From: an uncultured Alistipes sp.
Lineage (GTDB): Bacteria > Bacteroidota > Bacteroidia > Bacteroidales > Rikenellaceae
Direction: 5' to 3'
DNA length: 46,304 bases
NCBI GenBank assembly: GCA_944321965.1
Contig: CALUNH010000018.1
Location: 1 to 46,304, forward strand
Shown here: in pieces, positions 1 through 46,304 of the stretch
Layout of the letters: every line of letters begins with the position of its first letter
Position numbering within the stretch: position 1 is the first letter of the stretch
The notes under the pieces: generated by a model
What the model was told of the DNA's origin: nothing
Database searches by the model: none
The model's input: the letters and a program-made list of their open reading frames with translations, nothing else
Translations under genes and position numbers: made by a program

Positions 1-1
1 G

Positions 2-97
2 AACCTGTTCCCCTTTTTCTTTAAGCAACTGAAACCTCTTGCCGGATCATTTCGGCGCCTTGACGAAATCGAGCAGCACCTGGGCGGTTGCCTATGA
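2..97 (+). CDS. possible C-terminal fragment of an unidentified protein, cut by the window edge
   Basis: An open frame enters from the left edge and ends at TGA 95-97, leaving about 31 residues. These begin with a Phe-rich stretch and continue with a mixed charged segment (LKPLAGSFRRLDEIEQHL) that reads like ordinary protein. Nothing identifies the family. The fragment is short and chance openness is possible, so this is a weak call. Positions 98-236 hold no supported gene. Confidence 0.3.
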   Translation, partial: NLFPFFFKQLKPLAGSFRRLDEIEQHLGGCL

Positions 98-236
98 AAT
101 GGCGCCCGTAGAATATCAAATTCGGAGCAATTTTTTGCGGCTAAGAGGCTGGAAAATCGATCGATCCGGACCATTTGCTGCGGGATCGCGAATTGACGGG
201 TCCGGTGGCTGCCCCTCCCTCTCAGGCTGCCGATGA

Positions 237-271
237 AAGAAAAACGCCTCCCTGTCCGGCAGGGAGGCGTT
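237..271 (-). terminator. Rho-independent terminator of the CoA-transferase gene
   Basis: A perfect 11-bp GC-rich stem (245-255 paired with 261-271) with a 5-nt loop. Read on the minus strand it is followed by a T-rich run (complement of 237-244). It lies 25 nt past the stop codon at 296. Confidence 0.85.
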
Positions 272-295
272 CGTCTGTTTGGTCGCTGCTGAGCC

Positions 296-1615
296 TTATT
301 TGCCCATGTAGCTCTTGATATAGTGGTGGTGCGAACCCCAGCGTTCGAAGGCGGCACGGTCCAGCTCCTCCTGAGCCGACGGGTGCGCAATCGTCATCAA
401 CAGACGGGCACGCTCCTGCATCGACTTGCCGTAGAGATCCACGGCTCCGTACTCCGTAACGACCCAGTGCACGTGGAACCGCGTCGTCACGACTCCCGCA
501 CCGTCGAGCAGCGTCGGGCAGATCTTCGAAACCCCCTTGTTCGTAATCGAAGGCATGGCGATGATCGCCTTGCCGCCCTTCGACAGCGAGGCGCCGTAAA
601 CGAAGTCGATCTGACCGCCCGCTCCCGACCAGAATTTTGTCCCCAGCGAGTCGGCGCTGACCTGACCTGTCAGGTCGATCTGCAGGGCCGAGTTGATGGC
701 CACGAAGTTGTCGTTCTGCGAAATGATGTACGGGTCGTTCGTGTAGCCCACATCCATCATCAGCACGCCCGGGTTGTCGTCGATGAAGTCGTAGACGGCC
801 TGCGAACCCATCAGGAATGTCGAAACCATCTTCCCCGGGTCGGTTTTCTTCGCCTCACCGTTGATCACGCCCTTGGCGACCAGCGGCAGGACGCCGTCGG
901 CGAACATCTCCGTGTGGACACCCAGGTTCTTGTGGTCTCCCAGCTGGCTCAGCACGGCGTTCGGAATGGCTCCGATACCCATCTGCAGCGTGGCGCCATC
1001 CTCGATCAGGGCGGCACAGTGGCGGCCGATGGCCTTCTCGACCTCGTTCGGCTCCGAGAACTTCGCCTCGATGAGCGGCGTGTCGTCCTCGACGAACATG
1101 TCGATTTTCGACATCGGGATCATCGCCTGGCCGAAGGCGCGCGGTACGTGCTTGTTCACCACGGCGATCACATAATCGGCGCACTCCACGGCCGCCAGCG
1201 TCGCATCCACCGACGTGCCCAGCGATACGTAGCCGTGCTTGTCCGGCGGGCAGACCTGGATCATCGCCACGTTGCACGGTACGGCCCCGCAGCGGTAGAG
1301 TTTCTGCGTCTCGCTCAGGAAGACCGGGATGTAGTCCGCATGGCCGCTCTGGGTTACTTTCCGCACGTTCGAGCCCACGAAGAACGAGTCGAGCTGGAAA
1401 ATACCCTCGAATTTCGGATCCGCATAGGGGGCCGGACCTTCGGTGTGCAGGTGGTGGATGTGGACATCCTTGAGCTCGCCCGCCTCGCCGCGGCGGCACA
1501 TGGCATTGATCAGGCACTGAGGAGCCGAAGCTACCGAACTCAGGTGCACATGGTCGCCCGACTTGATGACCTTGACGGCCTCATCGGGCGTGGTGAAATG
1601 GATAGGGTTAGTCAT
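296..1615 (-). CDS. acetyl-CoA hydrolase / acyl-CoA:acetate CoA-transferase family protein
   Basis: A 439-residue cytosolic enzyme of the acetyl-CoA hydrolase/transferase family (4-hydroxybutyrate or butyryl-CoA:acetate CoA-transferase type). Such enzymes move CoA between acyl groups during fermentation and acetate or propionate handling. The family's catalytic glutamate sits in an HTEMFADG motif at about residue 236. The glycine-rich GIGAIPN segment at about 214-220 and the SGAGGQIDF segment near the C-terminus are typical of the C-terminal CoA-binding half. Length is normal. The gene stands alone between its own terminator and a hairpin after infB, so it is probably monocistronic. I saw no clear -7 box upstream. 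Substrate preference (acetate, succinate, butyrate) cannot be told from sequence alone. Confidence 0.9.
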   Translation of the reverse strand: MTNPIHFTTPDEAVKVIKSGDHVHLSSVASAPQCLINAMCRRGEAGELKDVHIHHLHTEGPAPYADPKFEGIFQLDSFFVGSNVRKVTQSGHADYIPVFLSETQKLYRCGAVPCNVAMIQVCPPDKHGYVSLGTSVDATLAAVECADYVIAVVNKHVPRAFGQAMIPMSKIDMFVEDDTPLIEAKFSEPNEVEKAIGRHCAALIEDGATLQMGIGAIPNAVLSQLGDHKNLGVHTEMFADGVLPLVAKGVINGEAKKTDPGKMVSTFLMGSQAVYDFIDDNPGVLMMDVGYTNDPYIISQNDNFVAINSALQIDLTGQVSADSLGTKFWSGAGGQIDFVYGASLSKGGKAIIAMPSITNKGVSKICPTLLDGAGVVTTRFHVHWVVTEYGAVDLYGKSMQERARLLMTIAHPSAQEELDRAAFERWGSHHHYIKSYMGK

Positions 1616-1675
1616 TGCTGCCTAAAATTGCTAAATGGTTAGTCTATCTGTTTGTTCGTTCTTTCCGATAAAGGG

Positions 1676-1702
1676 GCACGGCCCCGGATTCCGGAACCGT
1701 GC
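1676..1702 (-). terminator. probable terminator after infB
   Basis: A 12-bp stem (1676-1687 with 1691-1702, two G.U pairs on the minus-strand RNA) with a 3-nt loop starts 9 nt after the infB stop. The tract after it on the minus strand is only weakly T-rich, so termination may be partial. Confidence 0.55.
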
Positions 1703-1710
1703 ACCGTATA

Positions 1711-4665
1711 CTATTTGCGTTTTACCTCGACCTGCTCGTAGCCTTCGACGATATCGCCGACCTTCACGTCGTTGTAGGATTCGATGTTCAGACCGCAGTC
1801 CTGACCGACGGTGACCTCCTTCACGTCGTCCTTGAAGCGCTTCAGCGAGCCCAGTTTGCCGGTGTAGATCACGATACCGTCGCGGATCACGCGGATCGGC
1901 GTCGAGCGCTGCAGTTTGCCTTCGCGCACGATACAGCCTGCAACCGTTCCGACCTTCGAGATCTTGAAGATCTCCATCACCTCCACCGAGGCGACGATCT
2001 CCTCCTTCATCACCGGCTCCAACATGCCCTCGATGGCATCCTTGATGTCGTTGATGGCGTCGTAGATGATCGAGTAGAGGCGGATTTCGATCTCCTCCTT
2101 CTCGGCCAGCTTGCGCGCCGAGGCCGACGGACGCACCTGGAAGCCCACGATGATGGCGTTCGATGCGGCGGCCAGCAGCACGTCCGATTCGGAGATCTGA
2201 CCCACGGCCGCGTGGATCACGTTCACCTGTACGGACTCCTTCGAGAGCTTGATCAGCGAGCCCGACATCGCCTCGACCGATCCGTCGACGTCACCCTTGA
2301 CGATGATGTTCAGCTCCTTGAACGAGCCGATGGCGATGCGGCGTCCGATCTCGTCGAGCGTCACGTGTTTCTGCGTCATGATGCCCTGCATCCGCTGCAG
2401 CTGCTCGCGCTTGTTGGCGATTTCGCGTGCCGAACGGTCGTCGTCCATCACGTTGAACAGGTCGCCGGCCTGCGGGGCGCCGTTGAGTCCCAGCACCTGT
2501 ACCGGGGTCGAAGGCCCGGCTTCGGTGACTTTCTTGCCGTTCTCGTTGAACATCGCCTTCACACGGCCCGTGTAGGTCCCCGAGAGGATCACGTCGCCCA
2601 CGTGCAGCGTACCGTTCTGTACGAGCACCGTCGAGACGTAGCCGCGGCCCTTGTCCAGCGTCGACTCGATCACCGTACCCACGGCCTTCTTGTTCGGGTT
2701 GGCCTTCAGGTCGAGCATCTCGGCCTCCAGCAGCACCTTCTCCAGCAGTTTGTCGAGGTTCAGGCCCTTCTTGGCCGAAACCTCCTGGTCCTGGTACTTG
2801 CCGCCCCACGACTCCACCAGGTAGTTCATCTGCGAGAGCTGCTCCTTGATGTGGTCGGGGTTGGCCTGCGGTTTGTCGATCTTGTTGATGGCGAAGACCA
2901 TCGGAACTCCGGCAGCCTGCGCGTGGTTGATCGCCTCGACGGTCTGCGGCATGACGTTGTCGTCCGCCGCCACGATGATGATCGCCACGTCCGTGACGGC
3001 CGCACCGCGCGCACGCATCGCCGTGAAGGCCTCGTGGCCCGGCGTATCGAGGAACGTGATCTTCTGACCGTTCAGCTCCACGCTGTAGGCACCGATGTGC
3101 TGCGTGATACCGCCGGCCTCGCCCTCGATGACGTTCGTCTTGCGGATGTTGTCCAGCAGCGACGTCTTACCGTGGTCGACGTGGCCCATCACCGTCACGA
3201 TCGGCGGACGCGGGACGAGATCCTCCTCCTTGTCCTCCTCGTCGGCGATGGCCTCCTGGATGTCCGCCGAGACGAACTCGATCTTGAAGCCGAACTCTTC
3301 GGCCACGACGACCAACGCTTCGGCATCCAACCGCTGATTGATCGACACCATCAGTCCGAGGTTCATGCACGCCGTGATGACCTCCGTCGGCGAGACGTTC
3401 ATCATCGTCGCCAACTCGCTCACGGTGACGAACTCCGTCACCTTGAGGGTCGAACGTTCCATCTCCTCGCGTTCGAACTCCTCGTTCATGCGCTCGGCGA
3501 CGGCCTCACGCTTGTCGCGGCGGTATTTCGCACTCTTGCTCTTGGCACCCTTGGCCGTCAGGCGCGCCAGGGTATCCTTGACCTGCTTCGAAACCTCCTC
3601 GTCGCTCACTTCCGGACGCAGGATCGGTTTCGGGGTATTCTTGTTCTTGTTGCGGCGCCCTTCGCCCGGACGCGGCTGGTTCTGACCCTGGCCGCCGCGG
3701 TTGTTCTGGCCGCCCTGGCTGCCACGGTTGTTCTGACCGCCCTGGTTGCCCTGTCCGTTGCGGTTGCCGCCCTGCGGGCCACCCTTCTGGGCCTTGTTGA
3801 CGTCGACCTTCTCCTTCTGCAGCCGCTTGCGCTTGTGCTTGCCGCCCGGAACAAAGCCCGAAACGTCCATCGTTCCCAGCACCTGCGGGCCCGTGAGCGT
3901 TACCGTCGCCGGACGGAAAATATTGTCCTTCGGAGCCTCGGGTTGCGGGGCTGCGGCGGCCTTCTCCGGGGCCGGAGCTGCCGGAGCTGCCGGAGCTGCC
4001 GGGGTCGCCGGGGTTGCCGTGTGAACCGGAGCCGCCGGGGCTTCCGGAGTTTTCGGGGCTGAGCTCGCCTGCGGGGCCGGGGTTGCGGCCGGATGCGTTT
4101 CTTCCGCCTGCGGGTTCGCTTTCGCGGTTTCAGGCGCCGTGGCCGGAGCCGGATGTGAGGCCGGAGCGGGTTCCGGAACGACCTCCCGTTGCGGAGTCGC
4201 AGCCGGTTGTGCTGCCGGGGCCGGAGCCTCCGAATGGGTCGGAGCCGCCTTCGGCTCCTCCTGGGCGCTTGCGGCGGGTTGCGGGGCCGGGGCCGTCTTG
4301 GGTTTGGGCGAAAGGTCGATCTTCCCCAGGAACTTCGGCTGCGGAATCTCGTCCTTCACGCTGATGACATTGCTTTTGATGACAACCTCCTTTTCTTCCT
4401 CGCGCTCCTGCTTCTTCGCCTCTTCGAGGGTGATGGTCGTCTGTTTCTGGGAGATCCGCTCCCGAATCGAGTCGCGGGCGTTCACCACGCTGCGGTTCGA
4501 ACCGAACTCCTTCTCCAGAACGGCATACGTCTCCGCGTCGACCAGCGTGTTGGGCGACCCGTCGCTCTTGATGCCCTTCTTCTGCAGGAAGTCCGTGATG
4601 GTGTTCAAACCGACCTTGAACTCCTTGGCAACCTGAATGAGCCTTAATTTTCTTTCATTACCCAT
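1711..4665 (-). CDS. infB: translation initiation factor IF-2
   Basis: A 984-residue GTPase that brings initiator fMet-tRNA to the 30S subunit and promotes subunit joining. In order: an IF2_N helical domain (residues 1-55, [13 protein letters not shown]); a long Ala/Pro-rich linker (about 110-240); a Gly/Asn/Gln/Arg-rich basic stretch (about 285-345); a second IF2_N-like domain; then the G domain with G1 GHVDHGKT near residue 490, G3 DTPGHEAF near 540 and G4 NKID near 593; then domains II-IV. It is the last gene of rimP-nusA-infB and starts 30 nt after the nusA stop. The low-complexity linker is normal for Bacteroidetes IF-2. Confidence 0.98.
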
Positions 4666-4695
4666 ATGTGTGTCTTCTCCTTTCTTGCTTGGTGA

Positions 4696-5925
4696 TTATT
4701 CGAATTCGGCCTTCAGGATCTCCACGACCTTCTGCGCCTGCTCCAGTTCGAGGTCCGCACGGGCCGCAATCTCCTCCACGGGAAGTTCCAGCACGCTCTT
4801 CGCCGTGTCGCAGCCGGCAGCCTTCAGCGCGTCGATGATCCAGCCGTCGATCTCGTCGGCGAACTCCGTCAGGGCCACGTCCTCCTCCTCGACCTCGCGG
4901 TAGACGTCGATGTCGTATCCCGTGAGCATCTTCGACAGGCGGATGTTCAGACCGCCCTTACCGATGGCCAGCGACACCTGGTCGGGCTTCAGGTAGACCG
5001 ACGCGGTCTTCTTCTCCTCGTCGATCGTAATCGACGAGATCTTCGCCGGGTTCAGCGAACGCTGGATCATCAGCTGCGGGTTGGCCGTGTAGTTCACCAC
5101 GTCGATGTTCTCGTTGCGCAGCTCCTTGACGATCGAGTAGATGCGCGAACCCTTCATGCCGACGCACGCGCCCACCGGATCGATGCGCTCGTCGTAGGAC
5201 TCCACGGCGACCTTTGCACGCTCGCCCGGGATGCGGACGATCTTCTTGATGGTGATCAGGCCGTCGAAGATCTCCGGAACCTCCTGTTCGAACAACCGTT
5301 CGAGGAACTGGTTCGCCGTGCGCGAAAGGATGATCCGCGGCTGGTTGTTGTTCATCTCCACCGACTTGACGATCGCCTTGATCGTGTCGCCCTTGCGGTA
5401 GAAGTCGTTGGGGATTTGCTCGGACTTGGGGAGGATCAGTTCGTTCTCCTCGTCGTCGAGGATCAGCACCTCCTTCTTCCACACCTGGTAGACCTCGCCG
5501 GTGATGATCTCGCCGACCTTCTCCGAATACTTCTCGTAGAGGTTGGCCTTCTCCAGATCGAGGATCCGCGAGGCGAGGTTCTGGCGAAGCGACAGCACCG
5601 CGCGGCGCCCGAACGACGAGAGCTTGATCTCGTCGGCATATTCGTCACCGATCTCGTAGGTCGGGTCGATGGCCTTGACCTCCGAGACGGCGATCTGCGT
5701 GTTGGGGTTCTCCACGGCGCCGTCCTCCACGACCGTGCGGTTGCGCCAGATCTCCAGGTCGCCCTTCTCGGGGTTGATGATGACGTCGAAGTTCTCGTCC
5801 GTCTCGTACTGTTTCTGCAGGGCGTGGCGGAAAACGTCCTCCAGCACGCCGATCATCGTCGACTTGTCGATGTTCTTCAACTCCTTGAACTCGGCAAAGT
5901 TGCTGATAAGATTGAGATTGTCCAT
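4696..5925 (-). CDS. nusA: transcription termination/antitermination factor NusA
   Basis: A 409-residue RNA polymerase-associated factor that modulates pausing, termination and antitermination. It has the N-terminal RNAP-binding domain (1-125), an S1 domain (about 130-200), and tandem KH domains with VGMKGSRI and IGKGGLNIRL loops. A short acidic helical tail (VALTEFADEIDGWIIDALKA) ends the protein. It lacks the two AR repeats that extend the E. coli protein, as is normal in this phylum. It sits between rimP and infB in the conserved order and shares their promoter. Confidence 0.98.
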   Translation of the reverse strand: MDNLNLISNFAEFKELKNIDKSTMIGVLEDVFRHALQKQYETDENFDVIINPEKGDLEIWRNRTVVEDGAVENPNTQIAVSEVKAIDPTYEIGDEYADEIKLSSFGRRAVLSLRQNLASRILDLEKANLYEKYSEKVGEIITGEVYQVWKKEVLILDDEENELILPKSEQIPNDFYRKGDTIKAIVKSVEMNNNQPRIILSRTANQFLERLFEQEVPEIFDGLITIKKIVRIPGERAKVAVESYDERIDPVGACVGMKGSRIYSIVKELRNENIDVVNYTANPQLMIQRSLNPAKISSITIDEEKKTASVYLKPDQVSLAIGKGGLNIRLSKMLTGYDIDVYREVEEEDVALTEFADEIDGWIIDALKAAGCDTAKSVLELPVEEIAARADLELEQAQKVVEILKAEFE

Positions 5926-5963
5926 GGGTTTTTATCTTGTTTTTCGATTTTTGTATTTCCGGG

Positions 5964-6431
5964 TTATTTGAAATCCAGCCACTCCTTCGTGTACTTGATC
6001 TCCGCAAAGGAGTACGAGCGGCTCACCGTCACCAGCTGTTTGCGCTTCTTGCCTTCGACGGCCTGCTTCTCCTCGTAGGAGAGCGTGATCCCTTCGTCGG
6101 AGACCTCGTCGAGCCGTGCCAGGAGCTTCATGCCGTTCAGCAGCAGCACCTCCACCGAATGCCCCGCGAGTTTGCGGTACTGGCGCAGTGAACGCAGTTC
6201 CGAGCCGATGCCCGCCGACATCACCGTCAGCGAGAAATCCTCCGCATCGCGGTCCAGTTCCGCTTCGATGGCGCGGCTCAGCTCCGCACAGGCGTCGATG
6301 CCCACCGACGTGTCGCTGTCAATGGTCAGTTCGACCTCGTTGCCGGGCGTGCAGGTGCAGTCCACGACAAAAAGGTCCGTACCTTCGAGTTTCTGTTCGG
6401 CCAGAGCCGTTATTTTTCGGGTGTCAATCAT
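5964..6431 (-). CDS. rimP: ribosome maturation factor RimP
   Basis: A 155-residue protein that assists 30S subunit assembly. The family core is visible as DLFVVDCTCTPGNEVELTIDSD followed by the conserved acidic SRAIEAELDRD region and the VMSAGIGSELRSLRQYRK motif (S-P-G-x-x-x-x-L equivalent). It is the first gene of rimP-nusA-infB, with 38 nt to nusA. Its transcript has a leader of about 70 nt with a stable hairpin. Confidence 0.95.
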   Translation of the reverse strand: MIDTRKITALAEQKLEGTDLFVVDCTCTPGNEVELTIDSDTSVGIDACAELSRAIEAELDRDAEDFSLTVMSAGIGSELRSLRQYRKLAGHSVEVLLLNGMKLLARLDEVSDEGITLSYEEKQAVEGKKRKQLVTVSRSYSFAEIKYTKEWLDFK

Positions 6432-6456
6432 GTGTATCGGTCGGTTTATCCATGAA

Positions 6457-6480
6457 ATAAGGGGACTCTCGTCCCCTTAT
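6457..6480 (-). promoter_or_regulatory. stable hairpin in the 5' leader of rimP-nusA-infB
   Basis: A perfect 10-bp stem (6457-6466 with 6471-6480) closing a 4-nt loop, between the mapped -7 box and the rimP start, about 25 nt before the ATG. No T-run follows it on the minus strand, so it is not an intrinsic terminator. It could be an mRNA-stability or regulatory element. Confidence 0.5.
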
Positions 6481-6508
6481 CAGCGTTCGTTTTCGTCTTT
6501 CGACACTG

Positions 6509-6539
6509 CAAAGATAGTGAAAAAATCCGAAATACCAAG
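6509..6539 (-). promoter_or_regulatory. promoter of rimP-nusA-infB
   Basis: On the minus strand the -7 box TATCTTTG (6509-6516) matches TAnnTTTG exactly. A TTG -33 core (6536-6538) lies 19 nt upstream, the standard Bacteroidetes spacing. Confidence 0.8.
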
Positions 6540-6561
6540 TTTTGCCTATAAAATAGGTATA

Positions 6562-6606
6562 TAAAATCAGGCTTCGGGCCGCGGTGTAAAATCAGGCTTC
6601 GGGCCG
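6562..6606. repeat. short direct duplication of the 3' end of lpxA
   Basis: Twenty identical bases occur at 6562-6581 and 6587-6606, a 25-bp period. The second copy covers the last codons and stop of lpxA. The first lies just past the stop, so the gene end has been duplicated in tandem without changing the protein. Confidence 0.85.
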
Positions 6607-7383
6607 TGAAGCGTAGGGCTTGATGATCCCGCGCTTCGATTCGCGGATGAACTGGACCAGGTAGTCGCGTTCGGGGCTCTGCGGGATCTGCCGCTCGACC
6701 TCCTCGCAGCCGCTCAGGTAGTTCAGACCGCTCTGGAACAGGATCCGGCAGGCGTCGTGGATCTCTCCGATGCGCTCGGGCGTGAAGTCCCGGCGCGAAA
6801 GCCCCACCTTGTTGATTCCGGCGAAGCGCAGCGTGTCGTTGCGCACGATCACGTAGGGAGGCAGGTCCTGGCTCAGCAGGGCGCCGCCCTGGATCATCGA
6901 GTGGTCGCCGATGTGGACCCACTGGTGGATGGCCGCATGGCCGCCGATGACCACCCAGTCGCCGACATGCACCTCGCCGGCCAGCGAGACGCGGTTGGCA
7001 ATCACGCAGTGGCTGCCCACCACGCAGTCGTGGGCGATGTGGACATAGGCCATCAGCAGGTTGTGCGATCCGATGCGCGTGGTGCCCGTCGAGGCGGTGC
7101 CGCGGCTGATGGTCACATATTCGCGGATGTCGTTGTAGTCGCCGATCTCGGTTGTCGTGGCTTCACCCTTGAATTTCAGGTCCTGGGGCAGGCACGAAAC
7201 CGATGCCGCGGTATGGATCCGGCAACCCTTGCCGATGCGGGCTCCGTCGTGGATCACGGCCCCGGGGCCGATCCAGCAGTCGTCTCCGATGACGACATCG
7301 CCGGCGATGTAGGCAAAGGGTTCTACCGTGACGTTGTTCCCGATTTTCGCATCGGGATGGACATAGGCCAGATTGCTGATCAT
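6592..7383 (-). CDS. lpxA: UDP-N-acetylglucosamine O-acyltransferase LpxA
   Basis: A 263-residue cytosolic enzyme that adds the 3-hydroxyacyl chain from acyl-ACP to UDP-GlcNAc, the first step of lipid A synthesis. It consists of left-handed beta-helix hexapeptide repeats (I-G-D/N patterns through residue ~190) and a helical C-terminal domain. The LLMAYVHIAHDC motif puts the catalytic histidine at about residue 118 (His125 in E. coli). It follows lpxC-fabZ with one base between, so the two are co-transcribed. Its 3' end is partly duplicated downstream. Confidence 0.97.
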   Translation of the reverse strand: MISNLAYVHPDAKIGNNVTVEPFAYIAGDVVIGDDCWIGPGAVIHDGARIGKGCRIHTAASVSCLPQDLKFKGEATTTEIGDYNDIREYVTISRGTASTGTTRIGSHNLLMAYVHIAHDCVVGSHCVIANRVSLAGEVHVGDWVVIGGHAAIHQWVHIGDHSMIQGGALLSQDLPPYVIVRNDTLRFAGINKVGLSRRDFTPERIGEIHDACRILFQSGLNYLSGCEEVERQIPQSPERDYLVQFIRESKRGIIKPYASRPEA

Positions 7384-7384
7384 A

Positions 7385-8776
7385 TCACTTCTTGTTTTTT
7401 ACGACCTGCGCCATCATCACCGCCTCGCAGGCGAGCGTCTCGCCCACGAAGGCCTTGCCCTCGACCACCGCAACGCCGCGGCGGATGGGTTCCAGCAGGT
7501 GGATTTCGAATTGCAGTGTGTCGCCCGGCACGACCTTGTGCTTGAATTTCACGCTGTCGATCTTCATGAAATAGGTCGAGTAGTTCTCGGGATCGGGAAC
7601 CGTCTGGAGAACCATGATGCCGCTGCACTGCGCCATCGCCTCGACGATCAGCACCCCCGGCATGACCGGTTCGTTGGGGAAGTGCCCTACGAAGAAGGGT
7701 TCGTTCATCGTCACGTTCTTGATGCCCGCGACGTCGGTCTTGTCGCAGTAGAAGATCCGGTCGACGAGCAGGAACGGCGGACGGTGGGGAAGCATCCGAC
7801 GGATGTCGTTGATGTCGTAGAGTGCCGGTTTGCGGCAGTCGTAGGTGAAGCGCGGCTTCTCGCCGGCCTTGCGGATGGCGTGCTTCAACTGCTTCATGAA
7901 CTCCGTGTTGGCGAAGTGCCCCGGGCGGGTGGCCCAGACGCGGCCCTTGATGCGAACGCCCAGCAGCGCGAAGTCGCCCAGCAGGTCCAGCAGCTTGTGG
8001 CGGGCCAGCTCGTTGTTGCAGCGCAGTTCGGGGTTGCACATGTACCCGGACTTGATCTCGATATCGGGTTTGTTGAAGATCTTGCGGAGGTGTTCGAGCT
8101 GCTCGTCGGGAATGGGGTTCTCGACCACCACGATGGCGTTGTCCAGGTCGCCGCCCTTGATGAGGTTCATCTGGATGAGCGGTTCGATCTCGTGCAGGAA
8201 GACGAACGTCCGGCAGGGTGCGATCTTATCGGCGTAGTTGTCGCCGGGGTTGAAGGTGGAATACTGGTTGCCGATGACCTTCGAGTTGTAGTCGACGTGT
8301 ACCGACACGGAGAATTCGTCGTCGGGGTAGAGGATGATTGCAACGCCCTTTTCGGGGATCGTGTAGACCATCTTCTCGGTCACGTGGTAGAACGAACGCT
8401 CGGCATCCTGCTCGACAAGTCCCGTTTCGGTGATGGCCCGGGCGTAGGCGCAGGCCGAGCCGTCGAGGATCGGGGTCTCTTCGGCGTCGATGTCGATCAG
8501 GGCGTTGTCCACGCCCAGGGTCCAGAGTGCCGACATGACGTGCTCGATGGTATGTACGCGGTGCCCCCCGAATTCGATGGTCGTGCCGCGCGACGTGTCG
8601 ACGACGTTGTCGCACAGCGCCGGAATCTGGGGTTGACCCTCGATGTCGGTCCGGCGGAACACGATGCCGGTGCCGACATCGGCGGGGTTTACGGTCATGG
8701 TCACCTTGACGCCCGTGTGCAAACCCTTGCCCGAGAACGAAATCGGAGCTTTCAGCGTTTGTTGTTTGGTTGACAT
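7385..8776 (-). CDS. lpxC/fabZ: bifunctional LpxC / FabZ (UDP-3-O-acyl-GlcNAc deacetylase / 3-hydroxyacyl-ACP dehydratase)
   Basis: A 463-residue fusion. The N-terminal part (about 1-310) is LpxC, the zinc deacetylase that commits the cell to lipid A; HRVHTIEHVMSAL supplies metal-binding histidines. The C-terminal part (about 320-463) is FabZ, the fatty-acid dehydratase, with HRPPFLLVDRI, the catalytic His in GHFPNEPVMPG and the Glu in VEAMAQ. This fusion is known in Bacteroidetes. I chose the ATG at 8774-8776 (MSTKQQTL). The open frame extends much further upstream only by chance, across the divergent promoter and the next gene. It is followed directly by lpxA. Confidence 0.97.
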   Translation of the reverse strand: MSTKQQTLKAPISFSGKGLHTGVKVTMTVNPADVGTGIVFRRTDIEGQPQIPALCDNVVDTSRGTTIEFGGHRVHTIEHVMSALWTLGVDNALIDIDAEETPILDGSACAYARAITETGLVEQDAERSFYHVTEKMVYTIPEKGVAIILYPDDEFSVSVHVDYNSKVIGNQYSTFNPGDNYADKIAPCRTFVFLHEIEPLIQMNLIKGGDLDNAIVVVENPIPDEQLEHLRKIFNKPDIEIKSGYMCNPELRCNNELARHKLLDLLGDFALLGVRIKGRVWATRPGHFANTEFMKQLKHAIRKAGEKPRFTYDCRKPALYDINDIRRMLPHRPPFLLVDRIFYCDKTDVAGIKNVTMNEPFFVGHFPNEPVMPGVLIVEAMAQCSGIMVLQTVPDPENYSTYFMKIDSVKFKHKVVPGDTLQFEIHLLEPIRRGVAVVEGKAFVGETLACEAVMMAQVVKNKK

Positions 8777-8806
8777 AAGCGGTGTAGGGTATATATTATT
8801 TGCGCG

Positions 8807-8814
8807 CAAAGGTA
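8807..8814 (-). promoter_or_regulatory. -7 box for lpxC-fabZ-lpxA
   Basis: Minus-strand TACCTTTG matches TAnnTTTG, about 31 nt before the LpxC start. The -33 region is only T-rich. It lies 22 bp from the oppositely directed -7 box at 8837. Confidence 0.65.
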
Positions 8815-8836
8815 TAAAAATTTCGTGAAAAAGCCT

Positions 8837-8844
8837 TATTTTTG
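8837..8844 (+). promoter_or_regulatory. -7 box for the TonB-like gene, divergent from lpxC
   Basis: TATTTTTG matches TAnnTTTG and lies 22 nt before the ATG at 8867. Its position rules out the earlier in-frame ATG at 8825. Confidence 0.65.
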
Positions 8845-8866
8845 TCCGAAATTCCGTGCTGCCGCC

Positions 8867-9670
8867 ATGAGTGAGAATCTTGAAGATCATATCCGCAAGG
8901 CTCCCCGCAAACCGAAGTTGAAACTCCCGTTCGACAACCGGCGCGAGGATGCCGGAACCTGGGCATACGACCATCGGGTAGGGTTGTGCGTGACGTTGAT
9001 CGCCTATCTGCTGCTGATGATCGTCTTCGTGTCGTCGAAGATCGTTGTCGGACGCCGGGCCAGCCAGCAGGGCATGTATATCGACCTGCAGACGCTGGCG
9101 GAGCTGGAGAAGGAGCGCGACCGCCTGGAAAGCGAGGTGCGCGAGCGGCAGGAGCAGGACCCCGTCGACTGGCGGAGCATCCGCAACCGGGCCTCGAACG
9201 AGAATGCCCTCAACGAGCGTTTGCGTGACGACCGCGGGACGAATACCGCGGCGTTGAAAGAGGCGGCGGCCGAGGCCGAGGCGCGGATGCGGGCCAACCG
9301 CGAGGCTTACGAGGAGGGACTGGCCGAGGAGCGGGCGATCCGCGAACGCCGCGGGCGTGAGGAGGGTGCCGAGCGTCGGGACAGCAAGATCAAGGGGCGG
9401 GTAACGGTGTCGTTTTCGCTGAAGGATCCCGTGCGGACGTCGCGCTGGCTCGAAGTCCCGGCCTACCGTTGCGAGGGGGGTGGTGAGGTGGTTGTCGCCA
9501 TTACGGTCAACCGGGCCGGGGAGGTGACGGCGGCCCGTATCGAGGAGGGGGGCGACGACTGTATGCGCGAAGCGGCCCTGCGGGCTGCGCGCATGTCGCT
9601 CTTCAACATCGACTCCGCGGCGCCAGCCCGGCAGACCGGTACGATCACCTACATCTTCATCCCGCAATAG
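8867..9670 (+). CDS. TonB-like energy-transducer-type protein with long coiled coil
   Basis: A 267-residue inner-membrane protein. It has a basic cytoplasmic N-terminus, one membrane segment (about residues 40-60, VGLCVTLIAYLLLMIVFVSS), a charged Glu/Arg-rich coiled coil (about 75-170), and a C-terminal domain (about 178-267). In that domain GGGEVVVAITVNRAGEVTAARI and the closing TITYIFIPQ strand resemble the TonB C-terminal fold. The coiled coil replaces the usual Pro-rich periplasmic spacer. TonB-like proteins pass proton-motive energy to outer-membrane receptors or act in envelope linking. No exbB/exbD is adjacent, so its partner is unknown. Start chosen at MSENLEDH because it lies downstream of the -7 box. 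Confidence 0.7.
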   Translation: MSENLEDHIRKAPRKPKLKLPFDNRREDAGTWAYDHRVGLCVTLIAYLLLMIVFVSSKIVVGRRASQQGMYIDLQTLAELEKERDRLESEVRERQEQDPVDWRSIRNRASNENALNERLRDDRGTNTAALKEAAAEAEARMRANREAYEEGLAEERAIRERRGREEGAERRDSKIKGRVTVSFSLKDPVRTSRWLEVPAYRCEGGGEVVVAITVNRAGEVTAARIEEGGDDCMREAALRAARMSLFNIDSAAPARQTGTITYIFIPQ

Positions 9671-9753
9671 GCGCGGTTTTTCCCGGAGCGGCGGAAGATG
9701 AAAACGGCGGTGCGGAATCCGCCCGCGGCGACGCACCGAACAACGAATGGTAT

Positions 9754-9761
9754 TAAATTTG
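9754..9761 (+). promoter_or_regulatory. -7 box for the K+/H+ antiporter gene
   Basis: TAAATTTG matches TAnnTTTG, 16 nt before the ATG at 9778. No convincing -33 box is seen. Confidence 0.6.
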
Positions 9762-9777
9762 TGATAATTACGCTTCC

Positions 9778-11280
9778 ATGATAAACATTACGAGTGAAAA
9801 TGTCGTACTGGTCGGAGCGCTGCTGCTCTTCGTGGCGGTGATGGCCGGAAAGGTGGCCTATCGGTTCGGGGCGCCGGCCCTGTTGCTCTTCCTCGGGGTC
9901 GGCATGTTGTTCGGACTCGACTTCATCTCGTTCCGCTCGGTCGAGATGACGCAGTTCGTCGGCATGATCGCGCTCTGCATCATCCTCTTCACCGGCGGTA
10001 TGGACACCTCCTTCGAGGAGATCCGGCCCGTTCTCGGTCCCGGCATCATGCTGGCCACGGCCGGCGTGGTGATGACCGCCGTGGTGCTGGCCGGGTTCGT
10101 CTGGCTCGTGGCGCCCTGGATGGGGCTCGAAATCCCGTTCCCGCTGGCGCTGCTCCTCGCCTCGACGATGTCGTCGACCGACTCCGCCTCGGTCTTCTCG
10201 ATCCTGCGAAGCAAGAAACAGGGACTCAAACAGCACCTCCGGCCCCTGCTGGAGCTGGAGAGCGGTTCGAACGACCCGATGGCCTACATGCTGACGGTGC
10301 TGCTGATCAGCGTCCTCACGAACTCCTCGGGCGGAAGCGTCGGCGTCGGCATGGGGCTGGTCTATCTGGTCGTGCAGCTTGTCGTCGGAGCCGTGTCGGG
10401 TTATCTGATCGGCCGTCTGGCCGTCTGGACCATCAACAAGATCAATCTCGCCAACCATTCGCTCTACTCCGTGCTGCTGCTGGCCTTCATCTTCTTCGCC
10501 TTCGCCTTCACGGATCTGGTCAAGGGTAACGGCTATCTGGCCGTCTACCTCGCGGGTCTGGTCGTCGGAAACCACAAACTCAAGCAGAAACGTCCCCTGA
10601 CGGTCTTTTTCGACGGCTTTACGTGGCTCATGCAGATCGTCATGTTCCTTACGCTCGGACTCTTCGTCAACAGCGACGAACTCCTGCATCCCGAGGTGTT
10701 GATCCTGGGCGGGGCCGTCGGGGTCTTCCTGATTCTCGTGGCGCGTCCTGCGGCGGTCTTCACCTGCCTGCTGCCCTTCCGCAACTTCTCGACCAAGGCC
10801 CGGGCATACGTCTCCTGGGTCGGATTGCGCGGCGCCGTGCCGATCCTCTTCGCCACCTACCCCCTGATGGCCGGGGTCGAACACGCCGAACTGCTTTTCA
10901 ACGTGGTCTTCCTCTCGACGATCATTTCGCTCGTCGTGCAGGGTACGACCGTGAGCGGCATGGCCAACCTGCTGGGCCTGGCCTACGAGGAACGGGAATC
11001 GGCCTTCAGCGTCGAGATGCACCACGAGGAGATGAAGTCCGCCTTCACGGAGGTTGAGGTCAACGAGGGTATGCTCGGGACGGGCGGGACGCTCAAGGAT
11101 ATCACCCTGCCGGAAAATACGCTCGTGATGATGGTCTGCCGTGACGGCGAGTACTTCGTCCCGAAGGGCAATACCGAACTTCGGGCGGGTGACAAGCTGC
11201 TGGTGATCTCCGACCGCAGCGAGGAGCTCGAAAACGCCTACAGGGACCTGGGAATCGACGACGTGATGAAACTCGGATGA
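9778..11280 (+). CDS. CPA1-family potassium/proton antiporter with RCK C-terminal domain (NhaP2/CvrA type)
   Basis: A 500-residue inner-membrane exchanger. About 12-13 hydrophobic segments fill residues 5-395. They include the family's STDSASVFSILR segment and the SGSNDPMAY motif (ND pair) in the ion-binding core. Residues about 405-500 form a soluble TrkA-C/RCK-C domain (LPENTLVMMVCRDGEYFVPKG, LRAGDKLLVIS) that usually gates transport by ligand binding. The architecture matches K+/H+ antiporters that expel K+ and help pH and osmotic control. It has its own promoter and a terminator downstream. Confidence 0.9.
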   Translation: MINITSENVVLVGALLLFVAVMAGKVAYRFGAPALLLFLGVGMLFGLDFISFRSVEMTQFVGMIALCIILFTGGMDTSFEEIRPVLGPGIMLATAGVVMTAVVLAGFVWLVAPWMGLEIPFPLALLLASTMSSTDSASVFSILRSKKQGLKQHLRPLLELESGSNDPMAYMLTVLLISVLTNSSGGSVGVGMGLVYLVVQLVVGAVSGYLIGRLAVWTINKINLANHSLYSVLLLAFIFFAFAFTDLVKGNGYLAVYLAGLVVGNHKLKQKRPLTVFFDGFTWLMQIVMFLTLGLFVNSDELLHPEVLILGGAVGVFLILVARPAAVFTCLLPFRNFSTKARAYVSWVGLRGAVPILFATYPLMAGVEHAELLFNVVFLSTIISLVVQGTTVSGMANLLGLAYEERESAFSVEMHHEEMKSAFTEVEVNEGMLGTGGTLKDITLPENTLVMMVCRDGEYFVPKGNTELRAGDKLLVISDRSEELENAYRDLGIDDVMKLG

Positions 11281-11284
11281 TTTT

Positions 11285-11327
11285 CGTTCGGAGGACCGAA
11301 GTTCCTCGTTCGGAGGACCGAGTTCCC
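11285..11327. repeat. two-copy 22-bp direct repeat
   Basis: 11285-11306 and 11307-11327 are near-identical (one base missing in the second copy). They lie immediately after the antiporter stop codon and before its terminator. No function is evident. Confidence 0.75.
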
Positions 11328-11346
11328 GCCTTCGCTTGTGAATCAT

Positions 11347-11377
11347 ACCCCGCAGTCCGCAGGATGCGGGGTCTTTT
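11347..11377 (+). terminator. terminator of the antiporter gene
   Basis: An 8-bp GC-rich stem (11347-11354 with 11365-11372), with further pairing possible inside the loop, followed by CTTTT. Confidence 0.65.
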
Positions 11378-11464
11378 GTGCCTGCGATTTTTGCGGAGGG
11401 CCCCGATTGCCGATAATGTGCGCAACTCTGAGACGATTTTGTGCGGATTTGGCCGCGAAAGACC

Positions 11465-11472
11465 TATCTTTG
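11465..11472 (+). promoter_or_regulatory. -7 box for the GH43 gene
   Basis: TATCTTTG matches TAnnTTTG exactly, about 66 nt before the chosen ATG at 11539. Two TTTG-like motifs lie upstream but not at ideal spacing. Confidence 0.65.
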
Positions 11473-11538
11473 TTCTCCGAACGGCGGACCCGTTCCGGGG
11501 GAAGGAATCCCCGAACCGTAACGAATACCCCTTTTGAG

Positions 11539-12615
11539 ATGAAAAACCTGCTCTTTGTGTTGGCCGCGCTGCTCGGCGGCTGTTCCGGAAACCGGACCTT
11601 CGTGCCCTCCAATCCGCTGGACGTGGAGTTGGGCGACCCCTACGTATTGCTCGCGTCCGACGGGCGCTACTACATGTATGGCACCGGCGGCGTGCGCGAC
11701 GGTTTCGGATGCTACGTCTCCGACGACCTGACCCGATGGGAGTACGCCGGGGCCGTTTACCGCGGCAATACCCCCGAATCGTGGGCCGTGGCGAACTTCT
11801 GGGCCCCGGAGGTTTACGAACGCGACGGGCGTTACTACATGTTCTTCAGCGCCGACTGGCGCGAGAATCCGACCGGTGCACTGGAGAATTTCCGGATCGG
11901 CGTCGCCGCCTCCGATTCGCCGACTGGCCCCTTCGTCGAGATCTCCGACCGCCCGCTCTTCGACCCCGGATACCCGGTGATCGACGCCAATGTCTTCTTC
12001 GATGACGACGGGCGCTGCTACCTCTACTTTTCGCGCTGCTGCTACGAGCATCCCGTGGAGAGCGAGGTGGCCGACTGGGCCCGCGAAAAGGGAATGTTCG
12101 ACCGCATCGAGGAGAGCTGGGTCTACGGCGTGGAACTGGAACCCGACTTCTCGGGCGTGAAGGGCGAGCCGGTGCTGATGCTGCGGCCGCCCGTGCGCAT
12201 GGACGACGCGCAGGCCGAGTGGGAGAGCCGTTCGGTCACCTCCGGGGAGGTCAACCGCCGGTGGACCGAGGGGTCGTTCCTGCTGAAGGACAACGGCGTC
12301 TATTACATGATGTATTCGGCCAACTTCTTCGGCGGGGCGAATTATGCCGTGGGTTATGCGACTTCGGATTCGCCGCTCGGGCCCTTCCGCAAGGCCGACA
12401 ACAACCCCGTACTGCAGCGCAATACCGCTTCCGGCGGAACGGTGACCGGAACGGGCCACAACAGCGTGACCCGCTCGAAGGACGGCAAACACCTCTATTG
12501 CGTCTATCACGGACGGACCGAAGCTACGGGCGACGAACGTGTGGTCTTCATCGACGAGATGACGATCCGCGACGGACGGTTGACCGTCCAGGGCCCCACA
12601 ACCCGGGAACAATAG
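11539..12615 (+). CDS. glycoside hydrolase family 43 lipoprotein (arabinofuranosidase/xylosidase type)
   Basis: A 358-residue exported lipoprotein; the signal peptide ends in the lipobox LLGGC (Cys15). It is a five-bladed beta-propeller of the GH43 clan with all three acidic residues visible: general base Asp33 in LGDPYVL, pKa-modulating Asp149 in YPVIDANVFF, and general acid Glu244 in RRWTEGSFLL. Such enzymes release arabinose, xylose or galactose side groups from plant glycans; the exact specificity is open. The start was chosen because it gives a proper lipoprotein signal and lies after the promoter. It is a single gene with its own promoter, away from the PULs, and ends at a bidirectional terminator. 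Confidence 0.9.
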   Translation: MKNLLFVLAALLGGCSGNRTFVPSNPLDVELGDPYVLLASDGRYYMYGTGGVRDGFGCYVSDDLTRWEYAGAVYRGNTPESWAVANFWAPEVYERDGRYYMFFSADWRENPTGALENFRIGVAASDSPTGPFVEISDRPLFDPGYPVIDANVFFDDDGRCYLYFSRCCYEHPVESEVADWAREKGMFDRIEESWVYGVELEPDFSGVKGEPVLMLRPPVRMDDAQAEWESRSVTSGEVNRRWTEGSFLLKDNGVYYMMYSANFFGGANYAVGYATSDSPLGPFRKADNNPVLQRNTASGGTVTGTGHNSVTRSKDGKHLYCVYHGRTEATGDERVVFIDEMTIRDGRLTVQGPTTREQ

Positions 12616-12642
12616 CCGGGTGAGATGGGGGTGCTCCCGAAA

Positions 12643-12683
12643 ATACAGGCAGAGCCGTCGATTTTCGACGGCTCTGCCTGTAT
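12643..12683. terminator. bidirectional terminator between GH43 and the MFS gene
   Basis: A perfect stem of at least 17 bp (12645-12661 with 12665-12681), extendable by two A:T pairs, with a TTT loop. It lies between two convergent genes and has A/T-rich flanks on both sides. Confidence 0.9.
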
Positions 12684-12781
12684 AATTATGTCCGGCCGTC
12701 CGCGATTACCGGAGCCGTTTTTCGAGGACCGGAATCCCGAAGTGCGAAGTCTTTGCGGCGCGGTAATCCGGTCGTCCGCAC

Positions 12782-13984
12782 TCAACGGAGCCGATATCTC
12801 AGAAAACTTCGGCGGGCGTAGGCGAAGAAGAAGAGAACCCCCAGCACATTGACGGCGAAGGCCAGCCAGAAGGCTGCCGAATAGCCGCCGAGATGTTCGG
12901 CGACACTGCCGCCGCCGATGATGCCGATGCCGACCCCGAGGTCCCACGAGGTGAGGATCGTCGAGTTGGCCGTCCCGCGGCGTTCATGCGGCGCCAGGTT
13001 GATGAACATCGTCTGCATGGCCGGGTACATGTGGCCGTTGCCGAGTCCGATCATCAGCGCCGCGGCGTAGTAGCCGTAGAGGTTCGGCACGGCCGTGAAG
13101 ACCAGGTAGCCGCACATCGACATCAGCATTCCGATCGAAGCGTTGTGGACGATCTTCCCTTCGCGCAGCGACTTGCTGCCCATGAGCCGCGAAAGGATCA
13201 GTCCCGCGGCCAGCAGCATGAAGAAGGTCCCCGAGCCGGAGGTGATGTGCAGCACCTCCTGGCTGTAGATGGCGATGTAGGTCGAGATCACGCCGAACGA
13301 AAAGGCAAAGGCCGCCACGCAGATTCCTTCGCTCCACCCCTTGAGCAGGATGAAACGGTCGAGTGAAACCTTGCTTTCGCGCCGGATCGGCTGCCGTTCG
13401 CGGCAGTGGATCGTCGAGTCGATGGCCAGCCCGATGAAGGCGATCACCAGCGAAAGGGTGAAGAGCAGGTTGAAGTTGTGGATCGTGTGGTAGATGTAGA
13501 GCCCGGCCGAGGGTCCGATCGCCATGGCGATGTTGTTGCTCAGTCCGTAGTAGCCGATGCCCTCCGAACGTCGCTCGGAATGGAGTACATCCACGGCCAT
13601 CGTGCTGCTTGCCACGGTCGTGGCGCCGAACGGTGCGCCGTGCAGCGTGCGGATGGCGGCGAAGAGAACCAGCGATCCGGTGATGAAGTAGCCCGCGAAG
13701 AAGAGCGCGAAGCAGAAGTAGCAGATCAGAAGGACCTTCTTGCGGGGAAAACTGTCCACGACAAAGCCGCTGAACGGTCGCACGCAGAGTGCCGTCAACG
13801 TATAGCCGCTCAACACGATTCCGATCATGGCCTTGCCGGCCGAGAAGGTGTCGCGCAGATAGAGCGGCAGCAGCGGCGCCAGCAGGTAAAAGGCGAAGAA
13901 AAGCATGAAATTGGCGATCCACACCTTCACGTAGTTGCTGTTCCACAGAACGGGCTTTTCCGTTCGGGTTTCCTTTCCGATCAT
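12782..13984 (-). CDS. major facilitator superfamily transporter
   Basis: A 400-residue inner-membrane protein with about 12 hydrophobic segments in two halves joined by a charged loop (around ERQPIRRESKVSLDRF, residues ~190-215). The MFS signature region after helix 2 reads GFVVDSFPRKKVLL (D-x-x-x-R-K/R type). The fold resembles sugar or drug efflux permeases (AraJ/YfcJ-like), but substrate cannot be deduced. The gene is monocistronic. Its long leader contains a tandem-repeat region, and its promoter lies near 14245. Confidence 0.85.
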   Translation of the reverse strand: MIGKETRTEKPVLWNSNYVKVWIANFMLFFAFYLLAPLLPLYLRDTFSAGKAMIGIVLSGYTLTALCVRPFSGFVVDSFPRKKVLLICYFCFALFFAGYFITGSLVLFAAIRTLHGAPFGATTVASSTMAVDVLHSERRSEGIGYYGLSNNIAMAIGPSAGLYIYHTIHNFNLLFTLSLVIAFIGLAIDSTIHCRERQPIRRESKVSLDRFILLKGWSEGICVAAFAFSFGVISTYIAIYSQEVLHITSGSGTFFMLLAAGLILSRLMGSKSLREGKIVHNASIGMLMSMCGYLVFTAVPNLYGYYAAALMIGLGNGHMYPAMQTMFINLAPHERRGTANSTILTSWDLGVGIGIIGGGSVAEHLGGYSAAFWLAFAVNVLGVLFFFAYARRSFLRYRLR

Positions 13985-14049
13985 CTCTTTGTTGGTTTAG
14001 TCGTTCGGTTTGCGGCGTCGGCGCAGCGGGTCCCAAGGTCCGTGCCCAG

Positions 14050-14174
14050 TTCCCGGGTTCCGGGTTCCGAGCCTTCCCCGGGTTCCGAGCCTTCCCCGGT
14101 TCCTGAGCCCTCCCTGGTTCTTGAGCCATCCCCGGGTTCCGGGCGAATGGGCGAATGGGCGGACAGGCGGACAG
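14050..14174. repeat. imperfect tandem repeats in the leader of the MFS gene
   Basis: About four copies of a 17-19 bp unit (core CCGAGCCTTCCCCGG) run from 14065 to 14136, with partial units on either side. Two perfect 8-bp tandem duplications follow: GCGAATGG at 14143-14158 and GCGGACAG at 14159-14174. All lie between the -7 box at 14242 and the MFS start at 13984. Confidence 0.85.
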
Positions 14175-14241
14175 GCTGCGCAGTCGGCGGCCGGAGGGCT
14201 CCTTCCGGGGCGAAGTTCCCGCAAGGAGAGACTCCCGGGTG

Positions 14242-14249
14242 CAAAAATA
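14242..14249 (-). promoter_or_regulatory. -7 box for the MFS transporter
   Basis: Minus-strand TATTTTTG matches TAnnTTTG and would give a leader of about 250 nt through the repeat region. It lies just past the end of the serine acetyltransferase gene. Confidence 0.55.
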
Positions 14250-14311
14250 GCGATTCGGGCCTTTCGTTGAACCGCCCGGGGCCCGGAAATGCGATTTTGT
14301 TCCCTTTTCGG

Positions 14312-15181
14312 CTATATGCCGCCTTCGTTTTCGAACCCCGAGACCGTGGCCCGGCCCTGGACGACCCGCGAGTAGGGCGGCAGGTCGGTCGTCTGCCAGA
14401 CGTTGCCGCCGATTACCGAGTCGTGGCCGATGCGCACGCGCCCCAGGATCGACGAGTTGGAGTAGACCACCACGCGGTCTTCGAGAATCGGGTGGCGGGG
14501 CTCCCGGAGGATGTTCCCCGCGGCGTCGAACTTGAAACTCTTGGCCCCGAGCGTCACGCCCTGGTAGAGCCGCACGTGGTCGCCGATGACGCAGGTCTCG
14601 CCGATGACGACGCCCGTGCCGTGGTCGATGCTGAAATACTCCCCGATTTCGGCTCCGGGGTGGATGTCGATTCCCGTGGCCGAGTGGGCCATTTCGGTGA
14701 TCAGGCGCGGCAGGATCGGTACGCCGAGCCGATGCAGCGCATGGGCCAGCCGGTAGTGGGTCATGGCCGCCAGCGCCGGGTAGCACAGAATCACCTCCTC
14801 GAAACTTGCCGCTGCCGGGTCGCCGTCGAAAACGGCCTTGACGTCGGTGCCGAGCCTGCGGCGCAGTTCGGGTAGCTCCTCCAGCAGCAGCCGGGCGGTC
14901 TTGGTTCCGAACCGTTCGGGGTCGAGGGCTCCGTTGCGGTGGAAGGTTTCGTAGGCCCGGGCGCTTTGGCAGGCCACGATTTCGGCGAATTTGCGCAGCA
15001 GGATCTCGACGGGCTGCGGACTGAAGTACCCCGCAAAGACCACCGAGCGGAAGTGTTCGATGGCCTGTTTGAGTTCCGAGGGGTCGATGCCCGCCCGGAC
15101 GGCGGCCGGAATATGGGGGTCGGGGGCGGTCAGCCGGTCGGCGAGCTGCCGCAGCCGGGCGGTTTGTGAACGTGGTTCCAT
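14312..15181 (-). CDS. cysE: serine O-acetyltransferase (EpsC/CysE type)
   Basis: A 289-residue cytosolic enzyme that acetylates L-serine with acetyl-CoA to O-acetylserine, the carbon skeleton for cysteine. It has a helical N-terminal domain (about 1-165) and a left-handed beta-helix C-terminal domain with the HSATGIDIHPGA, SIDHGTGVVIGE (catalytic His-Gly pair) and QGVTLGAKSF motifs. The last residues (GFENEGGI) end in isoleucine, as in SATs whose tail can dock into the CysK active site. It starts 3 nt after the cysK stop, so the two pathway enzymes are made from one transcript under the cysteine-codon leader upstream of cysK. Confidence 0.95.
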   Translation of the reverse strand: MEPRSQTARLRQLADRLTAPDPHIPAAVRAGIDPSELKQAIEHFRSVVFAGYFSPQPVEILLRKFAEIVACQSARAYETFHRNGALDPERFGTKTARLLLEELPELRRRLGTDVKAVFDGDPAAASFEEVILCYPALAAMTHYRLAHALHRLGVPILPRLITEMAHSATGIDIHPGAEIGEYFSIDHGTGVVIGETCVIGDHVRLYQGVTLGAKSFKFDAAGNILREPRHPILEDRVVVYSNSSILGRVRIGHDSVIGGNVWQTTDLPPYSRVVQGRATVSGFENEGGI

Positions 15182-15184
15182 GGT

Positions 15185-16147
15185 TTATCGGAGGTGAATG
15201 TCGGTTTTGTATGCGTCGAAGTCGTAGAGCTGGGTGGAGAGGTAACGTTCGCCGGTGTCGGGCAGCAGCGTGACGATCGTCCTGTCGCGGTACTCTTCCC
15301 GGCGGGCCAGTTGCAGGGCGGCCCAGGCCGCGGCTCCCGCGGAGATGCCGGAGAGCAGCCCTTCGCGGGCGGCCAGCAGGCGTGACGTCCCGATGGCCTC
15401 TTCGTCGCTGACGGTTACGATCCGGTCGACGACCTGCGGGTCGTAGTTCCCGGGGACGAAGCCCGCACCGATTCCCTGAATCTTGTGGGCCCCCGGCACA
15501 CCGCCCGACAACACGGGCGAGGAGGCCGGTTCGACGGCCACGATCTCCACCGCGGGGTTCAGCTCCTTGAGACGGCGTCCCGTGCCGCACAGCGTTCCGC
15601 CCGTTCCGACCCCCGCCACGAAGAGGTCGACGTGCCCGTCGGTATCGTTCCAGATCTCGTCGCCCGTCGTGCGGTAGTGCCGCTCGGGGTTGGCGGGGTT
15701 TTCGAACTGCTGGAGGATCACCGCACCGGGAATCTCCTCGCGGAGCCGCCCGGCACGGTCGATGGCCCCCTGCATCCCCGCAGCACCCGGCGTGAGGACC
15801 ACCCGGGCGCCGTATGCCGTGACGAGGCGCCGCCGTTCGAGACTCATCGTCTCGGGCATGGTGAGGATCAGCCGGTAGCCCTTCAGGGCGCAGACGAGTG
15901 CCAGACCGACTCCGGTATTTCCGCTCGTGGGTTCGATGATCGTGGCGCCGGGACGCAGCCTTCCGTCGGCTTCGGCCCGTTCGATCATGGCCAGGGCCAC
16001 GCGGTCCTTCACGCTCCCGGCGGGGTTGAACGATTCGACCTTCGCCACGACCCGTGCCACGGCCCCTGCGTCCCGGCTCAGGCGGGTCAGTTCGACCAGC
16101 GGGGTATGGCCGATGAGTTCGAGGATCGATTTTGCGATTTTTTCCAT
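15185..16147 (-). CDS. cysK: cysteine synthase A (O-acetylserine sulfhydrylase)
   Basis: A 320-residue PLP enzyme that makes L-cysteine from O-acetylserine and sulfide. The PLP-binding lysine is Lys47 in NPAGSVKDR. The substrate loop TSGNTG lies at 74-79, and the glycine-rich phosphate cup [12 protein letters not shown] is present. The length is standard. I chose the ATG at 16145-16147 (MEKIAKSI), where homology begins. The frame stays open for 87 more codons upstream, but that stretch is the untranslated leader and contains the promoter. It is the first gene of cysK-cysE, preceded by a Cys-rich leader peptide and an intrinsic terminator, which points to cysteine-responsive attenuation. Confidence 0.97.
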
Positions 16148-16168
16148 TTTTTTCGGGTTTGGATACGA

Positions 16169-16199
16169 AAAAGGGGCAACAGTGTGATCCTGCTGCCCC
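16169..16199 (-). terminator. leader terminator (attenuator) in front of cysK
   Basis: A 10-bp stem (16190-16199 with 16173-16182) with a 7-nt loop, followed on the minus strand by TTTTT. One pair is G.U in the minus-strand RNA and would be an A/C mismatch on the plus strand, so the structure belongs to the cysK transcript. It ends 21 nt before the cysK ATG. Confidence 0.8.
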
Positions 16200-16233
16200 A
16201 ATTCTATTGGTGAATAAATACGGAAATGCGATT

Positions 16234-16338
16234 TTACGCTTGCGGCGGTTCCGCGGTTCGCCCGGCAGCAGGCACGATGCGGCGACAGCGACAACACTTC
16301 GCTGCACAACAACACATCGTATGGTTCATTCCTGCCAT
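16234..16338 (-). CDS. cysteine-rich leader peptide of cysK-cysE
   Basis: A 34-codon ORF ending in TAA at 16234-16236. Residues 9-18 read [10 protein letters not shown]: six cysteines in ten positions, all TGT codons. A purine-rich AAGGAGG motif lies directly before the first ATG (16336-16338). In-frame ATGs at 16327-16329 and 16315-16317 are alternatives. It lies between the promoter at 16375 and the attenuator at 16173-16199. The peptide itself probably has no function; its translation would sense Cys-tRNA supply. A chance ORF with this Cys run exactly in front of the cysteine operon is unlikely. Confidence 0.75.
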
Positions 16339-16374
16339 TTCCTCCTTTTCGGGGCTTGGAACCCGCATCGGGGA

Positions 16375-16382
16375 CAAATATA
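16375..16382 (-). promoter_or_regulatory. -7 box for the cysK leader
   Basis: Minus-strand TATATTTG matches TAnnTTTG. Upstream is an A/T-rich stretch without a perfect TTTG. Transcription would start near 16370. Confidence 0.7.
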
Positions 16383-16496
16383 ATTATTTTTTTGAAAAAA
16401 TCCGGCATCTGTCGTTTTTTTCGACCTCCGGACCTCCTTTTTCATGCGGAAGGGCCGGAATTCCGGTTGTCGGGACTGTTGGGGAGCCGTATCCGG

Positions 16497-17069
16497 TCAG
16501 GAATCGGTGCGAGGGTGCTCGTGGTGCCGCTGCCACCACTCCGAGAGCCACATCACGCCCAGTCCGATCCCTACGCCGACGACCGATTCCAGAAACCGCA
16601 GCAGGCAGTTGATGGCGGGAGGCAGCCGGGGATTCTCCTCGGAAATGAGCAGGATGACGATCAGTGTGATGGTGGCGATATGTCCGTTGAGGTAGATGCC
16701 CAGCAACATGCTGATGATTTCGAGCAGGAAGACCGATCCGAGCATCCCGAGGACCGAAAAGTGCCAGACGCTCAGGTATCCGAAGGCGATCAGCGCTCCG
16801 ATTGCGGTTCCCAGAACGCGCATCCAGCCTACGGGCAGGGATTGTTTGAGCCCGGGTTTCTGCAGCACGACCACCACGGACGTGCAGGCCAGCATGGCTC
16901 CCATCCAGTGAGAAGCTTCGTGAAAGGGCCCCGTGACATAGGTTCCGAGCAGGTATGCCAGCAGGACGCCGATGCACGTTACGGCGGCGTTGAACGGCTG
17001 CAGCCGTGCTGCGAGCCGGTGCAGCAGGGCGGGTCGGGATTTCGGATCCCCGGTCTGGTCAGGTGTCAT
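16497..17069 (-). CDS. FUSC-like (aromatic acid exporter family) membrane protein
   Basis: A 190-residue protein with six predicted membrane helices (for example FNAAVTCIGVLLAYLLG, WMGAMLACTSVVVVLQ, FLESVVGVGIGLGVMWLS). The C-terminal segment with conserved RFLESVVGVGIGLG resembles the fusaric-acid-resistance/ArAE transporter family. Only the membrane half is present; the soluble domain of full-length exporters is absent, as in small stand-alone FUSC proteins. The start at MTPDQTGD was chosen because the upstream 70 codons look non-coding. It is divergent from the NhaC gene. Substrate unknown. Confidence 0.7.
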   Translation of the reverse strand: MTPDQTGDPKSRPALLHRLAARLQPFNAAVTCIGVLLAYLLGTYVTGPFHEASHWMGAMLACTSVVVVLQKPGLKQSLPVGWMRVLGTAIGALIAFGYLSVWHFSVLGMLGSVFLLEIISMLLGIYLNGHIATITLIVILLISEENPRLPPAINCLLRFLESVVGVGIGLGVMWLSEWWQRHHEHPRTDS

Positions 17070-17232
17070 GCTCCCGCACTCCGCAAGAAACGGGCCGGGA
17101 TTTGCACGTGCCGCAGAGCGATACGCTCTCCGGTCTCGATGCCCGACCGTGAAGTTCGGCCTGAGATTCCTGGTTTCGGGGCATGATTGCGGCGAAATCC
17201 TCCCGCAAGGCCGTATGGAGTTGCCCGGCAAA

Positions 17233-17263
17233 TTGGCGAAGCGGAAAATTTGCCCTATTTTTG
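17233..17263 (+). promoter_or_regulatory. promoter of the NhaC-family antiporter
   Basis: -7 box TATTTTTG (17256-17263) with a TTG -33 core at 17233-17235, 20 nt apart. The ATG follows 17 nt after the box. Confidence 0.75.
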
Positions 17264-17280
17264 CAGCCTGTTCGTACACG

Positions 17281-18582
17281 ATGCTGAATGTTATGACTCC
17301 TGAACCCGTTCACCGGGGCGGTTTTTTCGCCCTCACGCCGCTGCTGGTTTTTCTGGTCAGCTACCTCGCGGTCTCGATTCTGGTCGGCGATTTCTATAAG
17401 ATGCCCATCTCCGTGGCGTTCGTCTTCGCTTCGGTCTACGCCGTGGCGACCATGCGCCGCCTGCCCTTTCCCGAACGCATCGGTCACTTCTCCCGCGGTG
17501 CTTCGGACCCGAATATCCTGTTGATGATCTGGATCTTCGTACTGGCCGGAGCCTTTGCCGAATCGGCCCGGAGCATGGGCGCCGTGGATGCGACCGTCGC
17601 CCTGACGCAGCATCTCCTGCCCGGAAGCCTTCTTCCCGCGGGGTTGTTCCTGGCGGCGTGCTTTGTCTCCTTCTCCATCGGGACGTCGGTCGGTACGGTC
17701 GTGGCGCTGGTCCCGGTAGCCGCCGGACTGGCCGAACAGACCGGCCTGAACGATGCCTGGCTTACGGCGATTGTCGTCGGCGGAGCCTTTTTCGGCGACA
17801 ACCTCTCGTTCATCTCCGACACGACCATCGCTGCGACGCGCACCCAGGAGTGTGACTTGCGCGACAAATTCCGGGTCAATGTCCGGATTGTGGCTCCGGC
17901 AGCTCTTCTGACGCTGGCGATCTACCTCGTGACGGGGAGTGTCGCCGCCGTGCCGAGCAACCCGGAACCGATAGCCTGGGTGCGGGTCATTCCCTACCTG
18001 CTGGTGCTGGTGACGGCCATTGCGGGGTTGAATGTCATGAAGGTGCTGTTGCTGGGGATTGCCGCCTCGGGGGTGATCGGACTCGTTTCGGGGAGTTTCA
18101 GCCTGATGGAGTGGTGCGGCGGCATGGGACAGGGAATCACCGGGATGGGGGAGTTGATCATCATCACGCTCCTGGCCGGAGGCTTGCTGGAGATGATCCG
18201 CCTGAACGGAGGCATCGACTGGATCATCGAGCGCATGACACGCCGGATCTCGGGACGCCGCGGTGCCGAGGGGACGATTGCGGGTCTGGTCTGCCTGGCG
18301 AACCTCTGCACGGCGAACAATACCATTGCCATTCTGACCGTGGGCCCGATTGCGCGGTCGATTGCCGACCGGTTCGGGGTGAGTCGGCGGCGGAGTGCGA
18401 GCCTGCTCGACACGTTTTCGTGTTTCACGCAAGGTTTGCTGCCCTACGGGGCTCAGTTGCTGATGGCTGCGGGACTGGCGGGCATGTCGTCGCTGGAGAT
18501 CATGCGCTATCTCTATTATCCGATACTGCTGGGAGTCGTAGCTTTGCTGGCCATCCTGCTGCGTTATCCGCGCAAAGGCTGA
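17281..18582 (+). CDS. NhaC-family Na+/H+ antiporter
   Basis: A 433-residue inner-membrane protein with about 11-12 hydrophobic segments. Family landmarks include SFSIGTSVGTVVALVPVA, GGAFFGDNLSFISDTTIAATR (charged helix-break motif with FGDNLS/SDTT) and CTANNTIAILTVGPIA. It would exchange Na+ for H+, or act as a malate-lactate type exchanger; the ion cannot be fixed by sequence. Start at the first ATG after the promoter (MLNVMTPE); ATG at 17293 is also possible. A strong terminator follows. Confidence 0.88.
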   Translation: MLNVMTPEPVHRGGFFALTPLLVFLVSYLAVSILVGDFYKMPISVAFVFASVYAVATMRRLPFPERIGHFSRGASDPNILLMIWIFVLAGAFAESARSMGAVDATVALTQHLLPGSLLPAGLFLAACFVSFSIGTSVGTVVALVPVAAGLAEQTGLNDAWLTAIVVGGAFFGDNLSFISDTTIAATRTQECDLRDKFRVNVRIVAPAALLTLAIYLVTGSVAAVPSNPEPIAWVRVIPYLLVLVTAIAGLNVMKVLLLGIAASGVIGLVSGSFSLMEWCGGMGQGITGMGELIIITLLAGGLLEMIRLNGGIDWIIERMTRRISGRRGAEGTIAGLVCLANLCTANNTIAILTVGPIARSIADRFGVSRRRSASLLDTFSCFTQGLLPYGAQLLMAAGLAGMSSLEIMRYLYYPILLGVVALLAILLRYPRKG

Positions 18583-18653
18583 CCGACCGACTGGATTCAG
18601 AAGACAAAGCGATTCCGGAAATTCAAAACTGGCAAAGGTCTGCTGCCGGTCGA

Positions 18654-18679
18654 AGAGCATCGTTCGGTGCTCTTTTTTT
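18654..18679 (+). terminator. terminator of the NhaC gene
   Basis: An 8-bp stem (18654-18661 with 18666-18673, one G.U), a 4-nt loop, and a run of seven T. Confidence 0.9.
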
Positions 18680-18689
18680 AATTGAGTTG

Positions 18690-19194
18690 CAAAATGGCAC
18701 AACCTTCCTGGCAGTAGAAAATTCTGCAGGTAACAATGAATAAAAACACTTGTGATTGAGGCTATTGTGGCGTTAATTCCCGGGGTCCCTGCCCGATGCG
18801 TGTCTTGAATCTGAAAGGGTGGTCGCATCTTCGCCGAATAGAATTTCTTGAAGACAATTTTGGAAATTAGCACGGAAAGTAGTTTCTTTGTTCTATATGG
18901 AAAGATAGAACGGTCGATAAAGGTCGGTCCGTATCGTTTTGAGATAAACCAACGTTGTCTACGATTGACGCTTTTGGCGTATGTCGGATTTTGAGCGTAG
19001 CTTTTGTCTGTTTCGAGTAATAATAAGAGCGTTATGACTTTACATTTCACTTGTTCTTGCTCCATTTTGTTTGTCTTTGCCGCATGTGTTTCTCTCTTTC
19101 CGATTGGAGACCCCCAATGTGCGGCCGTAGGGTGGAAATAAAAACCGCCGAGACCGGATTATTGACCGTACTTCCATGTTGTATGAAATAATCG
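18690..19194. other. AT-rich intergenic spacer before the PUL
   Basis: About 500 bp without a supported gene, clearly more AT-rich than the DNA to its left. No exact TAnnTTTG box was found for the HTCS; the nearest candidate (TAGCTTTTG) has one base too many. The composition change starts here. Confidence 0.6.
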
Positions 19195-22100
19195 TTGTAT
19201 ATCTTGACCGATCGCCGAAACCATAAATTCCGAAACAAAATAACCGGTATTGCAATAGGCTGGTTTCTCTTTTTATGTCAAGTTGCCTTGGCCGCCACGC
19301 CCGAGTACAAGTTTACGCATTATACCTCGACGAACAGCGGACTGCCCTACAACATGGTCAACAAGATCATTCAGGATGAAAAGGGCTTTATCTGGTTCGG
19401 AACCTCTTCCGGCTTGAGCCGGTTCGATGGAACACGATTCCGGAACTATACCAAAGAGGAACTCGGACTTCAATCGGTATACGTTACGGCCTTGTGCAAC
19501 GATGAGGACGGAAATCTTTGGGTCGGAACCGATCTGGGTGTTACGGTGTATAATGTCCACACGGACCGTTTTGAGCCTTTTACCCGAAAAAGCGATTCGG
19601 GAACCTTCATCCATAACAAGGCCAATGCAATCTGTAAGGGTCCCGACGGCGTAATATGGATTTCGGTCAACGGGCAAGGACTTTTTGCCTATGATCCAAC
19701 CTCGAAATCGCTTCGCAACTATTTTTTCGAGCATGGGAAACAGACGCTCCCGGTCAATATCCGGACGTTGCATGTCGATGCGGAAAACGGACTGTGGATC
19801 TCGCTTTTTTATCATTCGCTTTTATATATGGCGCCCGGGCAGGCGATACCCCAATCCCTAAGGGACGGGACGGTAATCAATCAATTCCGGCATGATGATG
19901 TAACGGCGGTCCAGACTGTTCCCGGGCAGCCTCGGAGTGTATATATTGCGAGTGTCATCCAGGGTTTGTGCCTTTTGGATCAGACAACAGGGACAATCCG
20001 CACACTCATTCCTCCTCCGCAATCCGATTTCTCGGCCGAGGATCTGTTCATCGATCGGCAGGGACAGGTCTGGATGCCGACCAATATCGGCGTATACGTT
20101 TATAATCCGAAGGACGAATCGGTTCATTGTTACTCGGCAGATGAACAGGACCGTTTTTCGCTGTCGGACAATCATGCGTTCGCAGTCTATATCGATGCAA
20201 ACGAGGGCCTGTGGATTGGAACCAATGTCGGCGGGGTGAATTATAGCAGTGCCATACAACGAAACTTCGAAAAACAATATTTGGTAAAGAACCAGTCTCT
20301 CGGGGACTGTCTGGTCCGGGGATTCGCCGATGACAAAAAAGGCCATATTTGGGTTGCCACTGAAAAGGAGGGCCTGCTGGTTTACGACAAAAAATCGAGG
20401 CAATTGACAAAAATCGAGGATGTCAACCTTCCCAAAACCCAATTTACGGTTTGTTACGATTCCGGAATCTTGTGGATAGGAACCATTCAAGGCCTTTACC
20501 GTTTCAATCCCCGTACCAGGGAGAGCAAAGCCTATGAAACCCTTGGATTTCCGTTTTCCATGCAGGACCGGAGGGTTTTTGCCGTATTTTGCACTTCGCG
20601 CCATGAGTTATTCGTAGGGACTACCGTAGGATTGTTCCGATATGATCGCGTTCAAGATGTGTTCGATCCGATCGAATGGTTTGAGGGCGTTTTTGTGACC
20701 GATATGGAGGAAGACGCAGAACAAACACTTTGGATCTCAACCTATGCCAAGGGATTGGTCCGTTATGACCCGCTTGACGACCGTATCATGGCGCATTATC
20801 TCAACGATCCCTCCAGCCCGGCTGAGGGAAGTATTTCCTCCAACAAACTCTTTTCGGTATCCGTCGGGTCGAACGACAGAATCTGGGCTACCAGTTTCAA
20901 CGATGGTTTCTGCAGTTTCGACAAAGCGACCGGACAATTCAAAAACTATAACACGGCGCATAACGATCTGCTTCCGACCGATATCTGTTTCATGATTCTG
21001 GAAGACGATCTGGGACTGCTTTGGATCTCCTCGGACAAGGGACTTTTGTCTCTTGATCCCGATACGGATGAAATCCGATTGTTTTCAGTTTATGACGGCC
21101 TCCTTGACAACGAATTCAAAAACTGCGGATGGAAAGACGACAACGGAGACCTCTATTTCGGATCGCGGAGCGGATTCATTCGTTTCAACCCGGAGCGCTT
21201 TAGCTCGAAAAACGGGAATTCACGCCTTGTGATTACGGGACTCAGGGTTGGAGACGATTTGGTAACTCCGTCCGAGTCCGGAAACGGTCCGCTTGCCTGC
21301 AATGTCGACGAAACGCATGAGATTCATCTCTCGCCCCGACAAAATTCGTTCGGATTCGGATTTGCCATTCTCAATTCGAATGCTTCCGGGTCGAATGCCA
21401 TTCAATGCAAACTCGAAGGCTTCGATTCCGTGTGGCGGCATACGACGATCGACAACACCGTATTTTATTACAATGTCCCGGCCGGAACCTATACCTTGAA
21501 AACAAAAGCGTTAAACGGAATCGGCGCCGAAGAGATCGTGCATTCCGATTTGACGATTACCGTGGCACAGCGTTTTTATAAAAGCACGGTTGCGATTCTT
21601 CTCTATGTGTTTGTCCTTGTTTCCATTATTGTCGGGATATTTGTCTTATACTATCGTCGGGCCATCGCCCGGGAAAAGCGGAAACATGAAATTTATAAAC
21701 AGCAGAAGGAAGAGGAACTTTTCCAACAGAAACTGTCGTTTTTTTCGAGTGTCGTTCATGAGATCAAGACGCCGCTCACCGTTATCCGGACTCCCTTGCA
21801 AAACATCATGGCCTCGGAACGGCTCGATCCGTCGCTTCTGGATGAACTGGCAGTCATCGGAAACGGTACGGAATATCTGGACCGGTTGGTCCGGGAACTG
21901 CTCGATTTTATCCGCATCGAGAAACACGGATACCAGCTCAATCGTCGGATGTTGGATCTGGTCGAAAGAATCGGCTTTTTGTGCTCGAATTTTGCCGAAA
22001 CGGTGAAGGCCCGGAATCTGAAACTCTCGTTCAACTCCAATCCGGAATCCATTTATATCGATGCCGACGAGAGTGCGATCGATAAAATCCTGAACAACCT

Positions 22101-23199
22101 GCTTCACAATGCCGTTAAATATGCGGAGACCTATATCCGGGTAACCGTTGTCCGGAAAACGGGAGCCGCTGTCGTTGAAATCAGCAATGACGGACCCGCG
22201 ATTCCATTCGAACGACGATCCGAAATTTTCAAGCCGTTCGTGCAGTACAGCACTGACCGGGAGACCGAGACCCGAAGTTTCGGTATCGGGCTCCCTCTGG
22301 CCCGAACGTTGGCTGAAATGCATGACGGGTCTTTGGAGCTTTCCGACGATACGGCGGCCACGACCTTCGTGCTGACCCTTCCGGTCCAGGAACTTCAGAC
22401 GGAGTCGGCAATCGGTAACGAGGAGACTCCGGCCAGCAGACCTTTGGGGGCATCGATTCTGCTTGTGGAAGACAATCGGGAGCTTTCGGCCTATCTGGCC
22501 CGCAGGCTCGGTGCTGATTTTCAGGTCCAGACCGCACACTCCGCAGAGAAGGCCTGCGCGTTGCTTCGAAAACACGAACCCGATATCATTGTTACCGATA
22601 TCGCGTTGCCCGGAATGAGCGGCATCGAGTTTTGTCGGACGATTTCCGCCGATTTCAATTGTTCGCATATTCCCGTAATTGTGGTTTCGGCCATATCGGC
22701 CACCGATACCAAAATCGCATGTATTGAGGCCGGAGCCAGCACCTATATTGAAAAACCGTTCAGTATCGAGTATCTTCAGGCCTGTATCAAGGGTATCCTC
22801 GATAAACGGGCCGGGCTGAAAAAGGCATACCAGAATCCGTCGGCCCGGGTCGATCCCAAACAGTTCAATCTCCAGGGTGCCGACGAGGAGTTCCTGCATC
22901 GTCTCGATGAAGTGATCATGCAAAATCTCAAAGATCCCGCGTTTTCCAGCAAACAGATTGAAGAGGCCCTTTTCCTGAGCCGCTCGACCCTGATCCGGAA
23001 AGTCCGGGCGCTGCTCGATACGACCCCCAACGATTATCTGCGTTTCAAACGGCTGTCAGTCGCTGCTCAGTTACTTGCCCGAAACAAATGTCGGGTCAGT
23101 GAAGTCTGCTTTGCGGTCGGATTCAACTCACCCTCCTATTTTGCCAAATGCTTCAAGGAGCAATTCGGCATTCTTCCGGCAGAATATCAGAAAAAATAG
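19195..23199 (+). CDS. hybrid two-component system sensor/regulator (HTCS) of the PUL
   Basis: A 1334-residue single-chain sensor and transcription factor. In order: a signal peptide (to about residue 33); a periplasmic two-bladed propeller of Reg_prop repeats (about 40-700; motifs such as IWFGTSSGLSRFDG, LWVGTDLGVTVYN); a Y_Y_Y domain (about 705-785); a membrane helix (about 795-820); HisKA with phospho-acceptor His855 in VVHEIKTPLT; HATPase with N-box near 967 and SFGIGLPLA; a receiver with Asp1135 in TDIALPG; and an AraC-type HTH (about 1225-1334). HTCSs bind glycan breakdown products in the periplasm and switch on the neighbouring PUL. The frame is closed by a TAA at 19189-19191, so the start must be non-ATG: TTG at 19195 or 19204. 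Confidence 0.95.
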   Translation: MYILTDRRNHKFRNKITGIAIGWFLFLCQVALAATPEYKFTHYTSTNSGLPYNMVNKIIQDEKGFIWFGTSSGLSRFDGTRFRNYTKEELGLQSVYVTALCNDEDGNLWVGTDLGVTVYNVHTDRFEPFTRKSDSGTFIHNKANAICKGPDGVIWISVNGQGLFAYDPTSKSLRNYFFEHGKQTLPVNIRTLHVDAENGLWISLFYHSLLYMAPGQAIPQSLRDGTVINQFRHDDVTAVQTVPGQPRSVYIASVIQGLCLLDQTTGTIRTLIPPPQSDFSAEDLFIDRQGQVWMPTNIGVYVYNPKDESVHCYSADEQDRFSLSDNHAFAVYIDANEGLWIGTNVGGVNYSSAIQRNFEKQYLVKNQSLGDCLVRGFADDKKGHIWVATEKEGLLVYDKKSRQLTKIEDVNLPKTQFTVCYDSGILWIGTIQGLYRFNPRTRESKAYETLGFPFSMQDRRVFAVFCTSRHELFVGTTVGLFRYDRVQDVFDPIEWFEGVFVTDMEEDAEQTLWISTYAKGLVRYDPLDDRIMAHYLNDPSSPAEGSISSNKLFSVSVGSNDRIWATSFNDGFCSFDKATGQFKNYNTAHNDLLPTDICFMILEDDLGLLWISSDKGLLSLDPDTDEIRLFSVYDGLLDNEFKNCGWKDDNGDLYFGSRSGFIRFNPERFSSKNGNSRLVITGLRVGDDLVTPSESGNGPLACNVDETHEIHLSPRQNSFGFGFAILNSNASGSNAIQCKLEGFDSVWRHTTIDNTVFYYNVPAGTYTLKTKALNGIGAEEIVHSDLTITVAQRFYKSTVAILLYVFVLVSIIVGIFVLYYRRAIAREKRKHEIYKQQKEEELFQQKLSFFSSVVHEIKTPLTVIRTPLQNIMASERLDPSLLDELAVIGNGTEYLDRLVRELLDFIRIEKHGYQLNRRMLDLVERIGFLCSNFAETVKARNLKLSFNSNPESIYIDADESAIDKILNNLLHNAVKYAETYIRVTVVRKTGAAVVEISNDGPAIPFERRSEIFKPFVQYSTDRETETRSFGIGLPLARTLAEMHDGSLELSDDTAATTFVLTLPVQELQTESAIGNEETPASRPLGASILLVEDNRELSAYLARRLGADFQVQTAHSAEKACALLRKHEPDIIVTDIALPGMSGIEFCRTISADFNCSHIPVIVVSAISATDTKIACIEAGASTYIEKPFSIEYLQACIKGILDKRAGLKKAYQNPSARVDPKQFNLQGADEEFLHRLDEVIMQNLKDPAFSSKQIEEALFLSRSTLIRKVRALLDTTPNDYLRFKRLSVAAQLLARNKCRVSEVCFAVGFNSPSYFAKCFKEQFGILPAEYQKK

Positions 23200-23279
23200 T
23201 TGCCCGGGCTTTCTGAAAGGCGCCGATGCAACAATTTTTCCAACCGATACGACGATTTTCCCAAACCGCCGGAAGACCG

Positions 23280-23310
23280 TTTCACATCACGTCGAGTCCT
23301 GCTATTTTTG
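23280..23310 (+). promoter_or_regulatory. promoter of susC and the PUL operon
   Basis: -7 box TATTTTTG (23303-23310) with TTTC at 23280-23283, 19 nt upstream. This gives a leader of roughly 70 nt to the SusC ATG. It is the likely target of the HTCS; no operator repeat was recognised. Confidence 0.75.
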
Positions 23311-23384
23311 TATCGGGCTCATGAACCACCCTGATTAGGATCGGTTGCCGGAAACCGATCAGTACGAACTTAAAACCAACCATT

Positions 23385-26300
23385 ATGAAACACGAACGAC
23401 TCCTCATTGCCACGGGGAAATTGATTTTCCTGTCTTCCGTTCTGTGTTTTGCATTGCTGTGCCTGTGGCCGGGTGCGGCTTTGTCACAGTCCAGGAATGC
23501 AGCTAACACGATTGGGAATTGCACGGTCCGTATATTGGATGCCGGAGGAAACCCCGTATCGGGAGCTGCCGTTGTTGTAAAAGGCAGCAATCGGGGCGAA
23601 ATTTCCGATACGAAGGGAATTTGCCGGTTTCACGCAATCCCGGCTCATGCCGTACTGACCGTTAGCTATCTCGGTATGACCGCCCGGGAAACCCCGCTGA
23701 ACGGCCGTACTGAAATTACCATCACCCTGACCGAAGAGAGCCTTCAGATGGACGAACTTGTAGTCGTCGGGTACGGTGTGCAACGCAAACGCGACCTGTC
23801 CGGGGCCATTGCCCAGGTGAAAGGCGACGTGATCAACGAATTTGCCAATCTTTCGATTGCGTCGGCCCTTCAGGGGCGCGTCTCGGGTGTACAGATCAAT
23901 CAGCTCAACGGACAGCCCGGAGCCGGTATTCAGGTCCGTATTCGCGGTGCGAATTCGATCAAGGGCGACAACGAGCCTCTTTGGATCATCAATGGATTCC
24001 CCGGGGATATCAACATGATCAATACCTCGGATATCGAATCGGTCGAGATTCTGAAAGATGCTTCTGCAACGGCCATTTACGGCTCCCGGGGAGCCAATGG
24101 CGTTGTCATCGTCACGACGAAAAGCGCCAAACAGGGGGAGGTGAAAGTCACCTACGACGGCAGTGTCGGGGCCCAAAGCCTTGCCAAACAGATGGAGATG
24201 CTCAGCGGCGACGAGTATATGATCTATCTGAATAAAAAAGCCGAAATCAACGGCCTGCCGGACGTCTTCACGGAAAAACAGATCCAGGAAAACACGTTCA
24301 ATACCAATTGGCAGGACGAGGTGTTCCGCGCGGCGGTCATCACCAACCATGCCGTGGATATCACCGGCGGCAATTCCAAGTTCCAGGGATCGCTCGGAGC
24401 CAGTTATTTCAAGCAAGACGGAATCGTCAAGAAGAGCGGTTATGAGCGCATCTCCCTGCGTACCGACCTCAACTACAATATTTCGAAGTATGTTTCCGCC
24501 TCCGCGAATATCATTTTCAGCCGTTCGAATCATGATCAGATGAATTCCCAGGGTGGCAGCCGCGGGTCGTCGGTGATCGGCGCCGCATTGGTTACCTCTC
24601 CGCTTGCCACGCCGCATTATGATGATGGCTCCTGGAACGATTTCCAGACTCAACCGGTTGCCGGGACCAATCCGCTGGCCTATCTTTACGAAATCAAGAA
24701 CAAATGGTATGCAAACCGGATATTGGCCAATGCGGCTCTGACGATCAAACCGGTCGACGGCTTGTCCATACAACTGGCCGCGAACATTGCCAATAATCAG
24801 AATCGGAAGGATTACACCAAATCGCTCGACTATCCGAATTCCGACGGTGCGGCCTCCATCACTTTGGGCGAGACCCTGGGGATTACCAGCAACAACATCA
24901 TTACATACGACAAGGGCTTCGGAAAGCACCATATCAACGTCATGGGCGGTATTACGTATGAAGAGAGTACGTCGAAAACCGTTGGGACCGGCACCGGCAC
25001 CGGATTTCTCAGTGATGTGGTGGAGTCCTACGACATGAATGCCGCCGAAGTAAAAGGCTTGCCGACTTCGGGGTATTCGAACTGGAAACTCCTTTCATTC
25101 CTCGGGCGTTTCAACTATAACTACGACAACCGGTACCTCCTGACCGTGAATTTCCGGGCCGACGGATCGTCGCGTTACAGCAAAGGCAACAAATGGGGGT
25201 ATTTCCCTTCGGCGGCCGTGGCGTGGCGTATCTCCCAGGAGCGTTTCATGAAGGATCTTGATTGGTTGTCGGATCTTAAGTTGCGAGTCGGATACGGCGT
25301 GACAGGCAGTACGGCCATTTCGCCCTATTCGACGCAGAATACGCTGGAATCCGTCAATGTCGTGTTTGATAAAACGACGGTTGTGGGGTATGCTCCGAGT
25401 GATACGTATCTTGGCGGACTGCGGTGGGAGACGACCGCGCAATTAAATGTCGGTATTGATCTGGCCCTTCTTAACAACCGGATTCGTCTGACGGCCGATT
25501 ATTACCATAAAAAGACGACGGACCTGCTTAATGATGTCGAGATGCCTCGGTCGAGCGGTTATACGACGGCATTGCGCAACATCGGATCGATCCGCAACTC
25601 CGGAGTCGAGGTTCAGCTCGATTCCCGTATCATCAACAAGGCTGTGAAATGGGATTTCGGGATCAACTTCTCGCTGAACCGTTCGAAAATCCTGTCGCTT
25701 TCGGAGGGCAAGGATATTTTCGGCGGCACGGTCAGCAATACGCTCCTCAGCGATCAATTGAATTTGATGCGGGAAGGAGAGCCGATGTATCTCTTCTATG
25801 GCTACGTGGAGGATGGTTATGACGATAAGGGTCAGATCGTTTATAAGGATCTCGATGGCGTAGAGGGCATTTCGGCCGCCGATAAGACCATTATCGGGGA
25901 TCCCAATCCCGATTTTCTGCTCAATTTCAACACCTCTGTCAGTTACAAGGGGTTCACGTTGAGCGCATTTTTCCAGGGTTCGTTCGGGAACGACATCTAT
26001 TCGCTCAGTATGGTCAGCGTAGCTTACGACTATGGATATAATGCCAATGCGCTGCGCGAGGTGCTTTATGACCATTGGACCCCGGAGAATCCGAATGCGA
26101 AATATCCGAATTTATCGCAGAATATTTCGTTGAAAATGTCCGACCGTTTTGTCTACGACGGCAGCTACCTGCGCCTCAAGAATCTGGAGCTGGGTTATGA
26201 CATACCTTGCGGAAAAGGCAAGTTTATTAGCCAGGCGCGCGTTTTTGTCAGTGCTCAGAATCTGTTCACGATCACGTCCTATCCGTTCTGGGATCCGGAT

Positions 26301-26402
26301 GTAAATGCACAGGGCGGAGGCAACTCCCTCATTCAAGGCGTAGACTCCAACTGTTATCCCAGTGCCCGGACTTTCTCACTGGGTTGCAGGCTCGTATTCT
26401 AA
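23385..26402 (+). CDS. SusC-family TonB-dependent outer-membrane glycan transporter
   Basis: A 1005-residue outer-membrane receptor that imports oligosaccharides using TonB energy. It has a signal peptide (to about residue 35), a carboxypeptidase-D-like beta-sandwich (about 45-120, CTVRILDAGGNPVSGAAV), a TonB box region (SLQMDELVVVGYG, about 121-133), a plug domain (about 135-250, with VRIRGANSIKGDNEPLWIING) and a 22-strand barrel. It ends in FSLGCRLVF with the terminal aromatic residue used in barrel assembly. It is the first gene of the PUL operon, directly followed by susD. Confidence 0.97.
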   Translation: MKHERLLIATGKLIFLSSVLCFALLCLWPGAALSQSRNAANTIGNCTVRILDAGGNPVSGAAVVVKGSNRGEISDTKGICRFHAIPAHAVLTVSYLGMTARETPLNGRTEITITLTEESLQMDELVVVGYGVQRKRDLSGAIAQVKGDVINEFANLSIASALQGRVSGVQINQLNGQPGAGIQVRIRGANSIKGDNEPLWIINGFPGDINMINTSDIESVEILKDASATAIYGSRGANGVVIVTTKSAKQGEVKVTYDGSVGAQSLAKQMEMLSGDEYMIYLNKKAEINGLPDVFTEKQIQENTFNTNWQDEVFRAAVITNHAVDITGGNSKFQGSLGASYFKQDGIVKKSGYERISLRTDLNYNISKYVSASANIIFSRSNHDQMNSQGGSRGSSVIGAALVTSPLATPHYDDGSWNDFQTQPVAGTNPLAYLYEIKNKWYANRILANAALTIKPVDGLSIQLAANIANNQNRKDYTKSLDYPNSDGAASITLGETLGITSNNIITYDKGFGKHHINVMGGITYEESTSKTVGTGTGTGFLSDVVESYDMNAAEVKGLPTSGYSNWKLLSFLGRFNYNYDNRYLLTVNFRADGSSRYSKGNKWGYFPSAAVAWRISQERFMKDLDWLSDLKLRVGYGVTGSTAISPYSTQNTLESVNVVFDKTTVVGYAPSDTYLGGLRWETTAQLNVGIDLALLNNRIRLTADYYHKKTTDLLNDVEMPRSSGYTTALRNIGSIRNSGVEVQLDSRIINKAVKWDFGINFSLNRSKILSLSEGKDIFGGTVSNTLLSDQLNLMREGEPMYLFYGYVEDGYDDKGQIVYKDLDGVEGISAADKTIIGDPNPDFLLNFNTSVSYKGFTLSAFFQGSFGNDIYSLSMVSVAYDYGYNANALREVLYDHWTPENPNAKYPNLSQNISLKMSDRFVYDGSYLRLKNLELGYDIPCGKGKFISQARVFVSAQNLFTITSYPFWDPDVNAQGGGNSLIQGVDSNCYPSARTFSLGCRLVF

Positions 26403-26421
26403 TGATCAAACAGTTAAAACT

Positions 26422-27897
26422 ATGAAACGGACTCTTTTATTAATACTCGCATTGTTCGGAGCCTCAACGCTCACCACATCCTGTGAAGAGTGGTCCTTTC
26501 TTGATGAACATCCCAAAAAAGTGGATGCCACGACCTTCATGTCCAATGCCGAAGAGGTACAAAGTGTCATTAATTCGATCTATTATCAGTTGCGCCGTAA
26601 TCCCGGTTTCGGCCGTTATCTTTCGGTCTTGAGCGAAAGTCTTGCCGATTATTGTTATGGGCGGGGAAATTATGCAACCTCTTATGCCAGTGGCCTGACG
26701 AGCGGCGGAATCGGTTTATCTAAAGATACGTGGGCCGTATTGTACCGAGCCATTCGCTTTTCGAATGAAATCCTCTCTCAGATCGACGGTGCCACTCTTT
26801 CCCAGCTCCAATATGACCAATTGACGGGAGAGACCCGGTATCTGCGGGCCTTCAGTTATTCATACCTGGTCAAATATTTCGGAGCCGTGCCTTTTTTCGA
26901 CGAGACCAATATGTCCAATTTCAACAAACCGAGAACTCCGGAGCGTGAGATCTGGGAATTTATCGCCCGAGAGGCTGCCGATGCTGCCGATTTGCTGCCG
27001 GAAACGGTGGTTATGGCGGGACATCCGACTCGCTATGCGGCTTTGATGTTGCGGACAGAGGCCTGTCTGTATCTGGAGGATTGGAGTGGCGCAGCCTCGG
27101 CGGCTGAAGAGATCGTGACCTCCGGGCGCTATGCGCTTGTGGAGGTCTCGGCGGCCGATGATTTCGATGACCTCTACGGCTACAAGGCCAATGCCACGCA
27201 GGAGGAGATATTTTATTTTAAATACAATCGGGATGAAGGAGCCACTTTCCCCTGGATGTATTTGTGCAAACCCAATCCGGTTTTTGCCACAGGTGCTTTG
27301 GGCATCTATACCGACTATGCCAACAATCGGTTTATTGCCGATTGGGATCCTGCGGATCTTCGCTATCAGTACAGTCTTTATAAACAAACGGAGAATGGAA
27401 CGCTCAACAGTTTGACCAAAACCGGAATGATCTGTCTGAAGTATCGGGATCAGGAGACCGACGGGTCCACTATGGCCAACGACTTTCCCGTCTATCGCTA
27501 TGCCGATGCGTTGCTCTATTATGCCGAGGCAATCTGCCGCAGGGATGGGAAACCCAATAGTACAGCCCTGGAAATGATCAACCGGATACATCGTCGAGCC
27601 TATGGCCTGAACCCGATGCAGGCACATGCTTCGGATTACAAACTGGCGGATTATTCGACGCAAGAGGCCTTTATGGAGTTGCTGCTTAAAGAGCGCGGTT
27701 ATGAGACCATTTTTGAAGGGAAACGTTACTGCGATCTGAAGCGATGCGGAAAATTGGCCGAATATGCCGTAAAGGCCGGTCGCATCGCATCGGTGTCGGA
27801 AGTTGGAGATGCCGCTTATTGGTGGCCGATTCCGACCGATGAATTCAATTACAACACGGCACTTGATCCGGCTAAGGATCAAAATCCCGGATATTAA
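26422..27897 (+). CDS. SusD/RagB-family glycan-binding lipoprotein
   Basis: A 491-residue outer-membrane lipoprotein (lipobox ending at Cys21, LTTSC) that lids the SusC barrel and captures glycan. The helical TPR-like SusD core is evident: GETRYLRAFSYSYLVKYFGAVPFF, a middle variable region, and the C-terminal motif LLLKERGYETIFEGKRYCDLKR. It starts 19 nt after susC. Sequence does not reveal the glycan. Confidence 0.97.
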   Translation: MKRTLLLILALFGASTLTTSCEEWSFLDEHPKKVDATTFMSNAEEVQSVINSIYYQLRRNPGFGRYLSVLSESLADYCYGRGNYATSYASGLTSGGIGLSKDTWAVLYRAIRFSNEILSQIDGATLSQLQYDQLTGETRYLRAFSYSYLVKYFGAVPFFDETNMSNFNKPRTPEREIWEFIAREAADAADLLPETVVMAGHPTRYAALMLRTEACLYLEDWSGAASAAEEIVTSGRYALVEVSAADDFDDLYGYKANATQEEIFYFKYNRDEGATFPWMYLCKPNPVFATGALGIYTDYANNRFIADWDPADLRYQYSLYKQTENGTLNSLTKTGMICLKYRDQETDGSTMANDFPVYRYADALLYYAEAICRRDGKPNSTALEMINRIHRRAYGLNPMQAHASDYKLADYSTQEAFMELLLKERGYETIFEGKRYCDLKRCGKLAEYAVKAGRIASVSEVGDAAYWWPIPTDEFNYNTALDPAKDQNPGY

Positions 27898-27906
27898 ATA
27901 TTTCGT

Positions 27907-29013
27907 ATGATCATGAAACAAAAATTGATTTTTTCGATAGCCTCGTTATTGGCTGCCGTATCCTGTGCCGCTCCGTCGGCAGAACTCGCCGGACGATGGT
28001 CGGAAGAGCGGGCCAATGCCTGGTATGCTTCGCATGAATGGCCGGTAGGGTGCAACTATGTTGCTGCGTCGGCAATCAATCAATTCGAAATGTGGCAGCG
28101 GGAGTCTTTCGACCCTCAAACCATGGAACATGAAATGAGCCTTGCCGAAGGTTTGGGATTCAATACGGTTCGCATTTTCCTGCATGACATGGTTTGGGAA
28201 GCTGATCCGGACGGTTTCAAACAGCGTATCGACCAGTTTCTTGGGATCTGCGATCGCCACGGGATCAAGGTTATTGTGACCTTTTTTACCAATGGCGGGC
28301 GTTTTGAAAATCCCAAACTTGGCAAACAGCCGGAATCCATATCCGGAGTGCATAATTCACAGTGGATTCAAAGTCCCGGAGCGCAGTCCGTAAACGATCC
28401 TGCGACCTGGCCGCGGCTGAAAAAGTATGTGACGGATATCCTGACCGCTTTCCGGGATGATGACCGTATTTTGTTCTGGTGCCTTTACAACGAACCGGAA
28501 AATTTCAAGGAAGGGGCTCGGAGTCTGCCTTTGTTGCGTGAAGTTTTCCGCTGGGGGCGTGAAGTCAACCCTTCGCAACCGCTTTCGTCGCCCGTTTGGC
28601 TCTGCCCCGGATATCATGGGGGGCGAAGCAATTACCCGATTATCAGTTTCCTGGGCGAGAATTGCGATATCATGACGTTCCATTGCTATTATGAACCGGA
28701 AGAGATGGAGACATTCATTTCGTACATGAAACAGTTCGACCGGCCGATTGTTTGTCAGGAATATATGGGACGGCCGCGTTCCACCTTCGAAGAGATCATG
28801 CCTATTCTCAAACGCGAGCATGTCGGAGCTATCAGTTGGGGCCTCACAGCCGGGAAATGCAATTTCCATCTGCAATGGTCCAGCAAGGCCGGGGATCCGG
28901 AACCCGAGATTTGGTTCCATGACATTTATCGTTCCGATGGGACTCCTTACGATCCACACGAAATTGATTTCATCCGATCCATGACACGTGATAAAAATAT
29001 GAATATCCAATAA
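27907..29013 (+). CDS. clan-A (GH5-like, cellulase-family) glycoside hydrolase lipoprotein
   Basis: A 368-residue exported protein with a short signal and a lipobox-like AVSC. The TIM-barrel body shows the clan-A pattern: acid/base Glu196 in CLYNEPENF after strand 4 and nucleophile Glu284 in VCQEYMGRP after strand 7. GLGFNTVRIFLHD marks strand 2. Similar Bacteroidetes proteins are usually labelled cellulase-family or 1,4-beta-xylanase. The true family number and linkage cannot be assigned here, so it should be read as an endo- or exo-beta-glycosidase of the PUL. The start could also be the ATG two codons later (27913). It follows susD by 9 nt. Confidence 0.8.
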   Translation: MIMKQKLIFSIASLLAAVSCAAPSAELAGRWSEERANAWYASHEWPVGCNYVAASAINQFEMWQRESFDPQTMEHEMSLAEGLGFNTVRIFLHDMVWEADPDGFKQRIDQFLGICDRHGIKVIVTFFTNGGRFENPKLGKQPESISGVHNSQWIQSPGAQSVNDPATWPRLKKYVTDILTAFRDDDRILFWCLYNEPENFKEGARSLPLLREVFRWGREVNPSQPLSSPVWLCPGYHGGRSNYPIISFLGENCDIMTFHCYYEPEEMETFISYMKQFDRPIVCQEYMGRPRSTFEEIMPILKREHVGAISWGLTAGKCNFHLQWSSKAGDPEPEIWFHDIYRSDGTPYDPHEIDFIRSMTRDKNMNIQ

Positions 29014-29023
29014 TTCTACAGTC

Positions 29024-30925
29024 ATGAAATACAGTCGATTGATAAGTAAAACGATCTTTTGGGCATGGGTGCTGTCATTGTCCGCATGTGCCAAGCCGTC
29101 CGCCGATGAACATCCGAATCCTAAACCGGGGACAAATACCGATCCGGAGCCTGTGGATACGGAAATCACCTCGATTCAGGAGCTCAATGCGGATGAAGGA
29201 TTCCTCAATTCCCATGCGAACGAGTGGCAAAACAGCCTGCTCGAAATGAATTACCGGTCGTTTATCACCCTGGAGAGTCCGCTCCTGTCGGCCGTAAATG
29301 CCCGTTATCCCCGTATCAAGAAGTTGAAGGATGGATCCTATCTGTTGATCTACCAACAAGGGATGACGGCTCACGACGTGTACTATGCCCGCAGCAACAA
29401 TCTGACCTCCTGGCAGAATGTCGAGGAGCAGCTTTTTGCAAAAACCGACATGAACCAGTATGAAAGCACGGTGTCGGACCGCGTACTCTTCTCGTCGGCC
29501 GATGCCATTGTGCTTGATAACGGGGATATTCTGGCTTTTGCCTCCTTCCGGCTCAACAAGGGGTACCTGCTCAACCCGCTTAACAACGGGATCATGATGC
29601 GCCGCTCGACCGACAACGGCCGGACCTGGTCTCCGACGGAGGTCATTTACCGGGGTACGACCTGGGAACCCTCCGCCCTTCAATTGTCGAGCAAGGAGGT
29701 ACATCTCTATTTTACGGATGCCGATCCGCTTATCGGTAATTCGGGAACCTCATTGCTCCGTTCTACGGATCGGGGTGCAACCTGGACCGCCGTGGGTAAG
29801 ATCATTCGGCAAAAGGCCGGTGTGGCCACCGACGGCTCCGGACAAACGATATTTACCGACCAGATGCCTGTGGCCATTCAATTGAACGGTTCGGAACGGA
29901 TTGCCGTCGCATTCGAGTCCCGATTCGGGCGTACCGGAACCTCGGAAGATCGATACCATCTGGGCCTGGCATACACGTCGGACAACTGGGCGGCAGGACC
30001 TCCTGCCGGGGATGAGGACGGTCCCGCCGAACGTCAGAGCAACCTGTTCCTGGATGAAGCCGCACCCTATCTGCGGCAGTTCCGTTCGGGAGAAACCCTC
30101 CTCTCCTGCAACATCAACTATATGTTCAACATGCGTCTCGGCGATTCCAAAGCCTGGGAATTCGGCCAGCCGATGCAGGCTTTTCCGGGCCGGGGCTCGT
30201 GGGGATCCGTCGAATTGATCAATGACCATACGCTCGTCGGTGTCTTTCCTGAGGCTTTCACTCAGACGATTGATGGAACGCAGACGGACTGCGCCCGGAT
30301 CCAACTGGCCAAATTCGTATTGAATCACCGCATCAATGCTTCGGAGTTCACCCCCGAAATCATCGGCAGCAGCAAGGGATGGACCCATGTACAGGATGCG
30401 CTCTTCATCGGCAGTGTCTCGGATGCCCAGGCCGTATTCCGTTTTGCGTATGACGCCGAGAATCTGTATTGCCTTGCCGAGCGGCTGGACAAGAACCTCT
30501 CCGGGACCGACGGCCTGGAACTCATGATTCAGAGCGGAAATGCCACGGGAGATCCTTTGATCGTCAAGATCACTCCTGATGCTGCAAGCGGTACGCTGGT
30601 ATGCGGGAATCAGGACCTTCAGATGGGTGCAACCGTGCTCGGCACCTTCGATGAAACGGAAAACGACCGTGGATATGTCCTGGTTGTCGCCATCCCCCGC
30701 AGCAAACTCAATACGACGATGGATCGCATCCTTTTCAACGCCGTATTGCACGATGCCGCCGGTGACGATACGTTCTCGGGACTGACGTCTTCCAACTATG
30801 AAAAATGGCTGCCGGTAGAGCTCAAAGAGCCTTCCGAACCCCAACCTGAGCCCGAACCGGGCGATAACGACAACGGTCAGGGCCCCCAGTGGAACAATGG
30901 GGAAGAGATTAATCCGTGGAAATAA
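29024..30925 (+). CDS. sialidase-fold (BNR repeat) lipoprotein with C-terminal CBM9-like module
   Basis: A 633-residue lipoprotein (LSLSAC lipobox), followed by a Pro-rich linker. Residues about 70-430 form a sialidase-type six-bladed propeller: an early arginine in ARYPRIKKLKDGS, Asp-box repeats STDNGRTW and STDRGATW, and conserved WEPSALQL and IFTDQMP segments. Residues about 440-605 look like a family-9 carbohydrate-binding module (FRFAYDAENLYCLAERLD). A Pro/Glu tail ends the protein. The classical GH33 FRIP motif is not evident, so substrates other than sialic acid are possible (GH93-like exo-arabinanases share the fold). It is a paralogue of the gene at 36238. It lies in the PUL operon, 10 nt after the clan-A hydrolase. 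Confidence 0.75.
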   Translation: MKYSRLISKTIFWAWVLSLSACAKPSADEHPNPKPGTNTDPEPVDTEITSIQELNADEGFLNSHANEWQNSLLEMNYRSFITLESPLLSAVNARYPRIKKLKDGSYLLIYQQGMTAHDVYYARSNNLTSWQNVEEQLFAKTDMNQYESTVSDRVLFSSADAIVLDNGDILAFASFRLNKGYLLNPLNNGIMMRRSTDNGRTWSPTEVIYRGTTWEPSALQLSSKEVHLYFTDADPLIGNSGTSLLRSTDRGATWTAVGKIIRQKAGVATDGSGQTIFTDQMPVAIQLNGSERIAVAFESRFGRTGTSEDRYHLGLAYTSDNWAAGPPAGDEDGPAERQSNLFLDEAAPYLRQFRSGETLLSCNINYMFNMRLGDSKAWEFGQPMQAFPGRGSWGSVELINDHTLVGVFPEAFTQTIDGTQTDCARIQLAKFVLNHRINASEFTPEIIGSSKGWTHVQDALFIGSVSDAQAVFRFAYDAENLYCLAERLDKNLSGTDGLELMIQSGNATGDPLIVKITPDAASGTLVCGNQDLQMGATVLGTFDETENDRGYVLVVAIPRSKLNTTMDRILFNAVLHDAAGDDTFSGLTSSNYEKWLPVELKEPSEPQPEPEPGDNDNGQGPQWNNGEEINPWK

Positions 30926-30946
30926 ACGACTCAAAAATTCAAGCTC

Positions 30947-32827
30947 ATGAAAACTCGTCATATTCTGACTATTTTCGCGCTGTCCTTCGTTTTTGGCTCA
31001 TGCTCAAGTTACGAAGAGACCGATGCGATTCCCGAATCTCTACAAGCGGAGTCTGTCATCGGCATATTGAATCCGCGGTCGCGGACCTCGTTGGATCTCT
31101 CGCGGAATGTCGTATGGAATTCCGGGGACCGGATCCGTATTTTCGGCGCGACCGTTCCTGCAGGGGCCGTTTACACGACGGCATCGGACAATACCCGTAC
31201 CGGGATTTTTTTACCGGAGGACGAACAGAAGGTTGTAAATGATGCGCTTCGTTATGCCGTTTATCCGGCTGATGCGGCGTCCGGGACCCTTGAAGCGAGT
31301 TCGCTCACGGTCGATTTCTCGGCCTTGGCGGAGCAATCCTATTATTCGGCGCTTGGCGGAGGAACCGGCATTTCGGCATTGCCGATGGTTGCGAGATCGG
31401 AAGACAATGCCTTCTCGTTCCAGAATCTTTGTGGCGGCGTACAATTGCAGATTAACGATTATCAATCGCTTGGGATCAAGATCAAAACCGTGGTCATGAC
31501 GGCCTCCGGAGGCGAACAGATCACGGGGCAGGCTTCGGTAGACCTCGAATCCGGGACGGTTACATTGGGATCGGACGGCGATCGTGCCTCCGTAACGGTG
31601 AATTGCGGTGACGGTGCCAATATCTCTTCCGGCGGGGACTTGACGAAAAATACGGGATTCGTCATTTTCCTTCCGGCTGCGACCTATGACGGTTTCGAGT
31701 TCGTCATTACCGATACCGAGGGCCGCTGTTATGAGATTGCAACCCGGCAGGCCGTAACCGTAACCGCCGGAGTCGTATCACCTTTGAAGCCACTGCTCTT
31801 GACGCTCTATTACGGTTCGGCGAACTGTTACCGGACGACAGGAGCGGGAAATGTCGAAATAGACGTGACCCCCTATTACACGTTCGATGAAAAACTCACG
31901 CATGGGAATCTGAAATGCCTCAACAGTTCCGGAGTTGCAGTCGGACTCCCGACCCAGTCTCGGATTATCTGGCAGCAGCCTGCGAGCGATGAATCCGGAG
32001 ACGTGATCTCGACACCTTCGCTTGACAATACGACACTCCGGGTTCCGACAACCGGGAAAAAGGGCAATGCCGTAGTTGCCGTATGCGATTCCGAGGGGAC
32101 GATTCTCTGGTCGTATCACGTTTGGGTCAGTGATGCCGAAGACATCGCCTGGAAAAACGAGGCGCTCGGTAATTTCCACATGCTTGACCGGAATCTGGGC
32201 GCTACATCGACTACACAGAAGGATCCGAATGCCTACGGACTCTTTTATCAGTGGGGGCGTAAAGACCCGTTGGCTCGGAATCTGACGGCCCAGCGTCCCT
32301 CCGGGAATCCCTATGAAAGCGAGCCGAGCGCCCTGGAACAGGTTCTCGAAGCGACCGCCGAAACCGGGACCATCGCTTATGCTACGCAACACCCGTATAC
32401 CCGCCTGCTTGCTGTCAACGACTGGCAGATTGCGGGCAGCATCAATGCCTTGTGGGGAAATGCGGACGGAACGATCGAGGAGGGAACGGGTGTCAAGACC
32501 GTTTTCGACCCGTGCCCTGCCGGATACCGCGTTCCGGAAGAGTTGGCCTATGCCGGTCTGACCGACAAGGACAAGGGAAACTGCAACAATCAATACGGAC
32601 ACATGTTCGATGTCGATGGGAACGGGACGACCTCGTATTTCCCGACGGCAGGCTATCTGGAGAAGAATAAGGATGTCATCAAATACCTGGAATATCGCGG
32701 TTATTTGTGGACCAATGTTCCCGGAGAAACGGGTTCCTACTATTTCTATTACAACAACGCCAATTTGAACCGGACCGGGCTGGATCGAGCTGCCGGGTGC
32801 CCGATCCGCTGTATCAAGATCGAATAG
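30947..32827 (+). CDS. fimbrillin-family lipoprotein with C-terminal FISUMP domain
   Basis: A 626-residue lipoprotein (lipobox FGSC, about Cys19). Residues about 35-285 resemble a fimbrillin-like beta-sandwich (NPRSRTSLDL, VWNSGDRIRIFGA, LRYAVYPADAA). Residues about 405-626 form a FISUMP domain: FHMLDRNLGATSTTQKDPNAYGLFYQWGRKDP, then FDPCPAGYRVP, and a closing GCPIRCIK. Such proteins are usually surface-exposed. Placement between two sialidase-fold enzymes in a PUL suggests a surface glycan-binding protein rather than a pilus subunit; that is inference. No fimbrial assembly genes are nearby. Confidence 0.72.
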   Translation: MKTRHILTIFALSFVFGSCSSYEETDAIPESLQAESVIGILNPRSRTSLDLSRNVVWNSGDRIRIFGATVPAGAVYTTASDNTRTGIFLPEDEQKVVNDALRYAVYPADAASGTLEASSLTVDFSALAEQSYYSALGGGTGISALPMVARSEDNAFSFQNLCGGVQLQINDYQSLGIKIKTVVMTASGGEQITGQASVDLESGTVTLGSDGDRASVTVNCGDGANISSGGDLTKNTGFVIFLPAATYDGFEFVITDTEGRCYEIATRQAVTVTAGVVSPLKPLLLTLYYGSANCYRTTGAGNVEIDVTPYYTFDEKLTHGNLKCLNSSGVAVGLPTQSRIIWQQPASDESGDVISTPSLDNTTLRVPTTGKKGNAVVAVCDSEGTILWSYHVWVSDAEDIAWKNEALGNFHMLDRNLGATSTTQKDPNAYGLFYQWGRKDPLARNLTAQRPSGNPYESEPSALEQVLEATAETGTIAYATQHPYTRLLAVNDWQIAGSINALWGNADGTIEEGTGVKTVFDPCPAGYRVPEELAYAGLTDKDKGNCNNQYGHMFDVDGNGTTSYFPTAGYLEKNKDVIKYLEYRGYLWTNVPGETGSYYFYYNNANLNRTGLDRAAGCPIRCIKIE

Positions 32828-32848
32828 GGTTAAAATACGAACGAAAAA

Positions 32849-35800
32849 ATGAACAATATGAAAAAAATCGCATGTGCGGTGTTGTCACTTTTTGTCTGTG
32901 GCGCGATTCCCGCTCAGAACGGGCCTGTGAAATTGTGGGAGGGAACCCTCGCCATTCCGGCTTATCGGGTGAATCCTCCCGAGAAGGCGCCTCTTTTCGA
33001 ACGGGATTTTGCCTATCAACGTGCCAAACGTGGGGTTTATCCCTATGCGATGAATGACAATCCGACCGATATCAAGACCGATACCGTATATCGGGCCTTG
33101 TATCTTGAAAACGATTACCTGAAAGTTTGCGTGCTCCCCGACATCGGCGGACGGCTGTTTTACGCCACGGACAAGACGAACGGATACGAAATCTTCTATC
33201 GTCAGCACGTTATCAAACCTGCGAATGTCGGAATGCTCGGGGCCTGGATTTCGGGCGGTGTCGAGTGGAACGTCTTCCATCATCACCGGGCGACCAGCCA
33301 GTATCCGATCGATTACAGACTGGTAGACAACGGTGACGGTTCCAAGACGATCTGGGTCGGGGAGATTGAAAAGCGCCACCGCATGTCGTGGGCCATTGGC
33401 ATGACGCTCTATCCCGACAGATCCTATATTGAAGTGAAGGGCCGTTTTTTCAACAACAGCCCCGATCGGAACTCCATGCTACATTGGAACAACGTTGCGA
33501 CACACGCCAATGAGAATTATCAGATTGTTTTCCCGGAAAACACCGAATTCGGGACCTTCCATCACAAAAACAGTTTCATGCGGTGGCCGGTTCCCGATGC
33601 CCCGTATTGCGACAATCCGGACTACATCGGCAAGGATGTCAGTTATTGGAAGAATCTTCCGGCACTGATGGGCGGGTCGGTATTCGTATACGACCTTCAG
33701 GACGATTTCATTGCGGGTTACGACTATGGCCGGAATGCCGGAACGATGCTGGCCGGGAACCGCCATATCAACAAGGGCGGCAAATTCTGGACCTGGGGGC
33801 ACATGAATTACGGTCATGCCTGGGATTGCGAGACCCTGACCGATGAGGACGGTCCCTACGTTGAGCTGATGACGGCGGCTTATTCGGACAACCAGCCCGA
33901 TTACTGTTGGATCAATCCGTATGAGATGAAGGAGTTCACGGCCTATTGGTATGGCATTCGGGATCTGCGGCATGTGAATCGGGGCAATGAGAAGGCCACG
34001 GTCAACATGGAGATCAATCCCGACGGTCGGCTGCATTTGGCTGCGAATGTCACCCGAATCCAACGGAATGCCAGGATCGTCGTGCGGCGAAACGGGAAGA
34101 CGTTGTATGAAACGAGGGCCGATATTGCTCCGGACCGTCCCTTTGCCATCGACACGCAGGTGCCGGGAACGGAGGTTTCGGAACCTTCGGAGGTGACGAT
34201 GTACTTGTACGATGCGGCCGGGAATGAACTGATCAGCTATCATCCGTACAAACTGGACCGGACGAAACCGCTGCCGGATCCGGTCACTCCGCTGAATCCG
34301 GATCCGAAGCGGGTTGCCAACACCGAAGAACTCTACTATCTCGGAATGCGGAATCTTCAGTTCCACAACGCCCATGTCGATCCCAACGACTACTTCTTCG
34401 AGGTGATACGCCGGGACCCGGGCGACGTGCGGGCCAATACCCAGCTTGGCATATATTACCGCAAGCAGGGCGATTATGCCCAAGCCAAAAAATATCTTCG
34501 GAAAGCGCTCGAAAGGCAGACCGCGAATCAGACCCGGGTCAGCGACGGCGAATCGATGTACAATCTGGGGTTGGTCCTGAAGGCGGAAGGACGTTACGAG
34601 GATGCCGTCGATACGTTATACCGGGCGGCCTGGGATTATGAGTATGCCTCGGCGTCCTATTTCCAACTGGCGGAGATTTCGTCCATTTCGGGTGATCCGG
34701 TCCGGGCGATGCAGGAGGCACGGATGGCTGTCAACTACAACGGTATGAATCTGGATGCCAAAAATCTGCTGACGACCTTGTTGCGATACAGCGGCCGGTG
34801 TGAAGAGGCATCCGCACTTGCCGCCGAGGTGCTTTCGGTGGACCCGCTTAACTACTATGCCACCCATGAACTGATGAAGCTGGGACAGAAACCGAAAGAG
34901 TCCCTTGCCCGGTTGCTTCGGGATGAAAGCGAGTCCTATCTGGAACTCGGACTGTATTATCTGAACAATGGCTTTTACGAGGAAGCGGGCGACATCCTGT
35001 CCGGCAACGAGGCGGTCTCCTCCTATCCGACCATTGCCTATTACCGGGCGTTTCTGGCCGACAAAAAGGGCGATACGGCAACGGCGAAAGCTCTGTTCGA
35101 AAGTGCGGAATCCGCCTCCGTGGATTATGTCTATCCGTTCCGTCTGGAGACTGTTGCGGTGTATGAAAAGGCGTTGGAGTATTTGCCGTCGAGTGCCCAT
35201 ACGTGGTATTATTTAGGCAATCTCTATTTCCAGAAACAACCGGCCCGGGCGATGGAATGTTGGAAAAAAGCGGTTGAGATCAGACCCGATTTTGCCATGG
35301 CTCTGCGAAATCTCGGTTGGGGTTGTCGATTCTTCAAGGAGGATTATCCCGCCGCAATCGATTGGTATCGGAAAGCCATCGATGCCGACCGGGACGGGAA
35401 TGCCATCTTCCTGGCGGAGTGCGATGAAATCATGGAACTCATCAACGCCCCCTTGAAAGATCGCTACGAACTCTTTGCCGGACGGGAGCGACTCTATGAG
35501 AAACGCTATGATTCCGAGACGAAGGCCATTCGGCAGCGGATTCTCCACGGAGAGTACGAAGAGGTGCTTGAACCGCTGCTGACGCGATTCTACAGTCGGC
35601 GGGAGCATATTGAGGACCTGCACGATATTTATGTCGATGCCTGTATGCTTTCCGGATTTGCCGCCTGGAAGTCGGGCGATTATCCGAAAGGACTTGAATA
35701 TATGCTGATGGCCAACGAATATCCTGCGAATCATGGTTATGCGCATCTGGAATATTATGCGCGGGATGCCCAGGTCTATTACAATATCGGTCGGGCCTAT

Positions 35801-36181
35801 GAGAAGGTCGGGGATCCGGACAATGCCCGGAAATATTTTGAAATGGCGGCCCGGGTCGAGGTCAGGGATGCCGATTGCATCTACAACTATGAAAAGGGCC
35901 TTGCCATGGAGAAACTCGATCCGCAGGCCGATGTGAACGCGATGTTCCGAGCGATTGTCCGCAACGGAGAAGCCGGTGTGACGGATTATGTACAACGCTT
36001 TTTCGAGAGTTTCGGCTATGGCGAGTATCCTCAGGATGTGAATTCGCGGGCCTATTATATGCAGGGAATCGGGTATAAGGCGCTTGGAAAGGATGCTAAA
36101 GCCCGGGAATGTTTCCGGAAAGCATTGGACCAGCGTAACGACCATGTTTGGGCCAACTATTATCTTGGGAAAATTCAGTAA
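32849..36181 (+). CDS. DUF5107 domain protein with long TPR array
   Basis: A 1110-residue exported protein (signal peptide to about residue 22). Residues about 25-370 belong to the DUF5107 type: a mutarotase-like beta-sandwich, with motifs VCVLPDIGGRLFYATDK and SGGVEWNVFHHH, that resembles carbohydrate-binding or processing folds. Residues about 480-1110 are a run of TPR helices (GIYYRKQGDYAQAKKYLRKALE, LGNLYFQKQPARAMECWKKAVEI, YYNIGRAYEKVGDPDNARKYFEMA). The paired histidines and acidic residues in the N-terminal part could form an active site, but none is proven. It is periplasmic or surface, in the PUL operon 21 nt after the FISUMP lipoprotein. Function unknown. Confidence 0.75.
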   Translation: MNNMKKIACAVLSLFVCGAIPAQNGPVKLWEGTLAIPAYRVNPPEKAPLFERDFAYQRAKRGVYPYAMNDNPTDIKTDTVYRALYLENDYLKVCVLPDIGGRLFYATDKTNGYEIFYRQHVIKPANVGMLGAWISGGVEWNVFHHHRATSQYPIDYRLVDNGDGSKTIWVGEIEKRHRMSWAIGMTLYPDRSYIEVKGRFFNNSPDRNSMLHWNNVATHANENYQIVFPENTEFGTFHHKNSFMRWPVPDAPYCDNPDYIGKDVSYWKNLPALMGGSVFVYDLQDDFIAGYDYGRNAGTMLAGNRHINKGGKFWTWGHMNYGHAWDCETLTDEDGPYVELMTAAYSDNQPDYCWINPYEMKEFTAYWYGIRDLRHVNRGNEKATVNMEINPDGRLHLAANVTRIQRNARIVVRRNGKTLYETRADIAPDRPFAIDTQVPGTEVSEPSEVTMYLYDAAGNELISYHPYKLDRTKPLPDPVTPLNPDPKRVANTEELYYLGMRNLQFHNAHVDPNDYFFEVIRRDPGDVRANTQLGIYYRKQGDYAQAKKYLRKALERQTANQTRVSDGESMYNLGLVLKAEGRYEDAVDTLYRAAWDYEYASASYFQLAEISSISGDPVRAMQEARMAVNYNGMNLDAKNLLTTLLRYSGRCEEASALAAEVLSVDPLNYYATHELMKLGQKPKESLARLLRDESESYLELGLYYLNNGFYEEAGDILSGNEAVSSYPTIAYYRAFLADKKGDTATAKALFESAESASVDYVYPFRLETVAVYEKALEYLPSSAHTWYYLGNLYFQKQPARAMECWKKAVEIRPDFAMALRNLGWGCRFFKEDYPAAIDWYRKAIDADRDGNAIFLAECDEIMELINAPLKDRYELFAGRERLYEKRYDSETKAIRQRILHGEYEEVLEPLLTRFYSRREHIEDLHDIYVDACMLSGFAAWKSGDYPKGLEYMLMANEYPANHGYAHLEYYARDAQVYYNIGRAYEKVGDPDNARKYFEMAARVEVRDADCIYNYEKGLAMEKLDPQADVNAMFRAIVRNGEAGVTDYVQRFFESFGYGEYPQDVNSRAYYMQGIGYKALGKDAKARECFRKALDQRNDHVWANYYLGKIQ

Positions 36182-36189
36182 ATTTGTCG

Positions 36190-36220
36190 AATTCCGGAGA
36201 GGAATCTCCTCTCCGGAATT
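36190..36220. other. perfect inverted repeat between two PUL genes
   Basis: A 14-bp perfect stem (36190-36203 with 36207-36220) with a 3-nt loop lies 9 nt after the DUF5107 stop. CCC rather than T follows it, so it is more like an mRNA-processing or stability hairpin, or a weak terminator, than a full stop. Confidence 0.7.
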
Positions 36221-36237
36221 CCCTTGCTCATTTGCTT

Positions 36238-37866
36238 ATGAACCGATCTTTGTTTTTGCCGCTGGCGGCTTTTTCCCTTTTGTTGTCCTTTTCGATGGAT
36301 GCTTCGGAAAAGGGCGACGTGATGCCTGCACATGATTCACATGCCGGGGAGGAACGGCACAGTGTGCTCGAACCCGTTTATGAATACATGCAACTGATTC
36401 CGGCCTCGCATCTTCAGACCGATCGGACCGCCATATATCCCCGGATCAAGAAGATGGCGGATGGTCGTTACATCCTCTTTTGTCAGGGAGGTCAGATCGC
36501 TTCCCGGATCTATTGCTATACGAGCGATGATCTGAAAAACTGGAGCAAGGGCCGGTTGTTGTTTGAACCCCGGGAAATCGAGACGTCGAAAGGCCCCGAC
36601 ATGCGTTGTTATTCGACGGCCGATGCCGTTGTACTTGCCAACGGCGATTTGTTGGTCGTCTGTTCATTCCGGGCCTCGGCCGGATATAAATACGGCATCG
36701 GATGCGGAATTGTCCTGAAGCGCAGCCGGGATCACGGCCGAACCTGGTCCGACGAGCAGGTGATCTTCGAAGGTACCAACTGGGAACCGTATCTGCTGCA
36801 GTTGCCGGATGGCCGTGTGCAATGTTATTTTACCGATTGCCACCCGGCTACCCGCAACTCCGGGACATCGGTCATAACCTCTGCGGATAATGGCCATACC
36901 TGGGAGAATCATATGCGTGTTTGCCGCCAATACAAATACGACGACGGGGGCGTGGCGATTTTTACGGATCAGATGCCCTGCTTCCGGCTCTTGAAGGACG
37001 GAACGACGCTTTTCGGATTTCTGGAGGCCCGGCTCGAACCGGAAGGCCCTTCCGGGAAGAGCGTTTATAGGATGTCGGTTGTCCGGAATCGGGGTTTTGA
37101 CTGGCAGCCACTTGGCGAGGAGAGTGCCGGACCTGCGGATCGTGAGACGAATGTCGTTGAAGGATGTGCCGGCTATGTGTCGGTTTTCCCGTCGGGCGAA
37201 ACGCTGGTATCCTGTAATATCGATCGGATTTTCAGTTTGAAGATCGGAGACTGCGAGGGCCGTCGTTTCAACGGGCGGGCCTGGGATCGGGATTGGTTCC
37301 AGCCCTTTGCCGGGAAGGGATTCTGGGGAAGTCTGGAGCCTTTGGACGCTCATCGGGTCATTGGTGCGATGCATTGTGATGCCGGGATTCAACTTGGTGT
37401 GTTTTACCTTAATCATCGTATTGATGCGCCGCACGTAAATACTTTGTCTGACGGGAATATGCTGGATTGGAAGAGTCGTCACTCGCTGTTTATCGGAGGA
37501 GATTCGCCGTCCTGTGCTTTCTTCCGGGCCAGCCACGATGATTCGTTTTTCTATCTGTATGTGGATTACAAGGCGTGTTCGGATGATTTTTCGATCGATA
37601 TGAAGCTGGATGCGCTTCCGTTGACGATCAAAGCGTCGGGGTTGACCGGTTCGAGAGAGGGCGTCAAATGGGTTGAGGAGCCGCTTTCGGGGCCTGAAGA
37701 CCAGAACCGACATTTGAAAATAGCGATTCCCTTATCGCTGCTGGGGATTCATTCAGGAGATGAACTCCGGTTCAATGCGACTTTGCAGGATCAGAATGTC
37801 CGGGATACTTTTACTTTTGCCGATCCGTCCGATTCGGATACATGGATGAGGATCCGATTGCGATAA
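36238..37866 (+). CDS. sialidase-fold protein with C-terminal CBM9-like module, paralogue of the gene at 29024
   Basis: A 542-residue exported protein with a signal peptide (MNRSLFLPLAAFSLLLSF...). It repeats the plan of the gene at 29024: TAIYPRIKKMADGRYIL, Asp-box SRDHGRTW and SADNGHTW, and shared WEPYLLQLPDG, CYFTDCHP..NSGTS and IFTDQMPCF segments. A CBM9-like module follows (FRASHDDSFFYLYVDY). It lacks the lipobox and Pro-rich linker of its paralogue, so it is probably periplasmic. The start at 36238 gives a proper signal peptide. It is the last gene of the PUL operon, followed by a terminator. Confidence 0.75.
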   Translation: MNRSLFLPLAAFSLLLSFSMDASEKGDVMPAHDSHAGEERHSVLEPVYEYMQLIPASHLQTDRTAIYPRIKKMADGRYILFCQGGQIASRIYCYTSDDLKNWSKGRLLFEPREIETSKGPDMRCYSTADAVVLANGDLLVVCSFRASAGYKYGIGCGIVLKRSRDHGRTWSDEQVIFEGTNWEPYLLQLPDGRVQCYFTDCHPATRNSGTSVITSADNGHTWENHMRVCRQYKYDDGGVAIFTDQMPCFRLLKDGTTLFGFLEARLEPEGPSGKSVYRMSVVRNRGFDWQPLGEESAGPADRETNVVEGCAGYVSVFPSGETLVSCNIDRIFSLKIGDCEGRRFNGRAWDRDWFQPFAGKGFWGSLEPLDAHRVIGAMHCDAGIQLGVFYLNHRIDAPHVNTLSDGNMLDWKSRHSLFIGGDSPSCAFFRASHDDSFFYLYVDYKACSDDFSIDMKLDALPLTIKASGLTGSREGVKWVEEPLSGPEDQNRHLKIAIPLSLLGIHSGDELRFNATLQDQNVRDTFTFADPSDSDTWMRIRLR

Positions 37867-37933
37867 TCCGTTGTAGTTTCGGCCTTTCGGGAAGATGGAT
37901 CCGACCCTCCTCTGTTTTGTACTTGCGAATAAC

Positions 37934-37970
37934 GACCGCTGCAGAAATCTGCTTCTGCGGCGGTCTTTGT
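37934..37970 (+). terminator. terminator at the end of the PUL
   Basis: A 13-bp stem (37934-37946 with 37953-37965, one G.U) with a 6-nt loop, followed by TTTGTCTT. Confidence 0.8.
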
Positions 37971-38049
37971 CTTCAAGATTGAACTTTGGACGTTGGTTGA
38001 CCGTCATCAAAAATCCCTGTCAACCTGAATAGAACGGGAGCCTTCCGTT

Positions 38050-38397
38050 TTGAATCGGCGGCGTGTTTTCGCAAGGTTTGCTTCGGGCGGTATGATCTCG
38101 ACCCAGAGCAAGAGTTCGAATCTGCTCTTCCGTTTTACGGTACATACGACCGACAGCAAGGCCAATGTCAATTATGGCAATCTGTCGCTGAAGAATGATG
38201 ACGGTACGGCCAAAGTGTTCAATTCCCTGAATGTCGGAGGTATTGCTTTGCCGTTCGACGATCCCTGCCCGACGCCGTGGACCGGCCCGATGCCCCGCCC
38301 GGTCGGCTACTATACGCTCGATGACAGCGGCGCTCCCGATCAGTTTACGACCTGGGGCGATATTCCGGTCCCGACGACCCTGACGGAGATTTATTGA
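38050..38397 (+). pseudogene. C-terminal fragment of an unidentified exported protein
   Basis: The frame runs from a TGA at 38026 to TGA 38395-38397, but the first ATG is at 38092, leaving 101 residues without signal peptide or promoter. The sequence (LLFRFTVHTTDSKANVNYGNLSL ... TWTGPMP-like Pro-rich end) reads as the tail of a larger beta-rich secreted protein. It sits where the DNA changes from the lower-GC PUL to high GC, so it is probably the remnant of a gene whose 5' part was lost. The parent family is not recognised. Confidence 0.55.
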
Positions 38398-38415
38398 CCT
38401 TTGACGCGCTGAAAC

Positions 38416-40353
38416 ATGAAGAGACTGTTAGGCATCCTGTTGCTGTTGGCGGCGGTCCTTCCGCTTCGGGCGCAGGAGAACCTGAAATATCGGATCGTTC
38501 CGGTGGGTTCATCCCAGTGGATGAACCCCCGGCTCACCGAGGAGGTACACGAACAGATCGACCGCATCGCGGATGACGGCTACAACGTCATTTCGATCGG
38601 AACGTTCTATTTCCTGCCGATGTATATCATCGACTACAGCGATTCGCCCTATCCCGAGGCGGTCCAGTATACCCGCGAGAAGGTGGCGCAGAATCTGGAG
38701 ACCCTGCGCGACAATATCGCCTATGCCAAGGCGCAGGGGATCCGTTATGTGGTGACGCGCTCCTATTCGCACTATGCGCCCTACAACTTCTGGATGGCGC
38801 ACCAGGCGGAGCTCAATCCCGACGGCGTGTTCGATGAGCTGCTGCTCAAGGCGCATCAGAACGACATGTACCGCAAGGCCGTGGCAGGGAAATCGCCCAA
38901 CTGCGTTCCGCAGCAGCAGTGGACCAATCCGGTTTTCCGGGACTTTTTCCTCTGGTCGACGGAGCGGGCGCTGGAGCTGCTGCCCGAGGTGGACGGTTTC
39001 CTGAATGCCTACGCCGAGGCGGCCTGGACCTACGATGTGGAGAAGGTCCGCACGAATACGTGGCGTTCGTGGAAGGATTGTGTCGACTATGAGAAGACGG
39101 ACAGTTGTTTCGTCGACTACTCGAACCGCCTGGCCCGGATGCTGGAGCAGAAACGCGGAGACGGCTATTTCTTCGGAATGCGCGACTGGTATGTGAAGCC
39201 CGAGGTGATGCAGCGTCTGGACATTCCGCGCGAGAAACTGATCTTCTCGGTCAAGTATGCCGGTTACGACCAGCCGCTGGTCAACTATCCGTTGTGGGGG
39301 AAAGAGATGCTCGACGACGGTTACGGGGTGGCCTTGGACCTGCACATGTACGATGCCGAGTATCCCCATCCGGTCTATTGGTACGACAATCAGATCGTCA
39401 ACCGGATCTTCGAAAATATCTATGCGGGCGGCTTCACCGGAATCGTCTATCAGGACTACACGTTGCGGGGCGAGGATACGGCCGACAATCCCGTGCGGCG
39501 CCTGACGCAGCTTACCGTGGCCGGGGCCATGAACCGCAAACCCTGGAGCGATGCCGATGCGGAGGCCTATCTGGCCAAGAGTTATCGCAAGGCTGCACCT
39601 TACGTGCTGGAGTCGCTCAAAGCCGTGGGTCATGCCCAGGAGCAGTTCATCAAGCTGATGCCGGCGTGGTTCTGGCGCGGGGACGGGCTGCCGGTCGGCG
39701 GTCTGCAACCGTTGCAGTTCTGGCAGATGTTCGACAATCCCGAGGCGCCGGCCGGGATGGCCTTCGTCCGTCAGGAGGTGGTCGGGGTGCCCGAGTATGC
39801 CGAGGCCTGGCGCACGGGAAAACGCTCGGACGAGGAGCTTTCCGGGAAATACCATGCGCAGAAACGCCTGACGCCCCTGGATGTGCTGCAGGAGATGAAG
39901 ACGTGTGCCGACCGGGCCGTGGCTGCGGCCGAGAAGGCCCGGGCCGCGGCTCCGAAAAATGCGCCCTATCTGGACGACATCGTGGCGAGCGCCTACCTGC
40001 ACCGCACGCTTTGCGAGCGGAATGCGGCGCTGGTCGAAGCCGCCCTGCTCTTCTACAAGAGCGGCTATGTCTACAACGGCAAGTATGAGCCTTCGCGCGA
40101 ACGCCCCTATGCGGACGGTCCCGAATACGGTGCCGAATGTATCGCGGCCCTCGAACGCTACATCCAGCGGGATTATCTCATGCGGCGGATCATGCTCGAC
40201 TACGCTCCGCGGCGCCGGACGCTGCGCCATGCCAATACCTACAGCGCGGAGAAGAAGATCGCCTATGTGCTGAAACGCAAGATCGATACGGAGGACCACA
40301 CCGCCGGGGAGTTCGAGACCCTGCGTCTGCAGATCGAAGGCAAAAAGAAATAG
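38416..40353 (+). CDS. secreted TIM-barrel-like putative glycoside hydrolase, family not recognised
   Basis: A 645-residue exported protein (signal peptide to about residue 19, LPLRA-Q). The first 380 residues look like a (beta/alpha)8 barrel: DRIADDGYNVISIGTFYF, AYAKAQGIRYVVTRSYSHYAP, VDGFLNAYAEAAWTYDVEK (acidic residues after a strand), KLIFSVKYAG, GVALDLHMYDAE, FTGIVYQDYTLRGED. A helical C-terminal region follows (about 385-645). Organisation recalls glucuronidase-type barrels (GH67/GH115-like), but I cannot assign it. High GC like the next genes; first complete gene of the pectin-type cluster. Confidence 0.6.
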   Translation: MKRLLGILLLLAAVLPLRAQENLKYRIVPVGSSQWMNPRLTEEVHEQIDRIADDGYNVISIGTFYFLPMYIIDYSDSPYPEAVQYTREKVAQNLETLRDNIAYAKAQGIRYVVTRSYSHYAPYNFWMAHQAELNPDGVFDELLLKAHQNDMYRKAVAGKSPNCVPQQQWTNPVFRDFFLWSTERALELLPEVDGFLNAYAEAAWTYDVEKVRTNTWRSWKDCVDYEKTDSCFVDYSNRLARMLEQKRGDGYFFGMRDWYVKPEVMQRLDIPREKLIFSVKYAGYDQPLVNYPLWGKEMLDDGYGVALDLHMYDAEYPHPVYWYDNQIVNRIFENIYAGGFTGIVYQDYTLRGEDTADNPVRRLTQLTVAGAMNRKPWSDADAEAYLAKSYRKAAPYVLESLKAVGHAQEQFIKLMPAWFWRGDGLPVGGLQPLQFWQMFDNPEAPAGMAFVRQEVVGVPEYAEAWRTGKRSDEELSGKYHAQKRLTPLDVLQEMKTCADRAVAAAEKARAAAPKNAPYLDDIVASAYLHRTLCERNAALVEAALLFYKSGYVYNGKYEPSRERPYADGPEYGAECIAALERYIQRDYLMRRIMLDYAPRRRTLRHANTYSAEKKIAYVLKRKIDTEDHTAGEFETLRLQIEGKKK

Positions 40354-40437
40354 ACGGGTCCCCGCGTCCGTATTCCGGGAGTGCGGGATGCTCGGAAAAC
40401 GTTTGTGTCACAGAAAAACTGTTTGGAAAAGATACCG

Positions 40438-42344
40438 ATGAAAAAATGGATACTGACCGGCTGTCTGCTTGCAGCCGCAACGGTTACGGAGGCCGATACG
40501 CGCCTGATTTCGCGCCTTGACGTGTTCGACGTCTGGCAGTTCAACTACAACATTTCACACTGGCTGGAGCAGGGCAATTTGCGCTGCGGGGCCTCGATGT
40601 ACGGGGAGGAGCCCGTCGTAATCACCGAACTTGCTCCCGAACTCGAAGGGGCCGACTGGATTCAGACGGCCTACGGTTCGAAACGCTTCGACCGGGGCGA
40701 CATCGCCTGCTTCGAGGCCAAGGCCGATGCCGAGGTCCTCGTGGCCCACAACGACGCCATCGAACACAAGCCCGCCTGGCTCGACTCCTTCATCCGGACC
40801 GATTACCGGCTGATGAACGATCGGGGCGAGCGTTTCACCTTCTACCGCCGTCCGTATCGGTGCGGGGAGCGGGTCACGTTGGGCGAGAACGGCAGCAGCG
40901 AGCACGGCATGTATCTCGTGGCACTCCGCCCCCTGGGGGCGTGGCCCGAGGTGCAGGCTCCGCAGGGGTTCGTCATCGACGCAGCGGAGGCCGGAGCTGT
41001 CGGAGACGGCAAGACGGTCAATACCGCCGCCCTGCAGGCTGCCATCGACCGCTGCAGCGCCCGTAAGGGGGGGGCACGGTGTGGATTCGTGACGGGATTT
41101 TCGTGACGGGAACCCTGCGGCTCAAGTCGGACGTGACGCTTCGCGTCGAGGCGGGCGCCATCCTCCGCGGATCGGTCGACCATGCCGATTTCCCGCCCAT
41201 CCGCTGCTCGCTGCCCTCCTATCGGGGCAAGGAGGATTTCCAGCTCCTCTATGCCGAGAAGGCCTCGAACATCACGATCTGCGGCGGCGGGATCATCGAC
41301 GGCTACTCGCTCTTCGAGGGGTATCCCTGGCGGGGCCGCAACAACGAACACGAACGCCCGCGCCTGATCCGCATGGTCGAGTGCGACGGGGTGACCCTCT
41401 CGGGGGTTACGCTGGCCCGGAGCGCCAACTGGACCCAGTATTACGAATCGTGCCGGAACCTGAAGGTCGAGAACCTGACGGTCCGCTGCTATACGGGAAC
41501 GAACAACCAGGACGGTATCGACCTGAGCGGCTGCAGCAACGTCACGGTGCGCAATTTTCTGTGCAGCTGCGGCGACGACGTGATCTGCCTGAAGGCGCTG
41601 TCGCTGACCCCGGCGGAAAACATCTTCGTCGAGGATGTCCGCTCGCGCTATGCGAACTGCAACCTGGTGAAGATCGGAACCGAGACCCACGGCGAGATCC
41701 GCAACGTCCATGTCCGCAACGTGGAGGGATGGACGCGCTATTCGCTGGCCATTGAGGCAGTCGACGGTTCGGTGATCGACGGCGTGACCTACGAGGATGT
41801 GCGGATGAGCCACTGCGCCTCGCCGTTCGTCGTGCGCCTGGGGAACCGCGGCCGGACCTTCGAGGGCGGCCCCAATCCCGCACCGGTCGGAGCCATCCGG
41901 AACGTCACGCTGCGCAATATCCGCAACACGGGGATCGGCTGGGTCGAGGTGAAGGGCGGACCCGGGGTCGGAACGGCCATCGGCGGACTGAAGGGTCATC
42001 CGGTTGAGAATGTGCTGATCGAGGATTGCGACCTGCTGCTCTTCGGCTCCATCAACGAACCGCAGATGATCTACCGCGACGTTCCCGAGAACGAGAAGAA
42101 ATACCCCGAATTCGATTGCTACGGCACGTGCCCCGCCTACGGGCTTTACTTCCGCCATGTCGACGGGCTGAAGGTCCGCAACGTGCGGCTGCGGCTGGCC
42201 AACAACGATGTCCGACCGGCCGTCGTGATGGATGACGTGAAAAACTATTCCGTGGAGGGAATCGACTACGAACGTTGCTCGCGGACCGAACCCTACGGGA
42301 TGTGGCACCAGCAGGACGGTGAGATCCGGGACACCCGGAAATAG
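40438..42344 (+). pseudogene. GH28 polygalacturonase-type gene interrupted by a frameshift
   Basis: The first part (40438-41106) encodes a signal peptide, a beta-rich N-terminal domain (residues about 20-175) and the start of the pectate beta-helix (FVIDAAEAGAVGDGKTVNTAALQAAID). At a run of eight G (41067-41074) the frame is lost. The rest of the helix continues in the next frame (from about 41079 to 42344): GGTVWIRDGIFVTGTL, then catalytic NNQDGIDLSG near 41503-41526, CGDDVICLK near 41568-41590 and GTETHGEIRN. GGGTV is the usual family sequence here, and nine G would restore it. GH28 enzymes cut galacturonan or rhamnogalacturonan. The lesion may be real, phase-variable, or an assembly error. 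Confidence 0.85.
41067..41074 (+). repeat. G8 homopolymer at the GH28 frameshift
   Basis: Eight consecutive G exactly where the reading frame breaks. Nine G would give the conserved Gly-Gly-Gly-Thr-Val and an intact gene of about 636 codons. Confidence 0.9.
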
Positions 42345-42371
42345 AGGAATCCCGTCAGGTGTGTTTTGGGA

Positions 42372-42409
42372 GGGAAGGCCTGGGCGAAAGTCCGGTCCTT
42401 CCCGTTTTT
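42372..42409 (+). terminator. terminator after the GH28 gene
   Basis: A 7-bp GC-rich outer stem (42372-42378 with 42397-42403) with extra interrupted pairing inside, followed by GTTTTT. Confidence 0.75.
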
Positions 42410-42445
42410 AGGAATCGCTGAGGATGTAAAAAGTGGATTGCGTTT

Positions 42446-43849
42446 ATGAAAAAATTGCTTTGCCTGTGTTTGCTGTGGCTGCCTGTGATGCTCGCGGCCC
42501 GGGAATATGCCCCTTATGAGGCGTTGACGCTCGATTTGCGGACGCCGGTCCGGCAGTGCCGGTTGACGCCGCTGCTTCTCGGGGACGGGAAGCCCGGTTT
42601 TGTAACGGTCTTCTCCGCGGAGAAGAGCATCGATCCCTACGAAGGGAGTTTCACCTTCCCGAAGGATACGCCGAAGATCGCCGTTTTCGACGGCGAGGGC
42701 CGCGAACTGTGGCGTCGGGAACTGCCCTGTACCATTCCGGGGGTGTGGTTCATGCCGCTCCTGCCGATGGATATGGACGGCGACGGGTGCGACGAAATCT
42801 ATTATGTGGCCAATACCTGCGAACGCCCCTTCGATTACAGCGGGTTCCGGCTCGAACGGGCCGATGCCCGCACGGGCGAAGTGACCGGTTCGTGGCGTTG
42901 GACGGCGCCGTCGCACAACCAGGCGAACAGCTACAAATGGCGTTTCCTGCTGATCGGCGGACATGCCGATGACGGGAGCCCGGTTCTGGTGACGGTGCAG
43001 GGAACCTATAAGGATATCCGGATGCAGGCATGGAATGCCGACATGAGCTGCCGCTGGAAGGTCGAGATCCCCGATGACGGACACGGCGCCCGGGGCAGCC
43101 ATTCGACACCGATCATCGATCTGTACCGCGACGGCCGCGAACAGTTCCTCTACGGCGAGCGTTGCTTTTCGTTCGATACGGGCAAACAGCTCTTCATCCT
43201 CGACGGGGATGTCTGGAACGAACATTCCGATCTGGTCCAGCCCTGGTGGAACGACGAGGCGGGATGCTGGTGTTTCTTTACGACCCGGGAGAAGGGCGAT
43301 GACGGAAAACTGCCCCGGGCGGTGATGTTCGACCAGTCGGGCCGCCACCTGTGGGAAATTGCCGAATGCCGGGGCCATTACCACCACGGCTGGGTCGGGA
43401 ATTTCGGCCCGCACGGCGAACGGATCGCCATGGCGGGGCGCTACCCGTTCAAGAACGAAGAACTGCCATCCGGCAGCTGTGTAGCCCGGACCTACGATGC
43501 CGTCACGGGTGAGGAGGTCGGGATCGACTTCCCGATCAAGGGAACGGTCGTCGACTTCAACGGCGACGGCATCCATGAACTCCATACCGGCGGGAAACTC
43601 TACGACCGCACGGGGCGGGTCGTGCTGACAACCGGGAAAGGGATACTCGTGGCTGCGAAAAAAGTTCTCGGCCTGCCCGGCGAACAGCTGGTCGTCGTCT
43701 CGCCCGAGGGCCGGATCGTCTTCTGGGCCGACCGGAACGCCTTCGAAACTCCCCTCCAGCAGGCCCGGTTCGATACGGCGGTCTATCGGGACAATGTACG
43801 CCTGTCGTCCGTCGGTTACGGACATCGTTTTCCCGTACTCAATTTCTGA
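42446..43849 (+). CDS. secreted beta-propeller related to rhamnogalacturonan lyases (PL11-like)
   Basis: A 467-residue exported protein (signal peptide to about residue 18). It is built of propeller-like repeats with Ca2+-binding Asp motifs DMDGDGCDEIYY and DFNGDGIHELHTGG, and aromatic loops NQANSYKWRF, HSTPIIDLYRDG and GHYHHGWVGNFG. The layout resembles rhamnogalacturonan lyases, which cleave the galacturonate-rhamnose backbone by beta-elimination, but it is shorter than typical PL11 enzymes (about 600 residues). A related propeller lyase family is possible. Position between GH28 and GH105 supports a role in rhamnogalacturonan breakdown: the lyase makes the unsaturated ends that GH105 removes. 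Confidence 0.62.
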   Translation: MKKLLCLCLLWLPVMLAAREYAPYEALTLDLRTPVRQCRLTPLLLGDGKPGFVTVFSAEKSIDPYEGSFTFPKDTPKIAVFDGEGRELWRRELPCTIPGVWFMPLLPMDMDGDGCDEIYYVANTCERPFDYSGFRLERADARTGEVTGSWRWTAPSHNQANSYKWRFLLIGGHADDGSPVLVTVQGTYKDIRMQAWNADMSCRWKVEIPDDGHGARGSHSTPIIDLYRDGREQFLYGERCFSFDTGKQLFILDGDVWNEHSDLVQPWWNDEAGCWCFFTTREKGDDGKLPRAVMFDQSGRHLWEIAECRGHYHHGWVGNFGPHGERIAMAGRYPFKNEELPSGSCVARTYDAVTGEEVGIDFPIKGTVVDFNGDGIHELHTGGKLYDRTGRVVLTTGKGILVAAKKVLGLPGEQLVVVSPEGRIVFWADRNAFETPLQQARFDTAVYRDNVRLSSVGYGHRFPVLNF

Positions 43850-43853
43850 ATCG

Positions 43854-45326
43854 ATGAAAAAGGGGCTCCTTCCGATCGTATGGTCGCTCCCGCTGCTGGT
43901 CCGGGCGGGTGAACCGATAGAGTTGGCCCGGCGTGTGGCCGACCGTGTGGTCGACCGGACCCGTTTCGATCTCGAATACCGGCTTCAGCAGGCCCCGGAT
44001 GATTTCGGATGCGTCGATTTCGGCCGCAGCATGGATCGCCCCGGTGTGGCGTATGCCTTGACGGCCCTGCGCTGCGAGGGCGATACCGAAGAGTGGTTCG
44101 AAGTGGGTTGCAGCGGCCCCGTGCGGATCACGATCGACGATTCGGTGGTCTATGAACGCGGCGTGCCGCATCCCTTCTCCGTGCATCTCGACGAAAAGAA
44201 CTTCCGCCTCCCGGAAGGATTTCATTGCCGTCTGACGAAAGGTTTGCACAAGCTCCTGGTAAAGACCCGCTACGACGGTGGAGAGCATTTCTTTCTGCTC
44301 CAATCCCGCAATTTTTCGCGTTATGCCGAACGGGGATGCCGGATCTCCTGTACGCTCGAACCCTATGCCCCGCAACTCCGCGAAGCCCGGTGGCTGGTCC
44401 TCGGCACGTTTCAGGCCCCCTTTCCCGCACCGCTCCAGCCCGACTCCCTGCTGCTGTTCCACCGCACCTATTCGGACGGTGAGTGCTCGTTGGCCTGGAA
44501 CATCCCGCCGTTGAACATCGTGTCGGCCCCGGCCATGCCCTACATCACCCGTTGCGTCGAAAGTTCCGATGCTCCGCCAAGTTACCGGCAACAGGCTCTG
44601 GAGGTGCTCGATTATCTGCGTTCCGAACAATTCCGTGTAGCGGGTGTCTTTGCCAGAAATTATACCTCTGAACCCTCGGTGTGGGCCGATGATATGTTTA
44701 TGGGTTTGCCTTACCTGGTCTATGGTTATCGGTTGACCGGAGATTTGCAACTGCTTGAAGATGCCCTGTCTCAGTTGAAGACTTTCAATCGACTGCTTTT
44801 CGACCCCGAAGCGGGGCTGTATCGGCAGGCTTGCTATCCGTCGCAACCCGATGTTCTGGTTCCGCACTGGTCCCGGGGCAACGGTTGGGCCTTGTGGGCG
44901 ACATGCGAGATTTTGGATGAGCTGCCGCACGGCAGTGCGGATTATCGCACGGTCCTGGCGCTTTACCGGGCCCATATCGACGGTTTGCTCCGTTGCCAGG
45001 ATCCCGATGGCTTCTGGCGGAACATCCTGGACTGGGAGTCCTCGGACCGGGAGTCCTCGGGTGCGGCCATTTTCGTTTATTGCATGGCCCGGGGGATCAA
45101 CCGCGGGTGGCTGCCACGCCGATACACGGCTCCTTTACAGAGAGCCTGGACCGCATTGACGACGTTTGTAACGGAGGAGGGCGATTTTACGGGCGTGAAG
45201 GGCGGCACGAACTTCAGCACCGATCCGGAGGATTACGAACGGGTGAAATTCATCGACAGCGATACGCACGGACTGCTTCCTTTTCTGTTCGCCGCCATGG
45301 AAATGGATCGGTTGTGGGGAAAATGA
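43854..45326 (+). CDS. GH105-type unsaturated rhamnogalacturonyl hydrolase with N-terminal beta-domain
   Basis: A 490-residue protein with a short signal peptide (MKKGLLPIVWSLPLLVRA). Residues about 25-225 form a beta-rich accessory domain (WFEVGCSGPVRITIDDSVVYERG). From about 240 on is an (alpha/alpha) barrel with the GH105 marks: catalytic-type Asp in SVWADDMFMGLPYL, HWSRGNGWALWATCEIL, and QDPDGFWRNILDWESS followed by SSGAAIFVYCMARGI. The enzyme would hydrolyse unsaturated galacturonyl groups left by lyases. The barrel is only about 250 residues, and the helices normally preceding the WxDDMFM segment are hard to find. It starts 4 nt after the preceding gene. Confidence 0.82.
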   Translation: MKKGLLPIVWSLPLLVRAGEPIELARRVADRVVDRTRFDLEYRLQQAPDDFGCVDFGRSMDRPGVAYALTALRCEGDTEEWFEVGCSGPVRITIDDSVVYERGVPHPFSVHLDEKNFRLPEGFHCRLTKGLHKLLVKTRYDGGEHFFLLQSRNFSRYAERGCRISCTLEPYAPQLREARWLVLGTFQAPFPAPLQPDSLLLFHRTYSDGECSLAWNIPPLNIVSAPAMPYITRCVESSDAPPSYRQQALEVLDYLRSEQFRVAGVFARNYTSEPSVWADDMFMGLPYLVYGYRLTGDLQLLEDALSQLKTFNRLLFDPEAGLYRQACYPSQPDVLVPHWSRGNGWALWATCEILDELPHGSADYRTVLALYRAHIDGLLRCQDPDGFWRNILDWESSDRESSGAAIFVYCMARGINRGWLPRRYTAPLQRAWTALTTFVTEEGDFTGVKGGTNFSTDPEDYERVKFIDSDTHGLLPFLFAAMEMDRLWGK

Positions 45327-45496
45327 TGAAACGGGTTGGCTTGGACTATATTCCAAAATTATATTGAATATCAGTTGCTTTATAACCGCCCGACAGCGTT
45401 GTATTTATATCCCGCGTATGTTTCTTGAGAAAATAAATTGTTATGGCTGATAATAGAAGCAATAACTATCAAAAGAACCTGCCAGTTTTTCATGCG

Positions 45497-45847
45497 TTAT
45501 TCTAAATCTTTAAAGTCGATCCACATTATTTCAGAAATCCATTGGTAGGCATCTCGGGTAAAATCATCCAAGGTAAACCATATCTTCGATTTGATTTGCT
45601 GCTCGATTTGATAATACTCATCGGGTGTGATCGAGAAAAGCAGAGAATCTTTAGGTGTTTTTGATATAACAAATCCGACTTCTGCAATACGTCCATTCGG
45701 TTCGATTACAATAGGAATCAGCAATCTGCACTCTTTTTCTTTCAATTCTGCAAGTTTCTCGGCTGTTAATACGTTCTTGAAAATGGACTTCAAAATGGAA
45801 TAATCAATACGATAACTGACCTCATACCGTAATCGCCAATATGTCAA
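45497..45847 (-). CDS. small protein of unknown function
   Basis: A 116-residue protein from a TTG start, with no signal peptide. It has a basic/aromatic N-terminus, a central segment RLLIPIVIEPNGRIAEVGFVIS and a helical end. The central strand-turn-strand resembles the C-terminal fold of TonB-type domains, but this is weak. The frame stays open upstream to a TAA near 45930 without ATG or GTG, so the N-terminus may be longer with an unusual start, or the gene may have lost its start. A good promoter lies 90 bp upstream. It is AT-rich like its surroundings. Confidence 0.5.
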   Translation of the reverse strand: MTYWRLRYEVSYRIDYSILKSIFKNVLTAEKLAELKEKECRLLIPIVIEPNGRIAEVGFVISKTPKDSLLFSITPDEYYQIEQQIKSKIWFTLDDFTRDAYQWISEIMWIDFKDLE

Positions 45848-45933
45848 CGTGTTAAGATTGTAAAGATTTTTAGATACACCGAATAGGCCACAACCTATTT
45901 TCGCTGTTTTCCCTTGTATTCACTTGGTTGTTA

Positions 45934-45965
45934 CAAAGTTACGAAAAATTCCCTGATTTTGCAAC
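45934..45965 (-). promoter_or_regulatory. promoter for the small minus-strand gene
   Basis: Minus-strand -7 box TAACTTTG (45934-45941) and GTTG -33 (45962-45965) separated by 20 nt. Confidence 0.7.
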
Positions 45966-46304
45966 CGAATTGGAAACGAACCTGCGGATTTTTTTATCGT
46001 TTTTGAGAATGTTATGACGTGTATAAATGTTTGTAAATCAATATATTATATACGACGGTTGGACCCGGTGCCCAATCTGATATTTTCAGCCCTTGTAACA
46101 TTCCCGGAAGGTGACACGGCGGTTCAGTAGGGGATTCGGAAGTAGTCGAGCGTGGCTTAACGGTTATTTTGTGTTGGCGAGCATTAAAAGATCGTATTAC
46201 TCATCAAGTTTTGGGTAATGATGTTTGTGGGTAGTGTTTCAAAAAGTGTGTCTGGGCAGGCGCCTTCAGATTCTTCAGATATGCAAATATAGCGATTCTT
46301 GTTT
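45966..46304. other. gene-poor right end
   Basis: About 340 bp of AT-rich DNA without a supported ORF. A minus-strand TAnnTTTG box (46284-46291) points leftward at nothing recognisable. The segment 46228-46257 resembles the terminal sequence of some insertion elements, but there is no second copy in the window to test this. Confidence 0.35.

Follow-up and report, generated by a model that had tools for sequence, protein, structure and literature searches.

The window, that is, the whole stretch of 46,304 nucleotides analysed here, from an uncultured Alistipes sp., carries on its minus strand cysK, which encodes cysteine synthase A, followed by a cysE-type serine O-acetyltransferase gene as the second gene of the operon. 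The CysE product matches TIGR01172 with an E value of 5.7e-47 and 159.7 bits, under the curated cut-off of 210.65. Among the named genomes scanned, the nearest CysK lies on an uncultured Alistipes contig (83%). Upstream of the operon, on the same strand, lies a FUSC-like gene (16497-17279), and the interval between this gene and cysK is occupied by a leader with the following features, listed together with the two genes that it precedes.

16375 to 16382, minus strand: promoter motif TATATTTG, fitting TAnnTTTG
16234 to 16338, minus strand: leader peptide ORF, 34 codons plus stop, with homologues in 13 further genomes
16306 to 16314, minus strand: first Cys run, codons 9-11, TGT TGT TGT, the predicted main control codons
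16285 to 16296, minus strand: second Cys cluster, codons 15, 16 and 18, conserved less well
16274 to 16320, minus strand: hairpin around the Cys codons, ACGATG/CATCGT with an inner GCAGCGA/TCGYTGY, conserved
16264 to 16272, minus strand: region 2, the putative antiterminator strand CCTGCTGCC, codons Pro-Ala-Ala
16189 to 16197, minus strand: region 3, GGCAGCAGG, exact complement of region 2, overlapping the 5' arm of the terminator
16173 to 16199, minus strand: hairpin of the intrinsic terminator, with arms at 16199-16190 and 16182-16173; region 4 is its 3' arm
16168 to 16172, minus strand: U5 tract of the terminator (T5 in DNA)
15185 to 16147, minus strand: cysK, cysteine synthase A (TIGR01139, 435.9 bits, above the cut-off of 350.95)
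14312 to 15181, minus strand: cysE-type serine O-acetyltransferase (TIGR01172)

TATATTTG is assigned as a promoter by its match to TAnnTTTG, which we take to be the Bacteroidota -7 promoter motif, and it ends 36 nt before the leader ATG, which would give a 5' UTR of some 30 nt. The leader ORF contains six Cys codons within ten (codons 9, 10, 11, 15, 16 and 18), all of them TGT. Region 2 begins 12 nt past the last of these codons and lies inside the ORF, its end being 27 nt ahead of the stop codon. The terminator consists of GGGGCAGCAG (16199-16190), a 7-nt loop and CTGTTGCCCC (16182-16173), with a folding energy of -19.2 kcal/mol, and ends 20 nt before the cysK ATG (16147). An earlier note on this DNA had described the promoter, the 34-codon ORF with six TGT codons in ten and the 9-nt segment that exactly complements the terminator arm 12 nt past the last Cys codon, and a sequence check finds each of them where it was placed; the G.U pair in the terminator does fit the cysK-sense RNA only, as the note had remarked. 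The 10-bp hairpin with its U5 tract is also there, at a spacing of 20 nt from cysK and not the 21 nt first given. Likewise, the AAGGAGG reported upstream of the ORF is present (16347-16341, minus strand), but its reading as a Shine-Dalgarno sequence carries little weight, being just 2 nt from the leader ATG and not conserved among relatives.

Within the window, only one ATG-started ORF of 8-80 amino acids has at least six Cys in ten residues, and this is the leader ORF. No such ORF arose in 100 dinucleotide shuffles of the window, in which the mean number was 0.05 for at least five Cys and 0.54 for at least four, and when the sequence from the Cys run to the terminator was shuffled by mononucleotides, a complement of 9 nt was reached in 5 of 1000 cases. 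These counts bear on the reading in which the Cys ORF is there by chance and the hairpin is the terminator of the FUSC-like gene, which does lie upstream on the same strand. We regard this as extremely improbable, given that the shuffles never produce such an ORF, that the hairpin stands about 300 nt beyond that gene with a conserved promoter motif in between, and that the conservation of a Cys-run ORF in all 14 orthologous loci contradicts it.

We consider it very probable that cysK-cysE is controlled by a transcription attenuator in which a translating ribosome mediates the response to charged tRNA-Cys. In this reading, transcription would begin at the TATATTTG promoter, and a ribosome would translate the leader. 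When Cys-tRNA(Cys) is short, this ribosome would stall on the TGT run and leave region 2 free to pair with region 3 on its emergence, before region 4 is made, such that the terminator would not form in time and cysK-cysE would be transcribed. When cysteine is plentiful, the ribosome would move on, region 2 would be either shadowed by the ribosome or trapped by RNA further upstream, and transcription would be brought to an end by the 3:4 hairpin, the stronger one, together with the U tract. This replete-state step is the weakest link of the mechanism. With 27 nt between the end of region 2 and the stop codon, region 2 is not covered by a ribosome that has reached the stop, a difficulty that had been recognized from the start and that is real.

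The anatomy is conserved in relatives. A peptide profile run on 180 genomes of the window's genus recovered 12 leaders at E values of at most 6.1e-6, with the next match at 0.0015; 21 genomes pass a threshold of 0.01, and the matches beyond the 12 all have E values of at least 0.0015. A DNA search of 268 family genomes returned the same 12 leaders at E values of at most 1.0e-6, the next match being at 5.4e-4. All 12 core leaders precede cysK (79-100% identity), and cysE comes next after cysK in the 12 core genomes and also in G135. Meanwhile, a CysK match was found in 37 genus genomes and reaches at least 74% identity in 14 of these, namely the 12 core genomes, G135 and G221. Every one of these 14 cysK orthologues, drawn from the 180 genus genomes, is preceded by a Cys-run leader with a terminator-like hairpin, which supports the cysteine-attenuator reading put forward in the earlier note. 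The leaders of G135 and G221 are shorter or shifted (MLTISNHTICCATVFCCRRVMSVAK and MSNAGNHIALFAAAICCCRSVSCLLPEKATD) and keep the TAnnTTTG motif and the terminator. In G221 (L156:51-308), the order differs: a partial cysE match is divergent and located upstream of the leader and cysK rather than downstream, so that the leader has stayed with cysK.

Although the peptide drifts, each of the 14 leaders has kept a run of CC or CCC. In the core leaders, codons 9 and 10 are TGT in 12 of 12 and codon 11 in 11 of 12, and three core genomes (G042, G204 and G203) have a reduced second Cys cluster. In 13 of the 14 leaders a TAnnTTTG motif is found no more than 60 nt ahead of the ORF, the exception being G203, where it is missing. 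A covariance model, R1, was built from 11 leaders, with G135, G221 and G206, a near copy of G205, excluded. Searched against the 268 family genomes, R1 recovered all 14 leaders, including the held-out pair at 1.9e-10 and 2.0e-7; the next match there reached only 3.1e-4, and none other attained 1e-4. In 393 genomes sampled from the order, the best match besides the window's own was at 1.5e-4; the filters in both the family and the order search were stricter ones, at the cost of weak matches. Among 38 cysK loci from other Rikenellaceae genera (35 of the 48 matching genomes), none had an upstream Cys run, and one of them, G313, has two ORFs with three scattered Cys in 12 residues. The element therefore appears specific to a single cysK lineage inside the genus, and because all 14 leaders come from one genus, their relatedness inflates the apparent conservation.

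Nothing leader-like was found among the weak R1 hits (19 listed, of which 15 had their locus scanned for Cys-rich ORFs). L240, L241 and L250 show four Cys in 12 residues, L250 being located at the start of another gene, and L237 has a short ORF that ends in HTICCKE ahead of another ORF. Ten weak hits of the peptide profile, examined by motif scan and five of them also by Cys content, gave no comparable leader.

Both the terminator and the complement between regions 2 and 3 are retained through sequence change. The terminator hairpin is present in 14 of 14 leaders at -13.6 to -23.9 kcal/mol (13 located by script; that of G204 placed by eye and folded), with a U tract that is short or interrupted in G042 and G204. 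Across 11 leaders, 95.5% of its cells are paired, as compared with 39-76% when the partner strand is slid; both-side changes are seen at three pairs, a count equalled by 4 of 500 shuffles. With the two diverged leaders added, making 13, the three both-side pairs were matched by 56 of 500 shuffles, while the five cells with both-side changes were matched by only 2 of 500. A one-column slide of the partner also yields three both-side pairs, and another slid version equals the true covariation score. The covariation of the terminator is modest.

Homologues lacking the Cys run or the complement were named in the earlier note as telling against its own reading, and this is not what is seen: the run is found in all 14, and a 2:3 complement of 8-10 pairs in 13, G135 being the weak one. 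Exact helices of 8-9 bp occur in the 11 core leaders scored, each matched by 2-24 of 1000 shuffles, and 94.9% of the cells of the helix are paired. Covariation above shuffles was found neither in 11 leaders, which show no both-side change, nor in 13, which show one (332 of 500 shuffles). What speaks for the 2:3 antiterminator helix is its conservation and not proof by covariation, and the informative leaders are the diverged ones, G129, G221 and G135. G129 has 8 exact bp in a shifted register. G221 forms ten contiguous pairs (one U.G) with letters altered on both strands, at -23.8 kcal/mol, its longest exact match being 6 bp (129 of 1000 shuffles), and G135 forms 5 exact bp (347 of 1000 shuffles) at -10.5 kcal/mol. 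In G032, region 2 has 8 exact pairs, and the best duplex with the arm uses a different segment. As for the hairpin around the Cys codons (16274-16320), 96.5% of its cells are paired in 11 leaders, with no compensatory change and no excess over shuffles in these same leaders; it is a candidate pause or "1:2" hairpin.

The choice of codons in the leader differs from that of its surroundings. We chose 17 flanking genes from the ORFs by GC3 and omitted eight genes at 19-38 kb as a different region; in the 17 genes TGT accounts for 20 of 121 Cys codons (TGC for 101), as against six of six in the leader, and in the omitted eight genes TGT and TGC number 41 and 49 of 90. In this the leader resembles known attenuators, where rare control codons also occur. 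Region 2 reads CCT GCT GCC (Pro-Ala-Ala), a spelling with a chance of 0.002 at the codon usage of the 17 genes and of about 0.005 with all 25 genes pooled. Its third bases are invariant in 12 of 12 core leaders, and in the cysK comparison, which covers 11 genomes, no variation is seen at 24 of the 128 comparable four-fold sites; the three region 2 sites were picked after inspection, which makes this codon evidence supportive rather than a formal test. The design of the leader suggests that it may carry two codes, one of rare TGT control codons and one of Pro-Ala-Ala codons that spell the antiterminator.

Codon-level conservation also bears on whether the ORF encodes a functional Cys-rich peptide, for example one for metal or redox binding, with the hairpin just ending its transcript. 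Across the core leaders a 20-residue part shows amino-acid conservation, as such a function would have it, but several synonymous sites are fixed as well, the C-terminal third is variable, the second Cys cluster is reduced in the three core genomes named above, and the peptides of G135 and G221 keep little beyond their Cys runs. Besides, the ORF precedes cysK in all 14 genomes, and no NCBIfam model matches the peptide of the window at E values up to 1. We therefore hold this reading to be very unlikely.

The attenuator reading was further examined by folding the 14 leaders with masked ribosome footprints in three states, with the ribosome stalled, with the ribosome at the stop codon and with no ribosome; for G203, where no promoter motif is present, the start was a fallback position 32 nt before the ORF. 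Once region 4 has been transcribed, the terminator prevails in all 14 leaders whatever the ribosome state, which means that the switch has to be a kinetic one. At the stage when region 4 is still missing, a stalled ribosome allows 5.8-8.9 expected 2:3 pairs in 13 of 14 leaders and 3.1 in G135. With the ribosome at the stop, 2:3 pairing is lost in five leaders (G023, G032, G129, G135 and G221) and retained in nine, the window included (7.2 expected pairs stalled, 7.9 at stop); a parallel run with slightly different masks and an approximate G204 arm gave the same five. The folding with and without the ribosome that the earlier note had proposed does separate the stalled state from the stop state in 5 of 14 leaders, but not in the window's own. 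With no ribosome, 2:3 still forms in 11 of 14 (5.2-8.9 expected pairs) and is lower only in G129, G135 and G221; stalling is thus not required for 2:3 pairing in the model. In the ribosome-free full transcript, region 2 has at least 3.7 expected pairs with upstream RNA in 13 of 14 leaders, a pairing that is available once region 4 takes region 3, and the model makes a 1:2 step in the replete state possible.

That thermodynamics alone give no difference between a stalled and a finished ribosome in 9 of 14 leaders is what one would expect if the same sensor had another output, one that a stalled ribosome would bring about independently of the 2:3 helix, with a secondary role for the complement. 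Such an output may be the hairpin around the Cys codons, through RNA polymerase pausing and ribosome shadowing, or Rho. The nearly complete pairing of that hairpin points the same way, as does G135, which with little complement still keeps its Cys codons and its terminator. We nevertheless think this alternative unlikely, because region 2 is conserved at free codon positions and in rare codons, because the complement outlasts sequence change in G129 and G221, and because the Cys-codon hairpin is without compensatory change; the terminator-like hairpin in 14 of 14 leaders means that Rho is not needed. We retain transcription attenuation through competing 2:3 and 3:4 pairing as the preferred reading.

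Other cysK genes of the genus have a leader in one case of 20 (these 20 were taken from 23 genomes, with G045, G050 and G212 left out). This is G062 (L157:341-561, on G062:C1), in which an unrelated Cys leader precedes a different cysK, 47% identical. Its ORF ends in MRSAYAGWCIAACCCCC-stop (CCCCC-stop), a promoter-like motif TATTTTTG is present, and a terminator, GGAGC...GGCTCC followed by T6, begins about 12 nt past the stop codon. A DNA search with the G062 leader across the 180 genus genomes found no relative better than E 4.2e-4, and the leader is possibly an independent origin of cysteine attenuation. We put forward tentatively, as a claim that may well prove wrong, that cysteine attenuation with intrinsic terminators arose at cysK on no fewer than two occasions in a single gut genus, once as the window type and once as the G062 type, and that in the window type the antiterminator strand lies inside the ORF such that the replete state would be set kinetically by the passage of the ribosome and not by a ribosome parked at the stop.

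Elsewhere in the genus, L162, L163 and L165 have ORFs with three Cys in 12 residues upstream of other cysK genes. Among 105 further cysK loci, some of which had little upstream DNA, 12 have an ORF bearing a Cys pair or four Cys in 12 residues, and four of these 12 ORFs were inspected. One locus, L097 (G089, from another family of the order), has a TTG-started ORF with CLFGICCMLCC from about 205 to 105 nt before cysK, with the motif TAATTTTG upstream and no terminator that is clear by eye, and is a possible lead for a further Cys leader.

Attenuators of trp and his operons combine control codons, segments that pair 2:3 or 3:4 and an intrinsic terminator. The window element shares all three and has the anatomy of a classical attenuator; it differs in the position of region 2, inside the ORF and 27 nt before the stop, so that its replete state is not simple stop-codon masking. 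Bacteroid-trp RNA, from the same phylum, has a Trp-codon leader. In Rfam, the window has no match at the gathering threshold, T-box and Bacteroid-trp included. At E values up to 5, the segment 16100-16420 matches only twister-P1 (16336-16385, minus strand) at 16.9 bits against a gathering threshold of 67.2, and this sub-threshold match, with an E value of 0.57, is most likely due to chance. Mycobacterial polycysteine short ORFs, as Canestrari reportedly described in 2020, are leaderless and act on translation. Bacteroid-trp RNA (RF01692) is given as a candidate regulatory RNA in the available part of PMC2864571, a standing that the window element shares with it.

The earlier note knew of no described cysteine version of such a leader, which does not hold, as the accessible portions of two papers report them for Actinobacteria (PMC1262725) and for cysS of Rhodobacterales (PMC8632094). 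In the former, from 2005, Cys-run leader peptides are described for Mycobacterium cys operons and for cbs of P. acnes and B. longum, and in the excerpt available these actinobacterial leaders have no conserved terminator hairpins. Passages of PMC13236596 and PMC9094748 cite a cysteine-responsive system of mycobacteria as a case of translation attenuation. As far as these excerpts go, the window type shares with the mycobacterial set a Cys-codon run in a short ORF before cysteine genes and, by prediction, a cysteine response by stalling, and differs from it by its terminator hairpin (14 of 14) and its predicted 5' UTR of about 30 nt. The Rhodobacterales element, uORFC-8-2, lies before cysS and, in the sections of PMC8632094 at hand, has an AUG-started uORF with conserved Cys codons, a stem holding these codons, a U run and an intrinsic terminator stem, for which its authors propose ribosome-mediated attenuation. 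Its Cys-codon uORF, the stem containing the Cys codons, the U run and the intrinsic terminator recur in the window leader. In the same sections, uORFC-8-2 has tandem Cys codons usually at positions 14-15, with UGC dominant, before a cysteinyl-tRNA synthetase gene in alphaproteobacteria, whereas the window leader has a TGT run before cysK-cysE in Bacteroidota; the two were compared by their features. By the features tested, the window element belongs neither to uORFC-8-2 nor to the mycobacterial set.

Within Bacteroidota, an excerpt of PMC9723704 mentions leader-peptide attenuation ahead of operons for amino-acid biosynthesis in Flavobacterium, and one of PMC7366714 mentions sORFs reminiscent of leader peptides in Bacteroides. 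A cysteine leader was not found in the available text of a survey of premature terminators (PMC2965389), and among the matches listed the open-licence literature holds no cysteine attenuator in Bacteroidota. In this sense, the kind is already known, while the family, with its cysK-cysE operon and its taxon, is new as far as the open-licence literature shows. The element would add a cysteine-specific terminator/antiterminator attenuator to a phylum for which, besides Bacteroid-trp, the parts available of PMC9723704 and PMC7366714 offer general mentions of leader peptides, and it is a small, testable element that would link cysteine supply to cysteine synthesis in gut commensals.

Apart from the leader, the eight genes omitted from the codon comparison span 19195-37866 and have GC3 values of 0.54-0.66 (TGT in 41 of 90 Cys codons). 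The 17 flanking genes, picked partly on GC3, have values of 0.69-0.91 (TGT in 20 of 121). The first gene of the 19195-37866 block encodes a hybrid two-component regulator, and the block may be an acquired utilisation locus.
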